Shown here: positions 1 to 64,000 of the stretch, piece after piece
Numbering within the stretch: the first letter of the stretch is position 1
Layout of the letters: each line of letters opens with the position of its first letter
NCBI RefSeq assembly: GCF_964355755.1
Contig: NC_092679.1
Span: 2,108,001 to 2,172,000 of the forward strand
Source of the DNA: Antedon mediterranea
Lineage: Eukaryota > Echinodermata > Crinoidea > Comatulida > Antedonidae
Direction of reading: 5' to 3'
DNA length: 64,000 bases
Made by a program: the position numbers and the translations under genes
Notes under the pieces: generated by a model
Databases searched by the model: none
What the model saw: only the letters and a program-made list of their open reading frames with translations
What the model was told of the DNA's origin: nothing

Positions 1-43
1 TTTTGTTGTCAGATAAAGTTTGATAGTGTAGACAGAACTTTAT
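1..43. mobile_element. MITE family A, right-end fragment
   Basis: The window opens inside the right end of the family described at 13429-13588: a 'AAAGTTTGATAGTGTAGACAG' type terminus running into the flank. The left part lies outside the window. Confidence 0.7.
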
Positions 44-495
44 GATAAATAATGCCCTTTCATACTCACAGTCGTAGAATTAGCAGTGCGTAGCTTTGTG
101 AATTTGGTACTTCCTACACAAGAAACTATAAAGGCGGCCTTCAGGTTATTTTCAGTTAAGAACAACTTGAGCCGTTTTATAATGTCCTCGCCTGGTACCA
201 GTCTCAGGGCATAGCACGTAAGCTTAGGAATATTAAAGATGAACAAAATTAATTATTAGAACTTCACCACGAACTCAACTCTTGCAATAATGGTGTCACA
301 CGTCACTATAATTTAAATCTAGGCCCACCTAGTCGATATAAAAATGTTAAAAATTGCATAGGCCTAGGCCTATATGCAATTAATGATTAAACATGTGATA
401 CTATCTAGCAAATAACATGTACCGTATTATTTTTATACCATTAGAAGCACCCCCCACCCCACACCACACCCAGTCACTACTTTACTTACACTAAA

Positions 496-533
496 GCAGG
501 GAGATGTAAAATAATTATTTTACATCTCCCTGC
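496..533. repeat. Perfect 38-bp palindrome (foldback)
   Basis: Two 19-base arms beginning GCAGGGAGATGTAAAATAA are exact reverse complements with no spacer. A related hairpin starting CAGGGAGTTGTTA lies at 25891-25920. Confidence 0.9.
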
Positions 534-1252
534 ACTAAGCTAGGCCTATCTTATTCTTAGTCAGGTATCTAATAATCTAGCCTAGGGGCGGCTAGACTGG
601 CGCTAGTACTGGCCTGTAAAACGTGTTCTACAAAACAAAATTATTTTCCTTTACTTACAGCAGAAGAATTCATATTTATGGTCTTGAAATATTTCAACTT
701 TTGCCGCTGCTAAAATCAATGTTACGTAAGACGTTGTCAGTAGATCGGTAAAGTTGTGTTGAAATAGCCGTTTTGGAACCTCACAATGTTCTTTTTTCTA
801 AAAGTATGGCGCGCGGAAGCCATTTTGCAATTTTGTATAATAAACACAAAATTTGCCAAAACAAAGAGTGTACATATAATATTAGAAATTTGATAATTGT
901 ATATATTTTTCTTCAGTAGGTGTTAGTAGTTATAATAATCTACCAAGAAATTACTAATGTCAACATAATGTCTGGCTGATGACGTTATCTGCGCCCCATA
1001 GATAAATAAAAAAGAGAACATTTCAAAAGTTTGAAAACGGCTATCCATATATACCTCCAGCTTGGGGATGTCCCTTGTTTAATCACGTGCCTTACATGTA
1101 TCAGGTGATCAAAACGGGTACCATCAAAACAAATTCACTGTTGTTTTTTTTTGTGCGAGCGATCGGGACTTCCAAAAACAGCCACTCACTGAATGGTGGA
1201 AATCTCTGTGTTTGTGATTTGTTTACTTTAACTTAGGCGTATAGGTAAGGTC

Positions 1253-1440
1253 TTTGTTAGCCTAGGCCTAAGTCATTACTACGCTAGAATAGAAAGAATA
1301 AAAACGGGCTTAGCCACAAGGCCTACCTAGTCTACTACTACTACTAACTAGGCCTAGTAGTAGTACTGACTAGGCCTAGTACTGACTGTAGTCGTATATA
1401 GTACTTACTATACCCACACTGCCTGGGCCTACACACACAG
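1253..1440. repeat. AGGCCT/CTAGGCCTAG palindrome cluster
   Basis: Overlapping copies of AGGCCTA and its palindromic extension lie 230-420 bp before the ACP7-like start codon. Similar clusters sit beside most other gene starts in the window (11722-11757, 44910-45263, 60447-60697). Confidence 0.7.
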
Positions 1441-1672
1441 TTTCAGTAAGCTGCACGTAGCCTGTAGGCTTGTTTATGTTATAGCAGTGTGGGTCACTGT
1501 TTTTTTACATTTATTCAAATTGTTTTGAATTTCTTTTGTGAAAACCTGGATTGGACTAAATAATAATTAAAATATATTTAAAAAATATATTAGAATACTG
1601 TTAGTGTTATTTATGACATTTTATTTACATGTTTTATAATAATTTAGATTGGTGTGCTGCGAATCTAAAATA

Positions 1673-4600
1673 ATGGAAGTATTAAATGGTTTGCTCCTCC
1701 CCATCCTTCTTAGTTGTACTGTTTGTTATAGTTCTGATGTTCATCACATTCAATTGCAACCTGAACAAATACACTTATCTGCTACAGGTGTGTTTTAAGC
1801 TCTGTTTACACTATCAAAAAGAGTGTGATGTTCCCAAATATGGTAGTGAATATGTCCAAATATCAAGTCCATATATGGAAACATCACATTTTGTTGTCAC
1901 ATTAATTTGTAGACAGAGCTTCATTTATTTATCTATACACTCCTTGTTTTTAGAATTTATTTTTAAATAGAAACAAATAAATAAATATAGTTTTAAGCAC
2001 TAATCAGTTGTTTTGTAATTCCTCTATTGTTTCAAGATTTACATTTATTTAAAAAAAATATATCAATAATCATAAATTATGTTTATTATAAATTAATTCA
2101 ATATTGCGTGACCTCTCTTAATCATGTACCAAAGTGTGATTTATAAATTAATAATTTTGAATTACAAATCGAAATGAAATCAATTTAAACGCTAGACAGA
2201 TAGCTATCAGTATAAATATGCATAACTATAATAAGAATTTGCAGAAAAAAATTAAGTTTTATTTTATTAATTAAAAAAAATTGTTACTAGGAAATGCGGG
2301 TGAGATGATGGTTACGTGGAGCACAGTCAACGATACAAAGGCATCGCTGGTAAGGTTCGGCAAAAATATCACACTGAATTTAGTTGCCAAGGGAACTAGT
2401 AGTATATTCGTCGACGGTGGACCTGAGAAAAGGTCACAGTTCATCCACAGGGTCAAGCTAACTGGACTGAGCCCTGCACAAATGTATTGTAAGTATTTTA
2501 GTTTTATTTTTACACACAATATCATCGCACATTAAATTCAAATCATTTATACAGTATTTTTAAAAAATATATTTAATATTCATGATATAAAATTGAATGT
2601 AATTATGAATAAATGAATATGTAATTATGAATAAATGAATATGTAATTATGAATAAATGAATATGTAATTATGAATAAATGAATATGTAATTTGATAATT
2701 TTATAATAACTCACAAATGCTTAAGGTTTCAATAATAGATTTTTAGTGATAAAAAAATATTTAAAAAATAAATATTATTTTTATAATTTCAATTTATGAA
2801 ATAATATTTATTATTATTATTCAAAATTATTAATAAACAAATTTACAAATTCCAGATTATCATTGCGGAAGTGAAGACGGATGGAGTCCTCTATTCTTTT
2901 TTAAGGCTTTTCCAAATACCACAGACTGGAGTCCTCGATTCGCTATGTATGGCGACTTGGGAAACGAGAATGCACAGTCACTGAGTCGACTACAAGAGGA
3001 AGTACAGAAAGGAATGTATGACACTGTATTTCATATTGGTAAGTAATAAAAAAAATTGACAAAAGGAATGTCAGAAGAGCAACAAAACACACAAAGATTA
3101 ATAATAATAATAAGTATTTGCTTAGAATGTTTATAAATTGATTTGATGACTTTTGAATATATTTTGTTATTTAAGGCGACTTTGCATATGAATTGGAGGA
3201 GGATAATGGGCGAGTTGGAGACATGTTTATGCGTCAAATAGAATCAGTAGCAGCGTATGTACCGTACATGACGGCGGTAGGCAATCATGAAGCATCTTAG
3301 TGAGTCTCTCTTTGCAGTTTTAATTTAAAACTAAAAAAAAACAATGAGGAATGTTAAGTAATACCATATCCACCTACTAGAACACAAAATTGTGACAACT
3401 TTGGGGGTAGAACTATACCCGGGGAAAAAATTATTGGTAAAGCATTTCTTGTAAAAGCTGATATGAACTGGATAGAGAGAGAGAGAGGCCTACATCCAGA
3501 CCAAAAGTAAATACTGGTACTATATCCCCAGGGATATGCCAGTCTTAAAGTAGGGGGTGGGATTAAACCCGAAGTGGGATTATACCCAAGGATATAATGT
3601 GAGCTTTTTTTGCACCGTGAATGGGTTAGTTATTTTAGTTGGTACATACAATATTGTATCACATATATATGGGGTTTTTTTTCAGCAACTTTTCACATTA
3701 CAAAAATCGATTCACAATGCCAAATTTTGCAGAAACAGCGAATCTATGGTACAGGTACTGTAAACTCAGTTATTAATTGTTTTATCTACTTCCATCCGAT
3801 TGTCTGTTAATCATTCCCTTCATTCATTGATCAATACCAATCAATAATATTAATATTAATATTAATATGTCTTTGTGTTTTATATTATAATTAGTTGGGA
3901 TATTGGTCCAGCACATATCATTGTTTTCTCAACTGAGGTTTACTACTACTTTCAATACGGACTGTTTTTAATCACACATCAATTGAACTGGCTCAAACAA
4001 GACCTTAAAGCAGCCAATAAGAATCGAGCTGAACGACCCTGGGTCATCACGATGGCTCATCGGCCAATGTACTGCACCGACACTGATGGGGATGATTGTT
4101 CGAAACGTTACAACATTGTTAGTACAGTTTCATTTATTTTCTTTCATTAGCAATGCATGCATAAGTAAAATATTATTTTTATGACACTATTGTGATATCA
4201 TGAAATATTTTGGTCTGTCTACAAAGTCTCCAATAATCAAATTAATCTAAACAAAAGATTCAATTATTTGCATTGAAATATTCCTGTTTCAGTTTTAATT
4301 TGAATTTGTTTTTACAGATAAGGGATCAGTTTGAGGAACTGTTTTATGACAGTGGTATGTATGTCAATATTATGCGAACATAAAAGATTGTGAAGATCGC
4401 TTTCTGTATTGAACACCAAAGCTGTCCTGTTAGGCCACACCCCTTACATGGTAATACTGTATTATTGATTGCAAGAGTATAAAACTGAACTTATATTTCA
4501 ACCCTTATATTTTAATTTCTTCAGGTGTGGATATTGAGTTCTGGGCACATGAACACACCTATGAGAGGCTTTTACCTGTATACAAAGGAAAGGTATGATA

Positions 4601-5258
4601 GATAGAATCCCCATTAATATTCTTTGGCGTACAATTATAATAGATGTTTTGGTAAAGTATGTTTGTTTTGTTCCTGTATGTCAACAGTTGCATGTGAACA
4701 CAGAAAGTCAGATTACATTCAAAGTTAATATTTACATTTACAGGTGTTCAACGGTAGTGCTAGCGCCCCCTATACAAACCCCAACGCACCCGTGCACGTA
4801 GTAGCTGGTTCTGCGGTAAGTATATTGTTTCCATTCACCAAGTTACAATACAATCTCAAAGTCGCAAAGTTATTTAAAAAAGTTAACCCCTGCCCCATTT
4901 AATAGAAATAACTTGATTTTCAGGGTTGTAGAGAATTGCCCGATAAATTCACTCCAGTACCAGCTCCATGGGATGGGTTTCGTTCCCGAGATTATGGCTA
5001 TTTGACAATGACCGTGACGAACAAGACGCATGCTCACTTCCAGCAAATATCAGATGATCAGGTATGAATCCGTAAAAATTATTTCTGAAATTTTGACCTA
5101 AAAAATAGTTTTTGTCTAGAAAAAAAAATTGTGTTGTTTTTTTATAAATGTTATTATTATTTATACCTTTGAATTTCGTTTTCTAATTACAGGGCGGGAA
5201 GGTGATTGATGACTTCTGGGTAATAAAGCACAAACATGGACCTTACGGCTCGGATTAA
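1673..5258 (+). CDS. ACP7: Purple acid phosphatase, ACP7 type (copy 1), 11 coding exons, 430 aa
   Basis: Secreted dinuclear-metal acid phosphatase that hydrolyses phosphate monoesters. Exons: 1673-1787, 2291-2488, 2856-3038, 3176-3299, 3686-3754, 3895-4117, 4318-4354, 4525-4592, 4744-4815, 4924-5061, 5193-5258; all introns are GT-AG and phase is kept. Residues 1-20 form a signal peptide, followed by the family's PEQIHLS segment and a fibronectin-like N-terminal domain. The metal-binding series is complete: GDLGN (D138), GDFAY (D167, Y170), GNHE (N202, H203), MAHRP (H285), AHEH (H325, H327). The C-terminal QISDDQ-GGKVIDDFWV segment is typical of ACP7. Length fits the family (about 430-440 aa). 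AATAAA lies 30 nt after the stop (5288-5293). Intron 1 carries a MITE. The copy at 7353-11469 is a diverged paralogue. The exact physiological substrate cannot be told. Confidence 0.94.
1797..1921. mobile_element. MITE family A (intron 1 of ACP7 copy 1)
   Basis: Short, diverged copy running from AAGCTCTGTTTACACTATCA to TAGACAGAGCTT, with the internal 'AAATATGGTAGTGA' motif shared by the family. Confidence 0.8.
2595..2693. repeat. Tandem repeat, about 21-bp unit
   Basis: Four to five copies of ATGTAATTATGAATAAATGA in intron 2 of the first phosphatase gene. Confidence 0.85.
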
Positions 5259-5397
5259 TTATGTTTTTTTTAATGACAATTTTATACAATAAATTATCAA
5301 AATTGATAATTGTATTTTTAGAATTTTTTTTAATGCAGCAGCTGAGGAGTAGAAGGGTGGATAATGTTAATATTTTTATTAACAATTTATCAAATTC

Positions 5398-5715
5398 TGT
5401 AATTAAATAAATGTTTCGTAACTACTAATACTGAAATAGCGATAGAATAATGGGTGAAAAAATAAATAAAATCTTTTTAAAATATTAATTAAGAATCTAA
5501 ATCAACTGAAATATCTTTTTTATATAATATTACCGTTTTACGTCAATGTATGAATTGTATAAAGGAAATTTAAGAATTTAATAAAATAATTGTTGTAATT
5601 ACTAATACTGAAATGGTGATAATAGTAGTTTTAATTATTATTAATCAAGAATCTAAATCAACTGAAATACTTATAATTGCAATGTTACGTCAATGTATGC
5701 ACTGTATAATGTAAT
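5398..5715. repeat. Imperfect tandem duplication of about 180 bp downstream of ACP7 copy 1
   Basis: The blocks at about 5398-5562 and 5577-5715 both contain CTACTAATACTGAAAT..., AAGAATCTAAATCAACTGAA and TTACGTCAATGTATG in the same order. This is a diverged local duplication just past the poly(A) signal. Confidence 0.65.
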
Positions 5716-6469
5716 AGTACTGTACGTACATTTTAATGTAAATAGTGTAATCAAATATGATTCAGATTCAGTTTATGTATAAATAATTGCCAATTAACTG
5801 TTTTAAAAGTTTTTTTAATGCAATGTTATAATATGCAGGAAATACAGTATATGTATCATTTGTAAGTTTTACTAATTATTAAATATTGTAAATGAAAGCA
5901 ATACAGGTAGTGTACTAACAAATGCCAAATAAATTATAGAGAAACAATTGTCTTTCTACATATTATTTTATATAGTAACACTAACTAATGCAGCAAAAAT
6001 ATATTTTTTGTTACACAATAAGAGATTTCAAAACTTCTTGGTACTAAACATTTAAAACAAATGACAACACCTTTCAGATGTTCTCACTTCATATTTCAGA
6101 TGACTCAGAAAAAAAATTTTCAAATTATACTCGCCCACACCGATAACTGTATTGCAAAGGCGAAAAAATTAAAATTAACTTTAATATAAAGCAATTTACA
6201 CAAATTTTGGAAGTACTGTGGCTCAGTGGGCACTATTTTTCATATTGCCCTGGCAGCTGCTATTAGAAGAGGCCTATTTCAATTAGTGCCTTTTATATTT
6301 AAAAAGTATGGTGACAGGATATAAACTAACAAACATATACTATTGCATTGTATCTTGCTTAAAATAGACAATTTCAGTCGTTAAATTCCCTGAAATATAG
6401 TAAGGTTAAAATATTTTCTGTGTATATAAAAAATATATATATTATATACATTTCCTATTAAAATGTATA
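5716..6469. other. Gene-free spacer between the convergent phosphatase genes
   Basis: AT-rich sequence without coding potential, repeats or recognisable elements, up to the minisatellite at 6470. Confidence 0.5.
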
Positions 6470-7177
6470 CATATAAAGTACCTATAAATATAATACTAGT
6501 AGTAGAAGTACCTATTAATATAATACTAGTAGTAGAAGTACCTATAAATATAATACTAGTAGTAGAAGTACCTATTAATATAATACTAGTAGTAGAAGTA
6601 CCTATTAATATAATACTAGTAGTAGAAGTACCTATTAATATAATACTAGTAGTAGAAGCACCTATTAATATAATACTAGTAGTAGAAGTACCTATTAATA
6701 TAATACTAGTAGTAGAAGTACCTATTAATATAATACTAGTAGTAGAAGTACCTATTAATATAATACTAGTAGTAGAAGTACCTATAAATATAATACTAGT
6801 AGTAGAAGTACCTATTAATATAATACTAGTAGTAGAAGTACCTATTAATATAATACTAGTAGTAGAAGTACCTATTAATATAATACTAGTAGTAGAAGCA
6901 CCTATTAATATAATACTAGTAGTAGAAGCACCTATTAATATAATACTAGTAGTAGAAGTACCTATTAATATAATACTAGTAGTAGAAGTACCTATTAATA
7001 TAATACTAGTAGTAGAAGTACCTATTAATATAATACTAGTAGTAGAAGTACCTATTAATATAATACTAGTAGTAGAAGTACCTATTAATATAATACTAGT
7101 AGTAGAAGTACCTATTAATATAATACTAGTAGTAGAAGTACCTATTAATATAATACTAGTAGTAGAAGTACCTATAA
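6470..7177. repeat. 30-bp minisatellite, about 23 copies
   Basis: Near-perfect array with unit CCTATTAATATAATACTAGT followed by AGTAGAAGTA. Only two variant positions are obvious: CCTATAAATA instead of CCTATTAATA in copies 1, 3 and 11, and AGAAGCA instead of AGAAGTA ending copies 6, 14 and 15. Because 30 is a multiple of 3 and the unit lacks stops in one frame, the array is open for over 200 codons; this does not make it a gene. It lies between the 3' ends of the two ACP7-like genes. Confidence 0.97.
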
Positions 7178-7352
7178 CCTCAAAAAGCTGCCTGTGGATT
7201 CCTTTATAACACCAAGACCATTGGCTTATTTTGAAAAGAGAAGATAAAATATGGAAGACTAAAGTACTACAATAATACTCCCACTGCAGATCTGAAAGGC
7301 AGAAAAATGACCTGATTTGACCCTGGCAGCCTGATAATGACCCCTGAACTTA

Positions 7353-10300
7353 TTATTCGTATAATCCATGTCTGTCTTTGACTATCATCATGTTATCTAT
7401 AACTTTTCCATCCTAAAATACAACAAAAAATAAAAAACATATTCATTAACTTATATATTTGTCATTATATATCTAGTTTTTAGTACCTAATTATTTCCAA
7501 GCAGAAGTACTACGATCTTCCTCCTCCCCCTCCCCAATTTTTCTCAAACCCCCCGCCCCATTGCTTTATTTACCTGATTATCCGATACTTGCTCAAAGTA
7601 AAGGTGCGTTTCGTTGATGACATGCATTCTGCTGTAACCATAGTCCCTTGATCGGAAAGCATCCCAGTCCATCTTGCGTATTTTAAGCGGTGTTATTAGT
7701 TCCCGGTTTCCCTACAAAAAACACAAAACATTACAGCCCTTATGCTAATTGTGGATTTAAATATGCAATTCATTTCCTTTGTAAGATGATACTTACAGGT
7801 GAACCGGTTATTATATGAACAGGTGCGCCAGGGTTAGTATATGGATTTTCGTAGCTTCCATTGTACACCTAAACAAATGCAAAGACTGACTGGTAAGAGA
7901 AGACTAGCAAAACTTGTTAAGACACTATTTCAAATTCAAATATATACAAATACAAAGATGGAATAAAACTAATATGACTGTAGTTTAAAATAAAGTTAGT
8001 TATTTCAATGGGAGGTGAGCAAAATATTCCATGTCTAAAGCTACTCTCACTAAGAAAGTAGCAATACCGTTGCAAAGTGACTGGTGAGAAAAGACTAGCA
8101 GAGCTTTCAAACACTACAATTGACTTGTATTAATACACTCACTGTATTATTATAGACTGGATACATTCGTTCATATGCATGTTCATGGCCATATATCTCA
8201 AGATCAACTCCTAGAATAAGGAAAAAAATGTGAAAACTGCAACATTATTGTGTTTTATTATGTAAAAAGATTACATCATATCTTTACTTACAATAAGCAT
8301 ATACAGTAATATTACTTAATTTTTTTCTTATGAAAATTAAATTAAGAAATTAAATTGTCTACTTACCATACTTGTAAAATAGATCTTCAAAAGCTCCTCT
8401 TATCTAAAAATAATCAAATTCAGATTTATAGAAACAGAGCACGAAGAAAATTCACATAAAACTTAACTTTTAGAAATTAGGTCTTTAAAAATGTTCGTCT
8501 AAATATACTAAAACATAACCAAATATACTAAAAAAATATATACTAAACATAACAAAATATATTACCAAGGTTTCTCTTTTGTGACAATCCAGACCATAAC
8601 CTGAACAATACATTGGCCTATGACCTATTGTGATGATCCATGGCTGGTTCTTGCGATTCTTATTAGCTTCCTGTTTGGGGGAATAAAAAACAAACTATTA
8701 AAAGTCTAAATAAATATAGTATTACCAAATAAAGGTCTTTTCTTGTTATTATTATCATATACTGTACATTATTTTCAGTTTTGTTATTTCTTTTACTATG
8801 CATTGTTTAAGTATCCTGTACTTTTTTAATCACTGATTAAATTGTTTTCATGACAACATTTTAGTTTTGTTTCTGAATTTTTTTTAAATTTATCATTATT
8901 CTTGAATAACATTCAGATTATGGCGGACAAGTTGAGCATAAACTAATCACCTTTAGGTCTTGTTCAAGCCATTGAAACTGTTCATCAATGAGAAATTCAC
9001 CATAATCTTGGTAGAAGATTACCTCAGTGGAGAACGATATAATATGAGCAGGACCTATGTTCCAACTACAACAAATAATTGATAGCACATTAACCACATG
9101 TTTTAACAAAACAACAAGATTTTGAAATAGGGATGTGGCAAGCCTAATAATTGTTAAACAAAGCACTAAACTTAAACTCATTTTCTTTTGCATTGTATTT
9201 TCCAAGATTTAAACCGATGTATGAAATAATTGTTTTAAAACTGAATTGAAGATGTAAAGTACCTTACCTAAACCACAAGTTCTCAGTTTTTTCGTACATT
9301 GGCATAGTAAAACGATTCTTGTAATTGGAAAAATTACTGCAAATAAATCAAAATATACAAATTAATTAAGTGGGTTGAGCATTCATTGTACAGGTGTTAG
9401 TTCATAGGTCATTCATAGGTTCATATGTCAGAGGTGGACAACTTACTATTTTTGTTCATGGTTCCCAACACACGTCATGTACGGAACATAAGCGGCAATA
9501 GCTTCTATCTGACGCATAAAATCATTTCCTACCTTCCCGTTCCGGGAATCTAAGTCATATGCAATATCACCTAATTTAAGGAAAAGAAATAAATACAAAA
9601 AATCACATTGAATTTCAAGGATATATTCAACATAAAATATTCAAATCAATATAAAGCTCTGTCTACACTATCACTAGTTTGACAAAAAAAATGTGATGTC
9701 ATATCACTTCCATATTTAAGGATATCACTATCATATTTTGTCAAACTAGTTTGATAGTGTAGACAGAGCTTAAGAGTAACTAATAGTTATTATTTTCAAC
9801 ATCATTATTTACCTACCCACATGGAGCACAGCATCATAGAGTCCACTCTGTGTCTCACGTTGAAGCCTCATCATTGACCGGGCATTAGCGTTTCCTAAAT
9901 CACCATAAACTGCAAATTTTGGACTCCAACTTTTGATAGGTTGGCTGTGAAACCAAAATATTTGACTCCATCCTGATGGTCCTCCACAATGGTAAACTAA
10001 AAATAAATAAATTTGTTTGTAGTGTGTAGCAAAAATCAGAAATTATACTAGATATTTCAAAATAGAAAACAATTGTCACATACAGTATGCTTTATCTGGT
10101 TCAAGCGCAGTCAATTTGACCCGATGTATATATTGCACTCTTTTCATTATTCCTCCGTCTACAAATGTTGTAGTCATTCCTGTTGCGTTTTTGTTTAGCT
10201 TTAAATCTTGGCCATACTCGACTACTGGTATCGTATCTATCATGGTACTCCATGTCACCATCATCTCGTTAACTTTATCTATAAAAAAAGGTTTTCATTA

Positions 10301-11469
10301 TTAATAATAATAATAGTTCATTCTTATATAGCGCATATAAGCAAGTTCTCAATGCGCTGCACATTATTACCCTGGTCATTTTTTAGATCAAACACGTATG
10401 GAAACATATACTCCTACAATAATGCAGCTAGTAATCAGCGCAAAGTTGTGTCTTGGTTTTACTAAAATAGTAATGAACGCAAATAATTTGACTAATCACT
10501 AGTGTAGTAGCAGATCTTCCAAAATATGTGATTGATGTCGCTAGTATTATGCAACACGCGCATTGTAGGCCTACTGAGAAACTTTAGATGGGGTCCACTA
10601 CTGGACCAATGGAAAAGAATAGAGCGCAGCAATAATAGGCTATGTAAAATATGTAATATAAATGAAGTTGAAGATGAATATCATTTTGTTACGGTTTGCT
10701 CTCGTTACAAGGAAATCAGAAAAAAATTTATACCTTCTTTATTTTTTGAAAATCCAAATTCTGTCGTTTAATGTCATCACAGGATCCAAAAATTATTGAT
10801 AATCTATCCGAATTTATCATGTAAGTTAAGATATATGTTTTGCTTAGAGAACGAAATTAATTAATTCATTTATCTTGTGACCATAAATTGCTTTATTTTT
10901 CAATATAATTATTAGTTTGTTAATTACTAGGGACCAGAGGCCTAAACTTAAAGTAAATAAAGTCAGGCGATAAGCCTGAATGAATAAATAAACTGGCAAC
11001 CTCTACAACCAACAACCACTGAAAAAGGTATCTGAGGCTCTTCTTTGTAAAAAGATAGACTAACAAATTTAAAAACTAAATTAATTTATTACATTAATTA
11101 TTATTAAATCAAAATTGATGAAGACTGATCCATTTAAAGAATTAATATGACACGAAAATTGCAGTGCCTTGTTTTTTACTGTATTATGGAATTAACCTTT
11201 CCTTTTTACCCTTCACAAATCCTTCCGGTCGATTTTATAGGAGGCGGAATGGGTGAAAATGAGTCACAACCCTCCCTACCTTAGTACCTAGGCCTTTCTT
11301 AGGCTCATCACACATAACGGTGCCTATATTAATAATTATGCCTTGCCTTTCCTCCCGTGGAAAATTACTTACTTGTAAAAGACAGGTGAATTTGTTCAGG
11401 ATAAACATCATCTGCTTTGCAATCAGATAAAATAAAATAATTTACAAAAACAAGCAGTATTATCAACAT
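7353..11469 (-). CDS. ACP7: Purple acid phosphatase, ACP7 type (copy 2), 12 coding exons, 419 aa
   Basis: Second secreted acid phosphatase, convergent with copy 1. Exons on the minus strand: 11373-11469, 10084-10278, 9817-9996, 9447-9570, 9268-9336, 8951-9065, 8566-8670, 8367-8403, 8143-8210, 7797-7868, 7574-7711, 7353-7412. The start MLIILLVFVNYF gives a signal peptide, then PEQIHLSF. Metal motifs are intact: GDLGN, GDIAYD, GNHEQ, GHRPMY, GHEHAYER. Every intron matches copy 1 in position and phase, except that copy 2 has one extra intron (8671-8950) after QDLK, inside what is a single exon in copy 1. Intron 1 contains a non-LTR retrotransposon tail, and intron 3 a MITE. The start codon is 151 bp from that of EFCAB11, so the two genes probably share a promoter region. 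Confidence 0.94.
9653..9772. mobile_element. MITE family A (intron 3 of ACP7 copy 2)
   Basis: Both termini are present: AAAGCTCTGTCTACACTATCA type left end and TTTGATAGTGTAGACAGAGC right end, about 120 bp. It is shorter than the 150-200-bp copies. Confidence 0.88.
10308..10385. repeat. 'TATAGCGC' interspersed repeat fragment
   Basis: An (AAT)n stretch followed by TTCTTATATAGCGCATATAA and CAATGCGCTGCACATTA. The same (AAT)n-TATAGCGC arrangement recurs at 31660-31700 and 59036-59100, indicating a dispersed short element. Confidence 0.55.
10532..10995 (+). mobile_element. Non-LTR retrotransposon 3'-end fragment
   Basis: The reading frame at 10532-10771 encodes a Cys/His cluster, CKIC...HF...C, after RRFRWGP-like residues. 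This matches the zinc-knuckle tail found after the reverse transcriptase of many non-LTR elements. The tail continues in another frame after a frameshift near 10770 and ends with the short tandem AATGAATAAATAAA at 10978-10993. It is a dead 5'-truncated copy in intron 1 of ACP7 copy 2. Confidence 0.6.
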
Positions 11470-11620
11470 GTTACTTTTTACTACAAACAAAATGTAAAGA
11501 AACGCCCTCAAACAAGTACACGTTCTCGTCTCGCTTGATTGAGTTTGTTTTGGTTTTTAAAAATGTTCAATGATCGCGGCACACAAAATTTGTGAAATTT
11601 AAAATTAATACAAGATTTAA
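11470..11620. promoter_or_regulatory. Short divergent promoter region, ACP7 copy 2 / EFCAB11
   Basis: Only 151 bp separate the two start codons on opposite strands, so both genes must start transcription here or use overlapping leaders. No TATA box is evident on either strand. Confidence 0.55.
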
Positions 11621-14110
11621 ATGAGTAATCCCAACATTAATGGGATTTCTCCAACCCGTGTTAATCAAGAACAACTCCACTTGTTGAAACAGGTCAGTAA
11701 ATAGTTCACAATTGAAGCTAGGCCCTCTCCTGGCCTAGGGCTAGGGCCTAGGCCTAACTAAATAGCGTTCGGACCATCTTATAACTTTAAGTAAGGCCGG
11801 TAGTGCCTAGTTATTAAGCCTACTCTAACTAATGCGAATGGATATATAAAAATAGACTGTACCTCATTGTGGTAGGGAAACAACCTAGCCACGTTTGTTT
11901 TTGAAATGCTAATGCTAAAAATATATTTTAAATATTTATAATAATACTGTACACCATAAATAGGCAAAGCAAAGTTATAATGAATAGTAGGCCTATAGGC
12001 CTAGTCTATCTTTCAACACAACCGACCGCCGATATATTTATTAGTTAATTTAGCGCCCTCTAAAACTAAATTAGTGCCCTCTAAAATTAGCATACCTTTA
12101 GTAGCCAAAGTAATGGATATAATTATTAAAAAACCAATTGACATGTATTTTTGTATTAAACATAGGTGTTCTTTGAATCTGATGACAGCCAAAAAGGGTT
12201 TCTTGATCGCCAGGATGTCAAAGTTGCCGTTTTATCACTTCTTGGTTATAAACCCTCAAAGGTATAACAAAAATCCATTTTAGCTACTAACATAGCTACC
12301 TTAAAATTGACATTACAAATGTAACTGTCCTTGCAGTTAAAATATAAAGTTCTTGTAATTGTATATATATAGGATAAGACTGGTTGATTATGAAAAGACA
12401 AAAAAAACCACCAATAATATTTTTAATATATTTTAATGTTAATTTTGTATTTTTTATTAGTTTGAAGTTGATGAAATCCTTGGCTGCAACAAAGGTAATC
12501 AGATCAACTGATAATAGGGAGCTTTCGAAATAGCATCGCGCCAGTCAGAGACATCCACCCTACGATGCTTAAATCAACCAAATCTTGTTGCCTGTTTAAC
12601 AACGGTCCGCAGAATTTTCTTGTATGCATGTGGACGGTGAATTGCATACTCGGTTGCGCGTCGCATACTTCCACGTTGTCTGTTTCAATATCTCAATATT
12701 TCCCACATTGATCAAATCTCTATCTACCTATCTATTTTTCTTTGGAAAATATTCTATGCTAGTTTTAATTGCCCGAGGAGTACAGTCTGATTCTCTGATA
12801 ATACCTTGTTATTAATAATCGATAGTAATAATTTTGGATTAATATCTTTCTGAATGCATAATAAAAATTATTATTATACTAGTTGAAACCATCAGTCTCT
12901 TTCTCTCAATTAATTTGAAATGCCCACACACAGCATTATTAAATTAAAAATCAATTTACATTCGAGTAACACATACTGTCCTAACAATGAAACAACATTT
13001 TTTTTTCAGGTTTTTACCCTACATTTTATTCATTTATCTTGCCTCGTAAATGCTGTCGTAAACAGAACATAAATTTCGAAATTTCTATTTAAACAAAAGC
13101 TCTATATCAGGTTATGCGAACAAACCGCTCTGAATAAATTACATATATTTAATAAATTAATTATACCTTATTGTATTTTAAATTAAATTTAAGCAGTACA
13201 CTATAAGTACAGTATTACTGTATGAATAGTGTAATGACTTTAGCTTTGGTCAAACGTACATTTAATCTACTCGATGTCTTGTAGGGATAACTTTACAAGG
13301 CTTTATTGAGATCATGCTACCTAAGCTGCAAGACAGAGATAACGATGACGAGATACGCCAGATTTTTATGACCTTTGATATGCAGTGTAAGTACACTTAA
13401 TATTTAAAATAATGTTTTCACTTTGTATAAAGCTCTGTCTACACTATCAAACTAGTTTGACAAAAAAAGTGTGATGTGTACAAATATGGTAGTGATATGC
13501 TTAAATATGGTAGTGATATGACATGTCCATAATCTTTAATCACCACATTTTTTTGTCACATAAAGTTTGATAGTGTAGACAGAGCTTTACACTTGTTAAA
13601 TTCTACTGGTAATATATTGAGATTGTGTAATTTAGCCATTGGCGGCTACTTGTATTTTGTTATGCCCAATTAAAACAAAATTAAAATGAATGTAGCTACT
13701 CTCAGTCATCAAGTTTAATTATTTTGCTATTTAATATCATTGTTATAATAATAATTGTTTTTATTATTAGGTAAAGGTTTTATCAATGCCGTGGATCTCC
13801 AAAGAGTATTTTCAGAAGTGGCTCCACACATTCCAACTCATCGAATACATTCGGTTTTCAGGTATGTTGTGTTACTTGTATTTTGCATTCAATTTATGCG
13901 ACAAAAAAGACATTTTCTCTTTTTCACAACATAACATAGTAGTCGTTGAATACTGAATAAAATACCATTGACAAATTGCCATATTTCTTAGCTTTTTTTC
14001 AAAATTTATAAATGACAACTCGTTTTTTTAGTGAGATTGACCGAGATGGCGATGGAAGGGTCAGCTACAAAGATTTTGAATTTATGATGCAATTTCATGT
14101 TGGCGACTGA
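11621..14110 (+). CDS. EFCAB11: EF-hand calcium-binding domain protein 11, six exons, 157 aa
   Basis: Small calmodulin-like protein. Exons: 11621-11692, 12166-12261, 12461-12494, 13285-13386, 13771-13861, 14032-14110. Family hallmarks are the LLGYKPSK segment after the first EF-hand, VAPHIPTHRIHSVF before the last, and the final DRDGDGRVSYKDFE loop. Only the last EF-hand keeps good calcium ligands (D, D, D, G, S, D). The first (near SDDSQKGFLDRQD) and third (DMQCKGFINAVD) lack ligands at positions 3 and 5, so calcium binding there is doubtful, as in the vertebrate protein. The short length fits the family (about 160 aa). A MITE sits in intron 4 and half a MITE in the 3' UTR; AATAAA is at 14482-14487. 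The function of this family is poorly known. Confidence 0.91.
13429..13588. mobile_element. MITE family A (intron 4 of EFCAB11), well-preserved copy
   Basis: This copy shows the full layout: left end AAGCTCTGTCTACACTATCA, then AACTAGTTTGACAAAAAAAG, repeated 'AAATATGGTAGTGATATG', and a right end that is the reverse complement of the left. The termini are about 20 bp and there is no open reading frame, so it is non-autonomous. Confidence 0.92.
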
Positions 14111-14157
14111 AATGGTCATTTGTAAAACTGAAAGACGAATCTTGCCGATGAACTGTA

Positions 14158-14245
14158 GTAGTCCAAATATGTCATCAACATGTCCATATATGGGCACATC
14201 ACATTTTGTTGTCACATAAAGTTTGATAGTGTGGACAGAGCTTTA
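14158..14245. mobile_element. MITE family A, right half, in EFCAB11 3' UTR
   Basis: Contains CCATATATGGGCACATCACA and the TTTGATAGTGTGGACAGAGC terminus; the left half is missing. It begins about 50 bp after the EFCAB11 stop and precedes its AATAAA. Confidence 0.8.
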
Positions 14246-15373
14246 GAATGGTTTCTATTATCAGTTTTTACATGCTGTACTTTATTTTACTACTGAAAAT
14301 TAGTCATGTGGACACAAGTATTAAAGACATGAACCCTTTCTAAAACTAGTGACTAGAATCTTGTATTTATGGGAAAAAAAAGGGTGAACACCACCTTCCC
14401 TTCCCTACAAAGTGAACAGCGTAGGTTCAACCAAATGGTTGGTGTATTTTTAGTGTACTGTATATATAATATAATGTATTCAATAAATAAAGAAAATGTC
14501 ATTTTCAGTATGTTTACTATGACTTAAATTTAAACAAGGAGAGCTTGAAACGGATGGCATTGATTAAAATTATTTATAATCGGCTGGTTCTATTTATTTC
14601 TAGCCCTGCTTAATAGGTTAAGCCCCGCCTTATAGGTTAAGCCCCGCCTTATAGGTTAAGCCCCGCCTTATAGGTTAAGCCCCGCCTACTTTCATACTAA
14701 AATACACAGACAGTAACAGAATACATGTATTATATTTATTCTCTGTTCAATAATTGACAATATAAACATACTTTACATTTTCGTAACGTGTGTAATAAAC
14801 CGTACAGTAATACTTAACATATAAACCCGCTTTGCAACCACCAATTACAAACGACTGATCGTCCTAACTGTCGCCTGTGATTGGTCAAAATTATTGCGTC
14901 GCGTGTACGTCCATACTATAATAACTTATATAATTTAGAAGCACAAACGAAATTCCAAATCACAACTTGAAACTTTGATAATTTTAAATCAACTTAAAAA
15001 CTGTGTTTAATTTCCGAGAGCGTATAATAATGGTGCTGGAATGGAATAATACGAGACAGATAAATAAGAAAAATATACATAAAACAATTAAGTTCTAGTT
15101 TAAAAAAAGCTAATACATAAGAATACATATTATTTTTGTATATTTTCAGACTCTTATGGGCATTTATGCTTTATTTATGTGATTTGTTTTGTCACACAGA
15201 TATAGTCCGATGAATCACATGATTGTTTATATTTTTCATCTGATATTTTGAATCGCACATATTTCGGTTTCTTCTGACGTCATTTTCATCTGTTTAATGA
15301 TATTGTCCGTTTATTTTTATTTTAAGTCACTTGATGACGTCACTTGTATGCATTCTCATTTCAGTAGGCCTCT
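14246..15373. other. Intergenic region, EFCAB11 / granin-like gene 3' ends
   Basis: Holds the EFCAB11 poly(A) signal (14482-14487), a 20-bp tandem repeat (14609-14692) and the 3' UTR of the minus-strand gene with its AATAAA (complement 15310-15315). Two ACGT-core sites, TGACGTCA at about 15275 and 15335, lie in that 3' UTR. Nothing coding was seen. Confidence 0.5.
14609..14692. repeat. 20-bp tandem repeat, four copies
   Basis: Unit TAGGTTAAGCCCCGCCTTA, nearly identical between copies and GC-rich compared with the surroundings. Confidence 0.92.
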
Positions 15374-18300
15374 CTAAGTTTGTGTTTTTTTCATTGACAA
15401 CTTCTTGAGTGCGTCCACTATCATCTTCTTGGATTCCTGGTTATTTCCACTCCGAAGGCCCTTCAATTCATTTACGACCGTGTCCTGTAACATAGCAATA
15501 AAGCAACAGTAAATCAACCAATGACAGTCTCTTAATTCTTGCTATGATAAATCAGATAATCTTTCAAAAAGTCAATCCGATCTTACAATAAACCAATGAG
15601 GCTGACTGAATCAATCACTTGCCCAGTCAATCTTGAAGTCAAATCTCTGTATAGAGGCCCTATCGCCAGATATAAATTTAAAGCTTAGGTACAGGCATGA
15701 ATTTTAAATTTAATATTTGGTTAATTGTACATAAATCAAATATTTGTAACAGAAATCGAGACGAAAAAACATGAATTTCACTTAATATGGTCAAATACAA
15801 ACTTTGGCAAAATTCTTCCATAAAAACCAGGAAGACTTTTTTTCAGTAGTTAGGTAGTTAACCTAATGTATAACATGTCTGGTGACTCCCTAGACGGTGA
15901 AAAAAGATGTGGATAATTTTGCTATAGCATGAAAATAAATTTTGAAGTTTTTACCACACCGTTTATTTTTCATAGCTTTTTAAAATGCCTCTCTATTTAC
16001 AAAATGTGTGTACACAAACGAATAGATATTTTACTGTGTAATTTGAACTATCCCCCCACTGATAAGAAAGTGCTTATTTTCAACAAACTCGTGTAACACA
16101 AATAAAATCCCAAAAATTATGAAGCATAGGGGAAACTATAGATCGATAATTATTGGAATGTATGATCAATAGAAATTTTTTGCCCGCACCTGGCCTTTAA
16201 AAGCATTGTACAGGCAGGGAAGATAATGCAATTTCACTTTTCCCTGGTATAGGCCTAGCCTCCTCAATCCACGCATACAAAATGAAACAAATATTATATG
16301 TTTCTTTAAATTAATTTGTATTATGTTTAATATCTTGATGTTTTGTAAATTCAAAAATATATTTATAAATATGTTATTTACAAGTAATATTAATTATTAC
16401 AAAGGAGCAGTTTAATTTGAAATATCAAGTTTCGTTGCCATTTAGAAATGTCCGATGCAAAGAACATTGCCCGACATTCGATCCGACAATCGACAGAACC
16501 AATTTGGCGATTCACAGTTTGTTTTTTTTTTGCAAAATTGCAAATTTTCTATTATCAAGAAAACGGCTCAATTACAGTATAATAACATGTGTACATTGTT
16601 ACACGCCTTAGGTGTCTATTTCATGCGTCAAGTTCAATATTTATTTTTAGTATATTAAGTTCTATCGGTCACCGAAAGTTTAGCTATATTAATTAGAAAA
16701 TAATATTGTTAAAAATAGCTGATAGTGTACCCATCTACGAAATGGTAATAATACCGGAAATATCTTGGGAGCTTGGCTCACACTTTGGAGACGCAACGCA
16801 ATGACGTAAGCGCAAGGTAAGCTATTTGACCAATCGCAATCAATATATTATATTCAACCTGTCGCTTGAAATTGTTCCTCGCTTGAGTTGCGCTTACGAA
16901 CCAAGCCTAATCCTTCGGAACGCGGTTTGAAACCACCAGCACACAGTTAATTGAAGAATTTTACATTAAAGATGTATTGTCTCCACAAAAACATGAAAAA
17001 TGAAGATTATTAAAATCAAACCTCGAATATGCCATTTTGTAATTTTAACAAAGTTAATTACTTCCGTAGAAAAATATCCAGAAAAAATAATGTTTTCACT
17101 TATAAAATGACAAAATAAACAGTTAAATTCAATCAAAAACCCATTGGCTGGCAGCCAATTTGACTATTTTTTGCTCCAAATTACAGTTTTTTCAGGTAAA
17201 TAATTTTTTTTCTCGATTTTTGGTGAAAGTGAATAACTATTATGTGACATTAAAATGGCATATTCAACAAACAAATTGTAAAAATTTATTTTTTCAGGGG
17301 GACAATACATCTTTAAAGTAAGATTGTACCGATTATCTATTTAACGCATGCGCAGTACTGCAAACTGTTCAATCTGATTGGTCGATTGCTGCAGCCATAT
17401 TGAACGGTTTCTCTCCATGGTTACTATAGCTTTTGAGCTTTTGTATTGTTTGGCCGTCAAGCTCCTTTGATATCATCACTACGATTTGTATTAATACTTA
17501 ATCTTACCTTTATGTTTTCATTACTTCCCGAAAGATCTTGTTCGTTTTCTTCTTCGTTGTCAGATGAAAATGATGACGAATCTTGGTTGTCGTCTACTTG
17601 TTCGTCTTTAAGTACAACCTCAGGTTGTCTTTTTACATCATCGTAAAATTCATTGTTCTCATTACCTTCTCGTATTAAATTATCACCAGTCTTTTCAAAA
17701 TTATTATTTTCTTTTATTTTTTGGTTTGTTTGAAAGTTATTGCTGATTCTATTAGATCTTCCTTTACTTCCAAAGTTATGTGTATTCATTGCCATATGCT
17801 TTTCTTCTGCTGGTATTTCACTCGCAGAATCATTCCCATTTTCCTCTGCTGGTGTTTCGCTGGCAGAGTCTTCTCCATTTTCCTCTCCTGGTATTTCGCT
17901 GGCAGAATCTTCTTCATTCTCCTCTGCTGGTGTTTCGCTGGCAGATTCTTCTCTATTTTTTTCTGCTGGTATTTCACTCGCAGAATCTTCGCCATTTTCC
18001 TCTGCTGATGTTTCGCTGGCAGAGTCTTCTACATTTTCCTCTGCTGGTGTTTCGCTGGCAGAGTCTTCTCCACTTTCCTCTGCTGGGATTTCACTCGCAG
18101 AATCACCTTCATTTTGTTCTGCTGGTGTTTCGCTGGCAGAATCTTCTCCATTTTCCTCTGCTGGTATTTCACTCGCAGAATCTTCTCCATTTTCCTCTGC
18201 TGGTGTTTCACTCGCAGAATCGTCCCTATCAATTCCATCTTCTGTATTCTCACTGTCGTCAACTTCTTCGGTGTCTTCTGCAGGCGTTTCACTGGCGGAA

Positions 18301-21300
18301 TCTTCTGCAGGCGTTTCACTGGCGGAATCTTCTCCATCAGTTTCCTCTCCTTGTAATTTATTTTGTTCTGCCGGTGTTTCACTTGCGGAATCTTCTATGT
18401 TAGCGTCATCGGTATCTTCTGCCGGTGTTTCACTTGCTGAATCTTCTATGTTAGCGTCATCGGTAGGCCTATCTTCTGCCGGTGTTTCACTTGCGGAGTC
18501 TTCTAAGTTAGCATCATCGGTATCTTCTGCAGGAATCTCACTGGCTGATTCTTCATCATATTCCTCGTCACTTGCTGAATCTCCATTTATAAGCTCTTGT
18601 TTATTATTCCACGTAAATGATGAGGGTTTGTTTTTCAGTCCACGAAATTCACCCGGTTTTAACTCGTTGTAAAAGTCCTTCACTGAAATATATAGCAATA
18701 TAAATTTAGGTTACAAGACCAGTTATATTTTTCCATAAGTGATGTAATACATAAGACAGATGCAATATGGCCAAAGCAATCGGGAATAAGATGACTAACT
18801 TGTTAACTTACTTCGATCAGCTGGAGTTTTTTCTTGTCCTCTATTATTTTGTTTCGTGACGTCATTTTGTTCCAACATTTCACCAGGTATCAGATCTTTA
18901 CCTGTAGAAAATTTGAGACATTGAGACAAATAATAAATAAGTTCCCTTTTTATAATTGTTGTTTGAATCAACATTTTACTGTTAAATAAGATTGTTGCTG
19001 ATATGACTCGCTGCATAGTTCATAGTTCATCAGTCATGCGTTATTACAATTGATATTTTACCATTATTTACTTTATTCTTATGTAAGGCATACGTGTAAT
19101 TTAAATGTATCTATAATAAAGGTATCTATAATAATATACAGAATACAAATTATATTTTCATCCAATCACCTTTGGCCAACTGATTCTGGTTGTTTTGAAG
19201 TTCTGCGACCCATTTCAAAGTTTTCTGAAGCTTCTGATGTTCAAACTCCAAAGCTTTTAATAGATGATACAGGACATTATCTACAGTGTTCTTCCATTCG
19301 CCCGAATCTGGTAGCCATCCACTAACACTGCTCTCTCCTTCTGCAAGAGCACCGTCTCCACTACCTTCATCCTTATTCCTTTTGCTCTGAACGACGGAAG
19401 GCGAACTATCGCCCAATTCTTTTACGTATTTCATTGCTGCAAAGAAAGTGCCGTAACATCATTAACAAATAATAAGAAAATATCTTATAGGTGTTCCAGT
19501 TTGCTGACATTGTGGTCCTGCTGACTTTGCCCAAAATACGTTTACAAATTGTGAAGTGAATTGACTAGAGAACAATTTTTGATTAATTTTTGAAGACTAT
19601 AAATTAATAATACGCCGCTAAATTATATTCTGAATCTGAAACAAACATTTGTAAACCGTTTTATAAGAGCTGTTATAAAATGTTATGTAATATTGATTTT
19701 ATTTTCATTGTTATGTTACATTCCTGATTGAAATAGCTTTTAGAATTCAACATGATACTGGTTTAGATGAAACTCTAATCCTTATGGCATATCGATTGCA
19801 GTGATGTTAAAGCCAACTGTCAAATGTGCACATACTTATGCAACAGAAATATGATGTATTACAAGAATGGTTTTGATAATGTAGGAGGCTTAACACCAGT
19901 GTTGAGAAACACGGCGGTAGTAAAAATAAAGCTTGGTTCCAACTAGGACGTAACGCAAACGTAAGCAATTTGATAAATGACAAGCGATAGATTGTTTTGA
20001 ACTATCAGGGTCAACTCGCTTGCGTTGCTCTTACGTCCCTGCGTTGCGTGGTTGTAGGAAACAAGCGTACGTCAACGACTGCGTGACGAATAAGCGTAGT
20101 TCACCGACCACCATGCTTCAACAACGCCAGAGCCATATATATGGCTCTAAAGCGTGGTTCCCACTAGCGACGCAACACAAGGACGTAACGCAACGCAAGT
20201 GAATTGACCAATCACAAGCGATGGCTTATTCGCTTGTGATTGCTAACTGTCTATAACTTCGCTTGTCATTGGTTGAAACGCTTGCGTTGCGTTTACGTCC
20301 TTGCGTTACGTTCTAGTGGGAACCAAGCTTTAACAACGCAACGCAAGGACGCCGCGTAACGTAGGATTGGACCTATCAAAAGACGGTTCGGATAATAACT
20401 ATTATTTGGAATTTCTGATGATTATTGATGACAACACGGATCCATGATAACAGAATGCAAAGGATGCAGATGATGATGATAATGGTACCGTATTTCGATA
20501 ATTTAATTCATTTCAAAATCTTACCTCCGTTTACCATTTCAAGACACTCTTCACTTACACCCGAGAGGTCCATTTGGTGTGATTTTTCCTGCTGTGCTAT
20601 CAATCTTATGACATCAGCAGCGCAATTGTTCAATTTCTAAAAGAAGAAAATGTAATAATAATGTCAATTATTTCTTACTTTCTTCTTTAGGCCTATTGTA
20701 TTTAGAACATTTTAGCAGGGAAAACAATTTTATTTTAAACTAAAATAAATCCTACTCCAAAAATAAATTGCAATATCGCGAAAAAAGGAACAAATACATT
20801 TATTTTTGTTTTCTGTGCTTCCATGATATTAATAGTCTTTTTATGCTTTGCTTGTTTGTTTTCTTGTCTGTCTGTCTGTTTTGTTTTGTTTCTGTACGTT
20901 AAATTAAACATCAATATGATGTTTTTCTTAAAGATTCAAGATTCAAACTTTAATCTAATCCATTTCTGGAAATTCCATTGCTTGCATTAAAAATTACAGA
21001 ACAGCAATTACAATACAATTGAAATTACAATAAAACTTATTGGATATATGTATATCACCGGGCGGTTTCGAATTAATGTTCATTGCCTAATGTGTTTTTA
21101 TATATATAATATGTATAAATCCAAAGGCAAATTACTGAAAAAAATGACAATGCTGTGGGTATTAGTGGCCGGATCTCAATGAAGATACAAAAAAAAGAAG
21201 CGAAAAGCTAAATCAAAACGATAAAGTAAAACAGCCAGAAAAGTTAGCAGAGCTATATTCAATAAACATAATAGCTATAATAAATTTTAGCTATATAAAC

Positions 21301-24300
21301 AATAAAATGCAAACTATTTACAGTATATTTCTCATAATTATCATCGTTTGTAATTGTTGTTAAAAAGTGTAATGGCTTGTGGAGAAGGAAGGAGAGAAGA
21401 TATCGTTCAGTGCGGGAGGCCGGCAGACGATATCTCAGTAGGAGAAAGGAAGGAGAGAAGATATCGTTCAGTGCGGGAGGCCGGCAGACGATATCTCAGT
21501 AGGAGAAAGGAAGGAGAGCAGAATCGTTCAGTGCGGGAGGCCGGCAGACGATATCTCAGTAGGAGACCTTCAAATTGTATTGCTTTGCTTTGCGTCTTTA
21601 TTATATATGTCAACATTTTTATTTTTGTTACCTTGAAAAAGAAAAAGAAATAAATGTTATTGATTAATTGATTGATTGATTTATTGATTGATTTATTGAT
21701 TGATTTATTGAGTGAGAATATTTTGTTTTTTCATTTTATATGTAATATTACTTTCATACTATAAATTCTACTTTAATAATAGACATAAATCGTGTATCAC
21801 GTTACTTATAGATGAAAGCTTCTAGCTAGCTTTTAGGCCTCTAATATGTTTTCCAAATGTCTCGTCAGCTTATCAATTAGTCGCGATGACTGGTTCTGCT
21901 GCCACATCCAGTCATTCACTACATTAGCTGATGTTTTGACATTGGCCTAGAAAACTGTCATGGTTTTTTCTTGATGAGCCATTGGTCATAATTGTTGACA
22001 ATGTTGTATATTAGACGCATCTATCACTCAGTCGTTGCCTTTTCTTCATTTAATTAATTGTTTTAGTATTCATAATCATGATTCACTCACTCATTAAAAT
22101 GTTGTTATTCAGAACTAGCCTATTTTACCATTCAATATGCACAGTATTATATTTATTGATTTATATATAAACAGAATCATACAATAAGATGCGTTATAAT
22201 AAAATGTATCCTAATTTATGTTCCGTTTTCTATGATGTATTCGGTTGTTAACTGTACTTTTATTGTACGGCCTGTACAGCGTTCTTTTGCTACACATTTT
22301 GACTTTAATGGCCGCCCATAATATTCGTTATATTAGGCATAATAATTTCATACTATATATGTTGATATGCTTAATCCCATTCTTTATCACTATGTGAGGT
22401 GTCATCTTCGTGAATATAACCTATTTCTTTGCATAGATTAATCATTACTTGTTCTTTGTATGAATATCCTAATGTAATGAAAGCTCTGTCTACACTGTCA
22501 AATTTTATTTGAAAATATATGAAATGATAGTGATTATATGTTATATGTGATGTGCCCATATATGGACACGATGATGTCATATCCCACTACCATATTAAAG
22601 CATACCACTACCATATTTGGGCACATCATATTTTCCCTTTGGTCAAATTAGTATGATAGTGTAGAGAGAGCTTAAAACTAGATTTAAACTCGCCATTTGG
22701 GACGAGTTAAGTTATCAACGCAAACGCAAAAGCAAAATGCACTGCGTCCAACGCTAAAAAAATGCGCACAGAAATTAATTATGCCATCCTATGACCTTAA
22801 GTAAATATATTCTTAAATTATTCTGGTTTTCCATTTGACAACAATAAATAGTAATCACATCCAACGTATAAGAATATATGACAGACAGGCCGACGATCGA
22901 CACAAGTTTAATAAAACATAATACTGTATTGATAAATAAAAAACGCAACTGACCAATAATTTCCAAGGGATAACAATGAATGGGAGGGGTTGGGTGTGTT
23001 TAGTTGGCACGGCAAAACCTGGCTTTTTTAAATCTCTCATTAACTTATTGATGATATCCTCGTGCATTTTCAAGGGGGTTGTCCTCGTTTATCCACCAAA
23101 CGTCTCCTTTTCTGCTTCTTCTTCTTTCGAAAATATCATAAATCGATATAAAACATATTCTAACCAGGAATTCTGTTAAGCGTTCCATCCTTGGAAAATA
23201 AGTAATTTATGTATGTATTATTCAGAATCAGTTTCCCGCTAATTCGTACAATTTTCTCGAGTAATTGAGTGTCTTTTCTAACACCGCTGTTACTTAATAA
23301 TAACTGTAAATGTATATGAATCAGCAGCGTTTTAGTGATTTTGTGCTAAAAAAGAACAATAACCCTTTCATTTACCATGGCTTATTCATGAATTGTAAAA
23401 ATATTCTATTAATATATATATATGTTATATAATATTATAATACCGCTGTTTTCGCAGGGAAAATGTTTCAGCGTGTAATTTCTTGCTATTTTCTGCCAAT
23501 ATAGCAGTTGAAGAATAATATATAGGCCTAAGGTTTATTCTTTTATATTAACCATAATAATTTCATATAATCAGATTTAAAAGTAGGCAGAATGTATTTA
23601 AATGGTAGGAAACCTCAACAATTATAATATTATACACCACTGTTTTCTCGGGGAAAATGTTTTAACATATACGCTAATTTTTTCTGCCAATAACAGTGAA
23701 AGAATAAAGGTTTATTCTTTTTCTTTTTAAACATAATAATTGCAGGTTAAAAAGTAAGCAGAATGTATTTAAATGATAGGAGGCCTGAATAATTAGAGTA
23801 TAAATCGCTCGAAGTCTATCTACTTAGAATCGTAAACCACTTTTTAACGATGTTATGAGTAATAATGAAGATAATCAGTCGTCGGATTATGATAGGAATT
23901 ATTCAAGTAGAATTTTTATTGTAATAATTAAAATGCATTAGGCCTACTCGAGCGGTATCTAGACTTGCCCCAAGTCTGTATTTATTGTCTTTTTTATTTT
24001 AGTCCACCAGTCGACGTTTCGATTTTTGTCTGAAAATACAACCTCAAGTATAGTATACGTATGTGCCAAAATATTTATATTTTTACTAATATTAGGTCCG
24101 TCTGGAACCCAGACTATAGAGCGGTATGTTGATTGTGCTCTTTCTTACAACAATCTTCATCCCATGGGGTACTGTGGGCTAGTCAGTTTTATAGTGAGAG
24201 TATTACTTAGTATAGGGCCTAAGCCTGTTTCCGTCAGAAGACACGATACTGCAGAATGATTATTTTCACTAGATATGATACTCGAATCGACTGGATTCAG

Positions 24301-27300
24301 GCAAGTATAAAAACCCCCTTCTATTCGTATTCTGACTCGAGTTTCAGAAATAATATTTCTATATCGTGGTTTTTAAGCACTTATTAGATTGCGAAAACCC
24401 ATGATCAATCCTATGCAATTAATGTAACTTGTCAGATCCTAGTCATATAAGGGTCCGTTACTGTTGAGAAATTGCTGTAAGAGGAATTTTATGCAAAGCC
24501 TTCTCTACAAACATAAATCCTTGTCACATAAAGGCAAGACGTATAATGTATTGATAGGCCTACAACGCAGCTGACGATTTGAACTAGAACCTTTTAAAAT
24601 GTAGGCAACACAGAAACGAAACCATAAAGAGCAGTTTTGTAGCATAATGTCCCTTCCTTAAACTCATAAATACCAATTTCTACCCCACTCCAAGCTTACC
24701 ATCAGACGTTATAATAAATGTACAAAACACTCTGATTTGAGTTTAATATGCTGGAGTTCAGGATAGAGAGAAGAGAAGTGGGCGGAGCTCAATTTATCTC
24801 AAACACAGAGTACTGTTCTACGTTAAAACAATAGTTCATGTTTAGCATTTGAATAGCTAACAATAGCCTTATACACTCGGAATCTTGCAATTAAATTCTT
24901 CAAATGTTAACTCCGACATTCGGAAAATTAGGCCCAATACATACATTAATCAATTGTTGAGATACAATAGTCACGATATATTGCACAACGTACATTGTGT
25001 ACTGAAGTCACCAATTCATTAATTTGTAATATAAACAGATGGCTTTCCTTTAATTAATAACCTTTTTATATGATATAATAACCCTTTTATATAATATAAT
25101 TATGCTCCCCTTTTAAGTTAAAAATTACATTAGGCTGTCACGCATGATTGATTAACAACATAAAGAATTCGTCACAAATTTATCAAACTTTCTATGTTAT
25201 TATGCATATCTACGGTAATTCGTTAAATGCTTTTAAGGCTATAGTATGTACATTTATCGTGTAACGTGAACTGAACTTAGATGGCCCTAGAAATCCTCAA
25301 TTATGAGTAATGTATAATGAAAAACATGAAACATAGCTTACCGCATCTGTCGTGTCAGTGCCTTCCGCAACTCCTTCCGGTTCAGATACTGGTTTCCCAT
25401 ATCCTAAAAAAACAAATCATTATTAAATTTCATTTCAATCATAAAATACGATAAGTATAAAACAAAATGTAATGTACTGTACTGTATACACAGACTAAAC
25501 GTCAGGCTGTTGTAGTGGTACCCGAAGCTAAGTTCACTTTTATTTTTTGTTAATAAATTTATGAACCTATACATTAGATAGGCTCATGATTTTACCAAAT
25601 ACCCGAGACAACATTGTTGAGATGAAATTGTTTTCACATTAATTTATATTTATACTTTGTATTTAATTTTGTCAGATTATAATATAATTTGTCATTGTGT
25701 AGGCATACAAAAGATCACCACATTTGGAAACAACGATACCGATTAATTTTATATCTCAATTCTTCATTGTGTTATAACAAAAATGTTCTCGGCAACAATA
25801 CAACTTTGATCTGCTACCAGGAATGGTACCAGGATTTTTTTTAATGTTTTAATTTAACAAAGTTGTTGAGCTCTGTCTACACTATCAGGCCAGGGAGTTG
25901 TTACTAATAACAACTCCCTGATCAGGCTTTATGTGACAAAAATGTGATGTACAAGTCAAATATCAAATTATGGTAGTAATACGTCAGTATGCTTAAATAT
26001 GGTAGTGATATGATATCATCATGTCCATATTTGGGTACATCACATTTTTTTGTCACATAAAGTTTGATAGTAGACAGAGCTGTAGTTTATATCGTCAAAA
26101 TTATGCGCTATTATGATCATACTTTAAATACAGTCTGATCTTCAAGTAAAGCTTTCAGCGTATAATAAGACAAACGTGGCGTATAAATACATATCCGGTA
26201 ATATGTGCATTTTCAATAAACACTAATATAATTCGAAGGTCTACCACATATGGTTTCCACAATTAGAAAATCCATTCAACGGTAGTATTGTAATCAACGT
26301 AGCTATAATTAATCGTGCTCTCCTCCTCAATCATGCCTTCGTCGAAGGTGGTATGCCTAAACTTATCAATATATTAGATGTTAATTGTTAAAACGAGAAA
26401 ATGCAAATCATGTAACTGTGAGTATTTCTCACAGACATATTTTGTGATACAGTGTAAGATGTGTCCCTAAATGACACAGGAAAATACTGCCAAATGCCAT
26501 AGTCAGTTGAAATTTAAAAATGTTGTTATGCTTTTTATATAACTGTATAATGTAAATTTGGCGCAATTCAGATTATTCTGCAAATAATAAACCATAATTG
26601 AATTGAATAACCGCTAATAGTAAATATGCGTGGAGTGTGTTATTTCTGTTGTAGCTTACCCAACCTTTGTTAATCTCATAATCTCATATTTTTTTTATCA
26701 TTAATCCTTTGTTATAATCTGCCATTATTATAATAAACCTCAATATTGAGCGCGCGCCTTAAGAACAGCCACCTGAATTCCCCACTGTATAATTAATCAA
26801 TTGTATATGGTCAACGTTGTACAGTTATCACAGCGTCAGCGTTTGTGCGTAGCACACATTTTGTCGAAAACCATGAGTAATAATTACTACTCGTCTCAGG
26901 TGTTAAACTATAACAAAAGTATTTATAATTTGGTGCATTGACCACGCAAATATTGCACCAGGGATAATAGTCTGAATTGTTTTAATTGCTTTTGTTTCCA
27001 AGAACGGACATGTATTTATTTATCGCATACATTGACATATAAGATAAGTACGTGAAATAATGATAAACTAAGTATAACCATCCAGACTCTTAACAAGGCC
27101 CAAGAGATACTATTGTAACACTCGCATGTCTACCTGCGTATGCTTAGGCGCAGGGAGAGCGAAATTACTTAATTAATTCTCTGCTAGGCGTTAGTCTAGG
27201 TTCTAGGCGGAGTGTTTACTTAATTTTAACAGTAAAAAGATAGGCCCTCATGATGATTCTGCACATATGGCGTTTCATACGTATACAACTTGAGCTCGTA

Positions 27301-30300
27301 ACCTTAGTATTTTCAGACAAATATCGACTAACATAAAAAGCAATAACTAAATACTTAAGGCAAGTCTACCTAGGCCTAACAAAAACCCACCTCATTGCAT
27401 TTTTCTTTCAAAAGCACACCTTAATGTGACGACAATAATGCTGGCTTCTTAGTAGGCTTACGCTTCAGTCGGAATCTTATTAGGCCTACCACCTCCCTGT
27501 AATAGCTGTTTGCTTACATGAGACTGTTTACTTGAGATAACAAAAGTAAATGGGTAACACAAAAAACGTTGAATAATCGCATACCCAGGTGCAATCCCGT
27601 ATTTGCATTTGATTATGCAATTAATTCGACCAATCACAAGCGACAATTCGGATTGGCCGCCACTTGCTCGTAATCATTGTGTAATGTCAGTGAATTGAGG
27701 CTTAAGTGGGGGACGGGATGAGTTTAGATTTGAACTTGAGATTGAATTCATTTCATACATTTTTAGTATGATATAGTATACCTATGTACAAAATTTATTA
27801 GAAAATGATTTAAAAATAAATAAATAAACAAGATCTGTGAGGGGAGTGAGGTTCAGCCAATAATTTGACGTCTTTGAAGATGACGAAATGGCGCGTATTT
27901 AATAGGCATATTAACCATGTACAACCATGAGAAGCCAATGTCTTAGAGTAAACTTTCCTTTTTTATGTAGATTGGGTCGATATCTATACAGTATACAGAT
28001 CTGATGTATAATAAAGAATTAACCTTCGCCATGTACAACGAAGTAACGCCTTATATTCGGCTTGTGTTTAAATAACATCGATCGTGCTAGTGGCAACTTG
28101 CGGACGCCTGTTGCATACTCGATTGGTTATAAACACACTTTGATTGTTAACATACAATTCTTGGATATATCGTCTAGATAGGGTAACGACATACAATGCT
28201 TGGATACAATCTAGAAGGGACAATTATACAGACATTACCTGCCTATGGGTGAAATATAATATTAGACATCTCCGAGAGAATTTTATTTTTATCAACGGAA
28301 ATAATATATATCGAGGGAAAATATAATCCTAAGATAATGCTTATCTTGTGACGTCAGACGCGATATATCAATTTTGATCCTCTCGGATCAGTGGTCACCA
28401 TTTCGTCCAATCACGTTCCTGTGTTCGGCACAGACTATGTTATAATATAATATCATATTTATGATCATTGTATTGCATTGTATCCTTCCTTATTATGTGC
28501 CCATGCCATTAAAAAAATCGTAATATTTTTGATGATTTTACAGTTTAGATAAAAACGTCTTTATGTCGAGCTTTAACGAATTGACCATTGTAACCATTTT
28601 TTATTTGAAATGTATATTAATAATGTAAGCCTAGATGATGGATGTACACCTGGCATTACGTACGTTCACAAATACAAATCAACGTATATATTTCCTCTCC
28701 GTATTTTGATATACATTAAAACATATTCTCATCATCAGTCGAATGTAGTCGTAGAATGCATGATGAAGAATATTATAGGTATAAAAAACATAGCATTATC
28801 AGTATATATTACATAGTTGTAAGCACGGCGTTGTTAAACTGACTTAATGCACTGTATATAAGATGAATCGAAATGTCACAGAGACTTATCGCAAAGCCGA
28901 ACATGTAGTACATCTTGTTTAACTAAGACCAAAAGCAGGTTGAATACGCTGATGTGCCTACGTACAGTTGCCTAGAGCATTGAAGGGTCACTTTAAGGCC
29001 ATGTCGTCAGTTTATACAATTATTACGCATAGTACACCACGTTTACGTCGGCGCGATTTACTGTTACGGATACCATACCGTATACGTTCCGTGTATGTAA
29101 GTATAGTTTAAGGGTCGCACAATCTATTTGCGGGAGCACACAGATGCCTTGGTCACACATACACACGTACCACTGTATATAATAATACTGTCTACGAAGA
29201 CTAGACTAGTTTTGCCTGTAGCACACTGAGTTTACGTGCGGGCACACTTTCGTGTAGAAGGTTGATGACTTAGTAGCACACGATGTTTACGTCATGGGAC
29301 ATGCGCATTCCCGGTCTACTAAGTACGAGGATCAGGCTACTATAATATAGCTATTAAAAATAAAATATTGTTTTATCTGTACCACATGACTACGTGTAGC
29401 ACACTAATACTTACGTGTAGCACACTAATTATTACGTGTAGCACACTAATACTTACGTGTAGAACACTAATACTCACGTGTAGCACACTAATACTTACGT
29501 GTAGCACACTAATACTTACGTGTAGCTCACTAATACTTACGTGTAGCACACTAATACTTACGTGTAGCACACTAATACTTACGTGTAGCACACTAATACT
29601 TACGTGTAGCTCACTAATACTTACGTGTAGCACACAATGTTTTCTACACAAATGGCCATATGCACACTACCGTACTAAGACATGCTACATTTACGAGAAA
29701 CAGACCCTAGACGTGTAGCATACGTTTACGTGTGGCACATATATTTACATGTAGCACACCATGTTTCATACAAACATTATTATGCACACTACGTACTAAG
29801 ACATGCTACATTTACGAGAAGCAGACGTGTAGCATACGTTCACGTGTGGCACATTATATTTACGCAATGTAGCAAGTTAATTTTACATGTAGCACACAAA
29901 TCTAAGTACAGTCCAGGTTAGTTAAGGTTATCCTGAAATAGACTGTTATTCAAGAATACACAATAATGTCATAGACATGCTACATTTGCGAGAAGCAGAC
30001 CCTAGACGTGTAGCATACGTTTACGTGTAGCACATTATATTTACGTAGTAGCAAGTTAATTTACACAACTTTAAGCTACGGTTTAGGTTATTTAAGGTTA
30101 TCATGAGAATAGACTATTATTCAAAAAGCACAATAATGTTATAGTACGCTTATTTTTAATTACACTTAATATTGATTGTGACCGGTGATAAATTAGGCGA
30201 TAGACTTGAACAAGTATATTAGAAAATGTTGTTAAATATTGCTAATGCCGGAGGAGCAACGTTAAGTCATAGGATTATATTACTTCATATACACATACAA

Positions 30301-31331
30301 ATCCAATGTTCAATTATTCGAGCACGAACCGGGTGGTAATAAAATAATTTGACGGCGTAATTAATATTTTCAATCAACACGTCTGTATTGGATTATGTAC
30401 GATGAATGGCAAACATGAATAACAAGCGTACAGACCGAAGGTTGGTTAGTAGAAATAAAAATGTTGACATTAAGTCGTCAACAAGCCTATTAAAAACAAC
30501 AATATATAGATATTTAAACTAGCAATATATCTTTAGCGTTAGAGTTGCATACATATGTCAATATATACACTGTAAGTATATTAAACAAGGCCATATACAT
30601 GGCTGCAGTCGATCGCGTGCGCAAATTTGAGTTAGTGTTTACCAACCGACCAACCGACCGACTAAAAACAAGACCACTCCGATGGCCAAGGTTCCAGTTT
30701 CTTTATAATAAGAAAAGTGCTCTTTCCTTTTTTTTTATGTTATTATTCTAAAGCTCTGTCTACACTATCAAACAAAAAAAGTGTAATGTGCCTAAATATG
30801 GTAGTGATATGACAACATCTATCCTGTCCATATATGGGCACATCACATAAAATTTGATAGTGCAGACAGAGCTTAATAATACTCTTCTTCAAATTAAAGA
30901 TAAAAGGTTAGTAATAATTCGTCATTTGGTATGACAAATTTGTAGTGCGCCGTGACTCATCGAGCACGTGATCAAACTACTTAATTACGTGAAATTATGT
31001 GGAATGAGTTCTTTGCATTCAGTACATCTTATATGAATGTTTGTAAGGAACAGGATTGGGGATAGGAAAACGAATACGATAGATTAAGTGAATTGATAAT
31101 TTTATACTTAAAGGTTGTTTAATTTGGATAACCGCGCAGCAATCTCTAGCTTTCAGAAATTGGGCAATGTCTCTGGTTAGAGACCCTACACCTTTACCCA
31201 GTGTGACGTGTATTCGAAAAGTCATTATCCAATATTCTAAGACTCACGCTTTCTTGTGGAAATTGCATTACATAATAAAATTACATAATTTTACCATGCA
31301 TGGGCTAAATTACACAATAGACGTCATTATA

Positions 31332-31368
<37 letters not shown>

Positions 31369-32752
31369 TATTTTTAGGAGCTACCTTACAATGCCAATTG
31401 ATAATTGCAAAATATCTTCTTTTCTGTTACCATTCCCTTTGTAAAATTAGGCATTACTGGTCTCTGTGTTATGCTGTTGTGCTGAAAATGGACCTGTCAT
31501 ATATTAGCTTCCACTAGAACCCTAAATTCATTACGCATCCTCCCCCCCCCCCACCCACCCCACCCCACTCCCTCAAATCCGTCGTCCCCTAAACACCAGC
31601 TTTCAAATATTTCAAACGATATTTGAAATAACAAATTGAAATTGAAGCTATAAAAATCATTATTATTAATAATAATTGTCCTTTTTATAGCGCCTAATCA
31701 AATTAAATTGTCTCTTAAGCGTGGTTCCCACTAGCGACGCAACACAAGGACGTAACGCAACGCAAGTGAATTGACCAAATCACAAGCGATGGCTTATTCG
31801 CTTGTGATTGCTAACTGTCTATAACTTCACTTGTCATTGGTTAAAACGCTTGCGTTGCGTTTACGTCCTTGCGTTACGTTCTGGTGGGAACGAGGCTTTA
31901 ACGCGCTACGAACTAGATGGAAATTACGTCATTTCATATGCTATGCGAAAGAGATGGGTTTTCAGCAACTGTTTGAAGATGTTAATATAATTGGCATTCT
32001 TGAATGATTGTGAAAGAGTATTTCATAAAGCGTGGTTCCCACTAGCGACGCAACACAAGGACGTAACGCAACGCAAGTGAATTGACCAATCACAAGCGAT
32101 GGCTTATTCGCTTGTGATTGCTAACTGTCTATAACTTCGCTTGTCATTGGTTAAAACGCTTGCGTTGCGTTTACGTCCTTGCGTTACGTTCTAGTGGGAA
32201 CCAAGCTTTAGTATGGAGCTGTACAAGAGAATGACCGGTCAACAAATGTATGTCTACGTGTTCTTGGTTGGTTGGTTTTATAATACTTCATTACTATGAC
32301 GTACCGATTAACATCAAGAACAAAAAAACCTTTTTCCCGTACCACCTGATGATGTATTACCCTCTGATGCATTAATTTTATTATCTCGCAGGTAGTAATT
32401 AATTTGTTACGTAATTACAAACCACTAGCCAGCCAAATATTCTTCTCTCCTTTTAATTACTTGCAACAATGTCAATACAAACTTCAATTAATTCTCACAG
32501 AACGTGCTCATCGATCGCTTTTGCGTAAATATTAAGAAAAACCACACGTTTATTTAAGAAAGATATAAGTTTCTTCCATACTAGCCTATGTATTCTGTCT
32601 AAACATTTCAGATAATATTTAACTTTCGTATTCCATATAACTGTATGAATATTCAAACACGCATCTCGGCGGTTAATGAATAATATTAACTTACCCGTGA
32701 TAGTTAAAACGCCAACAAAAAGTAAAACCGATGTTGTACTTGGCAAATGCAT
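15374..32752 (-). CDS. Secreted acidic granin-like protein, seven exons, 624 aa
   Basis: Exons on the minus strand: 32695-32752, 25342-25403, 20525-20636, 19170-19436, 18812-18901, 17508-18682, 15374-15484; phase is kept throughout. Residues 1-20 are a signal peptide (MHLPSTTSVLLFVGVLTITG). The mature protein has only two cysteines, C45 and C71, both in exon 3, in KLNNCAADVIRL...GVSEECLEMVNG. This resembles the single disulfide loop at the N-terminus of chromogranins A and B, including the VS-[QE]-EC-[FL]-E end, but with a 25- rather than 20-residue spacing. A dibasic KR (96-97) and an amphipathic stretch (NTVDNVLYHLLKALEFEHQ) follow. Exon 6 holds about 17 SASE[TI]PAE repeats, then a KRQ site. 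The C-terminus (DTVVNELKGLRSG...) is basic and amphipathic. Inference: a regulated-secretory-granule protein of the granin class. The gene structure is firm; the homology is a hypothesis. Confidence 0.75.
16770..16912. mobile_element. MITE family B, old diverged copy
   Basis: Runs from GAGCTTGGCTCACACT to GCTTACGAACCAAGCCT, with degenerate 'GACGCAACGCAATGACGTAAGCG' blocks. The inverted-repeat layout matches the young copies at 20149-20332 and elsewhere. Confidence 0.6.
16966..17316. mobile_element. MITE family C (about 350 bp)
   Basis: Termini TTAAAGATGTATTGTCTCC and GACAATACATCTTTAA are inverted repeats. The centre has 'TTGGCTGGCAGCCAATTTGA'. A second copy is at 33637-33915 and a worn one at about 59225-59406. 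Confidence 0.85.
17812..18585 (-). repeat. 39-bp coding minisatellite in exon 6 of the granin-like gene
   Basis: About 17 copies of a unit encoding SASE[TI]PAE plus a variable acidic linker (EENGED, EDTDDANIED). Copies alternate between T and I at the fifth position. The unit is free of stops in several frames on both strands, which explains the long antisense reading frames here. Confidence 0.93.
19930..20069. mobile_element. MITE family B, diverged copy
   Basis: From AAGCTTGGTTCCAACTAGGA to GTTGTAGGAAACAAGCGT with the ACGTAACGCAA motif at both ends. It lies 80 bp from a young copy of the same family. Confidence 0.65.
20149..20332. mobile_element. MITE family B, young copy 1 (184 bp)
   Basis: Left end AAAGCGTGGTTCCCACTAGC, right end CTAGTGGGAACCAAGCTTTA; the terminal inverted repeats are about 45 bp and hold GGACGTAACGCAACGCAAG. 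Four other copies in the window differ at only a few positions. Confidence 0.93.
21380..21562. repeat. 61-bp tandem repeat, three copies
   Basis: GC-rich unit GGAGAAAGGAAGGAGAGAAG followed by ATATCGTTCAGTGCGGGAGG and CCGGCAGACGATATCTCAGTA. The ATATCGT...ACGATAT pair makes each unit partly self-complementary. Confidence 0.92.
21659..21712. repeat. (ATTG/ATTTATTG)n simple repeat
   Basis: Alternating ATTGATTG and ATTTATTG blocks, possibly the 3' tail of a degraded retroelement. Confidence 0.85.
22480..22674. mobile_element. MITE family A copy (about 195 bp)
   Basis: Left end AAGCTCTGTCTACACTGTCA and right end TGATAGTGTAGAGAGAGCTT flank the usual 'ACCATATTTGGGCACATCA' motifs. Confidence 0.88.
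25868..26082. mobile_element. MITE family A copy with an inserted hairpin
   Basis: Normal family-A ends (AGCTCTGTCTACACTATCA; GATAGTAGACAGAGC) enclose an extra 30-bp hairpin at 25891-25920, placed where other copies read ATCAAACTAGTTTGAC. Confidence 0.82.
25891..25920. repeat. Hairpin, 13-bp perfect arms
   Basis: CAGGGAGTTGTTA, four-base loop, TAACAACTCCCTG. It shares the CAGGGAG start with the 38-bp palindrome at 496-533. Confidence 0.9.
29030..30065. repeat. Minisatellite complex built on TTACGTGTAGCACAC
   Basis: A compact 21-bp array (about 12 copies of ACGTGTAGCACACTAATACTT) occupies 29388-29637. Degenerate units precede it from about 29030. Larger blocks follow, beginning 'GACATGCTACATTTACGAGA' at about 29680, 29803 and 29968, each ending in further GTGTAGCA motifs. 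It is a higher-order repeat with no coding role. Confidence 0.85.
30750..30875. mobile_element. MITE family A, short copy
   Basis: AAAGCTCTGTCTACACTATCA-type left end and ATTTGATAGTGCAGACAGAGC right end, about 126 bp. Confidence 0.88.
31335..31364. repeat. (AT)n microsatellite
   Basis: About 15 uninterrupted AT dinucleotides. Confidence 0.95.
31717..31900. mobile_element. MITE family B, young copy 2
   Basis: 184-bp copy; its right terminus reads CTGGTGGGAACGAGGCTTTA, with a few substitutions against the consensus. It lies 126 bp from copy 3 in the same orientation. Confidence 0.92.
32027..32210. mobile_element. MITE family B, young copy 3
   Basis: 184-bp copy with both termini intact (AAAGCGTGGTTCCCACTAGC; CTAGTGGGAACCAAGCTTTA), almost identical to the copies at 36264 and 43889. 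Confidence 0.93.
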
Positions 32753-33046
32753 ATTAAAAGTCCTGTATATCGGCTACTAATAGTACTATACGTGACTTAT
32801 ACGGTATAAATATCCGTCGTCGCAAATGTACGCGTCAGAATGGCAGAGTCGTAATCGTTCAAATGAGGACTATAATATTGATTCCAATCAAGAAACATAC
32901 TTCTGCGCATGACAACACATTGTTGCAAGAAACACACATAAATGCGTCTTGTCCAATCGGCGGATAATATAGTATTTTAATATAACAGTGACCCTCATCT
33001 GTTATGAGTTTCTATGACAACCATTTGATATAATTCGATATTAAAA

Positions 33047-33054
33047 TGACGTCA
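33047..33054. promoter_or_regulatory. Perfect cAMP-response element (TGACGTCA) upstream of the granin-like gene
   Basis: The palindromic CRE lies 295 bp upstream of the granin-like start codon. Vertebrate chromogranin promoters are known to be driven through a CRE, so the placement is suggestive; an 8-mer alone is weak evidence. Confidence 0.4.
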
Positions 33055-33461
33055 CAATAATAATAATTATTAATTACTATATATAGGGCCTAATTTCAAA
33101 TTTCAAACGGGAATAAATTATTAGTATTAAACATTTTGTTTTGTTAACGATGTTTGTCGTTAGTGAACAATGTGTACAATAAAACTAAACTGTACTATTA
33201 TTTAGCTTGGTAAATTCTTGTGAGATACTTGGAACATTGTTATTATTGCTATGGTGGATGTAGAAAATAAACATAAAGTGATACAGATATGATTCAGGTA
33301 GCTATGTTACGGTACATAAACAATTAACATTTAAACAAAAATCGAAATGCCGACGGAAACCCCATAAAAAAAACTACATACTTAAGTCTAGTATGTTGCA
33401 GCCTCGTCTATTTTACTCAACAACAGGCCAAATAATCTATCAGATCGACTAAATTCATCTT

Positions 33462-33636
33462 AAAGCTCTGTCTCACTATCACACTTATAGTTTGACAAAA
33501 AAGTGTGCTGTGGCCAAATATGGTAGTGCTATGCCTAAATATGGTAGTGCTATGTCTAAATATGGTAGTGATATGACATCATCATTTCCATATATGGGCA
33601 AATCATACATAAAATTTGATAGGTAGACAGAGCTTA
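33462..33636. mobile_element. MITE family A copy
   Basis: AAAGCTCTGTCTCACTATCA left end (one base lost), three 'AAATATGGTAGTG' motifs, and a worn right end GATAGGTAGACAGAGCTT. It directly abuts a family-C copy. Confidence 0.85.
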
Positions 33637-33915
33637 AAGATGTATTGTCCCCCAAAAACATGAAAAATGAAGATTAATTAAATCAGACTTTGAATATGTT
33701 ATTTTGTAGTTTTAATAAAGTTCACTTCCATGGAAAAAAAAATGTTTTCACTTATAAAATGACAAAAGTAAATCCATTGGCTGGCAGCCAATTTGACAAT
33801 TTAAATACTTTTTTTTCGATCCAATTTTTGGTCAAAAAAAGTAACTATTATGTTACATTAAAATGGAATATTCAACAACAATTTTTTAAAGAATTATTTG
33901 TTCAATACATCTTTA
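33637..33915. mobile_element. MITE family C copy
   Basis: AAAGATGTATTGTCCCCC left end, the central GGCTGGCAGCCAATTTGACA, and CAATACATCTTTAA right end; about 280 bp, shorter than the copy at 16966. Confidence 0.82.
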
Positions 33916-35227
33916 ACATTACCATCGCACACACACAAATATAATCAAATTCATGTTAAGTTAACGTTCAATTTGTGTAATTGCTGATAACGAGCTTTTA
34001 ATCAGATCTTTGCATTGCTAATAGTCAAGAGAGGGATATATTCGATTCTGTATCACACTGATTATATTAATGACGTTATACTGTTTAATATTAACACATT
34101 ATACGAGCAATAAACTCGACAAGATTTGTATGATAATATGTTACAAATTATGAATTTCATAGAACTTAAATTAGAAATTAAATCACCACACTAACAAACA
34201 TTACTAATGCGTGCCAAAGTTTATGGTACTAGTAAACGCCGCCACGCCTATATACATTTGAGTAGGCCTACATCGACCCTTTGTTGGGATTATAAGGTTT
34301 GGTTGGCGCATGCGTTTGTTCTTGCTATTTAATTGAGACAGGTTCATTATAATTTTGTAATCGTAATGTCCAGTCTACAACGTTGACCAACGGAAATACG
34401 TATCATAAAAACGCACAAGAGTTGAAGAGCGCGTATCGGTATTAGTACGCGTTTTCCGCGTGCCACTAACGATCAACTGAACATTCGATCAACAGCGGCC
34501 TACTTAACATTGTTTTTATTACCTCTCAATGCATGTTTGATATTAAACAAGCCATGAGTTTATAGTTATCCCCGGAGGTAACTTGCGTTTCATATTGGAA
34601 AATTAACAAACCGTTGTGTAAAAATATCATTTTAATCATGCTTAGAATGATAGATTACCGTATAAAGCAATTATAAAGTATTGTGAAGGTGGTATAGCCG
34701 ATTGGTGATGTGTGCAGTCAACGAGAACAACAAACTGTGGTGAGGGAAAAAGTGACCCCCCAGACACTTTGCGAAGAAAACAAAAATCATAATTTAACGA
34801 CCGATTATTGTCATTGGTTTGAGGAGAGGAGGCAAATCCGCAGTTTTTGCGAATTTCCGTACGTGATTTGCTAAAAAAAATTTTTCTTTAATTTTTGGAC
34901 TGGACGTTTACGCAACATATTAAAGACAATTAGAGATGGCGCTCCTCATAACAATATTATAACCCGCTCGAGTTTAGTTTGGCGCTTATTTTAATGACAT
35001 CTGTGGTAGATGTTCCCTTTTTATTGAATCAGCTTAAAACAAAATAATCTATCAATCATGTTCTCACAAATACGGTTAAATAATAATAAATAACAAATTA
35101 TTAGTATGTCTGTTGAATGGTTTAATCAATAGATTTGAAAATCAAATCAAAATGTTAATACCTGTAGAAGTTATCGGTACATGCCTACACCACGTACCGG
35201 TATATTATATTTAGTTTTGAAAATATG

Positions 35228-35294
35228 TGATCGTTCTCAGGAGTGAGAATGCCGTTTTGAACTGTCTGCATTCTTACTCTTGAGGACGATCAAA
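35228..35294. repeat. Imperfect inverted repeat, 25-bp arms
   Basis: TGATCGTTCTCAGGAGTGAG... pairs with ...CTCTTGAGGACGATCA with three mismatches around a 15-17-base loop. Confidence 0.75.
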
Positions 35295-35698
35295 GTATAT
35301 TGATCGAAACGGCGAGAAACTCGACAGATTTGTGTTTGTTCAGAAGTACAGTAAATATCGTGGCATACTGTACAATATATATTTCGCCATGCAAACCTTA
35401 AACAATACAAATCAATATAAGAAATAAAAGTACGTTAGTCTGGGCGACTCTGATTTAGAGGCAAAGTATAACGAACAATTATTTGATTTAGAATAATTTC
35501 TCCAATTCCTTGTACAGTACAGTATTTAAAATACAGTATCCATTTAGTTTTTATCTCATTTTACAAAAATAAATGTTTACATAAGGACTGCTAAAGTCAA
35601 CTCTACAAAAACCTTTTTAGAGATTCAAAACGTTCTAAGTTTCAATCATTTAATTAAAACGTGTTCAGATTCAGAATATTTCTATAAACATAATTATC

Positions 35699-36056
35699 AC
35701 AACCGGCCCAGAGTTTACTGAAGTAGGCAGTGTCATATTTATAATTATTAAAGGCCGCGAGATATTTTCATTTGGTTAAGGCAGCAATATTAACAATGTC
35801 CATTTTACCATTATATTTACAATTTAGATACACTCGGTCTTTTAAACGCCTGACTGTAACACAAATAAAAATTGATAATTAGTACAACCCAGAGAGAGTT
35901 TACTGAAGGCAGTGTCATATTTATAACTATTAATGGCCGCGAGATATTTTCATTTGGTTAAGGCAGCATTATTAACAATGTCCATTTTACCATTATATTT
36001 ACAATTTAGATACACCCGGTCTTTTAAACACCGGACTATAATATAACACAAACACA
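35699..36056. repeat. Direct tandem duplication, about 185-bp unit
   Basis: Two consecutive blocks (about 35699-35871 and 35883-36056) share GGCCGCGAGATATTTTCATT, GGTTAAGGCAGCA and AACAATGTCCATTTTACCAT in order, with few differences. Confidence 0.9.
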
Positions 36057-36263
36057 AATTCGTGCAAGAAAATGTATATTATATATACAGTACATGCCAC
36101 CTCAAAAACAGCAACGTTGCCCAATGTCAGTGCTGTCTGGTAAAATATTTCAGAGCAACTACGTTTTTGTTTCCCATACAAGCAAAACACCAAACGCGGT
36201 TTAATAAATTTCGTCTAACATTCATCAATATTTATACACGAGTACGTCAAAGGAAACCCTTGT

Positions 36264-36447
36264 AAAGCGTGGTTCCCACTAGCGACGCAACGCAAGGACG
36301 TAACGCAACGCAAGTGAATTGACCAATCACAAGCGATGGCTTATTCGCTTGTGATTGCTAACTGTCTATAACTTCGCTTGTCATTGGTTAAAACGCTTGC
36401 GTTGCGTTTACGTCCTTGCGTTACGTTCTAGTGGGAACCAAGATTTA
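36264..36447. mobile_element. MITE family B, young copy 4
   Basis: 184-bp copy with AAAGCGTGGTTCCCACTAGC left end and CTAGTGGGAACCAAGATTTA right end (one change). Confidence 0.93.
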
Positions 36448-36488
36448 ACAAAAATAATAGGCTATATATATATACACAGTATATCATG

Positions 36489-36614
36489 GCAGCTCCTGTA
36501 ATACAGAGGCACATATGTATCACATGTTGTGCATGTATTATGTTACGGTTAGGTTTATAGGATTGATACCCAGTCACATGTGATACATATGTGAAAGTAT
36601 TACAGAAGTTGCTT
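36489..36614. repeat. Inverted repeat with arms of about 37 bp
   Basis: Left arm contains CTGTAATAC...CACATATGTATCACATG; the right arm is its reverse complement with a few mismatches. Compact foldback of about 126 bp, probably a small inverted-repeat element. Confidence 0.8.
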
Positions 36615-37186
36615 ATGGAACTGGACATATTATAAATACAATATCGAAAATCGGATAAAAATGCTAAATGTATGTACATTAGTGTTATTCTATACAAACT
36701 ATACATTAAACTATACATTAATTGTAAATATGTTTATCAGAATTACACCGATTTTACGTTTTTTAAGATTAATGGATTTTCTTTAATAAACTCCTTAAAG
36801 CAAGTGCTGAATCTGTATATAAACAATAATAAATTGCAGTTTTTAAACTGAGCACTACTAAATTGTAATAAATCATGGAGAATATTTGCAATATAACGAC
36901 ATTTTACACAAGCTATTCTGTAAGAAACTATAATATACTATAAACAAATATCATCTTCCTAATTTTGAAATCATTATTATGGAATCATTGGAATGGTGTC
37001 TCTCATGGCCGATTCGGTTTGGAACCAAATTCGGCCGAATTCATTTACTTTAATATAGAATGTTTATTTCTACATAGAAAAATGTATTTACACTTCATTA
37101 AAACTAAGAAATTACAGATTCAAAACAGAGTTACAGCTTTCGTCTACCAATTGCTGGAGACGAACGTAACTTCATGTTTTACGACG

Positions 37187-37837
37187 TTAAAGGCAATTTA
37201 CACAGAAGAACGGTAAAGCTTGGTTCCCATTAGGACGTAACGCAAAGACGTAAACGTAACGCAAGCGTGTTGACCAATGACAAGCCACTGTTTGAATACT
37301 TCATTGCTTTTGATTGGTCAAATCACTTACGTTGTGCTTACGTCCTTGCGTTGCGTAGCTAGTGGAACCGAGCTTAAGCGGAAAACCGCGTAGCTTGTCC
37401 ACGTAGAATCTTTGTCTATCCTGAGCAGAAACCGCCTGTCCGCTCTGCGTTATGTGTGTGTGTAGCAATGTGTTACAATTTCAGACTTTAAAGCCCAACT
37501 CACCAAACATTTGACAAAAAAATATTAAGTTGTAATTGTTTATTCAATGCAGCTTATTTTTAATTGGTGTATCTCATTATAACTTTGTTTTGTTTTTAAT
37601 TTTGTACTACTTAGTTTTGTTATTTTGTATTTTATAAGTAATAATGGAGTAAGAGCAGTTTTCTGTTTGGGCTTATGCCTATTATACTTGCTCCTGGCAA
37701 GATGAAATGTAAAACATACTTTTAAGAACTTTTGCCGAATAAAATTACAGGTATTGTTATTATAAATGGTCATAAGAAATAACATAGATTCTATATTTGT
37801 ATTACCGTTACCGCTCGTCTGTGTAAATTGCCCTTTA
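37187..37837. mobile_element. Inverted-repeat element (about 650 bp) at the 3' end of the PHF7-like gene
   Basis: Left end TTAAAGGCAATTTACACAGA and right end TCTGTGTAAATTGCCCTTTA are inverted repeats of about 30 bp, extending over the CGGTAA motif. An old family-B copy (37213-37376) is nested inside. The right terminus supplies an AATAAA (complement 37834-37839) 15 nt past the PHF7-like stop codon. Confidence 0.7.
37213..37376. mobile_element. MITE family B, diverged copy
   Basis: TAAAGCTTGGTTCCCATTAG left end and GCTAGTGGAACCGAGCTTA right end, with degenerate ACGTAACGCAA blocks. Confidence 0.7.
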
Positions 37838-37853
37838 TTAGGCTAGTATACGA

Positions 37854-40800
37854 TTATTTACATAGATCTTCCATCTTTAATTTTCTTCTCAAATACTGAA
37901 CCGGTGTAGCCCGTGGTGTTGAATGAAGGCGTGTCAAATTGTGGTCACCTGACGAATAGTTTGTGACACTCAAGTTGCGTTTGGACCTTGAGCTTGGTGG
38001 TTTCTTCTCTTTTACTGAAGATAATGTGCAACTGTTAAGATGAGCATGTGACCTAGATTCTCTTTCTGGTGTTTTCTGTGTAATTTCATTGTCGACATTT
38101 TGCGTCAAGTCAATAACATTGTTGCTTTTTGTTGATTCAGAACTAATTTCATACGAAGTACGTTTGTTTTTCATAGAAACCGAATTGACCTCAACACTTT
38201 CCAAAAGCTTATCTCTAGTTCCAGACCAAATACTTGGTAATACGTTTCCTTCTTCATTGGCACAATTGCATTTTTTATAGGCAATACATGTTGGAAAATG
38301 TTTTCTTGATGAGGATGACTGTGAATGATTAAAAGCAGATTTCAAATCATTGTTTGGTGTGAACTTGAGATACTTTGTAATGTTTATAACATGCTTCTTT
38401 CTTTCATCTTTTCTTGATCTTTTACCTTTCATTTTTGTTGATTTTCCCATGTCTTCTTTTTCTTTTAAATACTTTGCTGTTTCATCTTCCGTTGGTCTTT
38501 TCCCCTTCATTTTTGTTGATTTCTCCATGTTTTTAAAATACTTTGCTGTTTTAACCTCCGGTGGTCTTTTTTTCTTAATTGTTGTGAATTCATCCATGTT
38601 TGTTTCGTTTTTCATCGAATACTGTGCTTTTTCATCTTCTGTTGGTCTTTCTTCTTCTATTTTTGTTGATTTTCCCATGTTTTCTTCCTTTCCCTTCAAA
38701 TACTTTGCTGTTTCATCTTCCGTTGGTCTTTTCCCCTTCATTTTTGTTGATTTTCCCATGTCTTTTTTTTCTTTCAAACACTTTGCTGTTTCATCTTCCG
38801 TTGATCTTTTTTCCTTCATTTTAGTTGATTTCCCCATGTTTTCTTCTTTTTCCTTCAAATGCTGTTCTTTTTCATCTTCTGTTAGTCTTTCTTCTTCCAA
38901 TTTTGTCGATTTCTCCATGTTTTTTTCTTCTTTTTCCTTCAAATTATTTGCTGTTTTATCCTCCAATGTTCTTTTTCTCTTCATTTTTGTTGATTTCTCC
39001 ATGTTTTCTTCTTGTTCCTTCAAATACTTTGTTGTTTTTAACTCCGGTGGTCTTTTTTCCTTAATTGTTGTGGATTCATCCATGTTTGTTTCGTTTTTCT
39101 TCGAATACTGTGCTTTTTCATTTTCTGTTGGTCTTTCCCCTTTCATTTTTGTGATTTCTTTCTTGTTTTCTCTTCTCTTTTTCTTCAAGGATGATTCTAT
39201 CTTACATTTCCTCAAGCTTCCTCGTCCTCCTTTTCCAGATTCTTCTAGTTTTTCTTCATTTATCTTCACAGTCGGTATTTTTGCATATTTACTTCTACTC
39301 CGGTTTACTGATCCATCTATTTTTCTTGTCTTCATTTCTTTCAAACGTCTATTACTTGATGATAACAATAATTGTGAATTCAATAAATTAACCTGTGTAC
39401 AATCATTTTCAGACGGTTTTTCCAAAGTGGAATTCGGAAGACACTTTATAAGATATTGGTGTAAATCTATTGTAGGCGTTTTTTCCATCTTCTTTTTATT
39501 CTTGTGCCTTCTTCGTCGTCCATTACTACTCTTTTGCTTTTTCTTGTTATATTCAGTTGACGTAAAAGTATAATTTTGTTTACGTTGGGAAGTTCTTGTG
39601 ACTCTCCTATTTGGTGGTTTGAAACGAGGTGAACACCGAATTTCAAATGGCGCCAATTCATCAGCAGACGAACTTTCTGAAGTAGTAAAATAATTTTTTA
39701 AAGTTGCCTGAACTAGATTTGACTGACTTTTTACCCTTTTCATTTGCTTTGATTTTTTACCTTTTCTGATTAAAGACTTTTTATTTTTGTCATCTGGATT
39801 AGTGGATTCCTCACGTTTTGTAATTTTATATTCTGAACATCCTTCATCTTCTAACATTGATAGAAGATCAGTTGACACATCAGCGTAAAAACTCTTGAGC
39901 GTATTTCTTCTAACAGGCGAGTTGTAATCATCTGTTTGAATCTCCGATTCGACATATGACTGCTGATAACTGACACAACTTTTGTCATCTTTGCTATTCT
40001 TGCGTATCATATTCTTTGGAATTACCTTCTCATCACTACTGATCAAATCCGAAGTTTTCTTCTTATGCTTCTCACAAAAAACTGAATTTGTCATGCTGTT
40101 CACATCAATAGAAGCTTCTGTGACCTTTGCATGATAGACAGACATTACTTTGTCATTTTGATGTTCCAGTTTCTCATTGTGTAAAAGAACTGGGTCAAAA
40201 TCCACATCGCATTGGCGCTTCTTACAAAAGCTTGTTGGAACATTCACATCATGAGCGATGCCATCATCTGACGTTTTGGACTGCTTATGATGGCCGACAA
40301 AACTGCCTTCATCTTTTGGATGTTCCACCTCACTCGGAAGTGTTTTGTTATGTGTTTGGTTATAGCTACTTACCAGATCACCAGTTCTTTTATGTTTCTT
40401 ACAAAGACTTTGAAATGGGTCAATGCTATTTATATTAAGATAAGTCTCTCTATCAAAAATTTCTGACAGTTTCTGTTGACTGACTGAAATAGATTTGTCT
40501 TTCTGATGTTCAAGTTTTACAGGCACATCATTTAAAATAATTGGCTTACAACTCTTTATGAAATCGCCAGTTGTCCTTTTATGCTTCTCACAAAGAAACA
40601 CTTTTACACTATCAGAAGTGTCTTCTTCAGAAGTTTCCGATAGCTTCTGATGATCAAATGACCTTATTTCGTCTACTTGACGTTCAAGTTTTACATCTTT
40701 TGGAAATACTGGCTTATGTAACAAATCTTCATCAACGTTATCTTCATCACTTGATATGAAGATTTCACTTTGGCTAAATACATCCGATAAACTACTACTA

Positions 40801-43800
40801 GTACTCAGACAAGTTTTGATATTTGGTTCTTCAAATACTTCATTCTTCTCAGTGACATTAAACAATTTACTTTGAAATAATTTTATTTTTTTCAGTGGTT
40901 TGTGTTGATCCTTTGTCTCTGGCGAAAGGCTTAAACAAGGTCGCTTATGCATTCTCGTAATCAATGGTGGTTCGTCTGAGTCACTAGCACTTTTCCTCTT
41001 GTTAATTATCTCATCAAGCTCTTTATAAATCATTGGAGGTATCTCTAATCTACATGACCTAGACGATTTCCTAAGCAGATTAATGGAAAGAAGTTGATCA
41101 GAACATCCATGCTCTATGATCTCTTGCCAGGTTAGTGGATGCATAGTCACTACTGGAAGATGCACTCCTGCAGCCTTCCTAGCAGCTGGCAAGCCTTCAG
41201 ATAGAGAAAAACTGAATGGTTGGTCATCGTCCTTGAATAATTTCACCAAGCTGTTGGAAGGTAATGGTGTTCTTAAGGGTTTCCCCTGTAGCTTCATCTT
41301 ATATGGTCTTCCATTTAACTGTTTTTTAGTAAATGTTGTAGATTTCATACTCTTTGAGCCCACTTCTATTAGAGAAACGTTTAATTTTCAAAATGAAATT
41401 TAAGGAAGTATGTAAAGTTATACAGTGCATCAATATCTAACAATACAAATCAGATTGAATGTTAATTATGTATGCTTCCGCTCTTCCACCCATAAACTAA
41501 ATAATTGTTTTGCAGAAAGAAAGTTATTTATTTTGCTAAAGCAATAAAAAAACAAAATAATGCAACTATTAAAAAATATTTACCTGAGCCAACCATCGTA
41601 CGGCATATCCAACAGGCCCAATCCTTTGATTTATTCTTCAATCCACCACACTTTACATGGCAACCTTGCGAACCACACAGATCACATAATACTATCGACC
41701 ATTGCCTAATAAAAAATAAATGAACTCTCTCAACTCTAAAAAAAACAGACTTTTCTTGAAGGTCTAAAAGGTACCAAATTCTCTTTTCACCATTAAAAAC
41801 ACATTCGGAATTTAAGATTACATCTGCATGTCCACTAATTTAGCTATTTCCATAAACAGTTACAGATGATTATGCATGTGATATTTAGGAAATTTGTTTC
41901 AAACTTGGAATCTCTTTTCACTTCCAGAAAACATGATAGTGATGGTATAAAAAAGAACTTCAGAAAATAGGCCAGTTCAAGGGTGTCTGGTATTGGGAGA
42001 TACAACTGTAATTATCAATAGAGTTTAAAAGTAAAAAATAAGGTAGATGAAAATCCAGACTATTACTACAGTAGAACCTCCATTTTACGTACGGTACGGG
42101 ACCGAAAGGCGTACGTAAAACAAAGGATTCGTAAAATCAAGGTTGACCTTAAATTGACGCCAAATACGTAGAGATCGTAGCTATAAAGGCTACCCTGTTT
42201 GTCTACTTTATTGAACAGCATGCAGGTTGTCACTAGCTAGGCCTTGCCTAGACTATTCAGGCCAGGCTAGCAAGATGTGAGGCCTAATAGAAAAGTACAG
42301 TACTGTACAGTATATACAGGCTGTGAGATGTTTAAATAAAGTGTAAAATATCAATGTTCTTGTATTTTCTATCAATAAAAACAGTCGCTGCTTAAATGCA
42401 CGTGCGTAGCTTGACTCAAACACACAGCAGAATTCCACACACAGCAGCCATGATTGTGGCTTTGTGTGCTTTGTTGTTGTTAAATTGCGCCCTCAATGTA
42501 AGAAAATGATGACGTCATCGGTTATTTTAAGCGTACGTAAAATCAAGGGAACGTAAAACACAGGTTCTACTGTATGTACTATAGAAATAACTTACTTTCC
42601 CTTGCAAAAAAATCGGCCGTCAGGACAAAGGCATTTGTCAGCGTTACACTCATTATGCCGTTCTAAGAGCTCCTGATATGCTCCATCTTCACGTTCCCAC
42701 GAAGCATCTTGTTCAGGAATGTAGATGCCAAACATCTTCATTTCAACTTCAAATTCTTTCTTGTTGTTGCAGACCGGACAACGAAAGAAATAACCCGAAC
42801 TTATCGCTTGGCGCTGAAAAGATTTAAAAAAATACTGAAATTGACAATGTTTATGATTTAATATTTTTATAATCAATTAATAAACTAATAATATAGGACA
42901 AATAATGAATTAACACCAAATTAACCTATGAGAGTGAATCTACTAACCTGTACGCACTCTCTATGTAACCATGTGCTATTACAACAAGGTGTCTTCAGGA
43001 CATTAAGATTGGTTTCACATGGTACATCACAGAAGCATATAGGGCATTCAATTTTACTTGGACTTCCACAGCTCAGATCTGTCTCTTGATGTGGACGATG
43101 CTCCAAACAATATGAACTGTTCAACAGATAAATACAAACATAGTTTCAAACATAAACATCTTTTGGTAAATCACAAAATATTGAATATCGCAGCATATAG
43201 AGTATCACGGTGTGACGTCACAACGATAGAGAGTGCTGCATGGTTGCTAGCCAACCAAAAAATGCATTCAACGCTACTATGTTGTAAAGATCTGTATTTC
43301 TATAAAATTATGTATCTTGGCTTGATTTTTTTAAACTTAAACTGTAGTTGAAGAATAAATAGATTATTAAAAACAAACATTTAGTGATCTTTTGAAATTT
43401 TAGTTTGTTTTTATTGAAAATTATTATGTTTTAAAATGACTACTTCAATAAGCCTATTCTAAACCATTGGTGACCTTGGAGTCACTCAGGCACGCATTTT
43501 TGGTTGCGCTAGCAATCACGCAGCGCCACCCACTGCCGTGACGTCAGCACCTTGATACTCTATATGCTTCTGTTTTTAAGCTCTGTCTACACTATCGAAA
43601 TACCAAATATGATAGTGATATGTCCAAATATGGTAGTTATATCTCCGTGTCCATATATGGGCACATCACATTTTCTTGTCACATAAAGTTTGATAGTGTA
43701 GACAGAGCTTTAGATATTACTACACTTACTTGAAGTTACCAAAAAACTGTGACAGACTTCCATTAGCCAGGCCACAGTGGAAGTGAAATGTCATTGGACA

Positions 43801-44796
43801 ACGTTTAACGACACAACCAATCGTAGCGCCTCTATTTGTACAGTACCTACATGCCTAAATAACAAATCAATGATTTATTATGATATCTAAAGTGTGGTTC
43901 CCACTAGCGACGCAACACAAGGACGTAACGCAACGCAAGTGAATTGACCAATCACAAGCGATGGCTTATTCGCTTGTGATTGCTGACTGTCTATAACTTC
44001 GCTTGTCATTGGTTAAAACGCTTGCGTTGCGTTTACGTCCTTGCGTTACGTTCTAGTGGGAACCAAGCTTAAGAAACTATTCAATAAGGAACTACCTGAG
44101 AATTAGAAATACTAGAGTCCATTAAATATAGGAAGGAACAGAATTAGAGGATGAACTAGAAGACAGCAACATGAGATTGACTCTATGGTCAACGGTCCAG
44201 TTTTCGGACAGTAGCAATAATGACGGGGCTAAAACAGCTGGCTAATTTTGTAAAGAGGGGAAGGTTCCCTAGGTCATGTTTTGAGCTTTGATTACTATTG
44301 GAATTGACCATCCGATGTAGCAATCGTTAATTAAATTGTTTCTCACTAGTAATTGATGTGTACAATGTATAACTTACAAGCCTTTTAGCTCTTCTAAATT
44401 CCTGAATTATATCGTCAGGTAGAAAGCCTTCGATACCTTGCCTTCCTCTACCTCTTTGAGATAGTCCACTGGCAAATAGCTATAATTTGAAATGAAAACA
44501 AAATATAATTATGTAATTTAGCATTTCACATTATTAATTTTTTACCATGCTCACTAATTTGAGAAAAAAGAAAATTTGAAAATAATTACCAAGCAATAAT
44601 GATGAATTGTAATACCACTTGCACGATCTTTTAACAGCCTACCAACTTTCAACTCATCATCATTGTTATTGTGGCAGTACAAACAATTACCACCGTCGGG
44701 TACTCCTGCTTGCCTTAACCGTTCAAGGCTCTTCTTTGATGTCATGCTAGGATCTTTCTTCTTGGTTACACTTTCAGTTTCTTCCCTGCCAGCCAT
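37854..44796 (-). CDS. PHF7: PHF7/G2E3-type PHD-RING protein with long C-terminal extension, seven exons, 1,484 aa
   Basis: Exons on the minus strand: 44590-44796, 44378-44479, 43730-43854, 42948-43116, 42596-42813, 41584-41705, 37854-41365. Residues about 28-150 form an extended PHD (CLYC...HYCL; CRYC...GCVVKRC...FHFHCG). A RING-like domain (CPICFCDVPC...CCNSTWLHRECVQ) and a final PHD (CDLCGSQGCHVKC...CWIC) follow, with the family linker GIYIPEQDASWE between. This N-terminal module of about 310 residues matches PHF7 and G2E3, which bind histone tails and act as ubiquitin ligases. There is no HECT domain, unlike G2E3. The last exon instead adds about 1,170 basic, low-complexity residues. These hold a PCNA-binding-like QATLKNYF (867-874), about ten K/E-rich repeats (1048-1307) and a SUMO-binding-like VIDLT (1398-1402). 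It probably acts in the nucleus; vertebrate PHF7 is testis-biased. Confidence 0.88.
38390..39165 (-). repeat. Coding repeat of about 27 residues in the PHF7-like extension
   Basis: About ten diverged copies of a unit like MGKSTKMKGKRPTEDETAKY followed by LKEKEEN. Copies differ much more than those of the granin-like repeat, so the expansion is older. Confidence 0.88.
42069..42572. mobile_element. Non-autonomous pogo/Tigger-like DNA transposon (504 bp)
   Basis: Left terminus CAGTAGAACCTCCATTTTAC and right terminus ending GTAAAACACAGGTTCTACTG are imperfect inverted repeats of about 24 bp, flanked by TA on both sides as expected for Tc1/mariner-pogo insertions. There is no transposase frame. 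It sits in intron 5 of the PHF7-like gene. Confidence 0.75.
43576..43712. mobile_element. MITE family A (intron 3 of the PHF7-like gene)
   Basis: AAGCTCTGTCTACACTATCG left end and TTTGATAGTGTAGACAGAGC right end. The copy ends 18 bp from an exon boundary. Confidence 0.9.
43889..44072. mobile_element. MITE family B, young copy 5 (intron 2 of the PHF7-like gene)
   Basis: 184-bp copy with AAAGTGTGGTTCCCACTAGC left end and CTAGTGGGAACCAAGCTTAA right end, almost identical to copies 1-4. Confidence 0.93.
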
Positions 44797-44909
44797 TGTT
44801 TGATTATTATTAAATTATTAATGTCTGAAAGATGAAGATCATTATTTTAAGTTTTACTTATTAAGTTATTTTAGTACTTTTTAAACGCAAATTTTTATTA
44901 TAAAGAACA

Positions 44910-45263
44910 TGCACTAGTAGGCCTACTAACTAGCCTAGCTAGTAGAGGCTAGGCTAGGAGGCCTAGCCTATCTGATCCTGCCTCACTTTACAAGGGCATA
45001 TGAAATCTTTGGGATCAGGCCTAGTTCGCCTAACCCTGGGCTTGGCCCTAGCTATAACTTACAATCGATCGAGCGTTCGTTAATTTTTTACGGCTAGGCC
45101 CAGCCTCCCTAGCTAGTACAGTACGTAGTAGGCAACCCGGCTGCCCTACTAGAGTACTACGCGCGCCTCCTTCAATTCTGCAACATTTAAATTCACAAGC
45201 CTAGGCTAGTTACTAGTAGGCCCTAGCCTTATAGCCCTACTACTAGGCTAGGCCTAGCTAGAG
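44910..45263. repeat. AGGCCT/CTAGGCCTAG palindrome cluster
   Basis: The densest cluster in the window: many overlapping TAGGCCTAG, GCCTAGCC and GGCTAGGC words in 350 bp, with higher GC than the flanks. Confidence 0.8.
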
Positions 45264-45545
45264 GCCTACATTACTTTCTTTACTTACACAATAATGGGAT
45301 ATCCCAATAATGTTCATATCATATTCACTGAATTCAATTTATAGTATTTATTTTCTATGAAAATCTTTCCTTTTCACTGCAAAATACATGCAACGGTTTT
45401 TTAAAAATCATATTTTTAATTTGATTTGAAGCTTCGACATTTTACCGCCGGTTACGTGACGTAACAAATTGTTGATCAATTTTGATGACGTTTTACACAA
45501 AAAAAAAACATGGTTGAACAATGCCGCCCTCTTAACATAAAATTA

Positions 45546-45705
45546 TTACATTAGTCTCAAAATTGAATCGCAGCCACTCGGAAGTAAATCGAATTTACGT
45601 AAACGATACACATCACCAAAAATGACGTATCCGTCTCTATCACGGAGACTACGTACAATAGTCCAGTTGGCAATGTAATCGTCGAAGTGATCAGTTTTTT
45701 CCTGT
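45546..45705 (-). other. Exon-like open frame of unknown identity
   Basis: After a fair acceptor (TTTCCTTTCATTATGTACAG) the minus strand reads 52-53 codons, beginning EKTDHFDDYIANWTIVRSLR and ending DSILRLM-stop. The residue composition looks protein-like. Any upstream exon would have to lie opposite TRIP11 exon 1 or intron 1, and I could not find one. It may be the last exon of an overlapping gene, or chance. Confidence 0.25.
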
Positions 45706-45759
45706 ACATAATGAAAGGAAATTGTATTATATTTTACTTTAAATAAACGTTTTAGTAAC

Positions 45760-46370
45760 ATGGATTGGTTTGGAGATAATATAAAGAATCTAACAGGTTC
45801 TGTAAGTGGGCAATTGAGCAGTGTTGCTAGCTTCACAAGGGATGTTTTGACAGAGGGAACTGAAGAAGTCAGTGGTGAGTTTGAGACCAAAATAAACAGT
45901 TGGTTTAGGCTAATAGGGAGGGTACAGTACATTGATGACCGAGTCAAGAAGGGGGGTGTAGGCGGACCTATATATAACTAGGCCTAGCTAGGCCTAGCTC
46001 TAGGTCTATCATAAATTATTAATAAGAATATATATTATTAATTATTTATAATTTAAAAATTCGGCCTACTATTATACAAACAAATAAATATCTTACCACT
46101 AGGCCTAGCAAGCCTATTATAGGCTAGCTAGATAGAGGTCCTATTTATTAAAACAAAATTTACAGAACTGATTTATCTTTTTTTTTCTGTACAGATCAAG
46201 GTGCAGAACTGAAAGTTTTTCAAGATAAAATACGAGAATTGGATGCATTAGTGATAGCCCAAAAGCAAGAAGTAAGTGTGAATAAGTATAACAAATAGTC
46301 AATACTGTTTTGATAATCAATACTTTAATCAGCCATTATTGAAGCTGTGTGTAGTAAAACATTATTTAAA

Positions 46371-46401
<31 letters not shown>

Positions 46402-49400
46402 TTTGAATGCTTCCTTTCTACTATAGAATGAAAGACTGAATTTAATCAATAGAGAACTTGAAGAGAAGGCAGAATCATCGGAACTACAAATTAACACAAT
46501 ATCTCAGCAGTACAGAAATGTCCTGCATGAAAAACAAGTTTGTATAATGCTTATTATTATTTCTAAAGCAACTAAGCAATAAATATGAGTATTTGAATAA
46601 ATTTAAATAATGCATGTAGGCCTATAGTATTGTATTACTGTCTCCTGTCATTGTTTCCATCAATGTCATCTTTATAGCATTGTTGCAATCTTTACATTGT
46701 AGTAGTTATTGTTGTAGTCATCGTTAACTTTATTCATTGATAGCACATGATATCATCAGTTAATATGCACTATTTATATTCTTTCGCTTTGCTGTAAAGG
46801 ATGAACTAAAAGAGCTAAAGCAGAGACAACATGAAATGGAGAATTTCCATTCAATGATGACAATGTCACCAACAATGACAACTAGTACTTCCACAAGTTC
46901 TTTATCTGGATCTAAGATTCCTGATAGTCATGACTTTGACGATGTCATCTCCTCTCAACATGAGATCAACCGTCTGTCCAAAGAGGTTACAAGACTGCAG
47001 GCAGAATGTGACAAGATGAGACGACTACATGGTGCTCATTCAGAAAAAGTTAGTAATTCAATTTTCTACATGTTTACTTGGTCTATTGGTACTGTGTACT
47101 TGTCTATTGGTACTTTGTACTTGGTCTATTGGTACTGTGTGTTGTGAAATTAACAATAGATTGTGATTGCATTTCAGTCTAATTTTAAAATTGGCGGTGA
47201 CGATGAAAACACAAGTATAGATGAATTTAGTTTACATGATCGAATAAAGGTAAGCCTGCTGTGGTTTTAAACTAACATTGTATATAACCGTAAATACGGT
47301 TTTTATTGTATGTATTAGTAATGTTAGTGAAATACTTGATATACAATATCCAAGCTACTATGCACATTTTACTGTACTCAATCCATATAGGCCAGAATGT
47401 TATTTTTATTTTATGATGTTTTTTGCAGGAACTTGAAAATCAATTAGAAAAAGAAGTAGACAACCATCAACATGAACTGTCAATTCTACAAGACGCCCAC
47501 ATACAAAAACAATCAAATATTAAACGGCAACATAAATTAGAACTAAAAGACCTTCAGGATAGATTAGATCTTTTACAAGACGAAGGATCATCATCAGGGG
47601 GTAGCACGCCACACTCGTCACCGATTCACTCACCCTCCAGTCCGTCAAGTATAATGGACGTTGATCGGTTACAGAGTGAATTACGAGAATCTCAACATTC
47701 CTTGCAGAAATTACGGAAAGATAGACAACATTTAGAAGAGTCGAATAAACGGCTAAAAGTTGATCTTGAACAAACAAGACTGGTTGAAAAGGAGAAAGCA
47801 AGAACGTTGCAAGTTCTTAATAGACAATTAGAAGCCATACAAACAGAGAAAAATGCTTTGTTTAATGATAATGAGCAGTTCCGAAAAGAAAAGAAGGATT
47901 TGAGGGAGAAATTGAACACTTTACAAACGGAAAATGCAAATATAAAGGGAGATAAAAGAAAACTTGAACAGTCTGCAGAGAGTAAAGAACAAGAAATGCA
48001 GTTGGTTAACAGTAAGCTTCATACGCTTCAAGATAAGGTCAAAGGTCAGAAAAAGCTTGAAATATTATAATGAGGTTACATTGAATAGTGTATTGTACTT
48101 TAGCTCTAAGATGCTTCATGCACTATTAATTGGAATTTTGCTGTTGCTGAAAAACATACAGAATGTGGTGATTGGTTGATCACTCACTGTACAATAGTTA
48201 AGTGTGAACATTTCTAACAAAGACAAATATTCACACTTTTAATAAAACAAAGAGATAAGTACGATAGTGTTATACAAATCTAACAAATATTTAAACTGAT
48301 TGTGTCTCTTCTTTTTACTAGTTCAAGAAGATGAATTGGATGAGCTACGTGGAGATAATGATAAGGTGCGAGAAGACTTGTACACTACTAAACAAAGATT
48401 ATTGGCTGCACTGGATGCTAGTCATGTACAGTTTGCTTATTTGCTTGCTTTATATGAAGCAAGCAGCATGGTCTCTGCAGAAGTAGAAATAGCATCGACC
48501 TTTAACCTCATTCATGTAACCTCTGACCTGCCAGTAACCTTTAACCTCTTTAAACCATTTTCTTTATTGACTTTTCTAACCTTATACCATGGATTAACTT
48601 TTATACTATCTTTATATTATTATATATAACTTTAAATTGCAAGTCAACAAAATTTCTTTTTTGAACTGAAAATCTAGGCATGTGTTATTTACAGTATTTA
48701 ATGGGAAATTATATTTTTTTTAATGAAGAAAATTGTTTATAAAAATTGCATGTAATGTCTTTTGTTGGGTAAAATAAAAAATATTAATGTTATTTTATCA
48801 ACATACCAAATTACCTTGCAAATTATTTCTTTTATCTGATTGTGCTTTGACAAACCTTATTAGACAGGATCACATGATGCCTACACTGATCATTGATTGG
48901 TAATTAAAATATCATGTGATGTCTATACTTGTCATTGATTGGTAAATACTAGTTCTTATCTGCAGTTGAAAATGCTGCCTGTGCTAAACACCTTATTTAA
49001 ACTTTTCTTTGCTTGTTGATTTATGTAAATTAAATATGATTAAAGTTTATTTAAAATATTTATCATAATATCAATATTCTATCTGATTGCCGTGATAATA
49101 TTTAGCTTGCAGAATGCGCATCTTCCATACTATAATTTTAGTTAAACATGCCTGCATGTAATGATGACACATTATTAACATTAGCATGATTTTTTAATAC
49201 TTAATATACCATCAACCGGTTTTTACACTACCATAGCATTATCTACATTAACATAATTTTGCATAGCATTAATTTCTACAGATAACTATGCAACCTACGA
49301 ATAATAAAATAAAACCATTAAAACTGCAAATTAACAATATTAAACATTTCCAAATTGTTTAATATTTTAAATCCAAATTGTTGATTGATTGTTAAAACTC

Positions 49401-52400
49401 CAACACAATCTTCGTCAGCTTAAAAATAGTAGGCATATTTTAAATCTTTTTCCTTTTTTTTAAATCTGTCTATAACCCATGTTCTAATGTATTGATATTT
49501 TTCAGGTTAGTACAAGTACAATGAGACAAGAGCTGAGACATGCTAGAAATAAATTTAGTAGTAACGCCATGATTAGGCGTACAAAACTACTGAGAGAAAA
49601 ACAAGTCATCGTTAATAAGATGATAGACATTGGGGAGCAGGTATGCAGCAGTGACTGACAACACAGACCGCAGATAAATTAATATATGTCTCAGTAATAA
49701 TGTGTATCGCACATCATAATAAAAGCATAATAAATAAATCTTATTGGATTTCAAATATAAACAGTATTAAAAGAAAATAATATTCATAAATATAATCAAT
49801 AATAGTACACAAACTAAGATTTAAAAAAATATTCTATTTGATAGAAAGATTTCTGTTCTCCAACGAGATTTGAACCTATGATCTCTCACACACAAGACCA
49901 GAGTCTTGACCACTAGACCACAGAAAATGTTATAGGTTAATTCATAACGGTATACAAATTAAGATAACAAAATAATCTATTTGAAAGAAACATCTCTGTT
50001 CTCCAACAAGATTTGAACCTATGATCTCTCGCATACAAGACCAGAGTCTTGACCACTAGACCACAGAAAATGTTGATGCTTTAATAGGTTGATTCATAAG
50101 AGTATACAAATTAAGATAAAAAAATAATCTATTTGAAAGAAAGATCTCTGTTCTCCAACGAGATTTGAACCTATGATCTCTCGCATACAAGACCAGAGTC
50201 TTAACCACTAGACCACAGAAAATGTTGATGCTTTAATAGGTTGATTCATAACAGTATACAAATTAAGATAAAAAAATAATCTATTTGAAAGAAAGATCTC
50301 TGTTCTCCAACAAGATTTGAACCTATGATCTCTCGCATACAAGACCAGAGTCTTAACCACTAGACCACAGAAAATGTTGATGCTTTAATAGGTTAATTCA
50401 CTTCCATGAAAAATTGACGAACAAAGCAAAGCAAAATACATAAAATGAAATTACAAATGAGAATTTAGAATACTAAAATAAAGTCTTTTTTTCTTCAGGT
50501 ATCTGAAAGTAAGAGTGCTGTTGCTAGCCTCCATGCAGCCAGTTCTCAGATGAAATCTGAAACATCTGGAATGATAGGAGATCTTGGTGACACCGAAATG
50601 CAAGATCTTACTTCTGAACTTGTGGACACTCTGGAAGTAGAGAACCAGTTGCTACGCGAACAGGTTGTAAAACTAGAAAACGAAGTGTCGGATCTTAACC
50701 AGTCGTGTTCATCCCTTGCTGGGGATAAGAAGGAATGTGAAAATCTGATTGTTCAACTTAAACAGAATCTTCATAGAGATGAGTTGTTCAATTCTCAAGC
50801 TGGACTGGACAGTGAAACCGAAAGTGTTGCTAGGCCGCCTCTTGAGGAACATGTTGTGCAGCACATACAGTATAAACGCCCCAGATCTCCTTCCGACTCA
50901 AGCACAGAAACTGGAGAGTCTGCCAAGACTGGCGTCGAAACCATGGATGCTAGTAGCGATGGAGAGCGTAGATTGGTGGAAGGGTCAGATTCTATTAGCT
51001 TTGATGGAGAGTATGATGATTCCATCATGTTCACTTCTATGAAACAAAGGTATTACAGATATCTCTAATGTACTAAAGTACATTTTAAATTAAAACAACT
51101 TTTTTTAATTGACTGTATACTTAATTTTGTTTGTTATCTTTATCAATATAGATTTCCAGAAGCTGCCCATGTCATTCAACAACAAATTGAACAGTTTGAA
51201 ATGTTTCAAGCTGATTGGACGATGGAGAAACAAGCTCTGGAGGATGTTGTTGTCCATATGAGAGCACAGATGAAAGAGAAAGATATGCAGATGAAGCAGA
51301 ACATCACTGCTCAAGAGGTGAGAAGTTACAGAGTTTTCACAAAATTGCAATTTTTTCCAATAAGTGTCTTTATGGCACTGCTCAACGTTATCTTCATGAA
51401 CTTATTAAACCATATGTCCCGCTACACAGAGGTCTTCATTCTGAATTTTACACATGCATAAAAATTGGGTTTCTGGTTTTGTTTTTATGGCACTGCTCAA
51501 AAACACATGCATATAAATTGGGTTTCTGGTTTTGTTTTTCAGGGGCTACTCCAAGTTGAAAACGAAAAGCAAGACAAACTACAAGAACAAATGAGCCAAC
51601 TTAAAACTGAACTTTCAGCATTAGAAGACAAATATACTAGCTTACAATCAGAAAATGAAAGTTTGCAAGAAACTCAGGTAAACAAAATTGTACAAGAAAT
51701 ATTTTAATTTAGTTGTATTAACCTTTCTAAAATTATGTTAAGTTTTTTTTTTTAAATTACACTAATCACTAAAGCATGATGCGCATGTACATGATGTATA
51801 ACCTATAGAATAAATTAGTCCATATCTGCTGTACTGTATAACCAGTTAAATTACGTTTGTGACAAAATTACCTTTAATTTAATTGCAAACAAGTTTGTGT
51901 TTTTCTTTTACAGAATATTTCTAAGGAGCAGTCTAAGGAACTATCTCTGAGCTTTAGCGAACAAACTGAAATAATTGATAATTTAGAAGAAGAAAATATG
52001 AAAATGACTACTCAACTAAAAGAGTATTTAAGCAATATTGAAAGCCTGCAAACAGAAATTAAGAAACATAAAGTAGAAAATGAAAAAGATAAACAACAGT
52101 TAGTTGAAATCACTCGGGAAAGAATTGATCAGCAAAAGGCTATTGAGGAGCTGGACCAGCAACATCAAGATGCAATCTCGCAAGTTGTTTTAGCAAGAGA
52201 TGATCTTGCAAAACAAGTCGAAAATCTCACTTCAGAAATGTTTACTGCAAAAAAACAGTTGGGAGAAGCTAATCAAAGAACAAACACAAACGAAAATCAA
52301 ATAAAAGAAATTGAAGATTTAACTAACAAATTAAGCGAAGAAAGGATTAAACAACAGCATTTGGAGGAAGAATGTGCAAATAAAACCAGCGAATTAGCCT

Positions 52401-55400
52401 CACTTCAACAAGAACTTCAGGAACAAAAGGTCTTGTCTATTGAAACTGAGAGTTCTAAGAAAATCATGGAAGAAACAACTAGAAATCTTCAAGAAAAAAT
52501 ATTCCAACTAAAAGAAGAGAGAAAAAACGAAAAAGAATCTGAGGACAGACTTGACAAATTAAATGAGGAATTGTCTAAACTACACAAAGAATTGAGTGAA
52601 AGAGTGGAAATGGTATCTGATAAAGAAAAAGAAATTTCGTTTCTTAATGATAAGATAGAAGCACTTGATGCTGAACTTGTAGAGATTGTTCAAGAGAAAG
52701 ATAGGCTAAATGTCTCATTAGTAGAAAGTGGAGATAAACTTCAAAGTCTCTCTACATCAAAAGATGATCTCCAAAAAGTTGTTTCTAATCTTGAGATGGA
52801 CCTTGAAATCACTCAAACTGAAAATGAAACATTGAAAAGTGATCTGCTCAACAAATCTAAACAATTTGAAGTTGCAATGAATGAAATTTCTGAAAGTAAA
52901 GACGGAACTGATGCTGGAGAAGTTGAAAAACATCATCTTGTACAATCGAAGTATCAGAAAGAAACTAAGGTTGAAGAGTTAGAAAATCAATTAGCAGAAA
53001 TGTCACAAGATCTTCAAGAAACGAACGATATGCTGACATCTACTCTTGAAAACAACAAGAAATTATCGGATGTACTTAAAGAAAAAGAAGAGGACATTAA
53101 GAGTTTGGCTGGAGAAAATTTATTTCTTCAAAATACTGTCGAAAAACAGAAAACAAAGTTGACAGAAGGCGTAAGTGTGAAAGAACAGAAGCAACAGTTA
53201 GAAGAGATTGTAGAGAAGTATGAAGAAGAAAAGAAGATGTTGAATACTGAACTTCTTGAAGCTCAAAGAAAATTACAAGCAACTCCCGAACGTGAAATTA
53301 GAGAAAATCAAACATTGGGAATTATTACAGAATTAGAATCTGAAGTTGAAACATTGCGAATTGAAGTAAAGGTTAAGAATTCTGAATTGTTAAAAATTCA
53401 AAATGAAATGATGGGTGCAAAAGAGCAATTTGAAGGACAACAAGATAGTTTGAATGACTCAAGACAGATGGCAGAAGATCTTAAAGAACTATTACAAGAG
53501 AAAGAAAAAGAATTTATTGAAATGAATGAACAACTAAATTCAAGAAATCAAATTCTGGATTCCTTTGAAGAAGATGGCAGCCTGAATAACTCAATTGTAT
53601 TAGAAAAAGAGGCAGAAATAAATGGATTACAGAAGAAACTTCAACAACTAACACAAGACATTGATGTTTACAAAGAAACATTATTGAAGAAAGAAGAAGA
53701 AAGAAATGAGTTATTAAACCAAGTTGATGAAGCAGCCAGGGATCTTGCAAATAAAGACCAAATTTTAGATAATACTAAAGATGAATTTGAAAATCAAATT
53801 GTAACGATGGAATCAATTTTAACAACCTCAACTGAAAAACTGGAAAACATATCAAGAGAACTGCAAATCAAAGACGATAACCTATCTCAAGTTAAATTCC
53901 GCATGGATAAACTTGTAAAGGAAAAGGACGATGACATCCAGAAGTTGATAGAAGAAAATGAGATTCTGAAAAGAGAGTTACAAGATAAACAAAAAGATAT
54001 CCTCGAGTTACAGACAACAGCCCATCTTCAAGTTATATCCAATGGAACCAAAGACCAATCAGGACTTAGTGACAATGAAAAACAATTTGAAAAGATCATC
54101 AAAGAAAGAGAAAGAGAGATTTCAGGCTTAAAAGAAAAAGTGTCAGTGCTAACTAATCTACTAGATGAGAAATCAAAATCAGTTATGGGTAACAGTGTAC
54201 TGGTTGATCTTCATAAAGCACAGATGCAAGTGAAGACATTTGAAGCAGAACGAAACCAGATGATGACGGTTTTAAATGAGAAGACAAGGGAGTGTAGTAA
54301 TTTAAAGAATGAAGTTCATAGACTTCTTAGAGTTGTTTCCACAGATAAAAATGCCTTAGATAAAGCTATGGAAGACAATCACAATATGGTAGAAAAAATG
54401 AAAGGACCAAATAATGACATGAGAAAAGAAGCTTTACAGAATTTATCTAGACTGGTTCAAGACAAAGATTTAGAAATTGAAGCGTTGAAATTAAAAAATG
54501 AATCTCTTTTACAAGTATTGCAAACACAGAATCCTGAAAAAACCAGCGATGTATCAAATCTTGTGATGGAAAATAGTAATTTGCAAAAGTCAAATACAGT
54601 GCTCATTGAAGAAAGAGATCAGCTAGTTGTCAGTATTCATCAGAAGCATCAAGAAAGTCTTGCATATTATGAAGAAGTACAAAGACTTGCTGGTATTATT
54701 TCAACAGAGAACCAAAATCACAGCAGCACTAAACTTCAGGTACAGGAATTAACAAAAGACTCTCAGCAAAAAGAATTGGAGTTATCAACAATTAAATTTG
54801 AACTTGAAGATAAAAACAATTTGGTCATACAACTTCAAGATGATCTAGAAAAACGTAGATTGTCGTTTTCTTCATTGGAAAACGATTTCAGTAATTTAAA
54901 TGGCAGTTACTTGGAAATTGAGAATGTTAAGAAAGATCTCGAATCAAAGCTTTCTGCATCTCTTTTTGAATCAGAAAATCAAAGTATAATCTCAAGTGCT
55001 CTTAAAGAAAAAGAAATAGAGATTATTGAACTCAGAAAAGTAGTAGATGAACTTAATAAAAGTTTAGCTCAAGGAAATAATGTTGTAGAAAATGTTGACC
55101 AATTAGATAGTGCTTCTCCTCCGATTAATGTAACCTCAAGTTTACCTCTTGAAACCAATTCTGTTGATGCAGCTGAACTTAAAGCAAAAGAAGAGGAAAT
55201 AGAATCCTTAAAAGAGAAACTAGAAGACATGACAAATATGCAGGAAATTATCAAATGTTTAGAAAATGAACTGAGTGAAGAAAAAGTATATTTACAAGAT
55301 TTGAATGTAAAATTTAAAGAAAAAACTCATGATATTAAGAAGAAATCTGATGATATAGCAATGTTGAAAGAGCAAATTGATATTCAGAATCAGGCTTTAA

Positions 55401-58384
55401 TGGATAAAGATAGTATGACACAGAATAGATCACAAGAACTACATGAAGTTAGAAACCACTTAAAGGCCAGAGAAATCGAGTTGCAAACATTGATAAAACA
55501 GAAAGAGACCTTACAATTTGAGTTAGAAGGTTTCCGTCTAGAGGTCGAAGGTCATAAAAAAGAGAACTTGAATCTTCAACATGCTATTCATAACAAGGAT
55601 GCGGAGTGCCGCCAGATTCAAGACGTCTGCAACCGAATGTCAGCTGAGATTCAAGAGAAAAACTTTGAAATCACAACTTTGAAAGAGAAGTCCGCAACTC
55701 TACGAAAGCTGGTAGATGATGATAGTAATAACCACGGACAGATGCAGGATCTTTTAAGGGAGACTGAAGCAATGCAGAAGCAGGCTGCTTTATTCCAGCA
55801 AGAGAGAGATCAAGTTCTGTTGGCGTTGCAGACAAAACAAGCTGAGATGGGCTCAGTACAGCAACAAGTATGCATTATCTTTTATATACATAAAAGCATG
55901 AAATATTTTTGTTAGTTTCTAAAATACTAATTATTTTATCCAAGATATGTACATTCTTTTTCTTTAATAGTGTTTCTTGATCAAATGAATTGAAACATCA
56001 AAGTGTTTTGGTTGCTCTCTAATAATGAATAAATTTTCTATTTCATTTATTTTTAAATTCAAACTTTAGGTTCAAACAATAAGTGAAAAGAATCAACGAT
56101 TAGAAAAAGAATTAAGTCGCTTGCGAAACCATCTCATTGAAATGGAAGATTCGTATACGAGAGATGCGCTGCAGGCAGAGGAACGTGAAAAAGAGCTAAG
56201 AAACCGCATAGCAGTAGCAGAGGAGAGAGCCATATCAAGCTCTACTGATGTTCAAAAAGCAAGGTAAGTGATCAAGATCAAAGATTTGTGAAATTGTACT
56301 GTAGTATAAAATCAGATGCTAACACAATCACTTTGTTTAGTTTTGAAGCCACTGCTCAGATTGAGAGCTTACTTGACCAACTGCACGCAATAACTGCTCA
56401 GAAGGAAGACGCTCATATCCAGTTGGCAGCAGCTCATGAGCAAATACAACAGTATGCAGACTCGATGGCCAATCTAGAGATGGTATTGGAGCAGTTCCAA
56501 CAAGGTAAGCAAACCTGCTTGCTTTTACTTGGGCCAGGGGTGTACACAACACTCGCAGGGGAGAAAAGAACACCTCTACCAGCCTTCTAATATCATAAAA
56601 GGTGATGACTATAATGTACTACCTATTTTTTTATCTTTGAATGCGAGTTTATGACGATTTATTTTTGTTTTCCTTATCAGAAAAAGATGCTGTGATGCAG
56701 ACAGAAATTGAGCAGCATCAAAAAAGAGCAAGAGACAAAGAGAGAGCGGCTCAATTATTACTTAAGCAGAATGATGAACTTAAAAACAAACTTGAAGAGA
56801 CCAAAGAAGCTCTGAATGGTGCGATGCGCTTGAATGAACAACTTGATAACAAAGAGGAGTTAATCAAGAAATTAAAAGAAGAAGGTACAATAATATATTG
56901 CTTATTTCTTTTCAAATTGAAGAAAAAAATTGAACATGAATCTGTGATACACTCTTCCAAAGTGAATATGGGGAAATGGTTAACAATTAAATTTACAGTT
57001 GAGAAAACTGAAAGCATAAATATCGACAAAGACATGAATGATATTGAATATTATTTACATTTTTTGTAGTGTATAAGAAAGAAGAGCAAGCGGAGGAGTA
57101 TCACCAGAAATTGATAGATTTCAACACAATGAATGGCTCCAAAGTAGACAAGTAAGTTGCATATATAAGAAGATAGAAATTCAATGTATACCATGGTATA
57201 ATATATAGCAAGTGGCTAAGTGGTTAAGACGGTGGAACAGTAATAACTAGCTATAATGTCGGCAAGGGTTCGAGCCTCACTCGCTTCATGGTTCTGGTGG
57301 TAGAACAAATCTTCTCAGATAGGGACTATAAAACTGTAACCTGGCTCATGTGCTCCTTAAAAAACCTAGTACATCTTTCGAGAGGAGTAAGGGGTTACCC
57401 CGGTGTTCTAGTGTACACACAGACAGTTATCATAACTCATCATTAGGGCCCCTTGATTTTCAGCCTATGCTGTTTAGGGTCTCCCTCTACAAATACGGTT
57501 GAATAACAAAAATTAAATAAACTATTATGTATTTTGTTCCACTATTTCTGGAAATGATAAAATCTAGATATTTGTTTGTTTTCTTTAGACCTTTGATTCG
57601 TAATCTAGTTGTTGGATATTTCACAACGCCCGATGCTAAGAAATCCCAAGTTTTGAAGTTGATAGGCAGCGTTCTAGAATTCTCAGACAGCGAACTACAG
57701 AGAGTTGGAGCACAAGGCCATGAACATAAAGGCTGGTTGTCAGGGCTTTGGTCAAAACCAGCAACTCCACCGCCACCATCCCCACGCACTACAGCTGCAA
57801 ACACGGTTAGTTACAATTTGAAAAATAATTGCTTTTTAGTAATCATCAAGTAAAAATTAAATAATCAAATATGATATGCCACGAAGATAGATGTTAAGTA
57901 AGTGGTTGACAATTGATAAAATTTAATCAATCAATACCAATAACTTAAGCTCTGTCTACACTATCAAACTAGTTGGACAAAAAAAGTGTGATGTGCCCAA
58001 ATATGGTATGATATCATGTCCATATTTAAAATTAAACACGTATTTTTTTCATTTTAGTCTTTCATGGAACAGTTTGTTTCATTCCTGGAAACCGAATCAA
58101 CGCCAATGAAGAAACTACGTCTACCAGTCGAGGACATGATAAAAGACGAACCACGAACACCAGCATTTAATCCATTCTCCGCCCCAATCCCCAAAGAATC
58201 CCCCTTCATCAGGAACACAGCACCAAAATCATCCGGTGACAGGCCACCAGGGTTTTTGCAACCAACAATCGCACCTGTACCGATGTTCTCTGCCGTACCG
58301 GTAACCCCAAAGACGACGTTAGACACGAGAAGCGCTACACCACCACAGAAGGGAAATATACTAAAAGAAGTACTGAACAATTAA
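45760..58384 (+). CDS. TRIP11: Golgin GMAP-210 / TRIP11, 18 coding exons, 2,490 aa
   Basis: cis-Golgi tether that captures curved vesicles and supports ciliary membrane traffic. Exons: 45760-45874, 46195-46271, 46427-46537, 46800-47048, 47178-47249, 47429-48044, 48322-48425, 49506-49640, 50499-51049, 51152-51317, 51543-51677, 51914-55867, 56070-56263, 56341-56504, 56681-56884, 57070-57151, 57589-57805, 58058-58384. The N-terminus (residues 1-38, ending TEGTEEVSG) is the amphipathic curvature-sensing ALPS-type motif. DDVISSQHEINRL and the long coiled coil follow; one 3,954-nt exon encodes most of it. KNQRLEKELSRLRNHLIEME and RNLVVGYFTTP (GRAB domain, about 2311-2345, Arf1-GTP binding) are diagnostic. 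The protein is longer than human (about 1,980 aa), mainly in the coil. The ends of exons 6 and 7 use weaker donors (GTCAGA, GTACAG) and are the least certain junctions. AATAAA is at 58599-58604. Confidence 0.95.
45978..46135. repeat. AGGCCT palindromes in TRIP11 intron 1
   Basis: TAGGCCTAGCTAGGCCTAGC at 45979-46000 and further copies at about 46098-46130. Confidence 0.7.
46370..46400. repeat. (ATT)n microsatellite
   Basis: About ten ATT units in TRIP11 intron 2. Confidence 0.95.
49833..50398 (-). repeat. Four tandem units of 143-152 bp, each holding a tRNA-like sequence
   Basis: Units start near 49833, 49976, 50128 and 50280 in TRIP11 intron 8. On the minus strand each contains a tRNA-like 73-mer (first at 49852-49924) with a GTGGTCTAGTGGTCAAGAC A-box region, a GGTTCAAATCT B box, and TCTGT/ACAGA ends that pair. 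The anticodon arm does not form a standard seven-base loop, so these are tRNA-derived repeats, not working tRNA genes. Confidence 0.8.
57208..57512 (+). mobile_element. tRNA-derived SINE in TRIP11 intron 16
   Basis: The head (57208-57289) has a tRNA-like A box (GTGGCTAAGTGGTTAAGACG) and B box (GGGTTCGAGCC), with extra bases between as in long-variable-arm tRNAs. An unrelated body of about 200 bp follows, up to AAATACGGTTGAATAACAAA. The internal RNA polymerase III promoter layout supports a SINE. Confidence 0.75.
57947..58027. mobile_element. MITE family A, left half (TRIP11 intron 17)
   Basis: AAGCTCTGTCTACACTATCA and the ACTAGTTGGACAAAAAAAGT block, then a break shortly before the last TRIP11 exon. 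Confidence 0.85.
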
Positions 58385-58864
58385 AAATATAGTTGATAAA
58401 TTATTAAATTTTATCAAGATTTATGTATTTTGCAATTAAACTATTCATATTAAACCACCAGTGATTATGATTTTATTATTTAATTTTGTGTTTATAGTAT
58501 CACTTTATGGTGTAAGGTTGGCATAGTGTTTTGTTTGGGGATTATATCAAGTTTTTCCATTAAATGAATGTCAAAAATGTGAATGTAAATATATCAAAAA
58601 TAAATAAATTCAATTATTTTTATGATTATTCTTATGCACTAGTATAGTATTATTTTAATTGTACTGTACTTTTTGGGATCAGTGGGTTCATAGTGAATTA
58701 CAAGATTAATTCTTGGGTAATCACTTCCATTTATATATTTCAATTATATTATTAGGTGTACAAAGGAAAATGTTATATTTTATGCCACATTATTAAATAC
58801 AGATTTTTATTATATATTCTGTTTTTGTGTTTATTGGTTGGAAATTTGTGAAATAAATATTCTT

Positions 58865-59007
58865 AAGCTGTCTACACTATCAAACTAGTTTGATAAAGAA
58901 AGTGTGATGTGGCCAAATATGGTAGTGATATGACTTCATCATATCCATAATATGGGCACATCAACATTTTTTGTCACATAAAGTTTGATGGTGTAGACAG
59001 AGCTTTA
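58865..59007. mobile_element. MITE family A copy
   Basis: AAGCTGTCTACACTATCAAA left end (two bases lost) and TTTGATGGTGTAGACAGAGC right end. Confidence 0.88.
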
Positions 59008-59035
59008 CAATAAAGCTAGGCTAGTCTTCCAGTTA

Positions 59036-59100
59036 ATAATAATAATAATAAGATTTTTATAGCGCACATACCACTCCAGAGTGCTCAAGGCGCATTTAAA
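59036..59100. repeat. (AAT)n-TATAGCGC interspersed repeat
   Basis: AATAATAATAATAATAAG followed by TTTTTATAGCGCACATACCA and GAGTGCTCAAGGCGC, the same arrangement as at 10308-10385 and 31660-31700. Confidence 0.65.
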
Positions 59101-59224
59101 AATAAAAAAAAGAAAATAAATCATACAAATTCCTGAAAAAATAAAATGCAATTTCTTTGATGCTGAGACAACTATATAAGTCTCTGGTTGCAGATTGACT
59201 ATAAATCCCATTCACATCAATATT

Positions 59225-59406
59225 GCAGCACCCATGGTTTGGCTGCCAGACAATGGGTTTTTGGTTGAATGTAACCGTTTATTTTGTTTTTTAAAAAGAG
59301 AAAATTTAGGGTTTTTCCTACAGAAGTGATTAACTACAAAATGACCTATTCAAAGTTTATTTTAGTTAATTTTCTTCCATGTTTTTGGGGAACAATACAT
59401 CCTTCA
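59225..59406. mobile_element. MITE family C, degraded copy
   Basis: Keeps GGTTTGGCTGCCAGACAATG in the centre and GGGGAACAATACATCCTT at the right end; the left end is lost. Confidence 0.5.
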
Positions 59407-59872
59407 ATAAATTTGGCTGAAGGCGACCCTAAACAACACAAGCATATGTTTGAATAGGAAAACTGCATTTATGTGTTTAACCCCAGTGTTTTTAACTTAA
59501 TTTGATTGATTTTCTAACACTAAGTTCCAACACTCTGTTGACTTCTCGGTGTGTGTAAAGCGTTTTGTTACGTGACATGAAAGAGGTATAAGTACTGTGT
59601 ATGGTTAACAACATAGTGTAGAAAACGAATACCAAAAATGATCTTAACACATTTTAATTCTTGAAATAATCATCTATTATACATTGTATAAAGTCCATAA
59701 GCTATCTGTTTCCAACCCAACTGTTAACAACAAACATTTCTGGAACAAGTGACTGAACATGTCTAAACTGCTTTATGATAAACAGGCTACAATCTGATTG
59801 GTTAGATTTTAAGGTTATTCCATTTTCTGAAGTAGTCACAACAATCCATTTATATATTATTATCCCTCTGGT

Positions 59873-60281
59873 TTAATGGTGTCCCTCGCTGGCTAATGCC
59901 TTTTCGGACCTACGTTGAGCAACTGAAAAAAAAAAAAACATAATAAATTAACGTATTACTGTTTGTATTAATTTATTTGCAATGAACAAATAAAAGAAAA
60001 AAAAACTTTTATTCATACACATAAGTGTAATACAGTAATGCCATTGAGAGCATTTATTTATTTGGAAAATTGTTTTTAAAGAAAATAATAATACAGGTAT
60101 GTACTTTTTTAGGCCTATATTTTGACAACTTACTTCCAATAGTACTACATTTGATCATAACATAGCCAATGATGCAAATTCCTGGCGCTAAAAACGGCCC
60201 CATATGACGCACATATGGTTTTAAAAAATTGGATATATTTGCTGGATAAGGCCTGCTCCATTCCCCATAACGAGACATCAT
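59873..60281 (-). CDS. ATP5MJ: ATP synthase membrane subunit 6.8PL (ATP5MJ), two coding exons, 65 aa
   Basis: Small inner-mitochondrial-membrane subunit of the F1Fo ATP synthase. Coding exons: 60134-60281 and 59873-59922. A 5' untranslated exon probably ends at about 60837, with GTAAGAAT as donor. The protein has a short N-terminus, NFLKPYVRHMGPFL, one hydrophobic span (APGICIIGYVMIKC) and a basic end. The C-terminus QRRSEKALASEGHH closely resembles the KRSKALKAS...GHH end of the vertebrate subunit, and length fits (58-65 aa). The start is the first of two adjacent ATGs after the acceptor; the second would shorten it by one residue. Because the protein is so short, identification rests mainly on the C-terminus and the single-span layout. 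Confidence 0.82.
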
Positions 60282-60900
60282 AAATTTGCTGAAAAACAAG
60301 GACAAGTTTTTTGATAAATTAAATAGCATTCAAGACATTGATTGATGGAGAGGATAATCCTAGCAAAAGTGAGTGTACATTTGATTGTTTTTTGGGCTGG
60401 GGGAATTGAATTGAATACAATTTGCCTAATTCTATGGTAGATACTGTACTAGGCCTAGGGCTAGGCTAGGCCTACTTCATCTACACTGTAGTAGACTCTA
60501 GCTAGGCTAGTAGTTAATCCATGCATATTCTAGACCTTACCTAGGCCTAGCCTACTAGTACTACTACTAATTAGGCTAGGCCTAGCTTGCGCTTAAAAAA
60601 TAGAGGGAGGGTCCCGGTATAGAGTAGCCGGCTAGCTAGGCTAGGCCTAGACTCTACTAACTAGCCTAGCTAGCACTAGCCTAGGCCTAGCAGGGCCTGG
60701 CTCTAAGCATTTTTATTAGCCTCGTAAATTGATACAATTACGTTTAAATTGACCACATTATATAGCACTAAAGGTACATCATTAAATAATATATCTCTAT
60801 TTAATATTAAAGAAGGCGGCGAGCTTTAATTCTTACCTTTTTATCAAATTTGTGCAACGGCGCTTTCGTGATGGACCGGATTTCAAGATGGAGAATATTG
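60282..60900. promoter_or_regulatory. 5' region of ATP5MJ with AGGCCT cluster
   Basis: Includes intron 1, the probable non-coding first exon (about 60837-60880) and a dense CTAGGCCTAG cluster at 60447-60697. Confidence 0.5.
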
Positions 60901-62309
60901 TAATCGTAGATGGCGCTATTTTTTCCGACAGAATCAGAACATATTAGCAGCTCAACTTAGCACTCACCCATTCCGGAATTTTGCCCTATATGTTCATAAT
61001 CATAATATAATTGTTTAAAAAAATTATTTTCATTAACTTTGGACTTCCTTAAAATTGAATTGTAAATTGTTCTTCCATTCATTTAATCACGTATAGCTCC
61101 AATTAACCAGTCTTTCCAAACATTTTGTAGAATAAAATCAGAATAACAAAACTATTTTCCTGTTTTTTTTTAATGCAATCAATGCCATGACTTTGGTAAT
61201 TAATCTACTGCTATACGTACAACGCATATAAATTGATTTTAATACTGTAAAAACAGAGTTTAAACCATGAAAAATTGAACATAAAATTTATATAATTCCA
61301 CCCTCGTAAAATATTGTTGAAATAAAAGTTAAAAAAATATCAAGTGAAAAGATTGATAAATGCCAGCAATTGGAAAACTCTATTACTGTTCGGCCCCATT
61401 CCCATTTGAGGGCCAATTCCCCTAAGGAGCCCTTCAATTACCGTAATTACCAATATCAACGAGGAATAAGCAATCATTTTCAAAAGCTTAATGTGTTAGT
61501 AGTCATTACGCAAAATAAAATTGAAAAAGATCTAAAATAATTAAGTAGGCCAAAATATTGTTATGCAACATTTCATGGTAAGCAAAAATCTGTTTTTATC
61601 TTATAATAATACACATGTCGCCAATTATTGTCGCCAATTAAATTTAAATTAAAAGTAATACTTAATTTTAATCTCAACGATTGATTTCGAAAACATTGTG
61701 GATTTAAATGTCATAAAACTAGCTAGAAACACACAGTAGGGCTAAAAACTAAAACTTATTTACAATAATATTGTATTTTACAGTCTTCTTAAATACTAAT
61801 GCAGCCTGTAATCAAATGAATACACATCACTCTGCATATCCACACATATTCTGGTGGAGATATTATATATTTAGTTACATCCAGTGGTGGGCTGGGCGTT
61901 TGCTAACGGTGCTTCTTGACAGTTTGACACGAATGCCTCATCCCCTTCAACCCCCTCCCCCCACATTCCCTTCCCAACACTCCTAACCGCGCAAACAAAT
62001 TTATTATACATATCCGTTAACATTTCTATATATACTAAAACTTTCGTTAAAAAACGCGAAACAAGAGGTCAAGTCTCAAGTTAAGTGTTGTATTTTCAAA
62101 CACAGAGATCTCCGTGTTAGGCAGTGTTAACAAACTTTCCACTTTTATCTATTCTAAAACCTCAACAGAAATTTTCTTCTTTTGAAAATTAAGAATTACG
62201 TACGTCTGTATATATGTACAGTGCATAAACCAAACAAAATAAAATACGATTTTGTTAACAACGATCTTTCCGTTAAAAAAAATCAATTAATATCCTACAA
62301 ATATCAACA

Positions 62310-62473
62310 CACTGTAGAACACCTATTAAAGGAACACTCTTCAAACACATGAGGGAAAATAACACTACTAACAACACCTATACAAGGGACACACCTATTA
62401 AGGGACACACCTATACAAGGGACACACCTATTAAGGGCACACCTTGTTGGGTCCCGAAGGTGGGATTGTACTG
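62310..62473. repeat. 'GGACACACCTATTAAG' repeat, probable transposon end
   Basis: CACCTATTAAAGGAACAC, then alternating ACCTATACAAGGGACACACC and CTATTAAGGGACACACC units, closing with GTTGGGTCCCGAAGGTGGG. Confidence 0.6.
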
Positions 62474-62586
62474 TAATTTCCTAATTAAATAACAAAATTG
62501 CATTATCAAATTTATAATTACTCGTTTGAAAAAATAACAAGGCACTTGATCAATAACAAGTATCAATATGTTTGTAACGGGACATG

Positions 62587-62629
62587 GGAAGGTCAACACG
62601 GAAGGTCAACACGGAAGGTCAACACGGAA
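62587..62629. repeat. 13-bp tandem repeat, 3.3 copies
   Basis: Unit GGAAGGTCAACAC. Confidence 0.93.
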
Positions 62630-63239
62630 GCATTTTAGTTTCTGTATAGTAATTCCTAGTCTTTAAATAAACTATATTCCTTTGAAACTCAAAATTGTTT
62701 TACGTAAAAGTGCACCTCATATGAATGGTAATACTAAACAGGAGAAATAGAAATTAAACAAGAATATTTCTTACAAAAAACGCTGCTCGCTTATTGTTAT
62801 TGCTAAGGTCAAGTCTGGGGGTCACTTCATCACGCCTAGATACTTCAAGTATCCTATTACAAACAAAAACTTCAATGGACTGTTTTGATAATAATTCAAT
62901 GATTATCTGACAGCGAATTATATCATGGGACTCATAAATACCAGAATGCTTTGGGATTTGTCGTTAGACTCTTTTCTCAGCCGTTTTTGGATTCAACAGG
63001 TGGTACCAATAAATTATAGTGGAGTTTCCATTTTAACAAAAATGTCAAAGTGTAGTACTATAAAGCTGCTTGATTTCATCTAATGAATGAGTCATCTCGT
63101 GTGACGTAGCGGGCTAGAGCAGCAGCGTGAAAAATGTTTTATCTTTCTACCATTTTCGAATAAAATAGTTTATTATATTAACCTGGGTGTCAAGTCCAAA
63201 TCTCTAGATCAAGAAAATTAGGATATTGCAGGTTTTCGT

Positions 63240-63485
63240 TTTCTAGACACCCTATAAAACTGTTTGTTTTTGTAAATTTTTGAAATGAGCCTCTTGTAGT
63301 TGAGAACAGTTAGTTTAGCAAAATAGTTAGTTTTCAATACATTCGTTTTCCAGACAGCCTAACTGTTTTTGTAAATCTTTAAAATGGTTGAATACAGTAA
63401 ATTCAACATATTTAGTTTTCAATATCTTATTTTTTTTTGTAAATATGTTGAATTAAGCCTCATGCGTTTGAATACAGTATGTTCA
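63240..63485. repeat. Degenerate tandem repeat, about 110-bp period
   Basis: TTTTTGTAAAT...TTGAA...GAGCCTC / TAGTTTTCAATA recurs about three times with many differences. Confidence 0.5.
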
Positions 63486-63825
63486 GCGTAGACAAAGCCT
63501 ATAGATTAAAAGAATAAAAGGCAGCTTAAAATGTAGTATAATGTCAGCCATAATCAGTTATTGAGGTATCTGATTGGGTTTCAGATGAGGTATATTGACT
63601 ATTTCACCTGAAAAATGTCAAGGCTGCTTGAACCAATTAATTAAAGAAGTGCTTCATAATTAAAGGTGCCTATTCTAAATGTATATATTATTTATATTTG
63701 TAGTAAAACCAATATTTACAATTGTTGCATAGAAACTGTTGTACTGTTCTTTCTAAACTTTTTTAAAATGTGTTAAAATTAGTTTAAGTAACAATGTTGA
63801 TGAATACATAACAGTATCATTATGG

Positions 63826-63914
63826 TGGTATGATGTCATACATTACTAGTGATGATGTCATCAATGGCAATGGTGGTTTTACGTCATACATTACTTGCAA
63901 TGACGTCATATGTA
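63826..63914. promoter_or_regulatory. Cluster of CRE-like sites
   Basis: TGATGTCATAC, GATGATGTCATCA, TTTACGTCATAC and CAATGACGTCATATG occur within 90 bp, flanked by related 'CATACATTACT' words. This is a tandem-like arrangement; any regulated gene would lie beyond the window. Confidence 0.35.
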
Positions 63915-64000
63915 ACAGTACTGTAAGTTAATGATGAGTTCATGTATATAAAGTTGTGATGTCACATTAACAATGATATCTCGATTGATTACAGTCAATA

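Follow-up and report, generated by a model that had tools for sequence, protein, structure and literature searches.

A possible chromogranin-like gene near TRIP11 in the crinoid Antedon mediterranea

The window analysed here is a 64,000-nt stretch of contig C10 (NC_092679.1, positions 2,108,001–2,172,000) from Antedon mediterranea. A first-pass annotation made from the letters of the DNA had proposed an invertebrate deuterostome as its source, which the crinoid origin bears out. The window contains a seven-exon gene on the minus strand (32752 to 15374) that encodes 624 amino acids in one frame and is the candidate considered below, together with a PHF7/G2E3-type gene and TRIP11. In window positions, the features are as follows.

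32752–32695, minus strand: candidate exon 1, start codon and signal peptide (amino acids 1–20), with the hydrophobic core VLLFVGVL and the splice donor GTAAGT
25403–25342, minus strand: candidate exon 2, mature N-terminus KPVSEPEG... (amino acids 20–40)
20636–20525, minus strand: candidate exon 3, C45 and C71, 25 residues apart (amino acids 41–78)
19436–19170, minus strand: candidate exon 4, KR site 96–97 and a long predicted helix (amino acids 78–167)
18901–18812, minus strand: candidate exon 5 (amino acids 167–197)
18682–17508, minus strand: candidate exon 6, acidic body with 17 [DE]SASE-type repeats and KR 547–548 (amino acids 197–588)
15484–15374, minus strand: candidate exon 7, basic 36-residue C-terminus and stop codon
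37857..45600, minus strand: extended PHD gene of the PHF7/G2E3 type (zf-HC5HC2H match, 2.5e-9), the candidate's neighbour
46764..58381, plus strand: TRIP11 (GMAP-210), a long coiled coil ending in GRIP (3e-7) and GRAB (1e-6) matches

In the PHF7/G2E3-type gene, the large exon contains a tandem repeat rich in lysine and glutamate (MEKSTKMKGKRPTEDETAKYLKEKE). A nearly perfect 30-bp minisatellite (window 6476–7175; 23 copies, 98% matches) has long open frames on both strands, and two purple-acid-phosphatase-like exons lie in opposite orientation at window 3866–4147 (plus strand, with a Metallophos match) and 8921–9208 (minus strand). To the left of the window (C10:2088001–2108000), a tandem array of two or more genes resembling glutamate carboxypeptidase II (NAALAD) was recognized by eye; a Pfam scan of three ORFs from this region returned no match. 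Intron 1 of the candidate contains a 21-bp tandem repeat (TACGTGTAGCACACTAATACT; 11.7 copies, window 29391–29635), and near-identical inverted-repeat elements (AGCGTGGTTCCCACTAGCGACGCAAC...), apparently MITEs, occur in its introns at window 20150–20330, 31715–31900 and 32028–32210.

All introns of the candidate gene are bounded by GT..AG, with phases 1, 0, 1, 1, 1 and 0, and the joined coding frame of 1875 nt has a single terminal stop, with AATAAA polyadenylation signals 53 and 59 nt 3′ of it. Measured against open stretches of equal length within the introns of the gene, codon scores placed exons 2–7 in the top 0–2%; exon 6 is longer than any such stretch. In the 13-residue repeats, variation by codon position was 7/13/26, highest at the third position, as expected of protein-coding repeats. 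Exon 1 is supported mainly by its signal peptide and splice donor, because its codon score is weak (13% of open intron stretches do as well). This unremarkable score and the length of introns 1 and 2 (7.3 and 4.7 kb) would fit an error at the 5′ end of the model, in which exon 1 or exons 1–2 come from another transcript and the signal peptide is perhaps absent. Such an error seems very improbable: the phases of exons 1 and 2 join (58 + 62 nt), the donors read GTAAGT and GTAAGC, a usable cleavage site comes after the hydrophobic core, and the introns showed no long coding frame that might compete. The model of seven in-phase exons and 624 residues, as first proposed, was confirmed at every coordinate by splice sites, phases and frame.

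The signal peptide was called from hydrophobicity and cleavage geometry; the best small-residue cleavage site follows G22, and cleavage there leaves a mature protein that starts KPVS. C45 and C71 are the only cysteines and may form a disulfide that closes a loop of 25 residues. The mature protein has a pI of 4.05 with 26.7% D+E, its repeats are DSASETPAEEN-type and arranged in 13-residue tandem units, and the product of exon 7 is a basic 36-residue end with a pI of 9.87. The signal peptide, the two cysteines, the long acidic repeat region and the basic C-terminus had all been described in the first-pass annotation, and each holds in the translation. Its dibasic sites are present too, but they number just two KR (96, 547) and three KK, the latter clustered in the C-terminus, against 8–10 dibasic sites in CgA (PMC12074958). 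A structure prediction of the loop, put forward at the same time as a check, was run with AlphaFold without an alignment: it placed helices at about 36–59 and 69–87 around the cysteines, giving a helix-loop-helix, but the model is weak, with a pLDDT near 70 in this part and 56 overall.

A signal peptide and two KR sites would also suit a neuropeptide precursor whose active product is one or several processed peptides (such as the region beyond KR 547) and whose acidic part is only a spacer. This reading overlaps with that of a granin, as granins also yield peptides. What makes a plain neuropeptide precursor nonetheless unlikely is that basic sites do not flank the repeats and that an amidation glycine before KR or KK was found nowhere in the candidate protein. 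The candidate is also not described in the text on 20 predicted crinoid precursors, and the text of this neuropeptide survey names no granin (PMC9793003).

The same genome encodes a vasopressin/oxytocin-type precursor on contig C4 (25447135–25455844), with a peptide exon (CFWRTCPVGGKR) and, about 8 kb downstream, a neurophysin exon that gives the only neurophysin-domain match in the genome. The encoded peptide is identical to crinotocin of A. mediterranea, CFWRTCPVG-amide, in which, according to the crinoid survey, Trp-Arg at positions 3–4 sets crinoids apart from other echinoderms (PMC9793003). The peptide thus marks the genome as that of a crinoid, near Antedon in this sequence.

The search against the granin family that the first-pass annotation had proposed was negative when made with the single sequence. 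The Pfam Granin profile (PF01271; curated cut-off 25 bits) gave no match at E<10 for the full candidate, for residues 1–238 or for residues 23–89. The N-terminal 68–69 residues of CgA (bovine) and CgB (human) served as positive controls, verified by the same scan; they scored 4e-26 (92 bits) and 2e-29 (103 bits), respectively. The PROSITE patterns GRANINS_1 (C-terminal) and GRANINS_2 (cysteine loop) are both absent from the candidate. Formal classification as a granin was rejected, because these defining sequence features, the Pfam profile and both patterns, were tested and not found.

Pairwise comparison bears on the resemblance first seen between the loop end GVSEEC-LE and that of CgA. In Smith–Waterman alignments with CgA, VSEECLEMVNG paired with VSKECFETLRG at a score that about 5% of shuffles reach at standard gap costs and about 1.4% with cheaper gaps; alignment with CgB was no better than chance (P 0.11–0.28). 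In hhalign against a CgA+CgB profile, the candidate scored 18.7, above 400 of 400 shuffles (best shuffle 18.5), but with an HH-suite probability of only 0.6–5.5%. Thus VSEECLE does align with VSKECFE, but the resemblance of the loop to CgA has a P of about 0.005–0.05 overall, with CgB worse, and these values are optimistic because the granin family was picked on account of the loop motif. We take the likeness as suggestive, at most a hint.

Searches of the genome, exon by exon, with the Pfam Granin and 7B2 profiles were empty and carry no information, because the same scan found nothing in control genomes either; a genome search with the bovine CgA N-terminus was likewise empty and is subject to the same reservation. 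The candidate's own genome yielded no paralogue, its weak matches elsewhere covering acidic repeats only, and the viral contigs hold no relative. Sequence and fold searches of the PDB gave no credible match and therefore no rival fold.

The missing family profile match, the lack of a relative in the same genome, the few dibasic sites and the 13-residue tandem repeats grown by duplication are what one would expect of an unrelated, lineage-specific secreted acidic repeat protein (of skeletal or extracellular matrix, cuticle or adhesive) that resembles chromogranins by convergence. Acidity, repeats and one disulfide evolve easily, and echinoderms make many acidic skeletal proteins. We regard convergence as possible but less likely; the CHGA-like exon plan weighs against it, and so does the site near TRIP11 on a chromosome that carries CHGA and CHGB neighbours, where a random gene would fall about 7% of the time.

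In the candidate, the signal peptide is encoded by exon 1, the mature N-terminus by exon 2 and both cysteines by exon 3, with a big acidic exon late in the gene and a short last exon. In CHGA, the intron preceding VMKC would be in phase 0 and the one following CFETLRG in phase 1, the same as around the loop exon of the candidate; this agreement is not counted here as evidence. In human CHGA, most of the signal peptide comes from exon I, both loop cysteines from exon III and the C-terminal fragment from exon VIII, and exons II–V make up the vasostatins (PMC12074958). Common to the two genes, then, are a signal peptide in exon 1, both cysteines in exon 3 and the C-terminus in the last exon (PMC12074958).

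TRIP11 lies one gene away from the candidate. Its GRAB match is the only one in the genome, and its C-terminal tail aligns to the vertebrate TRIP11 tail above 2000 of 2000 shuffles. Human TRIP11 lies at 14q32.12, about 1 Mb from CHGA; ITPK1, GOLGA5, CPSF2, ATXN3 and the legumain gene are further human CHGA neighbours, TRMT6 is a neighbour of CHGB and CFAP61 lies at human 20p11. Human CHGA itself maps to 14q32 (PMC12074958). Contig C10 carries the best matches for ITPK1, GOLGA5, CPSF2, Josephin (ATXN3-type), the legumain family and TRMT6. With TRIP11, this brings the human CHGA/CHGB neighbours on the contig to seven, and CFAP61 lies some 50 kb away from the candidate. The Josephin and legumain families each have a second gene, on C1 and C4, which is what paralogues of the JOSD and PIGK types would lead one to expect.

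C10 makes up 25.0 of the 354.4 Mb of the assembly (7.1%), and the chance of a random gene lying on it is about 1 in 14; a place beside a close human CHGA neighbour would be far rarer. Because neighbours of both CHGA and CHGB share C10, we infer that this contig derives from the ancestral chromosome in which both chromogranin regions have their origin. The neighbours other than TRIP11 are spread over C10 from 6.6 to 18.6 Mb, and with these genes scattered and local order scrambled, the closeness of the candidate to TRIP11 might be luck. We count the linkage as good evidence, though not as conclusive.

The granin proposed in the first pass is thus supported by the exon plan and by the linkage to TRIP11 and C10, but the Pfam profile was negative and the alignments are no more than suggestive; on these grounds homology is plausible and short of proof. 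On balance we lean slightly towards a chromogranin-like dense-core granule matrix protein, which would most likely be orthologous to the single gene that existed before CHGA and CHGB arose by duplication. That the candidate is the one-to-one orthologue of a single ancestral chromogranin gene falls just short of an even call.

In vertebrates, chromogranins pack hormones into secretory granules; they rank among the main proteins of the granule matrix and serve as markers of these hormone stores. By analogy, the candidate most likely works like a chromogranin. Its signal peptide, evident in the sequence, would send the protein into the endoplasmic reticulum, and the C45–C71 loop would pin the two N-terminal helices and could serve as a sorting module like the loop of CgB. 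The body of DSASETPAEEN-type repeats, presumably disordered, acidic and probably phosphorylated, would bind calcium, with the repeats acting as calcium and proton buffers. As the pH falls in the trans-Golgi, the candidate would condense with peptide hormones to form the granule matrix, by analogy with chromogranins, which are acidic, aggregate when the pH is low and calcium is high, and are segregated with prohormones (PMC12811389). Convertases would process the protein to a limited extent, at its two KR sites. The basic C-terminal helix may be released or may touch the membrane.

If this reading is true, granins of the CgA/CgB type date to the common ancestor of all deuterostomes. Granin-driven condensation of granules would then originate at the deuterostome base, and the process could be tested in a simple animal, the crinoid. 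The family would have been missed outside vertebrates because exon plan and location were kept whereas the sequence hardly was. Exon plan combined with TRIP11 linkage could guide the search for such fast-evolving genes elsewhere among the invertebrates.

Among known systems, the predicted crinoid neuropeptide precursors PCNP1–20 are, like the candidate, secreted, with a signal peptide and basic cleavage sites, but the text describes none among them that is long and acidic and has two cysteines and SASE repeats (PMC9793003). 7B2 (secretogranin V), reported in sea urchin, is the only granin-family protein named in an echinoderm in the literature searched (PMC6209648); the candidate differs from this family member in giving no match to the Pfam Secretogranin_V profile. 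Relative to CgA, the candidate has tandem 13-residue repeats that CgA lacks, and it is without the conserved C-terminal granin motif of CgA and without profile-level similarity; its loop has 25 residues against 20 in CgA and CgB, the five-residue difference remarked on in the first pass. Likeness to CgA lies in the loop end, VS(K/E)EC(F/L)E, in the acidic body (pI 4.05 in the candidate and 4.69 in bovine CgA) and in the mature N-terminus, where KPVS resembles the LPVN of CgA (xPV[NS]) and the MPVD with which mature CgB starts. With CgB the candidate further shares an N-terminal two-cysteine loop, in which its disulfide is putative, an acidic body and a short last exon.
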